A stretch of DNA of 64,000 bases from Dendrophyllia cribrosa (Eukaryota > Cnidaria > Anthozoa > Scleractinia > Dendrophylliidae), in contig JAJLRJ010000011.1 of assembly GCA_024195265.1 (NCBI GenBank), positions 18,571,427 to 18,635,426 on the forward strand, read 5' to 3'. Position numbers and translations under genes: made by a program. The notes below the pieces were generated by a model. That model saw nothing but the letters and a program-made list of their open reading frames with translations. It was not told the origin of the DNA and searched no databases. This document shows positions 1-64,000 of this stretch, piece by piece. The stretch's first letter is position 1. Each line of letters opens with the position of its first letter.

Positions 1-2014
1 CTTTGGACCTAACATTAGACAATGGATATCTACGCTTTACTGTGATGTGGAAAGTGGAGTACTAAATGGAGGCTATATGACAAATTACTTTAAAGTATCA
101 AGGGGAGTCCGTCAGGGCTGCCCTATGAGTCCCCTCCTCTTTATTCTAACTGCCGAAATACTTGCACAAAAAATTCGTCAAAGTCCCAATATCCAAGGAA
201 TTGTACTTCCGGGTTCGGTTGAGGCCAAGTTGAGTCAGTTTGCTGACGACACAACCCTTATATGCAAGGACGTTAACTCATTAAGAGAGAACATATCCGT
301 TTTGAATGAGTTTGGAAAAATCTCAGGTCTTAAACTAAATAAGAAGAAGACAAAAGCCATGTGGATTGGTTCGCTGAAAGAAAACAAAACTTGTCCTATT
401 GGAATAAGCACAACCAAAGATCCAATTAAAATTTTAGGCACCTTCGTATCCTATAATAGTGATAAGAATGACTATCAAAACTTTTTCATCAAAATTCAAA
501 AAATGGAAACTAAGCTAAACATTTGGTTATCCCGTGACCTGACGCTTATGGGAAGAACTCTCCTCGCAAAATCTTTGGGCGTTTCCAAATTGGTTTATGC
601 GGCCTCAATGCTAACTGTCCCTGAGGAAGTCATAAATATTGTTCAAAGAAAACTTTTTAGCTTTCTATGGAAGAATAAAAATGATAAGATTAAGAGAATT
701 GTTTTATATCAGGCCCAGAGTAAAGGAGGCCTTAATTTTCCAAATTTCAGAACAACGGTCAAATCGTTACGTCTAAGTTGGATAAGTAGATTTTTAAGTG
801 GTTCCAATGATGCGTGGAAAGCAATACCAAATGCATTCTTTAATAGATATGGAGGGCTGTCTTTTTTACTTAAATGTAATTACAATACAAAGAAACTTAA
901 CAGGAATATTCCTCTCTTCTACATTGAACTTTTAGACTATTTTAAGGAGTTAAAGAGTCTTTACAATGATTGCTACAGCAGCACTCTACTTTTATGGAAC
1001 AACGAAAACATAACAATTGAAGGGAAATCTCTGTATTGGAAGAAATTGGCCGACAAAGGAGTTCTTTTTGTGCAAGATCTATTAAATAATAATGGCAATT
1101 ACCTTACTTATGAAGACTTCAAGCAGAAATACAAAATAGACATTAATTTTATTTACTATTTTCAACTACTTGCTTCTATACCATCAAGCCTAAAATCTGA
1201 GGGTGCATTAACTGTAAGACCGCTCGACTCTTACCTTGATGATTCCAATGTATTTCAGCTTTCTGAAGAAAAAAATATCTCACTCTCAAAGACGCGATGT
1301 AAGGACTACTATTCATTGTTTCGTAGTAATTTGAAAGATGAGCCTACCTCGGTTAAAACTTGGGCTAGGTATTACCCTCCTTTTGCTAATAAATGGGAAG
1401 AATTTTTCAAGGTCGTTTATTGCCTCTCAAGGGACAACAAGCTAAAACAGTTTTCCTTTAAACTACTTCATCGAATTTTAGTAACTAATAAAGAGCTTAA
1501 AAAGTACAAAATTAAGACGGATGACAAGTGTTTCTTCTGTAAACTCCCTGACTCCCTTGAACATACATTTCTGGAGTGCTCAGTCATGAATGATTTTAGT
1601 AATTACGCAATACTACATTTCAACGAAGACAACAAAACACATCTAAACTTGTCAAAGTCTCAATTTTTGTTCAACGATTTTACTTTGCCTTCGAACATGC
1701 GCTCACTACTCAAACGTAAATTTAATATATTAGTTGTACTTGCCAAAAAATATGTTTATTCCTGTAAAATAACCGAAAAGATACCCAGCCAATCAGAATT
1801 CCAAGAAAAACTAAAATTGCAATGGAAAATAGAGAAATGTGAAAATTAAAATGATCTTCTTTTCTTATAGCTTATGTAAACCCTATATTTCATAATTTTA
1901 TTTTCTTTTTGTGTACTCTTTTCATGTTATATTTATTTATATTTACATTTTATTACCTGTTATTTTGTATTTTTATGTGTGCAAATAAATAAATAAAAAA
2001 ATAAAAAAAAAAAA
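1..2014 (+). mobile_element. 3' part of an L1-like LINE (ORF2 reverse transcriptase)
   Basis: The window opens inside the element. An uninterrupted frame from 47 to 1849 (600 residues, open at the 5' side) encodes the C-terminal half of a non-LTR retrotransposon ORF2. The sequence shows the RT block GVRQGCPMSPLLF, the catalytic FADD box (SQFADDTTLI, about residue 65), the thumb/connection region and a late zf-RVT motif (CFFCKLPDSLEHTFLEC). RT copies RNA into DNA at the target site. The frame has no stop or frameshift, so the copy is fairly young. The stop is followed by about 130 bases of T-rich 3' end and an A-rich tail (aataaataaataaaaaaa, 1983-2014) as expected for target-primed insertion. 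It lies in the same orientation as EBAG9, probably inside one of its introns. L1/Tx1 group is inferred from the zf-RVT; the exact clade is not determined. Confidence 0.9.
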
Positions 2015-2530
2015 ACTTAAAAACTAGAGATCAGGGTTTACATGTATGTGAACATCTGCTGTGTTTACTTTCCATGCAGATGACTTTTCAGTAGATGCAG
2101 CTCATTCCACCAAATTATATCTTTCTGCAATTTCAGCTAACAAAAGAAAATGTAGTTCTTTGTGAACATTGTTAGTGTGTGGTATATCATATACTATTCA
2201 ATTGTTTGCTCATTAAATTCCTTTCAAATAGCAATAAATTTTAAAGCACTCTCTAACAAGACTGAGGTGTACATGTAGTTCTGATCTTCTTAATGAAGAA
2301 TAAAAACAATTAACAAGAACTTCAATTACTCCGATGTTGTGCAGGTACATGTATCAAGTAAAGTCTTTTGTCGAAAACATAACTCCCTTTAAACATTTCT
2401 AAAATGTTGTTTTAGTATTTGGCTTTTACAAGTGAGAAGCTAAGGGACCTCCTGTGCTGTTTTTAATTAATATGTTGTCTATAATTTTTATCCCAGACAA
2501 ACTATTTTGTTATTTTAAATGTATTTTTAG
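2015..2530. other. Intron sequence of EBAG9, nothing recognised
   Basis: AT-rich sequence between the LINE tail and the first visible EBAG9 exon. I see no coding frame, repeat or RNA gene in it. It ends in the acceptor tattttag. Confidence 0.5.
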
Positions 2531-3555
2531 ATCATTGTCAAGAAGAAAAAGACATATTCTGATGAGAATAATCACTTACAAACAGAGAGTCCATCAAGCC
2601 GTTTGAAGTTTGATATGAGCTATCCCCCAGTACAGGTAACTATAGTTTACAGCTGATTTCAATGCACTGAACAGACCCAGGTTTTTCAAACATGATTCAC
2701 TGGCTGTGATTCCTTTGTCATGGTCTGCCCATGATCAGACAATTGTGAAGAAAGTTCACACTGAGTTCACAGAGTAAATACTTCCATTAAGGTGAACTCA
2801 GTGCTGTGTACAGAAACATTTTTTTCAAACATAAATTAGCCAGTCATGATTCGTTCGTCATGATTCACCCATCATGATTTGCCCATTGTCAGAAACTGGT
2901 GAAGGAAATTCAGATGTTGTTTTTATGTGAACATTCCTATTTCAGGAAGTAAGCATGTACCATTTTAGCAAGTTTTTTTTTCTACCTTGTCCTGTTGAGC
3001 CACAGTGTGCAAGTGACTGCCTCATCTGCGATAGTCTCTCTTGTAACTTTAAATAAGTCAGATCAAGTGGTGATCATGCCGGACTTTCAACACGAAGGTG
3101 GGCAGTTTGAAACCTGTTCTCTGCCATATGTTGTTTTGTAGAGTAACAGGCTTTACTCCACCTTACCTCTCTCCACAACTGTACATGTATAAAGATAAAA
3201 TGTATTACATGTAGGTTGTAGCCAATCATCATCGGTCCTTAGCCAGTACAGTACTGCGGTCCAGTTACATTTAATTTTGTATTTGTTGATGATAAAGAGA
3301 CCGTAACAAGCTTACTTTTTTTTTAATTAGCCTGAGCTGGGATCATGGACTGAAGAATCTAACACAGCATGGGACGAGGAAGACGTTTCAGAAAAAGACA
3401 TTGAACGGCAAACAGAGAAACTAGTGAAAGAGAGAAAACAGGCGGAGAGGGAACGGCGTGCTATGGAACAGCAAAAAAGAAAAGAGGAAAGACAAACACA
3501 TAGAGCAGACCACAAGAAACAACATGGCCATTTGGGAGTTAGACTGTCTACATAA
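2531..3555 (+). CDS. EBAG9: EBAG9 (RCAS1), last two coding exons
   Basis: Exon 2531-2635 (35 codons, frame 0 at both ends; acceptor tattttag, donor CAG|GTAACT) encodes IIVKKKKTYSDENN. Exon 3331-3555 (75 codons including TAA; acceptor ttttaattag) encodes PELGSWTEESNTAWDEED, then a long charged helix ending GHLGVRLST. This matches the C-terminal half of vertebrate EBAG9: the KIVIKKRE block, the ELGDLDTWQENTNAWEEEED block and the basic coiled coil ending IGVKLS. EBAG9 is a Golgi-associated membrane adaptor implicated in secretion; its N-terminal membrane segment is in exons upstream of this window. The coiled coil covers roughly the last 55 residues. A possible polyadenylation signal (aataaa) is at 4010-4015. 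Confidence 0.88.
3061..3122 (+). repeat. Degenerate tRNA-derived SINE fragment
   Basis: In the last EBAG9 intron, the stretch with GTGGTGATCATGCCGGAC followed about 28 bases later by CAGTTTGAAACCTG resembles a tRNA A box and B box (TRGYNNARNGG and GGTTCRANTCC) with decay. A tRNA-derived SINE remnant is the simplest reading; no intact cloverleaf is present. Confidence 0.35.
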
Positions 3556-4309
3556 CACTATGTGTACAAATAATTAAGGCTAAATTATTTTGTATCGGAC
3601 TCGACGAGGATGTAAAGTAAGGCCTATAATGAATGTCAGTTGAGCCCTGAAGCCTAGCAGGGGAGATGACGTGTTGGCTGACTATGGTCCTGGCTTCCTT
3701 CACCTTTCCCTATTTGCAGTACATCAATCTCCATACCTTGGAACAGTTTCTTGTTCTTACCGCATGTTATGTCACATGTGCATACAAGTCGACTGCTGCT
3801 GTTTGGACAGCTCCGTGCAACGCCCCGTTATTACGGAAAAGAGTTGAAGTCATTGCGAATAAGATTTACTGAAAATAACTCCCGCCATTACGGACTCTTT
3901 ACGGTGGTCCTGAAGGTGATGGCTACAGTGGGAGTGGACTAAACTTGGCTCCTACAAACAGATCCAATCCCATCAGTTACAAGTCAAAGATGAAAATGTG
4001 GTTGTAACCAATAAAATAGTTAAAAATTGTGAAGAGTGGCTCTTACAGTTCACTATCTTCACCATCACCCTTCAGCAGAGAGATTTATCCTGTGCGAAAC
4101 CATGTTGCTAGCCTACTAGCATGTTCTGTATTTTTATTTTATTTTTATCCAGGCGTTCAGATTGTGAGGGGTGTGAAGGGAAAATAATTTATTGCGAGTT
4201 CTTACAGATAAGCGCAAAAGATAGCCCCTCTCCCCAGTCTCCTCTCGTTTCCAATGCTCGTTTGCGCGCAGGTTTTAAGCTACTCCGCGGCCCCACAATG
4301 TTAGCGCCT
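3556..4309 (+). other. EBAG9 3' UTR and downstream spacer
   Basis: Noncoding sequence after the EBAG9 stop. A canonical aataaa at 4010-4015 is a plausible 3' end. The short open frames here have no family resemblance. Confidence 0.4.
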
Positions 4310-4310
4310 G

Positions 4311-4668
4311 GATCAGGGTTGTGCCTAAATCATACTGTCCAGAAGGACGTCAGACACCTTATTGAGACTTACATAACGTAATGTTGATACTTCGAATTTT
4401 ATTTTCAATAAATTTTTAAGTGCAAAAAAGAAAATCTAAAATCCCCACTCAGGATTGAACCTGTGACCTCAGCTAGGCTTAGGCTTACATAGCCAACCGT
4501 ACCACGGTACCACCTAGCTTTTCGGGTTACTTACTCCTAAATTTAACTATATATACTGCCACCCCTAACCTCAGCTGAAAGCTAACCAGTTACTCTGTTA
4601 TATAAGTCTCACTAAGGTGTCCTACGTCCTTCTGGACGGTATGATTTGGGCTTGACCCTGGATCAGAC
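4311..4668. mobile_element. Foldback element with ~70-bp inverted arms around a tRNA-like core
   Basis: Left arm 4311-4378 (GGATCAGGGTTGTGCCTAAA, then ATCATACTGTCCAGAAGGAC) and right arm 4593-4668 are reverse complements with about 85-90% identity by eye. Between them, on the minus strand at 4436-4522, lies a tRNA-like unit with an A box (TGGTACCGTGG, complement of 4502-4512) and a B box (GGTTCAATCCT, complement of 4451-4461). Either a tRNA-SINE landed in a MITE or this is a composite nonautonomous element. Confidence 0.6.
4436..4522 (-). repeat. tRNA-like / SINE head inside foldback element
   Basis: The minus strand reads GCTAGGTGGTACCGTGGTAC, a short anticodon-arm-like stretch, then CACAGGTTCAATCCTGAGTG. 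The RNA polymerase III A and B boxes are well formed, but the acceptor stem does not close, so a functional tRNA is unlikely. Confidence 0.5.
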
Positions 4669-5102
4669 GAGTCTGACGTGTCGCCGCTTTCTCGCCCTAT
4701 CCCCCGCTCTTTCGCTGGCGCCCGCAGGGGGTGGACAGGGTAGGTTTGACAAAATAGCTTTAATTTTTCTTAATTTACATTGCTTTCAGCTGATTAGAAA
4801 CAGTTTTAATATACGCAGGACCAAATGCTCTTTCAAAATTTATGTGGCGCACAGATTGGGAAGCAAGCAATTTCTATGTCATTGTCACTCCTGTCTCACA
4901 AGAATTGGACGAGAGATTTGACAATAAAACCAATATTTTCGTGTAAATATGTCATGTAATTGTTTCACCAAAATCATACACAGAGTCTTTATCTTATTCT
5001 ATTTACCACTTTTTGTCCTTGGCAATATGTGACACGAACTCCTGGAATTGATCTTCTCTTAACTCACTGCGGAAGAAATTTCTTTCAAAAGTTTTCTCGC
5101 AA
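4669..5102. other. Spacer, nothing recognised
   Basis: No gene, repeat or RNA recognised between the foldback element and the LINE scrap at 5103. Confidence 0.4.
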
Positions 5103-5297
5103 TTCTTGCAAATGTTGAAGATTATGGGCCACCTTCACTTCGATGTTGGTAACTTAGGCTTGGTCAACATCAAAACAAACAAGTATCAACACAGTTTTAT
5201 TGCACGTACAATCAAAGAATGGAACTCTTTACCAAATAGAGCCATTGAAGAGCAGTCAGTGGAAGCTTTCAAAATGACTGTCATGTGCCATGTTTAA
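5103..5297 (+). mobile_element. C-terminal scrap of a CR1/Jockey-type LINE ORF2
   Basis: The frame reads YQHSFIARTIKEWNSLPNRA then EEQSVEAFK, which matches the stereotyped C-terminus of many invertebrate LINE reverse-transcriptase proteins (S-F-F-P-R-T-I-x-x-W-N-x-L-P, then S-x-x-x-F-K). Only this tail survives; no catalytic region is found upstream. Dead copy. Confidence 0.6.
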
Positions 5298-5460
5298 AAA
5301 CGTTGACCCCAGAACATTTTTATATTATTATATGTTATGCACATCTGCTGTGATGGGTTATGCCTTTTGCAGATCACACAATTAGTATAGGTAATCATAC
5401 GGTTTCGAGTTCAATTTGGGATTAATTTGCACGAGTGGGTTTTTTAAAAAGCTCAAATTG

Positions 5461-6576
5461 CACTGGTGTTACACTTTTTGCACCGGTGTTACACTTTTTG
5501 CACTGGTGTTACACTTTTTGCACCGGTGTTACACTTTTTGCACTGGTGTTACACTTTTTGCACTGGTGTTACACTTTTTGCACTGGTGTTACACTTTTTG
5601 CACTGGTGATACACTTTTTGCACCGGTGTTACACTTTTTGCACCAGTGTTACACTTTTTGCACTGGTGTTACACTTTTTGCACCGGTGTTACACTTTTTG
5701 CACTGGTGATACACTTTTTGCACCGGTGTTACACTTTTTGCACCGGTGTTACACTTTTTGCACCGGTGTTACACTTTTTGCACTGGTGTTACACTTTTTG
5801 CACTGGTGTTACACTTTTTGCACTGGTGATACACTTTTTGCACCGGTGTTACACTTTTTGCACCAGTGTTACACTTTTTGCACTGGTGTTACACTTTTTG
5901 CACCGGTGTTACACTTTTTGCACTGGTGATACACTTTTTGCACCGGTGTTACACTTTTTGCACCGGTGTTACACTTTTTGCACCGGTGTTACACTTTTTG
6001 CACTGGTGTTACACTTTTTGCACTGGTGTTACACTTTTTGCACTGGTGTTACACTTTTTGCACCGGTGTTACACTTTTTGCACCGGTGTTACACTTTTTG
6101 CACTGGTGTTACACTTTTTGCACTGGTGTTACACTTTTTGCACCGGTGTTACACTTTTTGCACTGGTGTTACACTTTTTGCACTGGTGTTACACTTTTTG
6201 CACTGGTGTTACACTTTTTGCACTGGTGTTACACTTTTTGCACTGGTGTTACACTTTTTGCACTGGTGATACACTTTTTGCACCGGTGTTACACTTTTTG
6301 CACCGGTGTTACACTTTTTGCACCGGTGTTACACTTTTTGCACTGGTGTTACACTTTTTGCACTGGTGTTACACTTTTTGCACTGGTGTTACACTTTTTG
6401 CACTGGTGTTACACTTTTTGCACCGGTGTTACACTTTTTGCACTGGTGTTACACTTTTTGCACTGGTGTTACACTTTTTGCACTGGTGTTACACTTTTTG
6501 CACCGGTGTTACACTTTTTGCACCGGTGTTACACTTTTTGCACTGGTGTTACACTTTTTGCACTGGTGTTACACTT
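5461..6576. repeat. 20-bp minisatellite, 55 full copies plus a partial, with higher-order structure
   Basis: The unit is CACYGGTGTTACACTTTTTG repeated in perfect 20-bp register from 5461 to 6560, with a truncated copy to 6576. Four variants occur, differing only in the first ten bases: A cactggtgtt, B caccggtgtt, C cactggtgat, D caccagtgtt. Units 6-16 (5561-5780) and 17-27 (5781-6000) show the same order AACBDABCBBB, so a 220-bp block was duplicated in tandem. Because 20 is not a multiple of 3 and the unit has no stop in any plus frame, all three plus frames stay open; these are not genes. Confidence 0.97.
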
Positions 6577-6682
6577 GAACTGCACTGCTCTTAGCCAATC
6601 AGAATTGAGTAATTTTTTCATATATATTATTAGAATTAGAATTAGAATAAAAATTCACTCCCGCTAATTATTGCACAGTCCC

Positions 6683-6784
6683 ATAAATGAATACCCTGCG
6701 AGCAGAGCCTCTTTCGATCCTCCTAGAAAAATCGATTTTTCTAGGAGGATCGAAAGAGGCTCTGCTCGCAGGGTAATAAATGAA
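6683..6784. mobile_element. 84-bp perfect palindromic MITE with 9-bp target duplication
   Basis: 6692-6775 is a perfect 84-bp palindrome without spacer (arms of 42, centre ATCGAT at 6731-6736; arm begins TACCCTGCGAGCAGAGCCTC). It is flanked by perfect direct repeats ATAAATGAA at 6683-6691 and 6776-6784. A 9-bp duplication is characteristic of Mutator-like (MULE) transposition; the superfamily call is inference. Confidence 0.85.
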
Positions 6785-7000
6785 TTCAATAATGTATTGA
6801 TTTACTGACTGACTGATTGATTGATTGATCGATCGATCAATTGATTGATTGATGGGCCGACCATCCATTTGTCCACCCGTCCGTCCGTCCGTCCGGCGTT
6901 CTTCCATCCGTCCGTCAGCTAGCGAGCCAATCAGCCAGTCAGTCAGTCAGACATTCAATTGATAGAACCATCAATTGATTCAGACATTTCATTTTTGGTT
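6785..7000. repeat. Low-complexity (TGAT)n, (CCGT)n, (CAGT)n tract
   Basis: Runs of tgattgattgatcgatcga, ccgtccgtccgtccg and cagtcagtcagtcag follow one another between about 6805 and 6950. Simple tetranucleotide repeats with no coding content. Confidence 0.8.
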
Positions 7001-7109
7001 CTCGCCCTTACCTGAGGTAAGTCGCTGGAGTCGCTAGTGTTGAGTTGGCGAGTCTACGAGGCCAACGGAGCAGCGTCAATGTGACAAGAACTCCAGATAA
7101 AATCAACAT

Positions 7110-7225
7110 TTGGCCCCGGTTGTTCAAAGGGTGGATAGCGCTATCCACCGGTAAATCACTATCCAGTGGATAAGTATTAACAAAACCAATTGTGTTATCC
7201 GTTGGATAGTTGACCATCGGTCTAC
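7110..7225. repeat. End of a dispersed inverted-repeat element (GGATAGCGCTATCC family)
   Basis: Begins GGCCCCGGTTGTTCAAAGGG, the same type of end as the MITE at 14322-14571, and contains a perfect 20-bp palindrome GGTGGATAGCGCTATCCACC (about 7130-7149) plus further copies of TATCCANNGGATA. No second terminus found nearby. Confidence 0.55.
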
Positions 7226-7689
7226 ACGCGGAAGAATGGTTGCTCAGGCGATTCAGTGTGTTTTGAATAATCTTTCTTTGGCCAAAATTGGCGGAAAAGG
7301 AATACTTTATTGCAACTGAAAGCAAGCATTACAACAAAATTCTTACAGTTATTACAAAATTCTTATAACGGAAACATATCTATTAATCCGGAGAAAATAT
7401 ATTTACAAGTATTCCAAAAATATTTTACAAAATTTAACAGAATTTGATTTATTACCAACAAATACAAGGTACACCAAACAAACACTACCCACATCAGGGA
7501 CCATCTGATTGAAAGTCGGGAAGCTTTCTATTTTTTTATAACAATTATTTTTTCAACTTTCTTAAGCTTCTACTGTGTGCAAAAACAGTCTAAATTTTGG
7601 AGAAGTCTCTCTCTCTCTTTTTTATATAACTATGATGTGTTTTAAAGACATGACAAGACTAAATTTTCACCACTAAGATCAGACCACCA

Positions 7690-8700
7690 GACTGTAAAGT
7701 CTCTTCCAGAAAGCCCGCACATTGGAGCAGTTAAAGAAAAGATGATACAAATCTTTTGTGATAGGTTCCAACAAATAAACACTCATAGTTTATTATTCGT
7801 AAACAAAATAAAATTTAATATTCTATATTGGAATGACCAAACGTCTCGCTTGCAATTTTTGCCCGCCTAACCTCGTTTTCAACTTTTTCACTGCGAGGCT
7901 TAGCGGCGTAAATCTTTTGTTTTTACAGCTGTTTCGAGAAAGGTTGTCGGAAAAAAGGGCAAAAGTGCACGCGATAATCCCGAAAATTAATTTGGGATAT
8001 GATCACTGAATGTTAAAAAGTCAAATAAATACATCAAATCCGCGATGCCTCGTCCGTACAGCGACGATCTTAGATGGTGGGCCATATGGATAAACGAGAT
8101 TTTAGGATAAAGCGTTGATGACTTCCCACAACATCTTTCGGGATTGTCGCGTGCACTTTTACGCTTTTTTCCGACAACCTTTCTACTGTCAACTTTTAAA
8201 ACTTTTCGAGGTTTTCGCTTTACTTACATCATTGAATAAAACTGTTTTTACCGTGTATTAAAATCTTTAGTATTACATTTGAAATCCATAGGATCAAAGT
8301 TTTAATAACCATTGTTAGGAGATGGTAGGAACCTTTTGATTTCATATTAATGTTAGACGACCTCAACGTTGCAGCTGACGCGGTCCAAGTCAGAAAATTA
8401 GTGTTGAGTCCTTTATGTTTAAAAGAATCATAGGAACGTACATAATCAATATTAAATTGTAAATAATTTAAATAGATTTTCCCCTTATCAAATGATTTTT
8501 TGTAAAACACTGGTTTGTTATTTATTCGTATGTCCTTAATTTTCCAGATTACATATTTAGAATAATTTTCATCAGAAAAGGAGCTTGTAAATTCCGCTCG
8601 CCAACTTGGAAACCTTGAAACATAACATGTTGCAAATCGGTTTGACGGTTCTGTGACAGCTTTCGCGACATTTGACGGAATTGCAAACCGAGCCACATCA
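7690..8700 (-). mobile_element. Broken L1-like LINE ORF2 fragment, split by a foldback insertion
   Basis: On the minus strand 8696-8229 reads in part WKIKDIRINNKPVFYKKSFD then GKIYLNYLQFNID, the spacer region between RT and zf-RVT of L1-like ORF2. After a gap filled by the foldback element at 7937-8184, the minus strand at about 7790-7690 reads DLYHLFFNCSNVRAFWKRLY, the zf-RVT segment, then a stop. Frame shifts and missing sequence make it a dead copy. Confidence 0.65.
7937..8184. mobile_element. Foldback MITE inserted in the LINE fragment
   Basis: The left end AGAAAGGTTGTCGG (7937-7950) is exactly repeated inverted as CCGACAACCTTTCT (8171-8184). The arms continue inward as AAAAGTGCACGCGATAATCC and its near complement, about 50 bp each. 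No coding capacity. Target duplication not resolved. Confidence 0.7.
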
Positions 8701-8984
8701 GTTTTATAGTCAAACTGCTGAATAATCCCTGTAATTCTCTGAAAATCAAAATGCTATCGTACGCGTAGCGGAGTAACAACGCCTCAAAATGCAAACTGGT
8801 GCAACTGCTCTTATGGGCAGTCCAAACGCGTAGTGTGAGTAACGTCACGTCACGTCATTTTATAAAATATATGTGAACTTCAGTTCAACAGCCATTTCAA
8901 ACAAGACCAATTTTTAGTTCAATCGAAATAAAATTGTTTAGCTAAACTTACCTTGCATTCCTTGTGTGGTATTTGGTTTGGCGT

Positions 8985-9356
8985 ACCATTATTTTTTTGA
9001 CGGGGAGGGTGGGGGGGGGGGGGGGGGGGGGCGCTCGGGTTGGAAAATTTTGAAATAAATTGTTGGCAGAGGCTAAAAACACTGGCCCTGAGGAAGACTA
9101 GTACTATTAGTCGAAATATTAATCATTAATAAATCTGCCCTTTGCCGTAGTGCCAGCTTTGCATTCAGTTTTGTATTTTCACTGAAATAAATTGTATGCA
9201 AGCAAAAAATAAAGAAAAAAAATGTTTGCTGAAAGTATGGCAGTTCAACGGAGACACAGCAGGTGTTTGCAGCAGGTGCCGCATATGAAAAAAAAATGTT
9301 TGCATGTGAAAATCCCCCCCCCCCCCCGTCCCCCACCCCGTCAAAAAAATAATGGT
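8985..9356. mobile_element. TIR element with poly-G/poly-C termini, upstream of the ZAP/PARP gene
   Basis: The left terminus ACCATTATTTTTTTGACGGG (from 8985) and the right terminus ending CCGTCAAAAAAATAATGGT (to 9356) are inverted repeats. Each is followed inward by a long G run (9009-9031) or C run (9314-9327). The core holds ggccctgaggaagactag and related sequence resembling the tail of Penelope-like elements. The right end provides an ATG (9352) in frame with the downstream gene. Confidence 0.7.
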
Positions 9357-9469
9357 CCGTCCGTTCCTAACCGCTAATTTGCTGTTTATTCTCCCCATCA
9401 TACTCCACATGGGAAGTATTGTCGTTTTCTCGGAATCCGCGCCCTCGTTTCCAATATTCCTTTCCATCT

Positions 9470-9490
9470 TCGGCAAGATGGCGGACGATA
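9470..9490 (+). promoter_or_regulatory. YY1-type initiator element at the ZAP/PARP start codon
   Basis: GCAAGATGGCGGAC around the chosen ATG (9478) matches the YY1 core AAGATGGCGGC, which in animal promoters often overlaps the start codon of short-leader mRNAs, and also gives a good Kozak context (A at -3, G at +4). Motif seen; function inferred. Confidence 0.4.
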
Positions 9491-12400
9491 TTTTGATGGA
9501 GAAAGTTTTTAATTTTATTTGCGGCAGTGGCGGTTTTGCCGAGTTGTCTTTTCTTTTGAAAGATTCATCGCCTTTGAAAAGCATAACAACTGAACTAGAG
9601 AAAAAGAATTGGCTGAAAACGCAAGGTCGTGGTCGCTTTGTTTTGGTGAAAGATATCGACGACGAAATCATAGGTGTAAGAATTGATTTGAGAAAGAAAA
9701 TTTGTCAACAATACCTCAAGAGAGGTTTATGCCCACGAGCTCAAGGCAAGTGTAAATTCTGGCATATTTGTAAAAGCTTCATCGAAGGAAACTGCCACGG
9801 AAACTGCAACCGTTCACATAATTTTTTCGACACAGACAACACACAGAAAACCAAAGAGCTGGGACTCGAAAAACACTCGAATGGGACCTTGAGAAACATT
9901 GTTGCCTGGAGTCTACCACAGGTTTGTCGATTGTATTTGAGAAATGAATGTGAGTCGGATATATGTCCGTATCTTCATGTTTGTTCAAAAATGGTTCGAG
10001 CTGGGTTGTCATGTAATTGTGCCTTGTCACATAACCTTACCGATTCTCACAACAAGAAAATTCTGAAGCAATATGATCTGATACCACATCAGTCCATGAA
10101 GACCGCTTTTGTTCATTGCAGCATTTTGGTTCTGGAAGAGCAGAGATTTTTTGACATGGACAAAAGCTCAAACACTGTTTCTGTGGTTGAAATGCCAGCT
10201 TCAACTGCAGCACTGAATAATTTAAGTAACCCAATCACACCACTAGCCATTCAGCCATTGTCAAAGAAACCATCACTTTCAGAAAATGAAACTAAAGATG
10301 CTCAAAGAAGCACAGCTGCCAGTAACACTGCAAAAAGACGCAAACAAAACGAAACAAAAAGCAGCTCGCAGCCAGAAACAAGAAACCAAAAGAAACAACA
10401 GAGCAGAAACAGAACGAAACGTCCTGTAGTAAACAACTTGACCCATATTTCAACTGCTTCAGCACCTTGCAGAAAAAGTCTTGAATTTCTTAACATTCAA
10501 GCTGAAGAGGATGAAAACTGTTTCAAGACCTTTAATCATATCGAAGAAGACGGTACGCATGCACACACTGCTGTCAAAAGTCATTTGAAGTATCAGATGA
10601 CCGCACAGAGTTCACTCAGCAGTCTAAATGCTGCTAAGCCAAGCTGTGAGGAACTAGAAAATTATTCAGAGGTTACCCAAACTAATAATGAACTACAGAG
10701 GAAACGTCTAGTGCATTCATGTGGAGCAACGAACGACCACTCGGCTACTAAAGTTCCAAGCACTGACAGGCGATGTGATAATGGCAAAAAAACACCAGCC
10801 TCTGCAGTTTTTTGTGGTTTACCCGCAGGTGATAACGATAATGATTTTGTAAAGAAATGGGTGATGGGCAGTGATGACAAACAACCCTCTGACCTCAAAG
10901 AATCTCACAGCCTGGCAGCCTCACAAGACGCTGTAAACGTGGAGCGTGAGCGAAAGCTATCCATTTCAAGTTCCTGCAGCTCTGTTCAAGACCCTAAAAA
11001 ATGCACTCCATCCAAGAAGGCTGTCTTTGACTGCATTTTGAAGGAATACAATGGCACCGTGTCCTTTGCTACCATCTCAGATAGACAAGATCTGTTTCCT
11101 AACAGATGTGACGATATTGCAGCGTGGTTTAAAGCAAGAAAAGAAAGCTTTCTTCTCGCCGAAAGTAAAGAAGGAACAATCTTGGAGGTCAGCGCGTTTT
11201 GTCGACGGGCACAGTTGTGTTTTAATCAGTCGTGCTCTAGAAAGGATTGCCCATATTTGCACGTGTGCAGGGATTACATCGCTGGTTTCTGCAGATTTGG
11301 GGATAGATGTCAAAGAAATCACAGTTTTCAATACGACGAAGATCGGAAGTTTCTTTCTAAAATCAGGTTAACTGGTCTAACAGAAGAAAACCTTCGTAAG
11401 GTAATACAGCTTTCAATACCCCAAGTATGTTTAGACTACAATGACGGAATATGTGCAAGAGGTCAGAATTGTGCCCAGATACACATCTGCAAGGATATGA
11501 TCAAAAAGAAGTGTGAAGACGAGGAAGATTGTGGTCTCCAACACCAAAAGGCATTGCTGACGTCTCATGGAACTTCCATACTTCAGAACTATGGCCTGAA
11601 AATCAGAGATGGAAACATTAATCCAGTGCTTAGAGTTCTTTTGGTCTGCGAGGACAATCCTGCTAGTGCAAAAGATTACGGAAAGTGCACCGTTTCACCA
11701 GCAAACGATTCAATGTCCGTTGGGGCAACTGCGGCCAGCAAAGTGAGCAATCAAGACGTGTTCAGTCCTTCTACTGCTGATGCTGCTGTGATTGATAGTG
11801 AGCCATCCGAAAGGAACGTGTTTGAATGTTTGTGCAAAGAGTACGACTGTTCAGTCTCTTTTTCAGTGATTGCCAAACGAACCGATCTGTTCCCGAACGA
11901 ATTCAAAAACATTGAATCGTGGTTTCGTAAAAAGAAAGGTAGCTTTCTGTTAACAGAAAATGACAGGGGAGTCATCTCGCAAGTGGATGCCTTCTCTGCC
12001 AAAGCACGTCTTTGCTTCAGTTACAACAACGCCTTCAGTGGAAGGTGCATGAAAGAGAACTGCTCGTACCTGCACGTCTGCAGAGATTATGTCACTGATT
12101 CCTGCAGTGCTGGAGCAACATGTCTGCGGAATCACCACTTCCACAATGAGAAAGACAAAGCTTTGCTGTCGAGGATCAAGCTTGATCAGTTAACAGACCA
12201 GCAACTCCGTCAGCTTGTGCTTTCATCAGCACCTCAAATTTGTGTAGAGTACAACGATGATATATGCGATCGAGACGACTGTTGTTCTAGAATTCACATG
12301 TGCAGCGGCCACTTAAGAAAGTGCTCCAGAGAAGGATATGACTGTGTTTTAGATCACGAGTCTGCCATGACCACTGATCACACCCGAACAGTTCTTGAAC

Positions 12401-15400
12401 GTTATCATATGGATCACTTGAAATCAGACGTTGCGAAGAGGATTATGCTGGTTTACGATGACCCAACTAAGCGCAAAGAAACAGGTAAGTTATTCTATGT
12501 TTTTGGATATTGTTCAGACGTTACAAGTCAGATTTACCTTTGATTAATTTTGCCTTTTTTATCTATTGATTGTAATTTTCGAATTGCTAACAAGTTTCAT
12601 ATTTTAACTAAAAGTAAGTAAATTTAAAATGACGTAGATGAAAAACCATTGTCGTTTCTCTTAAGGTTACAGTGTACCTTCGGGGGTGTCTCCAGTATAA
12701 CAGCTCTAGCGTCTGAAGATTACACTTAATATACCTAAACCCAGATATCAAATTAAAGCTTATAGAGCTGGCTATCTAACTATGGAAACCATTTGGTAAT
12801 AAAATGAATTGTCGAATTTTTTACGACGTCTAAATTCGAACGTCCGAATCAGCTTTAAAACGCTATAACTCAAAGCGATTATTGTATTTTGCTAATTTGA
12901 TTTGTTCTCGGGTTTCCGGACACGAAGCGCTAAAAAAACGTGTCAGCGATTTCCCATATTCAATTGCAGTGAAAAGTTACAGAATATTTTCGAAAAAGGG
13001 AGAAAAAAAGTTGGAGTGATCGCACGGAAATGGCTCTTGACGAAAAAGTTTTCGGAAATAAGAAATTCGCCGACACGCTTTTGTTGATTATATGTTAGCC
13101 TAGCTTCTGTCCAAATTTGAGGAAAATCGAACAAATTCCCTTCGAGTTGTAGCTCTTTAAAGTGCCCCTACAAGCGAAAACTTAACGTTGAGTAAACAGC
13201 GCTTAGAAAAACATATCGCTTTATAAACAAACTCCGCCCACAAAAGTTATACCGTCATTTCTCCGTCAATTTTCACTATTTTTCGATAATTTTTTTTTTG
13301 GATGAAAGTTCATTCTGTAAACTTTATTTTGACGCCAAAAAAAAAATTTTCAATAAATTTTCGATCTGAAGGTACACTGTAACCTTAACCCTTTTTGATT
13401 TCGTTTTCTTATTATAATTTCATTCGTAAGTCATCTTAATTTTATTTCTTTGCTTTATTTCGTGTCATTTTTTAATTTATTTAAATCACAGTTATGAGAA
13501 TTCAAGTACATCTAAGGGAGACTCCTTTATAGCTAGTTGATGATTTTTGCTATTCTCTTCACATCTCTTCTTTACAATGTATTATGATTATTAGGAGAAA
13601 TTATATGTTGACCACTCTTGGGAATAAAAACCTTAAAAGGTTACGTCTCACATGAACTCTTTCACTTGTGTGAATAGGTCATGTTCACCAGGATAAGCCA
13701 GATGCATTCATCTGCTCAGATTTCCTTCTTGGCAAATGTAAGAAGGGCTACGAGTGTTCAGAGCACCACTGCTCTTTGCCTTTCCACTGGCAATACAAAG
13801 TTCCGAAAGTTGACGAATGGAAAAGTTTTAGCGAGACGGACAACGAGACGCTGGAGAAACTGTACTGTGACGTGAAGCTAGAGGACTGCTCAGCTACAGG
13901 CTTTCAGATTTCTTTCGAAAGGCAAGTTGCATTGTTTTAAGTACATCCGTGAGCGTTCTTAGCAATTGCAACTTTAAAAATTTCATTTACATACATAAAA
14001 TACAAAAGAAATGTAGTTACGTAAATGACGAGTGTACATGACCTACACTATTTCCATAGTTACAGAAATTCCTATCAGCACATGAATACTTGCGTATGAT
14101 GCATAATTATGAAACATCTGCGAGTCAGCCGAAGAAATGTGAAGGGAAACTATGTAGCCCAATACTTGTTGCCTTTTTAACTACATAAAAAGGGACAAAT
14201 GGATTTTATTTACAAACTATAAAGTGCTGTTTAGTTCGTTCAATGTGTGCATACAGTGGAGTGTACCGCACCTCCACTACTCCACCGCGCCACCACTACT
14301 CCAATACACTACACCACTACACCACCGGTTGTTCGAAAGCCGACTTTAAAAGGCCAATCCTGGATTAAAAGTGAACCAAGTGTTTCATTTCTCTGTTTAA
14401 AAATGTTTTCAAAAGGTCATTTATATCTAATAGTGAAAACAAGTTTAAGTATAAACTGAAAGGCAGAAAACTTTGGAAAATTTTCATTTGTTAAGTTATT
14501 TAACTGGATTCAAAATTGACGCTAATCCTGGGTTAGCTTAAAAATCTCGTGCTTTGAACAACCCGGCCCTGGAGTTTATTTTATTTATTTTTCTTCTTCT
14601 TTTTTATAGTGAGGGATTAATGCTGCTCGACGATGGATATGACGTAAGCTTTCTGCTTGATAATAAGCTAATGATTATACAGAAAGATTCGGACGTGATT
14701 GCCGAAATAAGGCGCCTCTCTGCTGAATCGTATGCCACTAATCCTGGTAACCCTGTGGCTACTACATGGACTTGGTATTGGAAGGACGAGAATGGAATTT
14801 GGCGAGAGTACGATGTAGACGATTTGGTGAGGTTAACGCAGATGTTATATCCGGTATTGCCCCTTGGGTCAGTAAGATATATGTTTCTGGAGTGGATTGT
14901 TAATGTGTATCCTTCCAACTCATATGTTGCATTATATAGTGACGATATATGTAAAGCTGCAATCAGCGAACCTTCCATGCCATCTGTAACCCTAATGCTT
15001 TTCATTTTAAAAACTTTTATTGAAGTTAAAAAAAAAAGAAATTAAATGCACGATAATATATTCAAAGAAAGAAAAGTAAATATTACCTGCGTGACTCGTG
15101 ACATGACCGACCACGTTTTGCAAGCTTTTGCAGGCTTATGTGCTCATCTGTGTCACTGCCACCTATTTTTTTTACTGAATATAAAGGAACGACACCCCCC
15201 CCAGGAGGGGGGGGGGGGGGGGGGTACTCCAGGTATATTAGTGACGAGGAGCCCCAGAAAAATCCCACGGCCCAAAACGTAACCCCCCAAAAGTCCCTTT
15301 TGTCTCTGCATAAAAATGGTAAACTCTCACACATGTTATGAATTAACCGCTATAACAGGAAGTCTCCTTGTAATTTGCATGAAGTTTACGTTTGTGTATG

Positions 15401-18400
15401 AAACTGATACAATTGTTTGACATAAAAATGAGAAACCTGGATTTCGCTGTCGGACAACCCCCCAAAAAGTCATCAAATCGTCAAACCACCAAAAAGGTTG
15501 TCGCTCTTCCCCGTCACTAATGTACCTGAGTACCCCCTGGGATGACAACAAAGTACATATGACGGGGCTCTGTTCATCACATATTTTCTTACTTTTCAAG
15601 TTGCTTGTCCAAAAGGTTTCACAAGTTTCCTTCGTCTTAGTCGTCAAGTCTCGAGAGTGGATCGATAATCATTGTTTGGGATAATAGACACGTTTTAGGT
15701 TCAGTTTTAGAAATAGCAGTTTAAGGTGTCGAACAATGAAGGGAGTTTGAGATGTTAGCAGCAATAACTGAAACTTTAATCAGTAACTACGTGATAATTG
15801 TCTAACAAACCTTTCCCTACAGTTAGCTATTTTAGTTCTTTTTCTTGTACTGTCGGATATTTGAAGCAACTGTGCTCAGCTTCACTAGAGTTTAAATATC
15901 ACAATTTTTTTGTGTGTTTGCAGGGCAGAGATCTCCAGTGTTCTATAGAGGAAGCATTCTTAAACAAGAGAAATGACTTCAAGTTTAGAATCTCGGAACA
16001 ACATTACGCATTGTTTTTTTATAAAACAACTGAGATGCGCCAAGAAAACTTGAGGTATGGCACTATTAGAAAAGTGAGGAGAAGACCGGCAGATGTTAAA
16101 TCAGGAGCGGACATTCGGGAACTTAAAAGGTACGTACAAATGATGTTATTTAGTTGTGAATAGACCGATCAGACCACTATACATGCTAAAAAGATACTCT
16201 CTTTCTCAGCAAATGGGAAGACGGTCACTTGGCTGCGGTGCCATCTCGAAAAAGAAAAACATTGAGGAAATAACAAACTATAACAAACAGAAACTGACTG
16301 CCGGTCCCCTGTGAAAGCCCGATTCCCGATTCACAAACGACAGATTACTGATACTCCTGGGTTCAAACCATTTACAATCTTTATAGTCTATTAAATGTCA
16401 ACTTTTTAAATCACATCTTAGGGCCGATTCGCACTAGCGGACAAATTTTGTAACAATTTGTAGATTTCTTCATTAATGTGTCACTTGTTACAGAAAACAA
16501 GTGCGAATACGTTTTTTGAGACCTATAACTTGTCCAACAATTCAGGAAAACAAAGAAGCAGTTGTCTTATGATTGGTCAACGTTGGACGCGCGATACATT
16601 TTGTCAAACAATCGCAAAAACAAGTGCGAACGACTTGTTGGACAAGTGCAAATTTTGTCAAAACGGACAAATCTTCAAAGGGGCCGTTGTCCTGCCTCAA
16701 GGCAGGACAATTCATGACAAGTCGCATTCCAATGCCCCTCGTAATGCCAGATAACAATACGTTGTTGATTGGCTATTGTGTTTGGTCTGGATTGTACTAA
16801 AAAACAACACGCGAAATTTCGTCCTTTGCCCATTTATCATAGTCCCGCTTCGTGGACGATTGTGTGGCGTTAACATCTGTCGAAACGCCACTTGCTTCAT
16901 AACTTGCCGAGGTGACGTCGTGGAAGGATGGTAATACCGGGGGTTGGAACAAGAGAATGCGGAGGGAACCAGTTTGTGCCGATAAATGGACGGGAAAAAT
17001 AATAGTTATCTTGCGACATTTTCCCCGCACGAGCACAAAAACATCAGTACACGCGCACTTCAAATGCAAATCGTTTTAACATTTTTCACCACGTGGACCT
17101 GCCTGCATATTTGATGTTTGCTCAAGACGACCGTGCCGAGAAATGTACAAGGATGCCAGAAGCACGTGCAGAGCTATTGTACTGATAATTATACCTTTTG
17201 TTTTCTTCAAAATGTCTCTGACTTGTCGCGACAATTTTGTTTTTGTCAAAAATGTCATGACATTTCAAACTTGTCCGCTAGTGCGAATCGGCCCTTAGAC
17301 AAATTTGTGAACTGACTAAAACATTTTCCATTCCAGTATCGCTGAGATCACATTTTCTAAAACCAAAGTTAAGGGGTTTTTTTAACTAATAATAATGATC
17401 TTTATTCGCCTTCAATCAATTCAGCTAGCCTTTCAACCATTGCTTAATTCCTTATTATACCGGCCTTTCGTAACAAAAAGCTAAGGGGCATTAAAGTTAA
17501 CTTGACGGTGGGACCATTGAACATGACGGTGGGACCATTGAACATGACGGTGGGACCATTGAACATGAAGGTTGGACCATTGAACATGACGGTGGGACCA
17601 TTGAACATGACGGTGCCGGGACCATTGAACATGAAGGTTGGACCATTGAACATGACGGTGTTGAAAATGACGGTTGGACCATTGAACATGAAGGTTGGAC
17701 CATTGAACATGACGGTGTTGAAAATGACGGTTGGACCATTGAACATGAAGGTTGGACCATTGAACATGACGGTGTTGAAAATGACGGTTGGACCATTGAA
17801 CATGAAGGTTGGACCAGTGAACATGACGGTGGGACCATTGAACATGACGGTGGGACCACTGAACATGACGGTGGGACTGCATTCAACATGACGGTGTTGA
17901 ACATGACGGTGGGACTGCATTCAACATGACGGTGTTGAACATGACGGTGGAAAATGACGGTAGGACCATTGAAAATGACGGTGGGACCATTGAACATGAA
18001 GGTGGGACCATTGAAAATGACGGTGGGACCATTGAACATGACGGTGGGACCATTGAACATGACGGTGTTGAACATGACGGTGGGACCATTGAACATGACC
18101 GTGTTAAAAATGACGGTGGGGCCATTGAACATGACGGTTTTGAACATGACGGTGAGACCATTGAACTTGACCGTGTTGAAAATGACGGTTTGACCATTAA
18201 AAATGACGGTGCCGGGACCATTGAGCATGACGGTGTTGAAAATGACGGTGGGACCATTGAACATGACGGTGGGACCAGTGAACATGGCGATGGGACCATT
18301 AAACGTGGCGGTATTCTCCTATGTGTGTTGCTGGTCCTCTTCAAGTGATCACATGAGACCAAAAGGCTATCTATCGGTTATATCCGGCTGATTAAACATT

Positions 18401-20874
18401 TTTCTGCCATAGGTCTCGTAAAGTGTCATCTGCCAAACCAAACCCGGGCAAAAATGCAACAAGTGCAAAAGTCTCAAGCCATTGGTCCTCAATGCCCTTT
18501 GATAAGCAATACAAACGCGTTTTGTTAACGAAAACCTCATCAGAATATAAAGACGCGGAGTCGATGTTTGAGAAAACAATAAAAAAGAACGTGGTCATCA
18601 AAAGCATTGAACGTGTACAGAACCCGTTCATGTGGGAGAAGTATCAAAGGTATTTTAATTAACCAGCGGTAGAGTTGGCTCTAATCACCATACTCAAGGA
18701 ATAATAATAAAAGGTCTGTTACTTATGCTGTGTTCACATTAGGGCGAAACATGTTTTACTATGAAAACTGTTCACATCAGGCGTCGCATCGCGCGAATCA
18801 TGATCGCGAATACATGTTTCTTCCAAGCATATCCTTTCTCATAGTGGTGGCCGATTGTTTTATTCTTTTATATGTATGTTAATCAGCCTTAGTGTCCTCG
18901 GTAGCGTGTGCAAAATTCAAAATAATGTTTAGAATATGCTAAAATAAGGCCACACAGGCTAATTGACATACATATGAAAGAATAAATAAATCGTCCGCCA
19001 TTATGAACAAGGTATACGATTGAGCTAGTTTCGAACGAAGCCAGACGAAACACGTTAGCACAAATTAAAATGACGTCTCCTTGTAACACTGCATTACATT
19101 TCGTTCCCAAAGGGCTTGACAGGTGAGACTACAAAATCATGCGTCAGCAAGTTCGAGCTCTATTTGTTTCAGTGCATTAGTAATTATAAAGATTTTAGGC
19201 GAGCTTTTGGCTGCTCCGTAAAACAGCATAATTATATAGAACCAGGCATGAAACGTGTTTTCAAAACTAACAACTGATGTAAAGAATGAAATCCCAAACA
19301 TGTTTACGGGAAACATGTTTCTGTTTACTCTAAACACGTTCCGGTGCTGATGTGAACACAGCATAAGGTTGTTGAGGACCCCCATCCGCCGGGATGTGAA
19401 CACAGCATAAGGTTGTTGAGTACCATCCCCCCGCCTGGGGTTGAGAACACAGCATAGAGTTGTTGAGAACCCCTACTCCCGGGTTGTAAACACACTATAG
19501 GGGGGTAATCAACAACTCCACGCTGTGTTCACATCGCGGGGGAGAGGGGGGGGGGGGGGGGGGGGGGTCTCAACAATCTTATGCTGCGTTCACATCCCGG
19601 TGGGTAATCAAAAACCCTATGCTGTGTTCACATCCCGGGGGGGGGGGGGGGGGGGTAATCAACAACCCTATGCTGCGTTTACATCCCGAGGGGTAATCCA
19701 CAACCCTATGCTGCGTTCACATCCCGGGGAATAATCAACAACCCTATGCTGTGTTCACATCCCGAGGGGTAATCAACAACCCTATGCTGTGTTCACATCC
19801 CGGGGGGTAATCAACAACCCTATGCTATGTTCACATCTCGGGGGGTAGTCAACAACCCTATGCTGTGTTCACATCCCGGGGGGTAATCAACAACCCTATG
19901 CTGCGTTCACATCCCAGGGGGGGGGGGGGGGAGGGTAATCAACAACCCTATGCGACGATTTATACTTGTACATATTGACAAAGGGTTAGACTAATGTTGT
20001 AATCATTGTTTGTAGGAAGAAGGAAAACATGTTGACGGCCAAGTCCGGCAGCCACAAGCGAGTCTTTGTGAACGAGAAAAGATTGTTTCACGGAACCAGC
20101 CCTGAGACCGTGGAGGCCATCTGCAAACAGAACTTTGATTGGCGCTTGCACGGAAAAAACGCGACCATGTATGGAGAGGGAAGCTACTTCGCTTTAAATG
20201 CCTCGTACAGCCACGCTTACGCCAAGGAAGACGTGAATTCGTCTCGATTCATGTTCGTGGCAAAAGTCCTTGTTGGTTCATATACTAATGGCCACTCCAG
20301 TTATCGAAGGCCACCACAGAAAGATCCTTCAAACCCCGCCAGTGATCTGTACGACTCGTGTGTGGATGACAAAACAAATCCAACCATTTTTGTCGTTTTT
20401 GATACCGATCAGTTCTACCCAGAGTATATTATCAAGTATTCAGTACCGTCCAATGCAGGTGCGGGTTATCAGCGACCAGTTGCTAGATTGCCTAGGCCAG
20501 TGCCAGTGCCCAGATCTTTTCAAGCAGCAGTATCGCAGCCCGGAGCGTCTCAAGCGCATTTCAGTAGTACCGCCACATCAAGAAGCCCCAGCACGTTTGG
20601 TACCCCGGTATACGCAAGCAGGCCTGGTGGATTGAACTCGGGAAGATCAAGCGGTTATTACACCTCCTCAGCCTCCAACACTGTACCGTACCACAGTACA
20701 ACAAGCGGACCATACCCTGGTACATCGAGCGCATATTATTCCTCCTCAGCCTCAAACAGTTCAAGCGCACCGTACCATAGTACAACAAGCGGATCAAACC
20801 CTCAATATGGCTATGATGACCATGATCAGCATCGAAGCTCCTCAGAAGGGAAAAGCAAATGCTTGGTTATGTAA
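9478..20874 (+). CDS. ZAP/PARP12-like CCCH zinc-finger mono-ADP-ribosyltransferase with triplicated ZAP module and CaaX box
   Basis: Six coding exons: 9478-12484, 13678-13921, 14610-14826, 15924-16129, 18413-18649, 20016-20874; all junctions keep frame; 1589 aa. Order: ZAP N-terminal module (winged-helix-like part plus four CCCH fingers; finger 1 C76,C85,C92,H96; finger 2 C98,C106,C110,H114) at 1-220; Ser/Lys-rich linker; second module 513-721; third 779-995; CCCH finger C1015,C1023,C1029,H1033; two WWE domains about 1035-1220; PARP catalytic domain about 1249-1446 with H1329, Y1361 and probably I1442 (H-Y-I, the mono-ART type of PARP12/PARP11); Tyr/Ser-rich tail; final CLVM. Human ZAP and PARP12 carry one such module. 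Family role: binding viral or stress RNA and ADP-ribosylating targets. ATG 9478 is preferred to in-frame 9352, which lies in a transposon end. Intron 2 starts GC (AAG|GCAAGT). An antiviral role is inferred. Confidence 0.9.
12661..13388. mobile_element. Nonautonomous TTAA-type DNA transposon in intron 1
   Basis: TTAAGGTTACAGTGTACCTT at 12661 is mirrored by AAGGTACACTGTAACCTTAA ending at 13388; the ends include TTAA. This suits a piggyBac- or Kolobok-like element that targets TTAA. No transposase frame inside the 728 bp. It sits in intron 1 of the ZAP/PARP gene. Confidence 0.75.
13922..14321. other. Intron 2 of the ZAP/PARP gene, 5' part
   Basis: Starts with a GC donor (AAG|GCAAGT). Contains a short CCACTACT/CCACTACACC low-complexity tract at about 14264-14328. 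Nothing else recognised. Confidence 0.4.
14322..14571. mobile_element. MITE in intron 2 with CCGGTTGTTC-type TIRs
   Basis: Left end ACCGGTTGTTCGAAAGCC and right end GCTTTGAACAACCCGGCCC are imperfect inverted repeats; homology extends inward (aatcctggattaa versus taatcctgggtta). Similar ends occur at 7110. No coding capacity. Confidence 0.6.
15201..15540. mobile_element. TIR element with poly-G end in intron 3
   Basis: Left arm GGGGTACTCCAGGTATATTA then GTGACGAGGAG, preceded by an uninterrupted G run at about 15207-15224; right arm reads as its imperfect complement and ends GTACCCCCTGG at 15540. Sits in intron 3 of the ZAP/PARP gene. Confidence 0.65.
16421..17294. mobile_element. PIF/Harbinger-like nonautonomous element in intron 4
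   Basis: TIRs GGGCCGATTCGCACTAGCGG (16421) and CCGCTAGTGCGAATCGGCCC (ending 17294) are perfect over 20 bp; TTA is duplicated on both sides (16418-16420, 17295-17297). A 3-bp TWA duplication is the hallmark of PIF/Harbinger. Short internal frames look noncoding. Confidence 0.8.
17501..18312. repeat. 21-bp minisatellite in intron 4
   Basis: Unit GGACCATTGAACATGACGGTG (21 bp) with variants (aac/aaa, gac/gaag, ggtg/ggtt) and interspersed 15-bp short units (ttgaacatgacggtg). A 57-bp compound unit is repeated about three times at 17624-17800. As 21 is divisible by 3, open frames run on both strands (GPLNMTV heptads); these are artefacts. Confidence 0.93.
18723..19366. mobile_element. TIR element TTATGCTGTGTTCACAT in intron 5
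   Basis: TTATGCTGTGTTCACAT (18723-18739) is exactly inverted as ATGTGAACACAGCATAA (19350-19366), giving a 644-bp nonautonomous element. Its right terminus continues directly into a tandem array built from the same terminus. Confidence 0.75.
19349..19955. repeat. Minisatellite derived from a transposon end, with internal inversion and poly-G runs
   Basis: About three units in one orientation (gatgtgaacacagcataagg, ttgttgag, then C-rich) at 19349-19500 are followed by about ten units in the opposite orientation (taatcaacaaccctatgctg, tgttcacatcccgggg) to 19955, roughly 37-39 bp each. Several units carry expanded G runs (19546-19567, 19637-19655, 19918-19931). The core is the terminus of the element at 18723-19366. 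Confidence 0.85.
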
Positions 20875-20878
20875 AATG

Positions 20879-20950
20879 AGTGCGTGTGTATTTTAGGTGG
20901 TGCCGTAATACAGTGCGTGTGTATTTTAGGTGGTGCCGTAATACAGTGGA
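20879..20950 (+). repeat. 33-bp tandem duplication just after the ZAP/PARP stop
   Basis: TGCGTGTGTATTTTAGGTGG and the next 13 bases occur twice in a row (20881 and 20914), in the 3' UTR. Small recent duplication. Confidence 0.8.
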
Positions 20951-23818
20951 GCCACCGTTGGCCATGATGTCATAACATGTTTTTCCAGAAACCAGTAACT
21001 AGCCCGATGCGATAATTTAAATTAAACGTTCAGTTGTTGAAGGCAATCTAGCGGATTTTCGATTGAAATAATTAATTAAAGTAACTTATTGTCCTTTTAA
21101 GTTTTCCCTATGTTTGTCCCTGGGATAATTATAAATTGGTTTGGAAATTGTCTAGTTCCTGTAGGCCAATTCGTTTTGGAGACGTATCCGAGACGAACTG
21201 TCGTCGCTCGGACCACGTGACCCGAGACGGATTGACCGCGTGACCCGAAACGGATTGACTGCGGCGAAATATAGAGGCCTAGGAACTAGGCAACTTTGGA
21301 AAAAGATCTACCGGTATCTAAGGTATCTAAATATGCAGTTTAGCTTATTTGATTCGAGTTGTGATTAATTCGTCGGCTTTTGTGATTAGCCAATTTTGAT
21401 TCAGTTGACAACACTTGGTTATACAGTTATTTCAATTAACGTTGTCGGATGAAAGCTCAAAGCCTACAAGCCAAGACCGCAGGGTAGTATGGGTAGTTGT
21501 TAATAGCCATCTTTGAACAATACCCACATCACAACACAAAAGCTAACCAACAATGGCTTCCGCAACACCAAGAAACACCCCGGAAAATGGACGACAGTTT
21601 GCCTTCGTGTTCTAAAGAAAGGAAACAAAAACAGAAACGAATCTCATTGCCTTCGAAGCGTTCCTTTATTTGACATTATGAGGAGATTAAAGCATTACGG
21701 AGCTTAAGCAGCCACGATGCAGACGGCAGCGAGAACGACACATGCGTTTTACGTTTTGCTACATTTCTTTGCCGTTCCCCGCAAAACAACAACGTCAAAC
21801 AATCAAATTATAGGTCTTGTGGACAACATGAACACACGACGGTTAATTTTCCATTCTCTATTTGAACCTAGTCATTTGTAAAACGATGAATTAAAAAAGA
21901 AACGTGTCTTAGCGTGACGTAAGTACGCATTGTTTGAAGTGACAGAGAACTGGATGACGTAATGCGGGTCGTACTTCGTGTACCGCACAGATGACGTAAA
22001 ACCATAGGAAACATTGTTTTCGGTCATTGTTTTTGGGTAAAAGAATTTTGATGAAGCATTGTTTCCTTTTGTTTTACGTCATTTGTGTCCTCTACACGAA
22101 GTAAGAGCCCGTAATGCGTTAAATTTGTTGTGACCTTTGATACAGAGGAAAGTCCCGTGAGCTTATTGCGTGTCATAAATTACATTATCATTCAAAAGCA
22201 TTGTCAAACTCAGAACAAATTCAAACGCATTTCTTTGACCAAATTCTAATCATCGATTACAATAGAGAAACTATATCAGTGAAAACAATAAAAAAGGGGT
22301 TTATTCACAAAATCCTTGTTTGTTTGGTTTCTTTTTTACTCTAAAGTGCTTGTTACCTAGCAAAGAGTGTTCCAGTTTGCAACGTGGTGTCTCCCCGTTG
22401 GTGTTGTTTTCTTTACTGAAACCAACCTTGACTCCTTAAACTCAAGCTGTTTGAAGTCTGAAGAATATGGGATAAAATTTAGATTTCCGTGCATTGCTTT
22501 TAATTTTCGCGCGGCGAATACAAATTCTAAGTTGAGTGACACTGACACAAAATAATTGCATTTTATGATTATTATATTTTATTTTTATTTTATTTTATTA
22601 GCTTCGCCGAGGAACAAACGAGCTTCTTAAAGAAATTAATAATTAATAATTCATTAATAATTCATGACGAAAACACAAAAGAAATCACCACCGTGAAGGA
22701 GGTTTATACCCGGTAACATAACATAAAACCTTTATTTTAACACGATTCGTGTATACTACTAAACTAGCAGTAATCACAGATTATGGAGACGCGTTCGAAG
22801 GAATTTCCGGCGGAAATGAGCCCCTGAAAAAAACCAATAGGGGCGGCCATTTGGAAGACCGTCTACCAAAAAATCTCAAATTTTACTGCACATAAACCAC
22901 ATGACAACCAACACGAAATTAGGATTGCGTTCTTCGAACGCGACTAATATATGCTAATCTTAATTTGCATAGCTTTTGGCGATTTTATTTCTTCGTTTTC
23001 TCCGCATTTAATGTTCAGTTTGAGAAGCTATATATCAAAGACTCGAAAGAGTGTTTCATCAGGTATCCAAACCAGGAGGAGGGGCGAGAAAACGGGCTGA
23101 CACATGACCGAAATTGTCGAGAGCCTGGGACTGCTCTTTCAGGGTGCCCTTGTAATCTGTGTAAAACACGCAGGAAAATGAATTTTGGACTTTCTCTAAG
23201 TTGATGAAGCTCCATAATTAGTCATTAGGTAATACAGTACAAAAAATAATGTCTATATATTTATTATGAAATACAAGCACAGACGTGAACAGCAACTTTC
23301 TATGAAATATTACTATATAACTAGGATTTAAGATCACTGCAGACAAGTACCGGGCAAGTTTTAAAATTATTACACGTGCTTTTCCTGAACGATAACTGAC
23401 TAATGAAATATGGGTACACTTGAGATCGATAAATGTACCATTGATACGTGCACAAAAAAAAAAACAGCGATGTTCTTTGCACGAGGTCTGACAACTGTTC
23501 GTTGCCTGTACACATTTCATACGTCACAAAATCTTCCGCTATGCTCAAACTGCTTCAATTGGGGATTTAGGCAAATTCGTTTTGTCCACAGTGAAGGATA
23601 AAATACGCATTCAGGACGCTCAAGAGCTGTCCCCGGTCTTTCAACTTCCGGGAATGTTCCTTTAATAGACGGAATCAGGTTATTTTGCTTAACACTTGCT
23701 TACAAGGTTCAGAATGAAAAAAAAATGGCTCTTCGGGTTTTGTTTGTTTTCTTTTTTAAAACATAAAGAGGGGATTAGTGCCCCATTGGCCGCTCAGCTT
23801 GATTCGCCACTTGACTAA
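20951..23818. other. Spacer downstream of the ZAP/PARP gene with repeat fragments
   Basis: Contains probable 3' UTR (attaaa near 21017), a doubled cgtgacccgaaacggattga-type motif at 21210-21265, and a GGAGCTTAAGC-type transposon end near 21700 related to the element at 61068-62233. An imperfect foldback occupies 21958-22118. No gene recognised; the short frames lack family resemblance. Confidence 0.4.
21958..22118. repeat. Imperfect foldback repeat
   Basis: ATGCGGGTCGTACTTCGTGT followed by GATGACGTAAAACC on the left pairs with TTTTACGTCATTTGTGTCC and ACACGAAGTAAGAGCCCGTA on the right. Likely an old MITE; several TGACGTAA motifs (CRE-like) fall in it. Confidence 0.5.
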
Positions 23819-24074
23819 GGCCCTATTTACATGGAAAGAGGATGATCCTAGTGCTAGGATGATCCTAGAAGGTTCATTTGGTTTACATGCAAAAATGCGG
23901 CACAAGGATGATCCTAGCGCTAGCATCATCCTACCTCTCAGATAGGATGATCCTAGTGCTAGGATCATCCTATTCGCACGTAAACTGAAAGCAGAAAACA
24001 TGTCGCGCTCGGATGATCCTAGTGCTAGGATGATCCTACCACTGGGATCATCCTCTTTCCATGTAAATAGGGCC
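23819..24074. mobile_element. PIF/Harbinger-like MITE (256 bp)
   Basis: TIRs GGCCCTATTTACATGGAAAG (23819) and CTTTCCATGTAAATAGGGCC (ending 24074) are perfect; TAA is duplicated at 23816-23818 and 24075-24077. The interior is made of repeated palindromic GGATGATCCTAGTGCTAGG segments. Confidence 0.85.
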
Positions 24075-24077
24075 TAA

Positions 24078-24241
24078 AGGCCTGGTCGCACTAGAGTCAA
24101 AAACAAAAAATTAGCCCGTGCAAAATAACATAAAAACAAAAACATTCCAGAAAAAGCGTGTCCCACCGGAGCGGTTTCTTTTGTTTTCCTCGATTTTTGC
24201 ACGGGCTAATCTTTGTTTTTGACTGTAGTGCGACCAGGCCC
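24078..24241. mobile_element. Second PIF/Harbinger-like MITE abutting the first
   Basis: TIRs AGGCCTGGTCGCACTAGAGT (24078) and CAGTAGTGCGACCAGGCCC-type end (to 24241) extend inward as AAAAACAAAAAATTAGCCCG and its complement. TAA flanks it at 24075-24077 (shared with the first element) and 24242-24244. Confidence 0.8.
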
Positions 24242-24244
24242 TAA

Positions 24245-25735
24245 GATATGTATTTCAAAACAGAAAGAATTCTCCAGTCCACAAACAAAGTTAAAACTGT
24301 ATAATTCTTCGGTTTTTACATTTGGTGCCATAAAATGACTGTTACGATGATGACATTCCGTTGATCCTCTTATTTATTTACGGCTTTTTTTTTTAGTTAT
24401 TGGTATTGTGAATAAATAAACATGTATGTAATAAGTACATTCAACGAGTTCCAGTTTCTAGAAATTTTGAACATTTCTGATGTTTTAGGTTTTGAGGTAA
24501 TTTTTGGGGTTTCAAGAGATTTACAACGATGTTTAATGTACAGCTTGTATAAATTCTTGGCTTGCACTTACGTCATTCATGTCATATCAAAATTCAGAAG
24601 CATTAAAAACAGATTTTGATTACAAAATGTTTATGAAATTGTACAGAGTTTAAAACTGCACATCTGGGCCAAATTTTGAAGCGCCAGAGCATTCTGTTCA
24701 AGAGTTATAGGCGAACGAGTATTAGATATTTTTAGTTAAAATGTATGGAGCGGCCATCTTGGTGTACCACTTCAGTGGCACACCAACATGGACCCAACAT
24801 GGCGGCCAAAACTTCAGTCATAATTAAGCAAAAATTTTCATCACAAAAGATTGGATTCACTATAAGTTACATTATGTCAATAGCCGTTAAATACAGTAAT
24901 GGCTCCGAGCCGTTTGAAAGGAAACCGCTGACCTCATTAGCATTCATTTCTCTCTTTTTTTTGTTTGTGCCTGGATTAGAACGAAAGTAGGCAAAGCGAT
25001 TATTAGATCTAAGGAAGATTCGCGATTAGGTTAGATTTAGGGATAGGGTCACCTTTTATAATTAAATTTTTGTTGGGTTTGCCGGATCAACCCAGTGGTC
25101 TAGTGGTGAAGGAGGGATGTTAGCACGCAGGAGGTTACGGGTTCGATTCTAGGTGATTTATTGCATTTTTCTTTTTCTGATGGGAAAAAAATTCTAATAT
25201 TGGTGAAAAATTTTTTAAGTGTCACTCGGAGCCATTCCTGCAATTAACGCCATGTCATTATGTCGGCTTATAAGCATCTTTTTACGGCTTATTTGAAATA
25301 GCGTGACGAATCGCGTGACACATTTAAAACCTTCACAAATCGTTAACAAAATATCGTTAAAACCTGAAACGTTTTATGAAGGATTGTAACACTGGTATCT
25401 ACATGCCATGTTAGAAACAGCTTTGTAGGATGTAAAGTTTAGATTTCTGAATTTGTGACTTCATGTGCAAGCCAAGAATAACCTTTCACGACCAAAGGAA
25501 ATCTAAAGATGCATTTTACAGCCCGAAAGGTGTGAAATGAAAAAGGTGCCAATATCTTTAAAGTGAAACTTCTGTACATATAAAGAAGCAAAAATTCAAA
25601 TTGAATAACATTCTAAAAGTTCTCCTTATTTTCTAAATATATACATTTCTAGACTTATCAACTAGTATAAATAGACAAAGAAAAAGTAAGAACAGAAAAA
25701 AAATGACGCTTTGATATATTAGTATATTACTATGA
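24245..25735. other. Spacer with a tRNA-like SINE head
   Basis: AT-rich. Apart from the SINE-like unit at 25085-25165 and an imperfect inverted repeat around 24749-24805 (gcggccatcttggtgtacca versus accaacatggcggcc-type sequence) I recognise nothing. Confidence 0.4.
25085..25165 (+). repeat. tRNA-derived SINE head
   Basis: TGGTCTAGTGG (25096-25106, A box) and GGTTCGATTCT (25140-25150, B box) are spaced as in a tRNA gene. The acceptor stem does not close and the sequence continues into a T-rich body, so this is a SINE or tRNA pseudogene. Confidence 0.6.
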
Positions 25736-28265
25736 TTATAGATGAATGTCAGTTCTCTCCGGGAGAGGCGCCAACTGTCGTGGACGTGGTAGACTCTTTA
25801 TCAGCAGTTCCTGTGAGTTTAACTCAGCAGCTTGCTGCCGTGTCTCACTTCCTTCACTATACCCCTCATCATGTTCTCTGAGTTCACGGTGAGTTTTCCG
25901 CCTTTGTTTTTTCTTTCTCGTGTGTTTTTGTCCGTCCATATTCACTGCATGATGCTCAGGTATTGGTGTCGGTACTCTTTCCCTTTCACCTCTTCCCAAC
26001 TGCCCACCTAGCATTGCAGGCTCGCAGGCAGTTTCCTCTTCAAGTGTCCGATGTTTACCATGTTTTGTTGTTTTCTTCTTTTTCCTTGTGTGGTCACCAC
26101 TCTCGTCATGTTCTTGTTGGTGCTTTTTCTTCCTTTGTTTTCTTGTCTTTTCCAGTTCAGCTGTTTGTGTTACAGCGCCTGCAGTATTTTGTGATTCCAT
26201 GTCGTTTGCTGTTGAAGGCTGTAATTTATTTAACTTTATCTGCTTTCTCCGCTCTTTTTCAATCGCCTTTTGCCGACTTTTACTGTGAAAATAAATTTAG
26301 GTATCATAAAAATTTTACAAAAAAGAACTGTTAATTAGCAGCAATTATTTGTAGAAATCATCTTATAATAACTGAACAATTCCCCATTCCCCTCAATTAA
26401 TCCCCTTAACCTTAAGGCAGTTCTATACAGTATTTGTCTCTAAAACTAACTACGATTAATCACTTCCCTTGAATAATCGCCGTGGCCCCAATGCCTTTAA
26501 TTTATGCACGGGTTTTAATTCGTTATTTTCGCGCGTTGCCAAAAGTTAGCAAAAATTAAACCCCACAAAAATAAAAGGCATTAGGGTACCTCCCCCCCTT
26601 CCCCCTCCTTTATCGCATCAGTTTTCAAATTCCCGCCACCTCCTCGACCAATCATATGCAAAACCAAAACCAATCACGACTTAGTCACGTGCATTTCACA
26701 TGCTTGGTGCGGGTTTCTTGTATTTGCTTTCAGTTCTCAATCGTTTACTGTGTCATTTACTGGTGTTTGCTTTGCCGGGTTTTATGACATCCATCTGTAA
26801 ACATCTCTTTTCTAGGAAATACTGCATTTCATAACTTACCGTGCCTTATAACTATGTTTTTAACTCGTGAATTAGCGAAGCATTACTACTCAATCGCTCG
26901 ATCTGGCTCTTAGTCATGGCGCACGGACCTTGCTGCGCTTGGTCCGTACACCATGACCTTGAGCAAAATATTTTCCCATCCTGCCCTCCCACTTACATGT
27001 ACGTCTTAGTCAATAAGTACATAATATTTTTTGAGGTTCAAAATTTTTGCAAACAGCTATATATATTTAACTATTATAGCGCTCAAGCTTGCGTGATATC
27101 GCCTAATTTTAGCCGACTCGGCCTACGGCTTCGTCAACCTCGTTCCCAGGGTCTCTCATCTTCCCGCCCCCTGGAACTCGTTTCATAATACTATTAAATT
27201 CACCTTTAGTTGGTCGTCTTGTCAAGTCAACTTTTTAGATGTCAGTGTAATGTTAAATGGTGGGGAAATCTCTACAGATTTATATGGCAAACCCACGGAC
27301 AAACACCAGTATTTATTCCATACCTCTTGCCACCCAAACTCATGTAAGAAGGGCATCCCTTTTGGTCAGGCCCTTAGGATACGCCGCATATGTTCAACAG
27401 ATGCTCTGTTTGATAAACGGGCTAAGGAATTGTGTAGTTATTTGGTACTTAGAGGTTACAATGTGGAGCATGTCACAAGGGAAATAGAACGAGCACGTAG
27501 ATTCCCAGGGGAGACACCCTTAGGGATAAACAGCCTGTTTCTTATAAACGTATTCCTTTTGTGGTTACCTTCCATCCGGCACTAGCAAATATAGCGAAAA
27601 TACTGCACAGGCTTCAGCCTGTCTTGCAGTCTTCTAGACGTTGCCAGGTAGCCATAGAACAGGTGCCTATGGTGGCATTCCGTAGGCCGAAATGTCTTAA
27701 GGACATTTTAGTGCACTCGGAGCTCAAAACACCAGTTACTGTCAAGGGATGTAGTAGATGTGGAGATAAACGATGCAGGGTTTGTGATTCCCTAGATGAG
27801 TGTACGTGTTTTAAAAGCAGGGTTACTGGGAAGAATTTTGTGATTAACTTCAAATTGGATTGTAATTCGGATCATGTTGTGTACCTTTTATCATGCGCTA
27901 AGTGTGAAATGCAGTACGTAGGATCAACGATTAACAAGTTTAGGACTAGATTTAATAACCATAAGTCTAGGATTAAAGCTCACAGAAGGCTATCTTCTGA
28001 GAATAGGTTAAAGGATGATGTTGTATACAGGCACTTTAATCAGCCGGACCATCATGGTTTGAGAGACGTTAGAGTACAATTAATCGATAAGTGTACTAGT
28101 GAGGTATTCCTTAGGGAAAGGGAGGCCCAATGGGCATACCGTCTTAGATCAATTTACCCACTGGGTCTTAATAGTCACGATTTCTTTTCCAGTAAGAACC
28201 CTAGAAGAGATTTATTCTAATCTAGAATTAGTTTTATTTGCTTCACATAAATGTAACGCGCGCGC

Positions 28266-28318
<53 letters not shown>

Positions 28319-31300
28319 CCTATATATATATATATATATATATATTACCTATGCGAGATTATTCTAGCCTGTAAAAAAGCCTAACTGGGCCTAGGGAGAA
28401 CACAGCAACAGCCTGTCCATACTTCAGGGCCGGCACCTACACGAGCGGAGCCCTGTTACTGGAGGGTACAACTATGGCATCCTAAACTGGACCTGGGACC
28501 AGCGCCACGTGTATGACTGAACAAGCTTCATTAACAACGGCTGGGGATGCTTGTTATGAAGTTAAGAAAACAAGTTACATTTTTTAATGAATCAGCACTG
28601 CCTCCCAGGATTTAAAAACAACTTGAAAGTAACCCTCATAAAAGAAAGTGCAGAGTTCTGAGTATGCTTTCATTTAACTCCTATTGTTTATATATTTTAT
28701 TTACTTTAACTAAACCAGCTTTACTTTAACTAAACTTTTAATTTTCTTGTTACGACCCAGTCCCTAATACCAGTTTGGCAATCTTTCTCAAACTATAACT
28801 TTGCTTTATAACACATATAGCAATTTCATTTTAAGAAATGCAATAATAATAATAATGTGTGAATTAAACCATCTTTCTTCTATCCAGGTTATTATGGGGA
28901 GCAAGGTTATTAATTTGGAAAAGATAGCTACTGAGAGAGCAAGTGGGGTGCGATAGAAACTACATGTTTGCTACTTTTATAATTTCGTTAACTTGTTGGT
29001 AAAGGACACTACATGTATATTGTTGACATACCTGGCAGAGTGCAGACAAAAAGCCATACAGCATAACACAACAAGCACTGCAAATGTTATTGGTATCATG
29101 ATGTAGTTCATTTTATTGTCAGAAGTATTGTCGCTTGATTCATTTTCAATGTCAATAGACTTCACTTCTGCACCAACAACAGATGACAAGTTTTGCTTGT
29201 GAGACAATAAAATCTCCTTGAGAACTGACCCAGCAATAGCACTATGGCTGTCCTTTCGAATGTCTTTTCCATCAGGAAGAGAAATGAAAATTTTCACTAG
29301 AATGTCTTTATCTTCTTGTTTGGGGGATTCCACAACAACTACATGCCTGCTGTTAAATGTCCTGGAAATAAAAATTAGTTGCATCAGTTTATACAAAAAC
29401 GTAAACAGGTTTGGGATGTTATTCTGAACATTATATTCTTACAAATCTTTCGGTGGCCACTGCAATTCATAGAAGCAATCTAATCGGCATCACATTAGCA
29501 AGTTGCAGGACATGACCTGTAAATTGCACCAGTGTTTCTGTTAGTTCACAATTTCTCCCATTTTTAAGGGACAAGGTTGTCGTTGTCCAATTCCAAGTAC
29601 ATTATTATAGCACTGGGACTAGACAAAGAATGGACGGATAGGCAAACACATTTCTGGTTATAATGTTCATAATTTTTAAAACCTTTGGACATCTTTGGAA
29701 GTCTTTGGAAATCTTTGCAACCATGTCTTCAAAAACTGTCATGTCATCTTTTTAAAAAACTGAAACCCACAAATTATATAAAAATATGACATATTTGACT
29801 TGCAAAATGTTGTCAGGTATAACATTAACATTTCAGACACTGAAGTTACATGTTAAACTTTATACCAAAACAACAAGAAATAATGTCAGAATAATTCTGT
29901 AAAAGGAGAGATTTTGAATGATTTTATCATAAAATTAAACACTAAAAGACTTTTATTAAAAAACATTTTAAAACCTAAAAAAACCGATGATGTTTCGACG
30001 CTACTTCACGTCATTATCAAGTCAAAAAAGATAAAATTTGAAACATGAATATATACGAGATAAAACAATACAGAAATATTTGGTGGTCCTGTGGGTACAA
30101 TAATTTACAAAGGTAAAAGATAAAACTACTTATACAATTCTAATTAAAAAAATAATAAAAAAGTGTCAAATAAACAGTTTTGCGCGAATCAAGTCAGTTT
30201 GGGCGTTAAGAGAAGGCTTGATGTCCTTTATAAACAACATTTCATAAATTAGGCAATTAAACTTGCTTCTGCATTTCTTTGGGTGTTTCTTGGTGTTCAG
30301 AAGCCATTGTTGTTTAACTTTTGTGTTGTGGTGTGGGTATTGTCCAGTGTCTTTTGAATCTTTTGTTTCACGTCATATGGTGATCACGCCATCTGCAACA
30401 CCAAGAAACTACCATTTCTTTAGTACTTTAAAAAGATGATCAATCGGTGCTTTTCCATGCAATCCATGTTGCACGGCAAGATGTTTCCCGATGGCAGAAT
30501 AGCGATGCTCCCTAATTATGCGCTGATGTAAGTGTCGGGCAGTATACCCGACATAATTAGAAATAAAGCTAGAAGGTAGCCATTACTCTCTTCTCCTGTA
30601 ATAAAAAACACAGTCTATAATAGTAGTACCTTGATTCATTCCAAAAATTTAAAGAACATTTGTTAGGGTAGAAGGTGCAAAACCCATTGACAGCATCAAC
30701 AATAACCCTCTTGAGAACAGCAGTTTTATTTGCCTCATTCCAGTCACTAAGAGTAACATCTTGAAACAACAACACTGTGTTCTTCACTTCATTATCTGTC
30801 AAATTCAAAATGAAACATTAAAATGTACACAAAAATGAGAAATATTCCAGCTGTTGATTAGTAAGTACAGTTGTATCATTCCACGGACTATATAACATAG
30901 TGATTTGGCAGAGCAGTAAGGATAGAAACTTTAATAAGAAAAGAGTGACAGACGTTATTAATAACGAATGCATAGTCAAATCACTTTACATCAGATCAGA
31001 GGCATGTTCCTTTGTAAATTTCTGTTGTAAATTATATATCATTAATGAGATCGTTTGCAATACGAAGCTTGCATTAACGCTAAAAATTCTATGTGTAATA
31101 CAACAGACAATGAAGACTTAGTTTATCTCTAATGAACTTACCTAAGTGAAAAGTACGTTCATATTTAATCGTATTTCAAGCAATAAACACTGAAACAGAT
31201 TCAAATGCGAAGGTCTACTTAGCGACACCTTACCTGATATGCCATTACTTTTAACCACAATAAAAACAAGCGTTAAAAATGAAGGCCACAAGCCAAGGGC

Positions 31301-31324
31301 TCGAAGAACTCGAACGAACATCAC
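25736..31324 (-). CDS. Unrecognised type I membrane protein with Lys/Arg-rich cytoplasmic tail
   Basis: Four exons on the minus strand, all frame-consistent: 31324-31234 (ATG; donor TCAG|GTAAGG), 30795-30630, 29361-29032, 26282-25736 (stop); 377 aa. Residues 1-28 are a signal peptide (FLTLVFIVV core). The ectodomain (about 31-171) has several N-glycosylation sites (NKT, NES, NLS, NTS) and an alternating beta/alpha pattern that could be a SEA-like fold. A single membrane span is at about 172-192 (YIMIPITFAVLVVLCCMAFC). The cytoplasmic tail (193-377) is very basic (RKQRKKKHQQEHDE, TRKKKKTTKHGKH) and ends with PRPRQLAPLPER. I do not recognise the family. It is head-to-head with TMEM18, 625 bp apart. 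Introns 2 and 3 hold Penelope-like element fragments. The signal, span and frame-consistent splices make a real gene likely. Confidence 0.75.
26283..27186. other. Intron 3 of the membrane-protein gene, upstream part
   Basis: Noncoding between the last exon of the minus-strand gene and the Penelope-like fragment. Contains a pyrimidine-rich stretch at 26590-26610. No feature recognised. Confidence 0.4.
27187..28220 (+). mobile_element. Penelope-like element fragment (RT end plus GIY-YIG endonuclease)
   Basis: From 27187 the frame reads NTIKFTFSWSSCQVNFLDVS then KPTDKHQYLFHTSCHPNS, the end of a Penelope-like reverse transcriptase. After a frame change near 27540-27560 a second frame (27561-28220) holds a Cys-rich CGDKRCRVCDS segment and a GIY-YIG nuclease (HVVYLLSCAKCEMQYVGST, then FRTRFNNHKSRI, EREAQWAYRLRSI). 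The 5' RT core is absent and the frame is broken, so it cannot move by itself. It lies antisense in intron 3 of the membrane-protein gene. Confidence 0.85.
28269..28345. repeat. (TA)n microsatellite
   Basis: Two long AT dinucleotide runs separated by ttacc directly after the Penelope-like fragment. Open frames of alternating Tyr-Ile are artefacts. Confidence 0.95.
28346..29031. other. Intron sequence, nothing recognised
   Basis: Part of intron 3 of the minus-strand membrane-protein gene. A short (aat)n run at about 28845-28857; otherwise plain AT-rich DNA. Confidence 0.4.
29940..30570 (-). mobile_element. Degenerate Penelope-like element 3' end
   Basis: On the minus strand about 30570-30400 reads ISNYVGYTARHLHQRI, then EHRYSAIGKHLAVQHGLHG, a GIY-YIG endonuclease of Penelope-like elements, followed by stops. 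Further on (30012-29993) is a hammerhead-like end motif: stem CGTC/GACG with an 8-base loop followed by GAAAC. In intron 2 of the membrane-protein gene, same strand as the gene. Dead copy. Confidence 0.65.
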
Positions 31325-31949
31325 TATTAAAATGACGTCTTTTAGCTTGACTGGGAAGGTTTGAATTTCATATGAGCTTGCTTATACAACATTGCAGGTA
31401 AGCCTACTGGATGTGCAATATGCTGCGCTATAAAACTCTAAACCCCAACCTCCATTAATCGTTCCACATTCACGGCGCTTTTCAAAAAAGGTTCGATCTC
31501 TCTCCATCTGGTTTCACCCGCTGTAACTAAGATTCGATCACTTGGCAACACAAAATTGATCGCGGTATCAATATTAATATCACTGACAGCAGCAGGAGAT
31601 TATTAAAAATGCCACAAAAAACAATGCCTAGAGAGAGATAAAACAAACAAACTGAGAATGCACGTCCAATAAGCTTAAGCTTATATGTAAATCAGTTGAC
31701 TACAAGTTACTTGTCTGACATCGACAGGTGACGACGGAAAAAAAATAGTCGATAGCTTAAAAACATCTAATAATTTCAGATCACCTGGGCCTTTTTCTAT
31801 GTAAATAGATTCCGATGAATAGATTTTCTCGAATGTGCGCTCGTCGAACACTCGCCATTTTGCTTCTTGCTCGGACAGCGGTAAAGCACACGACAGCAGC
31901 TGGTGTGCATATATGAAGTATCTACTGAAACTGACCGGATGAATGGAAG
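31325..31949. promoter_or_regulatory. Putative bidirectional promoter region
   Basis: 625 bp separate the start codons of the minus-strand membrane-protein gene (31324) and plus-strand TMEM18 (31950). No TATA box stands out; an aaaATGGCGAG YY1-like site is present on the minus strand near 31860. Shared promoter is inferred from spacing only. Confidence 0.4.
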
Positions 31950-34900
31950 ATGAAAAAAAGTTTCTTTCCACGCGGCAATGAGTGGATCTCCACAAACCAA
32001 ATTGATAGTCTATGGGAATTTGTCAAAGCAGTAAGTAATGATGCGACGAGTTAAAATTGTTTATGTCCATGATTTTTGCAAGATGTACAGTATTAATTTA
32101 ATCAGGTTGACCCACTTGACGTAATAATAAATTATTTCGACCTTACAGGTAAGACCCAGTAAATTTCATCCATAATCAAGCTTTATACTCCGTTTATATA
32201 CTAGGTGGACTGGAGTGAACATTGGTTAATAGGACTGATGACTTTTCATGCTGTAACTTTCCTGTGTATAGTAACCACAAGAAAATACATAAATTTTCAA
32301 GTCATTCTGTTCTTGTGTTTGTGTAAGTATGAAATTAAATTTAGAAGTTTGATATAATAGCGAGCAAACTTCATATTAAATCAAGGGGTTCAAGGAAATA
32401 TAGAAAGTTATTTTTGACGGGACAAGAGATTAAATTAAATAGCCAAATTTTGATATATTAAAATTCAACTTCAAACAAAAGACATCACTACGAGGCTTAG
32501 GGGATTTAAGCTTATATGGTTTATTCCCCTTTTGTTTGAAGTTGAATTTTTATGTATCAAAATTGGGCTATTAATTAATTAAAATGTTGTTTATAGTGGA
32601 CAACAGCACTAACTTACCTATAGGGAAGATATCAATGACGTCACCAATTGTTATTAATGTGCCAACCAGAGCCTTATTGGCTGCCGAAACAAAAGGTTCT
32701 TTTGTTCCAGTGGCTGGCACATTTGAATAACAAAAAGAATGTTTGTAAACAGATATCATCCCTATTCCGTGAATTCACAATCAAGCCAGTGACTCAAATA
32801 ATGAAACAAATAGAAAAATAACGGGTTAAAAATCCAACTGTCAGGAGGCAGACCAGTTAAGTATTTTATAAACATGGCAGAGGAGTTGAACTTCGGTCTG
32901 CTGCAAAACAACTCCATCTAGTGCATGCTGGGACTTGAATTCTGGAGGCTCCGGGTTTGGAGTTTGCACTCCAACCTCACTTAGCCACGCACCACTGATC
33001 ACAAATTATTGCAAATTCAGTTGCCTCTCATGTCTTCAGATCATGCATTTTTTGAAATAAAAGGTCAATAACTTCTACAGAACAAATTAAGCACATTGGA
33101 GGAAACTGCGAATAGAGATGGACCTTCATCGCAAATTCAACTTGCAGTCAACTAAATTGTGATCAAATGGGGTAGTAAAACTAATGGTGTGTAAAGCTAA
33201 CAGTCACTGATTTTCAAATCATTTCAAAGAACATCTGGCATCAAATGTAGTTTCCATATTTGAATGTTTAAATCTTCCTCTCTCTGTATTTTTAACTCCA
33301 AGAAGACTGAGAGACTATTGTTCTCATACAAATCCTTATAAATTTGCTTTTGTGCAAAACTGATACTCGTATTACAAAGTTCATATGAACACTCAGATTT
33401 TGAGTTCGGTGCCTCCTCTCAGGCAGTACACCTCATGCAGGGAGTAGGAACCTCTCCAGGTACTGTCTGTGACCTTGGGCCTGTAATTCATCCCTGTCCC
33501 CATTTAAGGCTCAGCATGATGTTTTTTTTAAACTTGGGGAGTCTTTGGATCTTTGCCAAACTCATTGTATTTTGAATATAGCCAGTTCCAGACATGTACA
33601 TATTTTTTCATCTTTCAGTAACATAGCACTATATTCAAATATAAGATTAAGATTATATCGGAAATGTTCTCCACACATTTACTGTAACATTTGCCGGGCT
33701 GTCAAATGTTGATCGTTATACCGGGAACATCATTATATCGAGTATCTTTATATTGAGGTTCCACTGTATCTAGATGCATGAAACAGGTTATTTGTATAAC
33801 ATTCATGGCAATTAAATTGAAGCACATTCTAAAATATGGAGTTTCAATCTACCAGTCTAGTAGCATCAAACATACTGAACATGTGATATAGGGAACTGTT
33901 TAACATATTGAACATGTGATATAGGAAACTGTTTAACATACTGAACATGTGATATAGGGAATGGTTTAACATACTGAACATGTGATATAGGGAACTGTTT
34001 AAAGGTTGAAGAAATTCAGCTAGATTCTATCCAGAACCAGGGATCATAAACAGCATAACTTTATATATAAATTCCTTTTTTACAGACTGATGCATCTATG
34101 ATCAGAGGAGGGGGCTAGTGTGCTCATAACCAGGAATTTCCTGCATTACAGAACATGCATGTAAATTTAAAATCATTTGGTGAAAGTTAAATGCCTTTTA
34201 TCCATTTTGATCTTGTATTTTGTTTGTCTGTTTAGTGGGTCTGGCATTTGCGGCAGAGCAGTTAAATGTCCTAGCTGCAAAATATTGGAGGTAAGTCTGT
34301 TATGATATAATTCTTTTCATATGTTTCAAGTTCAGATTAAAAAATAATCATGTTGCTGTGTCTGTGTAACCTCATAGATACTTGCCCCTAAAAGTTGCTC
34401 TTCAAGTTGAAGATGTTTGATATTGTTAAAATCCTGAAACAACCTATACCTGCTAACTTTTCCGAGTGATAGGCGTGATAATTTTTTCGTGGGAGTGCCA
34501 GGATTTCCAAAGGCGACCCGACCAAATCCGAAGGCAACCTGATCTATTCCGAGGATGTCTGAAGATGTTCCGAAGAATTCGGAAGTTTCCATGGACATCA
34601 GACCTCTGTTCAATAACATCTATCGTAATGTTCAGAATTATAAAAACATCACAAAAAGTGCCAAGTTTTCATGAATGTCACTATTTTTTTAATTGGATCA
34701 TGTGGTCAGTTAAGGCTGATAGCTAAAATCTGTAAGTCAGGCATGAGAAATTGCTCCATAGGTGGGAGTTGACGTGAGATCAGAGTTTTGGACTCACAGG
34801 CATCAGACTCACGCCTAAGGTAATAATAATAATAATAATAATAATAAAGATAATATGTTCTTAAAAACACATAACAGGAGTCTAACAAGAGAGTGTGAGA

Positions 34901-36856
34901 CTTGGCAGGTATAAAGAACCTCACACTTTTTAAACAAAGAGTGTTTTCCTGTTTAGTCATTTTGTTTACATTTTGATTTAATGTCAGAAAATGACAATTT
35001 GGTTGGTAGAGGTTCACTTTATTTTACTTGAGGTATAATTAGAGACATTGTATCTTTTTAGAAGTGTACAGAACTTAAGACTACTCAGTACAAACACAAC
35101 ATATCAGATCTGTTAATGTCTACTGGGAAACAATGAGGTGACTTCAGTTTATCAGTCATGGAAACTTATATTATTAAATATTAAATCAATCACATTTATT
35201 ATTTACAAGGTGGTGATTAGCTTTGTTCCAATGCCTGTGGCTCAGCAGTAATAAAAAGAAATGACAGAGGATAATGGAGCTACCAATAAGGCCAGCTAAA
35301 CAAAAAAAGTTAAAACTCTGTGATGTTTCAGAGCTGTCACTTAGGGCTGGGTCATGGATTTTCCCAGGCTAGTATCAGAAATAAAGCTGCAGCTTTTATT
35401 CCAGCTCTTTTTCCATTTCCTGTGTCACTTAAAAAATAAGCGATAGCCCTGTGTTTTTTCAAAATAATTTTTCCATATTGTTTTGTTGAAGGATGTTTTC
35501 ACGGGAGCAGTATTTTGACTCACATGGCTTGTTTATTACTGTGGTGTATTCAGGTCCATTACTTTTCAACTGCTTTGTTATGACTGTAAGTAACTTTGTC
35601 TTCTTAACAATAATAATAAAAATGCCTTGAAAACATTAAATTAATTTTTAATATAATTACAACGTTTACAAAATATTAAAAAACCCTAGTTTTCTTTAGA
35701 TTTGAACACTTACTAGTAGGCAAAATAATTATTGATAATTGTTTCTATTTAAATATCCACACTGCCAAAATATGAGTAAGATTTCCTTGGTTATACCATG
35801 TACAGGTAGCCATTTTTGCAACTGGTATTAATGTTATTGTTAGCCCATTGACTCCAACAGTTTCAACAAAATATATAGCAATTTCAAGCTACTAATACTA
35901 TTTTCTGACCGCCATGGAGGCAAATTACAAGCAAATTGTCCAAATGTTGTTTGCAACATGAAAACTAAAACTTCCTGCCTTCCAGAGATAAGCACATAGC
36001 AGGAAAAGCTTAACAAGCTTACAGTGGCTACCAATAACACGCGACCCACCACCTTCAAAAGCGGCGGATAAAGTTGAGTTTTAGTGGACGTCAATCAAAC
36101 AAAAGTCATTAAAATTATTTTGGATTCTGACAGGATTTCAAGCAAACAGAGCTTAAAGATCGACAATTTTCAGAATTTTACCCGCTAAGAGAAGGTAAAA
36201 CTTAATCAAAATTGATTTCCAAGTCAGTTTAAACAAAAAGAAAAGCTGCCATTTGCAGAAACCATATTTTTAGAATAAAATTTTAAATTTCTCTGCACAT
36301 GATAATTTGCAACTCAGTGATGCATGATGAATAGTAGGTGGATCACAATCATAAAGCTGAGGCTGCATGCAGCAACAGTTTTTTGAATAAAATCTTCCCT
36401 TTAAAACTGTAATTGACTTCGAATTTAGTTGTTTTAAATTTTTACTATTTCTTTTTGGCAAAATTGTTTGAAATTTGTAAAACAATGTTAACGGCTTTCC
36501 TTTGATTGATGTCCACCAAACTCAAGTTTCACCGTCTGGAATGAAGTGCGATGGGTCGCGTGTTAATGGTAACCGTTGTAACAAGCTTTTCTTCTTTTTT
36601 CTCCCTGTTCTTTTTCCTGTTTCCCCCACCCCCTTCCCTTGTTGTTGGCCTTTCATGGGCAGTATGGGACATTTCAGGAGTCGATGGGTTAAATATTTGT
36701 TTATGTGTTTGTGGTGTTGTTCTTAAAGTTCTATTTCTTGCTCTATCACTGTAGGTTTTATGGCTGTGGAAAACTGGAAAGATGCTTATAGTAGTAAAGA
36801 AAGGTCAGCTGAAGGAACAGAGGAAAAAGGAAGCTGAAGATAAAAAAGTAAAATAG
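31950..36856 (+). CDS. TMEM18: TMEM18, transmembrane protein 18
   Basis: Five exons: 31950-32030, 32205-32322, 34236-34290, 35492-35585, 36755-36856; all with consensus GT-AG sites and consistent phase; 149 aa (human about 140). The sequence follows the family throughout: IDSLWEFVKAVDWSEHWLIG, FHAVTFLCIVTTRKY, QVILFLCLLGLAFAAEQLN, then W-R-M-F-S-R-E-Q-Y-F-D-S, VVYSGPLLFNCFVMTVLWLW and a Lys-rich tail EQRKKEAEDKKVK. Hydrophobic spans fit the three or four membrane segments of TMEM18, a nuclear-envelope protein linked to body-weight traits in mammals. The basic tail would be the reported DNA-binding/localisation region. Start chosen because it is the only ATG in frame before the conserved WEFV block. 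A candidate aataaa lies at 37260-37265. Confidence 0.93.
32440..32575. repeat. Foldback repeat in TMEM18 intron 2
   Basis: AATAGCCAAATTTTGATATA and AATTCAACTTCAAACAAAA on the left pair with TTTTGTTTGAAGTTGAATTT and the ATCAAAATTGGGCTATT end on the right. Short MITE-like element. Confidence 0.65.
33871..34002. repeat. 33-bp tandem repeat, four copies
   Basis: Unit CATACTGAACATGTGATATA plus GGGAACTGTTTAA repeated at 33871, 33904, 33937 and 33970 with one or two substitutions each. Confidence 0.95.
34819..34850. repeat. (TAA)n microsatellite
   Basis: Uninterrupted taataataataataataata run in TMEM18 intron 3. Confidence 0.9.
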
Positions 36857-38570
36857 ACAAGGTATTAACATCATGTCCCACTTAACACTTAACAATTATA
36901 AATGGACTCTGTTCCCCCCCCCCCCCCCCCTTCCCTCCCTTATCTTGCAAAACAAAAAAGCCTGAAGGGCTGAAAAATGTTTTTCAATCTCTAACAATTT
37001 CAATCTCCCTCCCTACCCCCTTTTTCACTCCCCCACCCCCTTTTTGCTTCCCCACCCCCTTTTCACTCCCCCACCCCTTTTCACTCCCCACCCCCTTTTC
37101 ACTCCCTGTCCCCTTTCACTCTCCTCCCCCACCCTCTTTTCACACTTCCCCACCTCAAAATCAACAATTATTGTTGAAGACGGATAAACAAAGCCTTGTC
37201 TGCATAATGCCAAAAAGAGTCGCAAAGGACTTATATGGCAACTTTAATCCAATAATGACTAATAAACGTTGATTTTTTTATGTGCCAAATTTAGTGGTTA
37301 GTTCGGCATGCTAAAAGGTCAACTTTGATCCAGGTCTGGCTAACTAATCTAACTTTAAACGTACTACAAGCAATTTAGGTGTTTGAGTTTACACTCCTTA
37401 TCACCTTGGATTGGCTTATTCCCATTCTTTTATAGCTTGGGGTGTTTAGAAATGAGGCTTCCAGTGGAAAAATGTTACGGTTCCTCATCATTGTCATCAT
37501 CATCATCATCATCATCATCATTTTTTATGCATTCAGACTATTTACAACATTTGTATGATATACATGTATACTTTACTTTAAGTAAACATAAACTCAGTGA
37601 CAAATAATCTATTGCTAGAAAAAAACAATATTCAATTAAGTTGTTTCTAGGAATAAATAGATGCGATTAAGATTCTGAGTTAAGATTAGAATTGAAATAC
37701 CAGGTGATGTTATTGAGAAAGGAGCTTATTCCATTTCTTATTATGGATCATCATCATCGTCATTCCTCTTTGTTCTGTCGGAAACATAGGGCCATCAATA
37801 CTTTCCAAGGCATGCAGCTGAAATTTTGAGTTCTTTGCCATGTTGTCACTGGACAGCCTCTCTTGGGTTTACCTTGGTTTGTGATATTGTCCAATCAAGC
37901 TCCATTTGTGTCCCCTTATGGTGTTATTGACAGTTCCTGGTTAGATTTAGGACTGGTCATCTAATGTTCAGAGTCTGTCTTTGGCAACTGTTGATACTGT
38001 AAGCATTCCATAAAGCAACTCTGTCTTGTAATGAAATCAGAACACTAATGTTACAGAAAAGTATTTTCAGGCATGAATCCATAACCAAATGGATCACAGT
38101 TATCTGCCAATATTATTGGTTTGCTATTGTTAATATCACTAGATCCCTTCCAATCCCCTCCCCCCCAACACTAGACAAGCCCATTTGTGGAGTCAGTTGT
38201 TGGTCTGAAAACATTAAGACCTAACAGTTCAATGCAACTACTCTAACATTAATCTTTTTAGAGAAGGATTTACATTACATTCTTTGTTAAGTTTAGCCCT
38301 GCAAAGTGCTAAAAAAAACATTGAAACATCTTTACTCTGTCTCTTTTAGAGGTCCACATTCATAGCAAACCTCAGAGCCTCAGAGCCAAGTTTCAAACAG
38401 ACTCTGCAGTCTTCTAATGGAAGCCACAAGAGAGTTTTTAAAAAAACTCTCTCAACTCTACAACTTAATTAAGGCGCTGACATGCAGTAACTGACAAGGC
38501 ACCTTCAGTTAGGGTTTCCACATCAACATGGGCTTTACTGAATTCTTGCGTGGAAAAATCAGATGAACTA
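36857..38570. other. TMEM18 3' flank and intergenic spacer
   Basis: Includes the probable TMEM18 3' UTR, the pyrimidine-rich tract at 36915-37155 and a (CAT)n run at 37493-37521. No gene recognised. Confidence 0.45.
36915..37155. repeat. C/T-rich strand-asymmetric tract
   Basis: An 18-base C run (36917-36934) followed by degenerate repeats of TTTTCACTCCCCCACCCC from about 37008 to 37145. The complementary strand has many G3-G5 runs with short loops, a strong G-quadruplex pattern. Confidence 0.8.
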
Positions 38571-38707
38571 CAGTCAAACCTCTATTAAGCGGTCACTTAA
38601 CAAATTCCGGGAATTAAATCCCTCCCCATATTTACAATAAACTTTACCTCTTTTAAGCGGTCAGTTGGCTATTCCCCGAGGGTGACTGCTTAATAGAGGT
38701 TTGACTG
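38571..38707. mobile_element. Mariner-type MITE (137 bp)
   Basis: CAGTCAAACCTCTATTAAGC at 38571 is mirrored by CTTAATAGAGGTTTGACTG ending at 38707; TA on both sides (38569-38570, 38708-38709). TA duplication and the size fit a Tc1/mariner-derived MITE. Confidence 0.85.
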
Positions 38708-38951
38708 TATTAATGAAAACGGCACTTTAGGTATCATATCAAATTAGGATTTATAGGTTTTACTGTTTGCTATTAACTGTAAAGCTGGGCTGTGTTATGG
38801 AACAATGAAACAAAATCAATCTCCCTCAACGTTTTGATTCTGAAAAAATAATTAAAGAGTTACACTTTAGAGCAAAGGTAATTGATTGTTTCAATGTACA
38901 CACTGTATCCTTGTACAGTAGTTCTATCAGTTTTGCTGATAGTAGTTAGCC

Positions 38952-39170
38952 CTGGGGGACTCCCATATCAAAATGATGGGGGTGTTTGTCGGTTTTATTT
39001 AAAAAAACACCCTAAAAGGTACCAGAATCTTGTTTGATGGGTGTGACTCAAATGAATTTTTACCCCTAAGAGGTACCAATTCTAAAACAACACATGTCAT
39101 ATTCTGTCATATTTTTTTGGCTTTATACATGACGAGCACCCCATCGTTTTTATATGGGGTCCCCCTAGGA
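38952..39170. mobile_element. TIR element CCCTGGGGGACTCC
   Basis: CCCTGGGGGACTCCCATAT with GATGGGGGTG on the left and CACCCCATCG, ATATGGGGTCCCCCTAGG on the right. Direct repeats TAGTTAG flank it (38945-38951, 39171-39177). Confidence 0.7.
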
Positions 39171-39177
39171 TAGTTAG

Positions 39178-40066
39178 CTTGTTAGTACACTTCGGTAACT
39201 GTTTCTTTTATTTGTATTCATTTTTCTTTATACACCTAATTGCAGGAAGTTGTCATAGCAAATATGAAATACAAAATTAGAATTATAATAATAATAACAT
39301 TAATAATAATACAATTTCTTTATATGAAGGCCAATGTCACCAAACATGTGGTTTTCAATAGGGCCCTGTCTACCTCAATGATAATTGCAGCTACTCAGGA
39401 GGTATTATTTTGCATACATGACCTCTCAATAGATATTTATTCCAAACAAATTTCCATTAGTTAAATGAATCAATTTTTATCTCAGGAATGAATATTTTTT
39501 TATCTCTAAGCAGATCTAAGGGAGGGACCAGGCTCCCCTTTATTTTGCAAGGAAATAAGACCCGAAAGACCGAAATGTTTTTCATTGAGAACCATTTTCA
39601 CTACCGCCTCCACTGATCCCTCTTTTTTTTCACTTCTTCCCTTTCCCCCTAAGCCGAGCATGTCTGGATCCGCCACTGGTTGTGCACAGAGGTTTAGAAA
39701 ATAATAAAAACCTTAAACCTTTCTGATTTACAAAAATAAGCTCTTCTCTACTCGTCCACACATACAAAAAGAGCAGCTAAACCTTATCAGCGTGTCCTCT
39801 CCATGGGGGTTTGGGCGGGAATTACGTGTTGAGCGCCCATTATGACAAGAAACACAATTCATTATATGAGTGTTTGCTGGCCGCTACTGCAAATTGTTTT
39901 TTTTTTCCGTAATTAATTATGGTAGAACAATCCCAGGTTTTTTCAAACAGATCACTAATGATCATGAAGCAATTGTATAAACATATAGTCAAACCACATT
40001 CTTCAGACGGACATCCCGTTTAGCCTTCTCGGCCCGGCGGAATAAAAACCCATACATTTTCTCTTA
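39178..40066. other. Intergenic spacer
   Basis: AT-rich, with a small (aat)n run near 39283-39310. Nothing else recognised. Confidence 0.4.
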
Positions 40067-40599
40067 GGGCCTGTTTACATGGAGGGAGGGTGACCCGGGT
40101 ACCAGGGTCACCCTCCCAGCCGGGTTAAAACATAGCCCGCCTTTACATGGGCGGGCTATTAGGGCGGGCTATCATATAGGTGAGCTATCTTTTTTTTGGC
40201 GGGCTTAAATTGTTTTGGCGGGCTCATGTTTTGGCGGACTTTTTTTATTGCAACGGCACGCTTTATTAAGCACGACATATTAACAAGCATGGCAGCAAGA
40301 AGAAAGGCTATAGCGGCGAGTTTGCTGTTTTTATTGCTTGTTTTCACGGGTAATTTCAAGTCAAAAGAAATAGCCCGCCTAGGAGGGTGACCGTTTACAT
40401 GCAGAAAAGATAGCCCGCCTAGGAGGGTTACCCTGGCAAGCGGACAGGGTGACCCGGGTAGGCGGGCGACCCTGTCTATCATGTAAACACTTCAGTGTGC
40501 TTTGTAAAGAAATGTATGAAAAGTTGGCCCTCCCAGGGTAACCCGGCTAGGAGGGTGACCCTGGTACCCGGGTCACCCTCCCTCCATGTAAACAGGCCC
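40067..40599. mobile_element. PIF/Harbinger-like MITE (533 bp) with GGGCGGGCTAT motifs
   Basis: TIRs of over 50 bp (GGGCCTGTTTACATGGAGGG, continuing through GGTGACCCGGGTACCAGGGT) are nearly perfect; TTA duplicated at 40064-40066 and 40600-40602. Interior repeats gcgggctat/atagcccgc motifs. Confidence 0.85.
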
Positions 40600-40707
40600 T
40601 TAAAGTTTCTCGCTTACTACGGACACCCCATCCTTGGTCCCGGGAGAGTCGATCAGTGACACTATCACGGGAACGGTTATTCAAATCGGCTGAATCGTTA
40701 TTTTACA

Positions 40708-40815
40708 TGTAAGGGATAATGCCCGAGCTCCGAGGCCTTCTTAAAAATAATGACCGAGCGCGTAGCGCGAGGTCATTATTTTTATGAAGGCCGAGGAGCG
40801 AGGGCATTATCCGTT
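40708..40815. repeat. Hairpin repeat (GGATAATGCC arms)
   Basis: GGATAATGCCCGAGCTCCGA and AAAAATAATGACCGAGCGCG pair with CGCGAGGTCATTATTTTTAT and the GAGGAGCGAGGGCATTATCC end. Sits just outside the inverted pair at 40816/42038. Confidence 0.65.
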
Positions 40816-42038
40816 TTAATGCACCTTTTCATTGTTTTAGAACAAGCAAACCAACGAGTTGCTGTGAAATTTTGCTCATTAGCGACAGTAGTGATTGCCT
40901 AAATACCGTAAGGATTGTGCAAGCATTTTAATCATTGTAATGGGAAGAATCAAACTGACGACGGCTTTAATGACTCCCGTGGGCGAATTTTTTCTTGCCG
41001 TTACAATCAGTTTAGCGTTACTAAGAATTGATCAACTATGGCCTCGATGAAACGCAGTGATGCGATGTGAAGCGCCGTTTGTGATATTCTTTACTGGCCA
41101 AGTAGGATACTTTTTACAACAAGATGCGTATAAAGTTCTCAAGAACCGCGGTAAGATTTCCGTATAACCCCATACATTAATTATACATGTATGCGCTTTT
41201 GTTTTTTTTAGCCGTTCTATTGTTTTGGCTTTTGTTTCCGTTTGAAGAACTGTATGAATAAATAATGTTTGGGGTTATACGGAAATCTTTCCAGTACACT
41301 TTTGAAACGTTTCAATTCTTACATGACAAGGGTAAAAAGTTCCTTGACAGTCAGCAGTAGTAATAATCAGGAATTTGGGGATATGGGCTTTAGATTAGAC
41401 TACGACAGCTACGAGCAGTCTCTCTTTCCCAGCTTAGTCCATCGAGCGAGAAACGAAGAAACATAAGCGAACGGTAATGGCCGCGCGAAACAGGGGCGCC
41501 CCCCCCCCCCCCCCCCCCCCCCCCAGTTTCGCGCGGCCATTATCCATTCGCTAATGTTTTTTCGTTCCTCGCTCTATGGACTAAGCTGGGAAAGAGAGAC
41601 TGCTCGTAGTCTAGCTTTAGATAAAAATAGGTAATTCACTGTCGATAATTTTTCATTCCACGTTCAATGTAATGGAAAATATTGAGATTTTAACCAAGGT
41701 AGTTGAAAACCTAAAAACATAAGTCCCGGCTCGGAGATACAGGGTGTATGTTGTTGGTCCAGAGGGATGTTTTGTTTATTTTGTTCACACGTACATCAAA
41801 AGTGTTTGTCAGGGGTGTTGTGAGTGCTATCCATGTTGGAATTTTTGATAAATTATGCTGATGTGCTAAATTGAGAAGATTCTAGAAAATCACTGAGGTG
41901 GAACAAAAAATAATAAATAAGAATAACCTCCTGTTCCACCTCACTGACCACAATAATGACCTGTTGTTTCATTTCAGTGAGCATGAATGCGGATTATTAC
42001 AAATAATAACCTGTTCAAAACAATGAAAAGGTACATTA
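40816..42038. mobile_element. Long inverted-repeat element with nested hairpin
   Basis: TTTTAATGCACCTTTTCATT with GTTTTAGAACAAGC at 40816 is inverted at 42009-42038 (CTGTTCAAAACAATGAAAAGG). The interior contains the 41390-41617 hairpin with poly-C. No transposase seen. Confidence 0.55.
41390..41617. repeat. ~100-bp-arm hairpin with poly-C in the loop
   Basis: The left arm (from about 41390: AGACTACGACAGCTACGAGC ... GTAATGGCCGCGCGAAAC) and right arm (GTTTCGCGCGGCCATTATCC ... GCTCGTAGTCTAG to 41617) pair over about 95-100 bp. The loop is an uninterrupted C run of over 20 bases (about 41501-41524). Confidence 0.85.
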
Positions 42039-42041
42039 ATA

Positions 42042-42197
42042 CACCTAATTCAATAAAGGTTGCTTTGGCAGTTGGTCATTGGTAATTGGGAATTAGCATA
42101 CGGAACACAATGCAATGCTTCGCTTGAGTGACCACCAAACAATAGCTTCCCAATGCCCAATTACCAATGACCAAAGCAACCTTTTTTGAATTAGGTG
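42042..42197. mobile_element. Mariner-type MITE (156 bp)
   Basis: CACCTAATTCAATAAAGGTT and TTGAATTAGGTG ends, arms of about 45 bp, flanked by TA (42040-42041, 42198-42199). Confidence 0.75.
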
Positions 42198-42496
42198 TAT
42201 AACATAGCTAGCAGAGCCGCGCAATCAAATTCAGTATACGTAAGCGTGCTCAAAATCCCGATAGTGCACGCTAATAAATAAAAGTGCCATTCTTGACCGT
42301 GATTTCTTTTTTAAAAATAAAGAATTTTGTATTTAAACTGCAGTAAAATAAAACTCGAGCTTTCAATAGAAAATTTGAAATAAAACCAATTCCTATTTTG
42401 CTTAATATTTCGCTTACCGCGAACAATCACTTCTGATATTGTTGTCCGTTTTTCGCGTAGGATTTGATGCACAATTCCACCGGCTATGTTATAAAA

Positions 42497-42673
42497 CAAT
42501 TGGTTCATGCTTTTAGCTGTGCACTATCGAGTTATGGAGCACGTGGGAAGTTTGGAGAGCACTCAAGAAGTTAGAGTTGCCATCGGCTATCGCCTCTTAC
42601 GCTTATTTCTTGCTCTCCAAACTTCCCACGTGCTCCATAACTCGATAGTGCACGCTAAAGCATGAACCAATTG
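42497..42673. mobile_element. Foldback MITE with ~65-bp arms
   Basis: CAATTGGTTCATGCTTTTAG and GTGCACTATCGAGTTATGGA with CACGTGGGAAGTTTGGAGAG are mirrored on the right. Related sequence occurs near 42230 and at the window end (63880-63990: ataactcgataaagcacgcg). Confidence 0.8.
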
Positions 42674-42929
42674 TTAAATAGCATATTTATTGTAATTTAG
42701 AGCATAATTCAGAAAACTTGGTATACCTTTGGTATAGACGGATTTTCCTCAGAAAGTGAAATAGTACACTAAGAGAGGTTAGTAGATCTTATTTCCATTG
42801 TTTTCTTTTGTGTCTATTTGACTATTATACACTAACTACTAGAAACTGTTTCAGGGTCTGAGGAAAATCACTCTAATTTCTGGCTAGGAGCATAATATGC
42901 TACTTTTTTAAAACCTCTCTCTCAAATAA

Positions 42930-44325
42930 GCCCTTCTTTCTAACACATCTCGCTTTCTAATAAGCTACCCACTCTAATAGCTTCTAATAAGCCCCCTCTA
43001 ATAATAATAATAATAATAATACTAATAAGCCCTTCTAACAAGCCTCCTTCTCTAATATGCACTTCTCTTTAACAAGCCTCCCTCTCTAATAAGCACTTTG
43101 CTCTAACAAGCCTCCCTCTATAATAAGCTCCTCTCTATAATAAGACTCGCTGTTATAAGGCCTCCTTCTCTAAGAAGCTTGTTTCTATAACAAGGCTCTC
43201 TCTCTCTATCTGATAAGGCACCCTTTCTTATGAGCTCTCTCTCTCTCTCTCTTACTCGCATATTCCTTTCTTTCTGATAAAACTCTCTCTAGCATGCCTC
43301 TCTCTATAATAAGCTCATTTTCTAATGCACTCCTCTCTCTAATAAGCCCCAACCTTAATAATAAGCCTTTCTTTAGGCACCATTTCTTACGAGCTCCCTT
43401 TCTGATAAGCCCCTCTCTTTAATAGGATCCTTTGTCCTTTGTCCTCTCTGTCCTCTCTATAGATGGCATCACACTCTAATAAGCTCTCCATTCTTATGAC
43501 CTCCCTCTCTAATATGTCCTTCACTGTAATAAGATTCTTCTCTGTTGGGGCCATTTCTTTAATACGTTCATCTCTGTAATACGCCTCTCTCTTTAATAAG
43601 CCGTCCTCTCTAATTATCCCTCCTTTCTTAATAATAAATAATAAATAAATTGGAATTTTCAGTAGAATCCACGAGGTGGCTCTTACTTCCACTGTCTCAA
43701 ATTTCTCTTTCTTATGAGATTCCTTACCAATAAGCCCCTTTCTCATACGTCCCCCTTATCTAATAAGCTCATCTTTATGATAAGCATGTCGCTCTAATAA
43801 GGTCCCCTTTCTTATGACTGATTTCTCTTTTCTTACCCTGAGAAGCCCATCTCGCTTATAAGCCCCCTCGCATTTCTCTGTAATAAGCTCCTTTCTTCAA
43901 TACGCCCCTCTCTATAATAAGCCTCTCTCTAATAAGGTACCCTTTCTTATAAGCCCTTCTATATAAATAGGTTCCTCTGTCTATGGAAGGCGTCTTTCTC
44001 TAATAAGCCCTCCTTTATTATGACCTTCCTCTCTAAAATGTCTCTCACGTCCTCTCTGATGAGCTTATTTCTCTAATAAGCTTCTCTCCCTGATAAGCCC
44101 CTCTCTGTAATACACCTTTGTCTTTAATAAGCCTTTCTCTCCAACAAGCAAGCCTCTCTCTTTTTTAAACCCCTCTCTGATAAGCTCCTCAGTTATAATA
44201 AGCGTTTTCCTCTAACAAGGCCCTCTTTCTTATGAGCTCCTCTATTTTAGCCCCTAGCTCTCTTATAACCCCCTCTCTCTAATAAACCGGCCATCCGGCT
44301 CATTTAATCCCGCTCTCTAATAAAG
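42930..44325. repeat. Degenerate satellite of CTCTCTAATAAGCCC type (~1.4 kb)
   Basis: Dozens of diverged 15-22-bp units built from CTCTCTAATAAGCYCC, interrupted by (TAA)n stretches near 43000 and 43630. Pyrimidine-rich on the plus strand. Minus-strand open frames inside it are artefacts. Confidence 0.85.
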
Positions 44326-44588
44326 TGAAAACCCGTCTCTCCCACCTTTCCTTCTGTTCTCCTGCATACTTTGTGTTCATGCTTAGTTTTTTTCTTGTCC
44401 GCGCTGATGCTATTTTTCTCTCCAACCGCGAGAGGAATTATTGATGTCTCGTTTCTAAGCCTGTTCATGGAACCCCTCGGCAAATCGCTTGTTTTCTTCG
44501 TTTCATCCTCAGAAGATGAACTTTTGTCGCTGTCGCTCACTGCTCGAAAGCTTAACTGAATTGTTTTTGTTTTTGTTTTTGATAGCAT
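44304..44588 (-). CDS. Possible orphan coding exon, Ser/Lys-rich
   Basis: A 94-residue minus-strand frame starting at 44588 (MLSKTKTKTIQLSFRAVSDS then DKSSSSEDETKK) with a basic stretch SADKKKTKHEHKVCRR and a weak possible donor (GGAAAG|GTGGGA near 44345) before it runs into the satellite. Composition resembles a disordered protein and differs from the repeat next to it. No partner exons or family found, so it may be chance or a relic first exon. Confidence 0.25.
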   Translation of the reverse strand: MLSKTKTKTIQLSFRAVSDSDKSSSSEDETKKTSDLPRGSMNRLRNETSIIPLAVGEKNSISADKKKTKHEHKVCRRTEGKVGETGFHFIRERD

Positions 44589-45344
44589 TTTAAAACTTTT
44601 CTTTGAAAATGACTTCGAAAATCTCGAAATTTTTCCCGCTCTGAAAATGGGTACTGGCCGGACCGGAGACGAAAATTTGCCTGTGACTTGATTAATTAAT
44701 TGCCATTAAATTCAAATAAATAAACCTAAAGCGAACTAGCGCTCTGAAGACGTTTCTTGTTGGAATGCTCGCGGAAAAAATATTCTGCAGTTTAGTCTAG
44801 GAAAACATTTCTCCTTAACTTTTTATCGATCATGTTTTCTATAATTTAGCCTACTCCAAAAACCTCGAGAAAGGCAGATTTGTATTTCAGATGCTTAAAA
44901 GCTAAAAAGATCGTTGAAGACAACGACATATTTTGCCCAATTAGTAAAACAAGAATTGCACAAATTTTCGTCAAACAATAGTACTCAAACAATGAGCAAG
45001 TCAATTGCCTTGAAGCAAGCTTATTGAAAAAACTTGACCAGTTTTCGTGTTTTTTTAGTGACTCGTGAATACGCGAAGCGTAATGAAGAAGTTTTCGCAG
45101 ACGGGGACAAATATGCAAATTTTCACTCCTTCCATTGGCAATAAACTTTTTTTGGTAATTCCGCTGACCAGAGCGACCTGTTCCAAATGCAAAGAAATAT
45201 AGATTAGTAATACTCGACCGCCGAAAAAGAGGACATTATGAATACGGTGTTTCGCGTTTGTGGTCCTTTGATGAAAAATTAAAACCGATCTGAGGACTTC
45301 AAATGGATTTTTCAACAAACACTACGCATACTAAATACTTGTGT

Positions 45345-45435
45345 ATTTGCTGGTCCAGTAGTGTAGGGCGCTGGGCTTCTCAACCCGCGGTCTTACCGGG
45401 AGTTCTGGCACGTGTTCGAATCCCGGTAAAGAATT
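45345..45435 (+). repeat. tRNA-like SINE head
   Basis: TGGTCCAGTAGTGTAGGGCG gives an A box (45351 on) and TGTTCGAATCC (45413-45423) a near-perfect B box, followed by CGGTAAAG. The anticodon arm is plausible (GGG/CCC) but the acceptor stem is not closed; SINE or tRNA pseudogene. Confidence 0.6.
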
Positions 45436-45779
45436 TTATTTTTAAACGGATATTTGATGAAGTTTGCAACCTTTATCGAAAATCTTCATTTAAGTACTTT
45501 ATTTCTAAAATTGCGACCCAGAACATTCGATTCTAAATATGCGATGATTTTTGTCATAGTTATTTACCGCGCTGACGTCGCTAAAAGTCAACTTTAATAT
45601 GGATCTGTTTCTCTAGTCAAATGTATACCTCTTTATTATTCGACATAGCATTCTAAAGAGTGCAAACACGCATCAAAACGAGTGCAAATATGATACGTTA
45701 TTACACTCTTCTGTCCGCGCGCTAGAAAAAACAGTTTCAAAAACTTAGTTTTAGGAGATACTGTCGTATAATAAACAAT

Positions 45780-45917
45780 TTATTCAGCGAAAAGTTGTGT
45801 AATACGGCTGGGCATTTTTACTCGTCAGTTTTTATGTTTTCGAGCCTCTAGGCGAGAAAAAATAAACCACTCACACGTAAAATACTCAGCCGTATAACAC
45901 AACTTCATGCTGAATAA
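45780..45917. repeat. Foldback repeat
   Basis: TTATTCAGCGAAAAGTTGTG with TAATACGGCTG pairs with CAGCCGTATAACACAACTTC and the ATGCTGAATAA end. Confidence 0.7.
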
Positions 45918-47464
45918 CCTCTATATATACCATGAATTTTGGGGTGAAGAATTTTTTATTTAGAGCGTTTCGTAATCACGAGTTGGCCCATATGCTTAGG
46001 TTTTTGACATTTTCGCACAGTCAACAATAAAAACTTTGGTTGGAATTGTGAAGAATTTTGCTTCCACCTGGGCTTCGGAAATTTCAAGCCATTCAAACGT
46101 CTGTTAATTTAACGATTTGCGATGTCACCGAGAAAGGAAATGTTCAGCTGATGCGTTCATTTTTGCTACAGTTAGTTTATGAACTGATAACTTATGCTCG
46201 GGGAACCAATCGAAACGCTAGAAATCTCATAACCGTGATCCTGTTTTTAATAATAAGGTATAATTAATATGCTGCTATGTTTTTTTTATCATAATCAACA
46301 AATCACATGGTAATGACTCTTTGACTCAAAGGAACCGGTTTGCATGCCAATATAATATTATATTAATAAAATTTTATTGTAATCTTTTAAATCAACTATA
46401 CAGCTATGAATTACAGGTAGCATAGCAAGATAAATTTAAACCTGATGTTTTAAAAAGATTTTTGTACATTAAAATAGACCACTCAATTATCGACAGCAAA
46501 GAACAAGGCTTTGATTACGTGCGACTGCCTTTGTACTTATAAATTAATAGTTAACACATTACAGAACCTGTAGGGGGTTTGAGTGTATCTCGTTATATTA
46601 TATGCAGCTATTTACAATGATAATAGAAAATTTAATGGCAACGACTAGTTGTACTTACAACAAATATATAAATCGTATCACTAACAAAATTCTCGATTGT
46701 GATTGGTTATCCACGCGCTTATTTCTTATACCGAAATTACTCGGCCGATTGCTCACGGAATTGTACTCCACTTAGTCCAATTACTATAGTTACTAATATA
46801 GAACCCAAACAAGGTAAACACAAGTCAGAGTCTTTAGCATACGAACTTTTAAAAAAAATCACTAAATCAATAATCTGTACAACAGCCTCTAGCCTCGAGA
46901 CAGGCACTAGAAAGGAGAGGAAGGGCAGAAAGGAGAGGGAAGCGCATAGCGCAAAAGGAGGGGCAAGAGATAAGGGAAGAGTTTTAAAAACGGGGAGCGT
47001 GTTAAACACTTGTTCTTGTGATGCAGGCAACAACAACAACAGTCAAACCAGCAGTGTCCACATTTCCATGGACGTGTGATACCGTACTTAAAATTTACTC
47101 AGTAGTCCCGGTCAGGCTTCAGTGTCATCCCGGGGTAGTATTCATTTCATTCATTCATTCAAAATTCAAAATTCTCGATTATATGGCAGTGAGCTTACAT
47201 CTAATGCTTGTTTTTAGAATACCGAGTTTGCAAGACAAAATATCACTTGAATTAATAGATGATAACCCCTGTCAAGCACTAACGCAAACTGTAGCTTACT
47301 TAACTTTACTTTGTGCTTGCATTAGACACAGCTTCTTGAACTTACATATTTACATTTGCAATTTAGGATAAGCTGACGAGCCAGTCTTTGCACTACTAAT
47401 TAAAACCATTATTGTCTGTTTAATTATTATATGCTTCAGTGTTACAATAGCTGACAGTGCTCCT

Positions 47465-47919
47465 TTAAACTTGTGATTGTACTGAACAGTTGACAATGTT
47501 TCTTCCTTCCAAAGCACCAGTGTTTGACTGGAAGTACAGGATACCATTGACCTGGTAAAAAGAACCATGACTTCACATTATTACTTTGTAGAATGAGCAG
47601 TATCAAATGGTTCTTTATATTTGTTAGTTTGAAAATGTGGCACTAATAAAAAAATAACAACAATGTCGACATCACCATGCTTGTGGGTTGTGATTGATAG
47701 ATTTTAATCCATTTTGTCAGGATCTGTTTTCAGGATTCCAATGTTTGTTGCCATAGTTACGGCAGTGTAAAACATAAATATTAGCTGGAGCTTAAACTTA
47801 AATCACAAAAAGTGTTGTGAATATAATTAAAATTCCCAAATTGACGAAAATTAAGTGTTTCAAAATAATTTATTGTCCTTCCAAAATGGTAACAGTTTGT
47901 ACTGAAATATAACATTTTA

Positions 47920-47950
<31 letters not shown>

Positions 47951-50900
47951 TTCCATTACTCCACTCCTAGTTACACACATATACTGTATGTGTGGGTATA
48001 CCGGTAAGAAACACGGAGATGTAAGAGGGGCAATAATTAACTATTTTTTGTGTAATGTATCAGGACCTGTATCAAGCAGGCACCCTGTATTAAGCAGGCA
48101 CCCTGTATTAAGCAGGCACCCTGTATTAAGCGGGCACCCTGTATTAAGCAGGCACCCTGTATTAAGCAGGCACCCTGTATTAAGCAGGCACCCTGTATTA
48201 AGCAGGCACCCTGTATTAAGCAGGCACCCTGTATGAAGCAGGCACCCTGTATCAAGCGAGCACCCTGTATTAAGCGGGCACCCTGTATTAAGCAGGCACC
48301 CTGTATCAAGCAGGCACCCTGTATCAAGCAGGCACCCTGTATCAAGCAGGCACCCTGTATTAAGCGGGCACCCTGTATTAAGCAGGCACCCTGTATTAAG
48401 CAGGCACCCTGTATTAAGCAGGCACCCTGTATCAAGCGGGCACCCTGTATTAAGCAGGCACTAACGAGGGTCCCGAGGGTGTCCGCTTAATACAGGTTAG
48501 ACTGCAATAATTAAATTAATTTTATAATATAGTTTTATTACCTAGCTGTGAGTACATACCTCAAATTGATCAATACAGCCAGAAAAATCCTGCACAGATG
48601 CAGGAACAGCCTTAGCATTGATAGCTGATAGCTTGCGCACTCCTCCCAGGTAGAAATTGGAATGAACATCAAGGGCTACGGCACTTCCTGGAGATATGAC
48701 ACTTACAGGTGTGTTGCTATCCACACCCAAAGATGCAAGTTTATCAGTTCGGCTTACTTTTACAGTGTACCATGTGCCAAGATGTATTGTTACGTTGCTC
48801 TTGGCCTCACCGACACCCTTGCCAAGATCATACCTCAGTTCGACAAATCTACAAAAATAAAGTAAACAAATCTGAGTGAACTGTTTATCACTATGCCCCC
48901 TGTTGGTCAATCACAATCATTTTGTTGTGTATACCTATTTGTACCTACAGTGTACATGTTATTCGCTACCGGGGCTGAGAGAGTTAAGATCTTTGCTCAG
49001 TAATAAAAATGCATAAGAACTTAGACCAAATGTAGTGGCAGACGTTTCTCACCACAGACTTTATTTGCAGAAAGCATTAGAGCCACGCAACCCAAGATGA
49101 TTATCTGAACAACATGTTATAAGGACAAGTGAAAATCAATACAGTAGGTGGTACATCTGGATCTAATTAACACCTGTCTGAAGGAATACAAGCACTGCCA
49201 TAATCTGGGTCAACAATCCAGTAAGACCATTGTTCAGGATTGATCAGCTGGACAGAGGTGCATGTACAATGCATGCCTCATTTTTGGGATGAGGTGCATG
49301 CCACTGGGACACTGAAACCCTTATCCTATCTTAATTCCACCAATAAGTTTCCAGGTAAATGATACCCTACATGCATTCTAGATCAAAACTATCTGATTTC
49401 TATACCCTGTTCCAGACTAAACTGTTTGAAAACCATACCCTTCACAGCAGTGTATAACCATACCCCCCCCCCCCCCTCCCCTTTGTGATGCATGCCCAGT
49501 GTTCAATGTCCTTACCCATTGTGTAGAAAGATGGTCAGGAAGTCTCCTGTTACACTCTGCTCGTTATATCCAACATAAAACAGAATCCCACTGAGTATTG
49601 CTGGTTTAAATCTGATGGTGATCTGTGTTGTTGATCTGACATTTGTCTTTTCAAACAACATGTAAGAAAAATTCTGGAACAGGGGTCTTTGTATTGTAAT
49701 ATCTACAAAATAAAAAGAAATGGAAAATAGTTTACACTATAGGAAAAGTAACTGGATTTGTTGTGAATGACGATAAGTGATAAAACATCTGACATTATCT
49801 TATTTATTTGTATTGTGACTGTACATGTACATGTATGTGTTTACATCTGCTAATGGCTGAGTAATAGCGCCATTTCTGTCAACATCCATTGGCATTGCTG
49901 TTTGCCCAATTTACACTGACCTAAATAAATGTCTTGCATCGCAAACACCTACATGAACATGTATCTCTAGATTCAAAGTACAGAGTTAACTTAACCCTAT
50001 TATGCCTCAAATTTTCATGTGGGTTTCAATTTCATTATTTTCTCACTGTTAAAGGTTCACAAAAATTACAATGGAAATTTAATCTACAAAGAAAATATAG
50101 GGCAGCTACACTGTACCATGTACTTGCATGTACCCTCCCTTCATATATTTTTATTTATTTGTTCTTTTTCGCCTCAACTCAACTTCCCACCATGCCCACC
50201 ATGTAAGGTGTTGCATGGTGTGCAGTACACTAACCTTGATCACAAAGTTGCCCTGTTTTTCCCAGTGGACAGTCACACTTGACAGCTGACCCATCTGGAC
50301 GACATGAACCAGTGACACAAGGATTATTGTAACCATAGCAAGGCACACGCTGACTGCTGCAGTAAAGACCAGCCCAGTTTTCAAGGCAAGAACATAGGAA
50401 TGTGGCTCCTTCCCGAGTGCAGTTTCCTCCGTTAGCACATGGTGGATTACGTGAAGAACACTCATCGTAGGTTTCATTTCCAACATTCCTCCCTCTGATT
50501 ACAGCCCACTCTTTGGAGGAATCTTGCACACTTGTTGAAGTTGACAGTTGGATGAATGGTGTTTTAAGAGAGAACCTAATGGCTACATCATAAATAGAGC
50601 CATGGAATCCTGCACTCTTGAACTCTACAACACTTGGAAGCTGTTGTCTGTCAGGAATACCACCAATGTAAAGTGGCTCAAACAGGTTCAGTCCAATGAG
50701 TGAGCCATTAGACTGACCCTCTTTACGCTGCTGGTTATCAACATACAGGTAACCATCACGGTCATCACGCCCTGCCACCACCAAATGCCACTCTTGACTT
50801 GGGTCCAGGGGCTCACTATATATCCGTGCAATCCCACTGCCTAGGTTATACTGAAGCAGGACAGTGTTTTTTTTCAATCCAATAGCAAAGAAATCATCAC

Positions 50901-53900
50901 CACTTCCTTGAAACGTATTTTGTGCACTGTAAACCAACAGACTGTCATTCCAAGATGTGGATGAGTTGTCAAGTTTAAACTGGAATGTAACATGGAAGCT
51001 TTTCTCTGCATCCACTGGAACAGGATACTCCAAGAATGATGGGAAACTTTGCACAATAGTGAACAAGGGAACTGTAATGTTGACGACTGGAAGTAAAATA
51101 CAAGTTACAAAAAATAAGTCCAACACCAATACATAACAATTAATATGACATACTGTCTAATTGATCTGACATGCTGTATAATTGATCTGACATGCTGTAT
51201 AATTGATCTGACACATGCTGTATAACTGATCTGACATGCTGTATAATTGATCTGACATGCTGTATAATTGATCTGACATGCTGTATAATTGATCTGACAT
51301 GCTGTATATTTCAATCCATACCATCATCATGATCATACTACACTTAACACATTCATAATAATACCCCAGTAACACCTTTCTGACACAAATTTGTTGTTGA
51401 GGTAAATGTTTCTGTTAATCAACCCTTCAACTGAACATTTTCACATGTTCAAAACACTTTTGCACTCTTTCCACCCCTCCACAGATTAATATACGGTGTA
51501 AACCCACCTGTTTCACACTGTACTCTTACTCTGCCCACCCCTCCACAGTGGTTTAATATAAACCCACCTGTTTCACACTGTACTCTTACTCTGCCCACCC
51601 CTCCACAGTGGTTTAATATAAACCCACCTGTTTCACACTCTACTCTTACTCTGCCCACCCCTCCACAGTTTAATATAAACCCACCTGTTTCACACTGTAC
51701 TCTTACTCTGCCTACCCCTCCACAGTTTAATATAAACCCACCTGTTTCATACTGTACTCTTACTCTGCCCACCCCTCAACAGTTAAAGATACCCCCCATA
51801 CACAGTTTAATATACATGTACAGTGTAAACCCACCTGTTTCACACTGCACTCCTACTCTTCCTAAAGGACAAAGACAAACAAACTCCTTAGGATTGGAAT
51901 CTCTTGGTATACACTCCCCTCCATTACAACTCTCAGATGCACAAGCGGCATAAATCTCACAATTCCTTCCTTCATATCCTGTTGTACAGTTACAGCTGTA
52001 ATCATGCACATTATCCTCATGTGGAATGCACAGCCCATTGTTCTGACATGGCGTTTTCTGGCAAGCTGGCATGTCTCCTTCATTAATGTCAAACCAGTTT
52101 GTTGCATCTGAAAAAATATATATGTATATTCAATAAATCATGTCAATGGCTTTTATTATACATTGAAAGCAGTTCTCAATTGATTGACTGTATGATTGCA
52201 TTAATCAAATAAAAAACTGCCCAGTTTTCATGACTAGTATGATTTTAATATTTTTATTTGTCTTACTGATTCATTACTATAATCTGAAACAAGGGAAAAA
52301 AATCAAACTGGGTTGAAATATATTAACTAGTACTGGTACATACACCTGTAAATACAGTGTGTATGTACAACATACATGTGCACATAAATGCAAATACGAC
52401 AGAAATTTTTTGGGAGTGGTGGAAGAATGGGGTGAGGGGAGGGGAGGATGTGTAAACACTGCCATAAGCACAGGCCTTTATTAGTTTAATAATACAGGGA
52501 TTCTGACAGGGTGCGGGAAAAAATCTAAAATTGTGCGGGAGTTTTGAGGCAAATTGTGCGGGAAATATCTTCGATTGTGCGGGAAATTGTGCGGGATTGC
52601 GCAATCTTGTGACCAACCAAATATTCGATCACCAGTGTTCTAGCCAGGCCAGAAAAATATGACAGGGAGGAAATTCTGCATAAATGAAAAATACAAATAG
52701 ATGTTTTACTTTGGGGATTAAAATGTACCCAGCAATCGCCAATTTGCGGCTGTTTTTCTTCACGAAAGTTTATTTGTCTCAACAAAATCACATTGCGTGA
52801 CACGATAAACTCCATCGGGTAAAACCGAAATACCACCTTTAAATGAAATGTTTCCGGTCTGTTGCGAGTTCCTTTATGAAAAATCCGTACATTTTATGTA
52901 GTGTGAATAATTTCCATTAAAGGTTCACACAATTTCTTCGAAAGTTTGCTACAAAAACACAACCTCGAGATGTATGCAAATTGCGTGCTAAATGTAATTT
53001 AATAGCATGTTTGTTTTGCATTTTCTTGAATGAAAACGCCATTCACTTGATTGAAAAAATCAAATCCAGTATTCTGAACAGAACTTAACAATTTTCTCCT
53101 ATCAATCCGAAGTTCCAGCGCTTTAATACATGTAGTTTGTTTGTCGATTCGCAAACTTGATCAGTTCTTTGCGAAAATAATTCAGACAGAGTGACATTCA
53201 TTTCGGCGCGACAGCCGGTACATTTCTTCGGTGTTTCTTCTTCGGTCCCCGACATATTAAACTGATAGAGGAAGCGAAAGCGCTCGAAAAAATATCAACA
53301 GGTTCCTAAGAAAAACGTCATAATGTCTGGAAAACGACAACTAAAAAGCTACGTGAAAAGATCTGTTGGAAGTCGGAAAAAAGTAAAACTGAGACTAGTT
53401 CCCAGGACGGCGAAGAGAACGCCTTGTTGTTTTTATATCGATCCGTTCAAGCCGTTCGAGGAATGCGAGGGTTTTGTCGATTGTTTGGAAGGAAAATGGG
53501 CTGAAAATAGCCTAAAACGTTTCTCGAAACCTTGGTAATCCATAGAAATACCTGATTTAATTAAAATTTTAATCAAATATTTCAGTATTGTGCGGGATTG
53601 TGCGGATTTTTAGGAATTGTGCGGAATTGTGCGGGTTTGACCGAATTGTGCGGTCCCGCACCCGCGCACCCTGTCAGAATCCCTGATAATAATATAGACA
53701 ACAAGAAAAGAGGATAAGATGGCCGTCCAATGTAATGACTAAGCACAGTAAGGAGTTGACAAATGTAGGCTACTGGGCTGCTTAATATATGGGATCATAG
53801 CAATAAAGAACCCTGACTTATGACGTAATCGTTGAATTAACATACCTGCTAAATTGATAGCCTCTCCATTAACCTGCACATCTCTGATAGCTCCCACAAA

Positions 53901-56900
53901 TGATGGTGATGGAGCAGCATTGCCTTTAGTTTTGTTAAGCATACTCAGCCCAGGAGGGACACCTCCTACATACCAGCTGTCATATAATTGTATTCCCTTT
54001 AACTTCCCTTGAACTGCATGTTTCAGTTGCACCCCATTATCAACTTGAAGTGTGCCAAAAGGTGGATCTGAGGTTGTTACATAGCTGTATAGAGAAAAAA
54101 AGTCAGTAAATAAAGAACCAATGCCACAATGTTGAGGGATTGGACTTTTCCTAATAAATTTTTATCTCATGAATACAGGAAGCATTGAACTAGCCTTAGT
54201 AGCAGGTGTTGGGGAGAGGGAACTGGGGAGAGAGGGGAAAGGACGCCTGCAATAAAGGCCCCCTTTTGTTCATTTCTGCATACACGCTGACAGCTGAAAA
54301 TTCAGATTGGCTAATTTGTGCTGGGAGGTAAAATAGTAAATTCCTGTGTGAAGTCAGCCATGCATAAAAGCACACGCCAGTTTCTGATTGGTGAAAGTAT
54401 TGACAGTTGACATAATTCGATTACCAGGATATCGGTGGGTGTAACGCAAATAGCCCGGTTCTTATAGCAGGCGTTCCTTCCCTTTTTCCTCTCTCCTTTT
54501 CCGCGCCCCCTCCCCCCTCCCCCTTTCATGTTTATGCCTACCAGACAGGCTACCTTGAACAAGATGTAGTATACATGGACATATAAAATTATGCAAATTT
54601 TCACTCCCTCCTTCCATCGGCTATAAACTTTTTTCTAATTCCTTAGTGTATTAAGTCATCCGCAAGTCTTGTTTCACACAATGCATATTTATGTCACGCT
54701 AAGATGTATTCATTGCTTTACTTAAAGGCCCATTATTGTCCACTATGCTTCACGCGCATCTGTCATTGTTTTGGTTTGCACAGGAGTGAGGCTTCTATTG
54801 TTCTGAGGTGCGTGAAGCATAATGGACAATACTGGGCCTTTAATACAGTAAAGTGACAATAAATTTGTGAGTCGCAGACTTTGATAACTGGCCGCTTAAA
54901 AGAGGATGGCTGCCTAATAGGGGTTTGACTGTCACTTTATTTATATTGTGAATACAATAAGTGTTGAACGAGATATTGTATACCGGTACAGATATGCAAA
55001 TTAGCACTCAGTGGCTCACTAGTATGTAATTTTCCAATGTATCAATCATGTCATCCTGTTGTCTCGACAGTCATTTCACACAATGCATATTTTATGTCAC
55101 ACTTAGATGTTTTGGTTGTTTTAAATCTGTTTACTCTTTAATTCTTTGACTTCAAACTCAGTATGGAAAATAAAAACCGATCTGTGGACGGACTTCAAAT
55201 GCATTTTGTAGCATTTAGGGGAAAACGTTGCTTAATCGCTGTCATCGCTCTGCCGCACACTCAGCTGTAAACCTTTGTTGGTAATTCTGCAGTGTATTTC
55301 GTCATCCAGTCGTTTCACACAATGCCTATTTATGTCATGCTAAGATGTTTTCATTGTTTAAAGTTATTTACTGCAGTGATGCCGCTAAAAGTCAAGTTAC
55401 CGGTAAGGATTATCAAAAGCTTGAAATTTAATCAACCTTACATTGTTTCGTATTCATGAGATTGGCTCTTAGAGCCCTTTTCACTTTGATTGGATATATA
55501 TATCAAGCAGTTAAGAATTATGCAGGGATAACATTATCTTGCAACAGTAGGGGATATGCACATGCAAAGTTTTGTTTATAGCAGTACTACATTGTGTGTA
55601 AAGTAATTAATTTTCCCAATATTTACTTGTCAGATGCAAGGAAAACTTACATGACTGTGGCTATTGATAATTTTCCCTGGCCAATATTTAACTGTTTAGA
55701 TGTATGTAAAACTTACATGACTGTGGCCATTGATAATTTCCCCTGGCCAATATTTAACTGTTTAGATGTATGTAAAACTTACATGACTGTGGCCATTGAT
55801 AATTTTCCCTGGCCAATATTTAACTGTTTAGATGTATGTAAAACTTACATGACTGTGGCCATTGATAATTTTCCCTGGCCAATATTTAACTGTTTAGATG
55901 TATGTAAAACTCACGTGACCGTGGCTGTGATAATTTTCCCAGTATCTACTCTTTCGTTACTCAGGATAAACACCAAGCTGTCTCCTGGATCAAATCTGAA
56001 TTCCAGTTTACCACCCACAACACGTAACTCAATGAAATCTCCTCGCTTTTTGTGGTCGGCAGCAAAGAGAAGAAGCCCCTCAGAAGCATTCGTCTGAAAT
56101 GTAATATCTATGCTGTTCAATTCAGAATTGAAAGAGATGCTTTTGTGTTCCAAGAATGAGCCCTGCCTGAAGGCTGGAAAGTGAAGAACAACCTCTGCAA
56201 AAGTGAAAAAGACAATTAACATTTTAAACGTCTAAATATAAAAAATAGGCAGTCGTGGACTGCATGTGGTTATTGCTGTAAAAAGAAAATTGCTAATCAA
56301 TAAATAAAGAATTCGTACTCCTGTGTTACTAAGTTGCATGCAACCTGTGTAAAATGGGTTATTCCAGAAAAAAATCCCCCCAGACGGATGCAAGATTTTT
56401 TTACCCCTCCCGCCCAGATTTCCCGGCCAGCTAGACCCACCCTTTCACCTTGATTTTTGACCCAGAGAGCCCCTCCTGCCCAGATTTCCATTAACTTTTT
56501 GTAGGCCCCTGTAACCAAGTTACATGTACTAGTAACCACAAAAAGTTAAAATTGGTGCCACCAAATTTACTGAGATAAAGATTTCTCTGAGCCATTGAAA
56601 TTTAAAAACTACAGAAGAATTAAATAACTCATAACCTCCAGGGGATAGGGAAATTTGGTTTGAGATATTGAAGGTTCGAGTTATCAAATAAGGGTAAATT
56701 TGCAAGCAATTTTAGCCAAGGGAAAAAAGTATGGTTCGATCGCTAAGGAATTCCTGCTGCTGCTTTATCATTACTTCATTCTCTTTGTACATGTATATAC
56801 TGTCAAAACAATGCATACTGTAATATGTTACATCAATGTGAAGTGAAGATCTCAATAATATTGAATCCTCATTTCTCCCCCTCCTCAGTGGCACTTAGTT

Positions 56901-58955
56901 AGAATACAAAAAATAATACTAACCTTGTATACTGATACACTGCGGTCCAACAGTAGGGTAAGGACATACACAGCGGAACTTATTTCCTAAATACGACTCA
57001 TCAAAACATGTCCCGTTGTTACATGGATTGTGGATACATGTTTGATTTCTTAAAGGTGGGGTGGTTGGAGAGGGTGGTGATGTAGGTATCACAGATGATG
57101 AAACAACAACTGTACTTCTTGAAGGGAATAGCTTGATGGTTGAGGTGTAAAACACAGTGGTTGATGATGGCATAGTTGTTCTTCTGGATGAAGTAGATTT
57201 GCTTAATACTGAGAGTGACGTGGTGGGGAATGTCAGTGAAGTGCCAGTTGATATCTTAAGTGAGGTGGCAACTGCAGAGGAGAAAGTTAACCCTGAGGAC
57301 ATGCTTGACACCTGGCCTACAGTTGATGTTTCAGCTGGTGATGAAACAGGTAATAATAATGAATAGGATGATCTTGCCAAGCTAGAACTTGTGGCATGTA
57401 ATGATGTTGTCAAACTTGAAGACGTTGTCCCAGGACTTCTTTGACTAAAGATGGATGCAGATGAACTGCCTGAAAAAATTAATACACTGCTTATTGATGA
57501 TGGAATAAGCACAGATGATGACAATGTTTCAGTTGACGATGAAATGACTTTTACTGAAGAATCAAATGCTGTTAATAATAAAGATGAGAGTTTTGCAGTT
57601 GTTTGGGACACTGAAGTAATATGTGTAGTAATTATGGGTGAAACAGACTGCTGCAGTGAGATGGACACTGAAGACAACCTTTGTGAGGAGACTGGAGATG
57701 GCTCCAATTGTGATGTGCTAGTTCTCATCTGGGATGTGGGTTCAGGAGCAGATGTCGATCCCTTTGTTGTAACACTTAACAAAGATGAAAATCCTTGTGT
57801 AGCAAAGCTGGAATTTATTACCAACACTGTTGAAAGTGATATACTTGTTTGATATGGTAGTGTTGAAGAAAACTGAACTGACGATGATGTAATGTTTACA
57901 GTGCAGTTTTGTCCTGTGAAATTAGGTGCACAAGTGCAGGTGTAGTTCTGTCTTTTTCCTCCTGACCTTTCGCATGTTCCACCATTTGCACAAGGTTGTA
58001 ATATGCACAAGTCTCGAATAACAGTTTCACAGTTTACTCCTTCAGTATCCGGTGGGCACAAACATGAGTATTGATTAATGCCATCTGAACAAAATCCACC
58101 ATTTTGGCATGGGCTAGATGCACATTCATTAATATTCCTACCACAGAAGATTCCATCAAACCCAGGTACACAAGTACAATTAAAACTGTCATTAATACCA
58201 TCTGTAATGTCTTGACATGTTGCACCATTCTGACAGGGGTTCAGACTTGAATCACAACTGTCAAGTTCTTCACAGTAGTTCCCCCGATATAAAGCAGGAC
58301 ACAAGCATGAGTAATTCCGTGTAAAAAACTTGTTTGCATTATTGGCACAAAGTCCTGTTCCACTACAGACACCCAAGTTAGGTATTGCTGGGTTGATACA
58401 GTTTGGCTGTTGACGGCTACGCACATACAATTCAAGTTTTATACCAAAAATGCAGTTAAAAAGTATGTTACTATCAATGATATACTTGATTCCTGGTGGG
58501 TTCAAATACTTTGAAGGTACTTCAAATGAGGCAGACGTCTCATTATGAATTAACTGACCACTTTGGGTGCAAGAGTCAAAGGCATTTTTTGAAACATTCC
58601 GTAGTTTCAAATTTATCAAGGTGGGTTTAAAAATCACTCTATCACCCTGTATAACAGTTTGAGGATGTTGTCTGGGACCCCTTACAAACCCCAAGGGATC
58701 TATCTCACCATAGCATTGCATTGCATCCTGTCCATCACATATGTGTCCATTATGTCCTAATTCAATGGTAACTGTTCTAATTGTATTGTTAAAGCAGTGA
58801 AAACCAGCAGGGCATTGAAGTTTTGAAAGTGAAGCAGAGGTGGAGTTTTGTGCCAAGGCAACAATCAATCCCAAGGCGAACACCAAGAACACTAAACGTA
58901 ACGCAGACAGTTGAAGTGAATGCAGCAGTGATGCTAAGTACATCCCGTCTGTCAA
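47465..58955 (-). CDS. Secreted EGF / mucin-like / laminin-G protein (agrin-perlecan-like C-terminal architecture)
   Basis: Eight exons, minus strand, all frame-consistent: 58955-56924, 56194-55915, 54084-53846, 52107-51835, 51086-50235, 49702-49516, 48848-48560, 47551-47465; 1412 aa. Signal peptide 1-36 (LVFLVFALGLIVALA); an unassigned Cys-containing region to about 185; four EGF repeats about 185-352 (including NECASSPCQNGGFCSDG); Ser/Thr-rich mucin-like stretch about 353-635; EGF 5 about 637-675; LG1 (679-850); two EGFs; LG2 (about 943-1140); two EGFs; LG3 (1227-1412) closing with GCIDQFE-VNGILYFQ and NIVNCSV. No membrane span, so secreted, probably extracellular matrix. LG-EGF-EGF-LG-EGF-EGF-LG is the perlecan end; agrin and Eyes shut are other relatives, so no symbol is given. 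Introns hold several minisatellites, two made from its own exon ends. Confidence 0.85.
47922..47949. repeat. Poly-C run
   Basis: Uninterrupted run of about 28 C in the last intron of the EGF/laminin-G gene. Confidence 0.95.
48066..48504. repeat. 18-bp satellite (22 copies) ending in a mariner-type TIR
   Basis: The unit CCTGTATTAAGCAGGCAC is repeated exactly 22 times (48066-48461; variants tatc, aagcggg, and one atgaag). It is followed by TAACGAGGGTCCCGAGGGTG and TCCGCTTAATACAGGTTAGA-CTG to 48504, which is the terminus of the mariner-type family seen at 38571-38707. The satellite unit is that terminus's own CCTGTATTAAGCGG segment. Hexapeptide frames (CLIQGA) on either strand are artefacts. 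Confidence 0.92.
49466..49482. repeat. Short poly-C run
   Basis: ccccccccccccc tract in intron 6 of the EGF/laminin-G gene. Confidence 0.9.
51155..51308. repeat. 21-bp tandem repeat in intron 4
   Basis: ATTGATCTGACATGCTGTATA repeated seven to eight times with one 2-bp insertion (gacacatg). Confidence 0.95.
51471..51840. repeat. ~56-60-bp minisatellite containing copies of the exon-4 end and its 5' splice site
   Basis: Each unit (minus strand) reads AGAGTAAGAGTACAGTGTGA then AACAGGTGGGTTTATATTAA plus a GTGGAGGGGTGGGC spacer. It copies the last about 25 bases of exon 4 (GTAGGAGTGCAGTGTGAAACAG) and the intron start. Five decoy copies lie downstream of the genuine boundary at 51835. Confidence 0.9.
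52495..53685. mobile_element. hAT-like nonautonomous transposon in intron 3
   Basis: TIRs CAGGGATTCTGACAGGGTGC (52495) and GCACCCTGTCAGAATCCCTG (ending 53685); CAGGG ends are typical of hAT. TAATAATA occurs at both flanks (52487-52494; 53687-53694, offset by one base), an 8-bp duplication in an AT-rich target. Subterminal repeats of ATTGTGCGGGA crowd both ends, as in hAT transposase-binding regions. No full transposase. Confidence 0.82.
53323..53538 (+). CDS. Small ORF inside the hAT-like element
   Basis: 71 residues starting MSGKRQLKSYVKRSVGSRKK, then basic and followed by TPCCFYIDPFKPFEECEGF; possible donor CTTG|GTAATC at its end. It could be the first exon of the lost transposase or captured host sequence. 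No recognised domain (no complete BED finger). Confidence 0.25.
   Translation: MSGKRQLKSYVKRSVGSRKKVKLRLVPRTAKRTPCCFYIDPFKPFEECEGFVDCLEGKWAENSLKRFSKPW
54085..55590. other. Intron 2 of the EGF/laminin-G gene
   Basis: Contains the MITE at 54726-54839, a mariner-type end (tagggg tttgactg, to about 54931) and repeats shared with 45.1-45.3 kb. No exon needed here for frame. Confidence 0.5.
54726..54839. mobile_element. MITE with TTAA target
   Basis: AGGCCCATTATTGTCCACTA with TGCTTCACGC mirrored by GCGTGAAGCATAATGGACAA and TACTGGGCCT; TTAA on both sides (54722-54725, 54840-54843). Confidence 0.8.
55636..55940. repeat. 66-bp minisatellite containing copies of the exon-2 end and its 5' splice site
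   Basis: Units start GATGTATGTAAAACTTACAT at 55699, 55765, 55831 and 55897 (exact 66-bp spacing), with an earlier partial copy from 55636. The unit at 55897 carries the real exon-2 boundary at 55915 (minus: GGTCAC|GTGAGT). The others show the same exon-end sequence (GGCCACAGTCAT) followed by GTAAGT. Confidence 0.92.
56195..56923. other. Intron 1 of the EGF/laminin-G gene
   Basis: A near-palindromic pair of agttgcatgcaacc and ggttactagtacatgtaac-like stretches near 56330-56540; otherwise plain. Confidence 0.35.
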
Positions 58956-60738
58956 AACTGTAAAACTTCCTTATCGATGTTGGTATTTGTATATGATCTG
59001 AAGCTCCTAACCCAAAACTAAGCGCTTGCTGAAGTATCTGCTCATTTAAATTACTTTTCCGTTCCTCGACTACTCACTTAATGAATCACATTTGGTAACA
59101 TACCGAATTCAAACTCCACGATGAAAAGGCAGCTGTCAAAATATCATATTGAAGCGTCAGTAAATTAAACCATACGGATGATCACGGCGCAGATGACAAC
59201 AGTCCGTTTCAATTGCTTAGAAAACGTCTCAAGAAGTGAGTTGATTTAAAGGGTTTTGAAGCAGTTGGCAAATTTCAAAGCTGTAGATAATTACAAACAC
59301 GACCAACAGCGCAAATTCAAACAGCTGTAACAAGTCGAAAAATCCTGCGTGAAAGAAGAAGATCTTCAACGATTCAAATATGGCGTCCACAAGTTTTCTG
59401 TCAAATCCCTGCAGATCAAAAACACTCCAAGCTTTCGAACATTTACGACTCCTCGAGAATCTTGAATGTTTTATATGTTATCCTTTCTGTGGTTACCAGA
59501 CGAAGCTTTTTAAAACTCAAATATTTCTCAAGGGAAAGCTTGGCGACCGTTTACACCTCATTTCAATAACAATGGTTGTTAAGTTCATGGTGCTCTATTG
59601 TTGTTGGTTGACATCGCGTCCTGATTGGTTCGCTTCAGCGGTAAAGCGCCTGGCCGCTTTTTGAAGCTAAATTTGGAACTGACATCATATCATAACCAGG
59701 ATCATAACTAAGTCGTACAAATAGTGTATTGTAAGCATCTAGAGTATAATTTACTAACAAGAGAGAGTAGCTTGAGTATTGGGCTGTACTTTTTTAAGTA
59801 ATGCTCCACATAAGAACTATAGTAAACTTTTAGTGTTCTGCGGCATTGGCTCTTTCCCGCATAGAATATCTTTGGTTTCAAGAATAGAGGAGGGGCTGAT
59901 GGTTCTAAATTATATTTCATTATAAAAATAAAGAAAAAACTATTTGCGTCAAGTAAATTTTAAGAAATGCTCGTGCTTAACCATTCAGAATAGCAGAAGA
60001 CAATACCTAATAATTTTGCTTCATTGATGAAGTTCCCAAATACACTGATATCTTTTAAAACTTGCATGTTGTGTGATTGGGTCTCAAATTACTTGAAACC
60101 TTAAAAAATTAGACAATATACACCTTGAACCTTAACTTTTTAGCGGTTTTCGAGTCTAGGCCAATGAGATCACTAGTTGTAACAATGAAAAAAGTTGACA
60201 TTCCATCGTGCATTGCTGTTCAGCACTATCCTTCTTATGCGGATCATTACTTAATCTACTTGTGTCGTTATCAAAGGCTTGCACCTTGCACCTTTGTCAC
60301 CTTTGATTTATACGGATAAAATACTGTCATACTGCTTAATATGTTGTTTTTCTCTGTATAATTGGTTTATTTATTTATTTACCTTATTACAGATTATTTT
60401 CGCGACAGTTTAATTTCGCGATATTCGCGATTTTCTGAAAAATAGCGAATATCGCGAAATTAAATTAAGTGTTGCGAAAATTTGCATGCGCGAAAATTAA
60501 GTGACCATGCGTATAAGCTTAAACTGAAATATTAGTCGTCCTCATAATCAATCTCCTCTGCACCACTAGACATTACACCTTGAAGATTTTACCAACTGGT
60601 GCAACAAATAAAGTGACTCAGTGGGCGGGTAGCTTTGGTTTTACCAAGTTAGGCCAAAAATGTTTTACGGATTTGAGAACAATCATCTAGTGTTTGTTTT
60701 TTAATTTCTATGAGGACGAAGTGACTTTTAATGCGAAT
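58956..60738. other. Upstream region of the EGF/laminin-G gene, intergenic
   Basis: Would include the promoter of the minus-strand gene; no TATA box stands out. The plus-strand frame at 59380-59664 begins in an ATATGGCGTCC context but has no family resemblance. A hairpin at 60408-60467 (TTTAATTTCGCGATATTCGC arms) is a dispersed repeat. Confidence 0.4.
60408..60467. repeat. Hairpin repeat (TTTCGCGA family)
   Basis: TTTAATTTCGCGATATTCGC-GATTTT pairs with AATAGCGAATATCGCGAAAT-TAAA around a short ctgaaa loop; further GCGAAAAT motifs follow. Confidence 0.7.
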
Positions 60739-60744
60739 TTCATT

Positions 60745-61020
60745 GTAGTGTATTAGCTCACAGCTATTCCTTCTTCCTAACAACAATCAGAGTCTGGAAC
60801 TTACTTCCTTCAGAAGTAGTAACATCTTTATTCTTATGCCAGTTATAAGATCTCTAAAAGTGCCAAGGCACTTACGTCGGCTTTAACCGCAAACCCACCT
60901 GCCCAGTATTAGAGAAATCTATTTGGGTGTAATTGATTCTAAGTTTCTAAGTGTTCACTTAACATGCAAAACTTTGATTGCTGTTAAGTCTCGCATACAA
61001 ATTTTTAATTAATTAATTTA
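60745..61020 (+). mobile_element. LINE C-terminal scrap (CR1/Jockey type)
   Basis: The plus strand reads SYSFFLTTIRVWNLLPSEVV, the stereotyped ORF2 C-terminus (S-F-F-x-x-T-I-x-x-W-N-x-L-P), then stops and an AT-rich end (ttaattaattaattta). Dead copy. Confidence 0.6.
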
Positions 61021-61067
61021 GATCGATCGAATGAGTGAAAAATACTGAATCAGTAGCCCATGACCCT

Positions 61068-62233
61068 ACAATACTAGAGAACTTAAGATCCACGACGAAC
61101 GAGACGACGACGACGACGTCTATAGACCGCGGGAGGACTGGACTGAGGACGTCGGTTTCGGTGGGAAAATGCGGCCGGCAGGTAGACGACGACGACTTAT
61201 TTCGACTTGCATTGGCTTGTTAAAAACGTCTCGCTCAAGATGACATCGTTTAAGGACACGAGTGAGCTTCTTTTTTTGAGCCGTGGATTAAACTTTATTA
61301 ACGACGAAGAATTTCCAGTTTTGTTTGACCTGTTCGAGGCAAAAAATCCTGATTTTTTCCCCATGGAGAATATCGAAAGTTCGCGCTGTATGAAATGACC
61401 GAGTCCGAGTGTTTGGCCGAGTTCCCGGCACATTAGTATATTGTGTTCGGAATTCCATACAAAGTTTGGATTCCTAAAAATAAACACGATAGTGATACAC
61501 AATTAATTACAAGAGTTGGCAAAAAAATTGTATTTGGCCGTAAGTGAATCTAAATAATCGCATGTGCAAAAAAGTTACAAAATGAAACGTTTCACTGCTA
61601 GAGATTCGATATATTTTTACATATTACAGAGGCGAAAATTACAGAGTAGACAGAGTACAAGTGATTAAATTCTTCTATTCAAGGCTTGCGGCCAGCTGCT
61701 TGCAGTCATGAATAATTTTTTTCGATCTAGTTGTTTCAACCGTAAGGGCAAGTTTTAAAGATAAACGTTATGCTGCCAGCACTTACAGTTGTATTCTCAA
61801 GTCAAAACACAATTGAGTACTTATAATTATTATTCAGGTTCTTCATTCCTTTTTACAACCACATGGGAAAATAAATTTACGACTTACCGGTTCTCCTTTT
61901 CCTCTTGTCTTGCCGCCAGTTAGTAAACAACACGAAAACACGCACGTTATATACAGTCAAATTTTTAATCCAATTCGCTTCGTAAAATAGAAAGAGAAGC
62001 TTAAATGAAACCACAAAAGATAAAGGATGAAAAAAGATTACAAAAGTGACCAGTCAGTGTAAAGTTTTACCTTTGAACTTTGTTTAAACAACTCCTTTGC
62101 ACGACGACGTGAAACTACTGGCTTGGTCGTCGTCGACGAGAGGACGACGACGGAATTCGCGGGAAAATCGCGTGAATCTCACTTCCGGTCGTCTTCGTCC
62201 ATGCCGTCGTCGTGGATCTTAAGCTCCCTAATG
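61068..62233. mobile_element. TIR element of the GAGCTTAAG-ACGACGACG family
   Basis: Left end TAGAGAACTTAAGATCCACG-ACGA and right end TCGTCGTGGATCTTAAGCTC-CCTA are inverted repeats followed by (ACG)n-rich subterminal DNA on each side. A related end is at about 21697. No transposase recognised in the 1.17 kb. Confidence 0.65.
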
Positions 62234-62649
62234 TTATAAATAACGTCTGCCATCGGCGTACGGGAAACATTTTGTCGGTGGTGCTGAACTTTATTTTCCC
62301 GAATGAAACTCGTGACGCCATGTTTATTTGTCATGATGATGATGATTCTAGCACTCGCTGACATTTTGCTTTTCTACCGCTGTGAACGATCCGAGAATGA
62401 GCTTCTACATGTCGCATTCTTCGCACTTCACATGGTACCGATAAGATCTTTTACGAGACTTCAACGAAGACATACTATTTTAATCGACCACGACCAGATA
62501 CCAACTACTCATACAAGATGGTCGCTAAATGTTATACTTAACTCGCGTTTTTTGGGGACATATTCTGGTCATTCTGAAATCAGAATACGCTAACAAAACT
62601 ATGTTGTTTACATTCTCACACACGAAAATTTTTGCAGGTACACATAGTC

Positions 62650-63292
62650 GGCACCGCGGCAGAACGTTTGCGCATGCGTAAACTTCAAGCACTTCCGGTC
62701 CGTTAAACTACCAGTCAACATCGATGCGAACAGCATAAAACAACATTTCTGCATGAACCAACAGACCTAGATTTTCTAGATGCAATGATGAAAGGACCAA
62801 AACCGAAGAAAATTATGGTACGTACACGATCGGTTCTTGCATGAATACATTTCGAGATGGAGTGAAGACTTGTTTTTTGTGAAAAAATGCGATGCAAAAA
62901 TTATTTGTTCATATTTCGTTGTTGGTGCAAACACCAAACCCCTTGGTGCAAACGCTTGAAACTTGAACGATGAAAAAACTTTTCAACGAAACAAACTTTT
63001 TCTCTACCTTTGTTTTATAACTCTTACTTTTTGTTTTCAAACTTCGCGGTACGGGAGTTTTATGTTGTTTATGTTGTAGTTCATTTTTTATTTCAGGTAA
63101 TTTTTGTTTTTCCTTTGTTTCAAATTCATCAGCATATATTACCATACCCAAAAACAATGGAAAAATAAAAATTACCTGAGATAAAAAAATTAACTACAAC
63201 ATTTACATGGGATTACAGTATGTCACCGGAAATGCGTTATTCACCGGATGCTCAGTTTTCTACTCATGCGCAGTGCGTTCTGCCGCGGTGCC
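62650..63292. mobile_element. MULE-like nonautonomous element with 9-bp duplication
   Basis: TIRs GGCACCGCGGCAGAACG (62650) and CGTTCTGCCGCGGTGCC (ending 63292) are exact over 17 bp. CACATAGTC is duplicated on both sides (62641-62649, 63293-63301). A 9-bp duplication suits Mutator-like elements. An inner hairpin lies at 63078-63200. A tiny frame MMKGPKPKKIM before GTACGT at 62820 might be a relic exon. Confidence 0.85.
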
Positions 63293-63680
63293 CACATAGT
63301 CAAGGTAGCGACTTCTTTCCATATTTTACGAGAGGAATAAGTGCAATAGTTTGACGTTTTCTGTTTTTGGAATGGGCAGAATACGTAGAAAAGAAACGCG
63401 CCCTTAGTTTCAATCCCTGCGCGGTCTACATTATCATTCCCACCCGGCTTGGCGGACCATAACGCAAATTTGTCGTTCTATGCCTGCTCACGCGGTAAAC
63501 ATCTAATGGAGCTATCACATGAATGACATGATCGATGTAGTATAGAGCTCGGTTAGAAAGTTAAGTGAGTAATGTGAGTTACGAATCACAAAATGATTCA
63601 GTAATTTTACTGTGTCTGTGGTGTCCGAATTGAAAATCGCCCAGTTTTACCCGAATAATACTATATTCAGTTTTACGACT

Positions 63681-63725
<45 letters not shown>

Positions 63726-63737
63726 CGGGGGGGGGGC
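63681..63737. repeat. Long poly-G run
   Basis: About 45 consecutive G, one C, then nine more G, followed by ctccaccccccccagccc on the same strand. Confidence 0.97.
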
Positions 63738-64000
63738 TCCACCCCCCCCAGCCCTTCCCCCTCGTACGCCTATGACCTGCCATGTACTGCAACCACCGCT
63801 TGATTATTATTCTGTATTATAAAATGCTCAAGGAAATGCGCGCGCTATGATTGGTCAAACCGAGTTCATTATAACTCGATAAAGCACGCGCGTGACGTAA
63901 GATTCATTAAAACCGTTTTCATTTTATAAAAGAAATAAAAAAGCTTGTTCCTCGTGCATTGTTGAGTTATATAAGCACTTGGGAATTTTTAAGAACACTC
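63738..64000. other. Intergenic, related to the 42.5-kb MITE family
   Basis: ataactcgataaagcacgcg and gagttatataagcacttggg echo the foldback at 42497-42673 (ataactcgatagtgcacgct); probably one end of such an element cut by the window end. Confidence 0.4.

What the first reader, a model, noticed from the sequence alone, without database searches (positions are those of the whole stretch)
9478..12484. A ZAP/PARP12-type protein with the RNA-binding module in three copies
One exon encodes three successive ZAP N-terminal-like modules, each a winged-helix-like part followed by four CCCH fingers (about residues 1-220, 513-721, 779-995), plus a further CCCH before the WWE domains: 13 fingers. All Cys/His ligands are present, with varied spacing (for example C-x10-C-x4-C-x3-H in module 3). 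Known human ZAP and PARP12 have one module. Modules 2 and 3 resemble each other more (DLFPN, SYLHVCRDY/PYLHVCRDY) than module 1, suggesting stepwise internal duplication. This could widen RNA specificity or avidity in innate defence.
Basis: partly seen in the sequence, partly recalled or inferred. Interest (0 to 1): 0.85.

Follow-up and report, generated by a model that had tools for sequence, protein, structure and literature searches.

The report
Coral PARP12 with three RNA-binding modules
A gene from a probable stony coral encodes a relative of the human antiviral proteins ZAP and PARP12 that carries the RNA-gripping module three times instead of once, plus an apparently intact ADP-ribosylating enzyme and a likely lipid-anchor tail; its relatives have up to five modules and lancelets two, so the single-module human form may not be the original one.

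Summary
Confirmed and extended. Exon 9478-12484 encodes three divergent modules (24-42% identical), each a winged helix plus four CCCH fingers, with all 48 ligands. Each module class matches vertebrate PARP12/ZAP modules; the family profile's best PDB hit is human ZAP (E 2.3e-11). The whole gene (six exons, 9478-20874, 1589 aa) adds a 13th finger, two WWE domains, a PARP12-like H-Y-I catalytic domain and a C-terminal CLVM CaaX box. It is not a one-off: named corals (Porites, Montipora, Acropora, Oculina, Stylophora) have two to four modules, unnamed relatives five, and the same genome has at least seven other multi-module frames, all on contig C16. Modules group by position across species, so the triplication is old. 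Amphioxus PARP12 has two modules, the second grouping with coral modules 2-4: a two-module PARP12 may predate the cnidarian-bilaterian split (moderate support). Human CpG-contact residues are mostly not kept, so CpG sensing should not be assumed. Best reading: a membrane-anchored mono-ADP-ribosyltransferase aimed by several RNA-binding heads. RNA binding and antiviral function are untested. New variant of a known kind (PARP12-like, not ZAP).

The parts
9478..12484 (+). Exon 1: start codon, three ZAP-type modules and two disordered linkers (1002 codons + 1 base)
   Evidence: Open frame 9310-12543, translation, donor CAG|GTAAGT; homologues align over the full length
9478..10137 (+). Module 1 (residues 1-220): winged helix + four CCCH fingers, class A
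   Evidence: Profile 236 bits; hhalign class A to vertebrate PARP12/ZAP 98.4% over 199 columns; pLDDT about 69-91 by blocks of ten in the best model
10138..11007 (+). Linker (residues 221-510), predicted disordered
   Evidence: pLDDT under 50 for residues 226-507
11008..11655 (+). Module 2 (residues 511-726): winged helix + four CCCH fingers, class B
   Evidence: Profile 294 bits; hhalign 99.0% over 150 columns; best PDB profile stretch lies here, 6uei E 2.3e-11; folded alone only the winged helix is confident
11803..12459 (+). Module 3 (residues 776-994): winged helix + four CCCH fingers, class C
13678..13921 (+). Exon 2: 13th CCCH finger (13713-13769) and WWE 1; followed by a GC-AG intron
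   Evidence: Splice ends and continuous frame; Pfam WWE E 7.6e-4, 20.2 bits, just under its cut-off of 21.1; Porites protein P0040 aligns
14610..14826 (+). Exon 3: WWE 2, first part
   Evidence: Pfam WWE E 0.0074, partial and under cut-off; ZAP central domain 7kzh E 8.3e-16, best stretch over the WWE 2 region
15924..16129 (+). Exon 4: WWE 2, second part
18413..18649 (+). Exon 5: first part of PARP catalytic domain
   Evidence: aligned to PARP12 2pqf
20016..20874 (+). Exon 6: rest of PARP catalytic domain, Ser/Pro-rich tail, stop
   Evidence: Pfam PF00644 E 9.7e-24; 2pqf human PARP12 E 8.7e-49
20860..20871 (+). C-terminal CaaX-type box Cys-Leu-Val-Met
   Evidence: Cys at the same place in 7 of the 8 best-scoring PARP frames of this genome, this gene included, and in 8 of 15 PARP-bearing relatives

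Best explanation
It is one intact gene of a stony coral (organism inferred from its relatives) for a multi-module PARP12-type mono-ADP-ribosyltransferase. Three ZAP-fold RNA-binding heads (module 1 separated from module 2 by about 290 disordered residues, module 2 from module 3 by about 50) sit in front of a CCCH-WWE-WWE part that probably reads ADP-ribose, a catalytic domain with the H-Y-I arrangement of active PARP12, and a CaaX end that should be prenylated. Most likely mechanism: the protein, held at cytosolic membranes by its prenyl anchor, grips one RNA or several neighbouring RNAs through heads of different specificity; multivalent binding gives avidity and a length or repeat threshold and concentrates the enzyme, which then mono-ADP-ribosylates itself, the RNA-protein complex or nearby proteins to block translation or mark the RNA. 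Shown here: gene anatomy, homology, conserved ligands, purifying selection, age of the modules, CaaX pattern. Inferred: RNA binding, differing specificity, prenylation, catalysis, antiviral role.
Against: No RNA-binding, expression or infection data. The human CpG contacts K89/Y98/K107/Y108 are K/G/N/R, R/F/Q/R and R/A/L/R in the three modules; some changes are conservative (K to R, Y to F), most are not. [quoted passage not shown] Only one of five AlphaFold models was good (mean pLDDT 63 against 36-47), the Foldseek superpositions are loose (rmsd about 10, TM to target 0.44-0.50), and module 2 folded alone was poor (pLDDT 50). Relatives without a CaaX end: 7 of 15 PARP-bearing relatives, and Nematostella, amphioxus and brittle-star PARP12. 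WWE Pfam scores are under cut-off. dS is partly saturated.
Confidence: 0.65

Rival explanations
1. The extra modules are protein-protein or structural units, not RNA binders; the protein works as a PARP12-like stress or membrane-traffic enzyme, and the duplications tune complex assembly.
For: Human CpG-contact residues are mostly not kept; human PARP12 with the same module showed no detectable RNA binding (PMC8102003, passage). Zinc ligands would be kept for folding alone.
Against: Residues at several pocket columns are class-specific and largely conserved within a class, and the four-finger ligand pattern of ZAP is kept in the modules aligned.
Confidence: 0.22
2. The CCCH-WWE-PARP family is a general RNA-regulation or symbiosis/heat-stress factor in corals with no special role against viruses.
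For: No evidence of function was available; PARPs have many roles (general knowledge). This copy lies on a different contig from the cluster.
Against: Local expansion with differing module number, near-identical copies beside older ones resembles immune families (inference); vertebrate kin are antiviral (PMC8102003, PMC8568172, passages).
Confidence: 0.3
3. Annotation artefact: the modules belong to separate or alternatively spliced genes and are only read as one open frame.
For: No transcript from this genome was available.
Against: One uninterrupted 1002-codon exon; many relatives align over the whole length; gene models of other corals join modules to WWE and PARP (P0040, P0053, P0097).
Confidence: 0.04
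4. Modules 2 and 3 are a recent or assembly-made duplication.
For: Modules 2 and 3 share motifs such as DLFPN and YLHVCRDY.
Against: Only 42% identical, synonymous sites saturated, and each groups with the same position in other corals.
Confidence: 0.01

Closest known systems
PARP12 (human, fish, Nematostella)
   Same: Winged helix + four CCCH, fifth CCCH, two WWE, catalytic domain with H-Y-I; human PARP12 catalytic domain is the best PDB match
   Different: One module there, three here; 1589 aa; human PARP12 lacks the CaaX box (PMC8568172, passage), this protein has one
ZAP / ZC3HAV1 / PARP13 (tetrapods)
   Same: Same module fold, same domain order, CaaX end; a four-module Oculina relative even ends CVIS like human ZAP-L
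   Different: ZAP has one module, an inactive PARP domain and the CpG pocket; human ZAP falls among vertebrate PARP12 in the trees, apart from coral modules
Amphioxus PARP12 (P0140, P0142)
   Same: More than one module in one protein: two (34-235, 303-517 in P0140); the second groups with coral modules 2-4
   Different: Two modules, 981 aa, no CaaX end
Coral multi-module relatives (e.g. P0040 Porites lutea, P0053 Montipora foliosa, P0097 Oculina patagonica)
   Same: Modules, WWE and PARP in one protein, CaaX end; public entries named uncharacterized or ZAP1-like
   Different: Two to four modules in named corals, five in two unnamed relatives; classes A, B, C and in the four-module form D

Membership tests
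PARP12-type mono-ADP-ribosyltransferases | N-terminal winged helix + four CCCH module of the PARP12/ZAP kind | tested here: met
   three times
PARP12-type mono-ADP-ribosyltransferases | Central CCCH finger with two WWE domains | tested here: met
   Finger by its ligands; WWE 2 by 7kzh E 8.3e-16; WWE 1 is weaker: Pfam E 7.6e-4, under cut-off, and alignment to Porites P0040, whose record carries two WWE families
PARP12-type mono-ADP-ribosyltransferases | Catalytic domain closest to PARP12 with H-Y-I arrangement | tested here: met
   2pqf E 8.7e-49, motifs aligned; which residue is the third of the triad is recalled
PARP12-type mono-ADP-ribosyltransferases | A single N-terminal module | tested here: not met
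   Three modules; I do not take this as family-defining, because amphioxus PARP12 has two
PARP12-type mono-ADP-ribosyltransferases | Mono-ADP-ribosylation activity | not testable with these tools
   Needs an enzyme assay
ZAP (ZC3HAV1) | CpG pocket residues K89, Y98, K107, Y108 | tested here: not met
   Identical only at K89, in module 1; K to R at 89 in modules 2 and 3 and Y to F at 98 in module 2 are conservative (residues named in PMC8102003)
ZAP (ZC3HAV1) | Catalytic motif lost | tested here: not met
   PARP12-like active-type motifs present
ZAP (ZC3HAV1) | Orthology to the tetrapod ZAP lineage | tested here: not met
   Human ZAP groups with vertebrate PARP12; in the tree, without other vertebrates, it sat on a long branch on the BCD side
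ZAP (ZC3HAV1) | C-terminal CaaX box (long isoform) | tested here: met
   Ends CLVM; prenylation itself not testable here
ZAP (ZC3HAV1) | RNA binding and antiviral activity | not testable with these tools
   Needs CLIP and infection assays

The most novel reading that the evidence does not exclude
The ancestor of cnidarians and bilaterians already had a two-module PARP12 (classes A and BCD). Stony corals elaborated it to four or five heads and expanded it into a chromosomal cluster, amphioxus kept two, and the vertebrate line that gave PARP12 and ZAP was pared to one. A CaaX membrane anchor was likewise an early, or repeatedly gained, feature of PARP12-like proteins and not a tetrapod ZAP invention, so ZAP may have kept or regained, rather than invented, membrane anchoring.
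Probability: 0.5. Interest if true: 0.72.

Novelty: new variant of a known kind. Interest (0 to 1): 0.62.

Why it matters
ZAP and PARP12 are standard antiviral proteins, and their history is used to explain CpG depletion in RNA viruses. Published accounts give invertebrates typically one copy (PMC8102003), and a survey of vertebrates places the CaaX box and ZAP-type finger fold in the lungfish/tetrapod line (PMC12204182; both read as passages). Corals show a many-copy, many-headed, CaaX-ended form that may be active, so the order of those events becomes testable, and they offer a natural series of one to at least four heads on one enzyme for asking how the number of RNA-binding heads sets specificity and avidity.

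Tried and rejected

Rows dropped or limits: the tree used 83 rows, non-own modules thinned at 72% identity; the tree used 43 chosen rows; one search dropped Nematostella and Callorhinchus. In one search the test of one all-coral clade was not rejected at 0.05 (p 0.061). The groups tested were named after seeing the tree, so the p values are somewhat optimistic. One search listed 120 of 688 hits; the CaaX counts on it cover only those 120. One search counted 14 PARP-bearing relatives and left out the fish protein P0115, which also lacks the box, hence 8 of 15. Its 13 TIPARP-named rows leave out four TIPARP-like rows (P0143, P0145, P0151, P0161), which are not among the CaaX rows either. The own-genome family searches score only the best candidates. 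P0115 shows two partial module hits but looks like a possible gene fusion and was not pursued.
Full report
Observation. The frame 9310-12543 is open. From the conserved start at 9478 to the donor after base 12484 it gives 1002 codons. A module profile built from the three copies and iterated over relatives finds full modules at residues 8-220, 511-726 and 776-994 with 236, 294 and 288 bits. All 48 Cys/His ligands of the 12 fingers are present; over 256 modules from 96 proteins 15 of the 16 ligand columns are 99-100% conserved and one is 89% (invariant columns also). The 13th finger opens exon 2. Pairwise identities are 42% for modules 2 and 3, 26% for 1 and 2, and 24% for 1 and 3.

The whole gene. 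Using coral relatives as guides, the gene has six exons (9478-12484, 13678-13921, 14610-14826, 15924-16129, 18413-18649, 20016-20874), a 4770-nt CDS with no inner stop and 1589 residues; one intron is GC-AG. After the modules come the 13th CCCH finger, two WWE domains (the first only weakly scored) and a PARP domain. The catalytic domain's best solved relative is human PARP12 (2pqf, E 8.7e-49), with the same LFHGTS, YFA and YPEY[VI]I motifs, so the H-Y-I arrangement of an active mono-transferase is kept (the name of the triad is recalled). The protein ends Lys-Cys-Leu-Val-Met, a CaaX-type box.

A family, not a freak. Of the 96 proteins (window plus 95 hits), 56 hold three full modules, 26 two, 5 four, 2 five, 6 one and 1 none; many are raw exon frames or near copies and most are unnamed. 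Named full proteins include Porites lutea (three modules, WWE, PARP), Montipora foliosa (three), Acropora palmata (two) and Oculina patagonica (four). In the window's own genome (627 Mb), merged loci show eight frames with two or more modules: the window's on C3 and seven on C16 between 57.07 and 57.44 Mb, two of them cut by the edge of the DNA held; plus four single-module frames, one cut by an edge, of which two lie well apart from the cluster with a PARP exon downstream. These are lower bounds. Some C16 copies are nearly identical (dS 0.04), others older (dS up to 0.46); window against C16 gives dN/dS of about 0.11, 0.26 and 0.13 for modules 1, 2 and 3, so each module is under purifying selection.

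Age. In a tree of 83 modules the window's m1, m2 and m3 each fall with the same position of other relatives; m1 and the single-module coral genes form one side (class A), and modules 2, 3 and the second of four-module proteins the other (human ZAP, the only vertebrate row, sat on a long branch on that second side). Amphioxus PARP12 of two species has two modules. In a tree with vertebrate, Nematostella, brittle-star and amphioxus modules, amphioxus m2 falls inside the coral B/C/D group (19 rows, 99/97), while amphioxus m1 is not firmly placed and human ZAP joins vertebrate PARP12. Holding both amphioxus modules together is rejected at p 0.034, all 29 coral modules together at p 0.025. With another alignment and 41 rows the branch has 97/94 and the p values are 0.031 and 0.061. 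I read this as moderate evidence that the first duplication predates the split of cnidarians and bilaterians; the groups were named after seeing the tree.

CpG. The contacts of human ZAP named in PMC8102003 (passage) are K89, Y98, K107 and Y108. The aligned residues are K, G, N, R in module 1; R, F, Q, R in module 2; R, A, L, R in module 3. Among the 58 three-module rows (window apart), position 1 has K at column 89 in 57, position 2 has R in 49 and position 3 has R in 44. So these columns are class-specific but are not the human CpG pocket.

CaaX. Of the eight best-scoring PARP frames of this genome (of 65 matches), 7 end in Cys-x-x-x, the window's own included, and also the PARP frames downstream of the two single-module genes. 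Of 15 PARP-bearing relatives do; of 120 listed, 53 do, including 30 of 52 with a module match of about 39 bits or more, many of them ray-finned fish (CVIS, CVIA, CIIS); of 13 named TIPARP, none does; of 100 N-terminal control frames, 2. The sea anemone Actinostola protein ends CVVM; Nematostella, amphioxus and brittle-star PARP12 have none. PMC8568172 (passages) reports that human ZAP-L ends CVIS, is farnesylated and needs this, and that human PARP12 lacks it; PMC12204182 (passages), a vertebrate survey, places the gain of the box in tetrapods. The present data suggest a wider and older, or repeatedly gained, distribution.

How it most likely works. The anatomy fits a membrane-anchored mono-ADP-ribosyltransferase aimed by several RNA-binding heads on flexible linkers, giving avidity and a combined specificity, with WWE domains reading ADP-ribose. 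Steps shown: anatomy, homology, constraint, age. Steps inferred: RNA binding of each head, prenylation, catalysis, defence. Rivals are that the extra heads bind proteins, or that the role is not antiviral.

Known or new. I file it as PARP12-like, not as ZAP, because the CpG pocket and the dead catalytic site of ZAP were tested and not met. The sequences of relatives are public, where named mostly as uncharacterized proteins; I saw no paper on multi-module forms in searches of an open-licence library (listings, and passages of four papers). PMC8102003 says invertebrates typically have one ZAP/PARP12-related copy (passage), which this genome does not follow.

Noticed in passing
20860-20871; L001, L003, L005-L008: CaaX-type ends on 7 of the 8 best PARP frames of this genome and on many listed ray-finned-fish PARP12-like proteins; an Oculina four-module protein ends CVIS exactly like human ZAP-L. 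This sits badly with a tetrapod origin of the box.
   Followed up: partly
G000 C16:57067491-57436940: Cluster of at least seven multi-module frames, with 11 places matching the PARP domain between 57.09 and 57.43 Mb and near-identical pairs (57271762/57325424 and 57360742/57433965): recent duplication or unresolved haplotypes.
   Followed up: partly
G000 C16:57360742 and C16:57433965 frames: These three-module frames have a different make-up: two class-A modules followed by one BCD-class module, so corals reached three heads by more than one route.
   Followed up: partly
P0115 (Prochilodus, fish): A fish PARP12-like protein with two partial module hits; possibly a fusion of neighbouring gene models.
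   Followed up: no
17499-18312: Minisatellite of 21/36/57-base units inside intron 4 of the gene; it opens long frames on both strands that look meaningless.
   Followed up: no
19549-19922: 38-base tandem repeat with poly-G runs in intron 5, about 95 bases before the catalytic exon.
   Followed up: no
5458-6576: 56 copies of a 20-base unit, 96% matches, that read as open frames in three phases.
   Followed up: no
2-1846 and 27501-28217: Reverse transcriptase with zf-RVT (1.6e-18), and a separate GIY-YIG frame (5.3e-6): probably retroelement remains.
   Followed up: no
50233-51156 and 56922-58970, minus strand: Laminin-G/EGF exon and a long EGF-repeat exon with a Ser/Thr-rich stretch; probably cell-surface proteins.
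   Followed up: no
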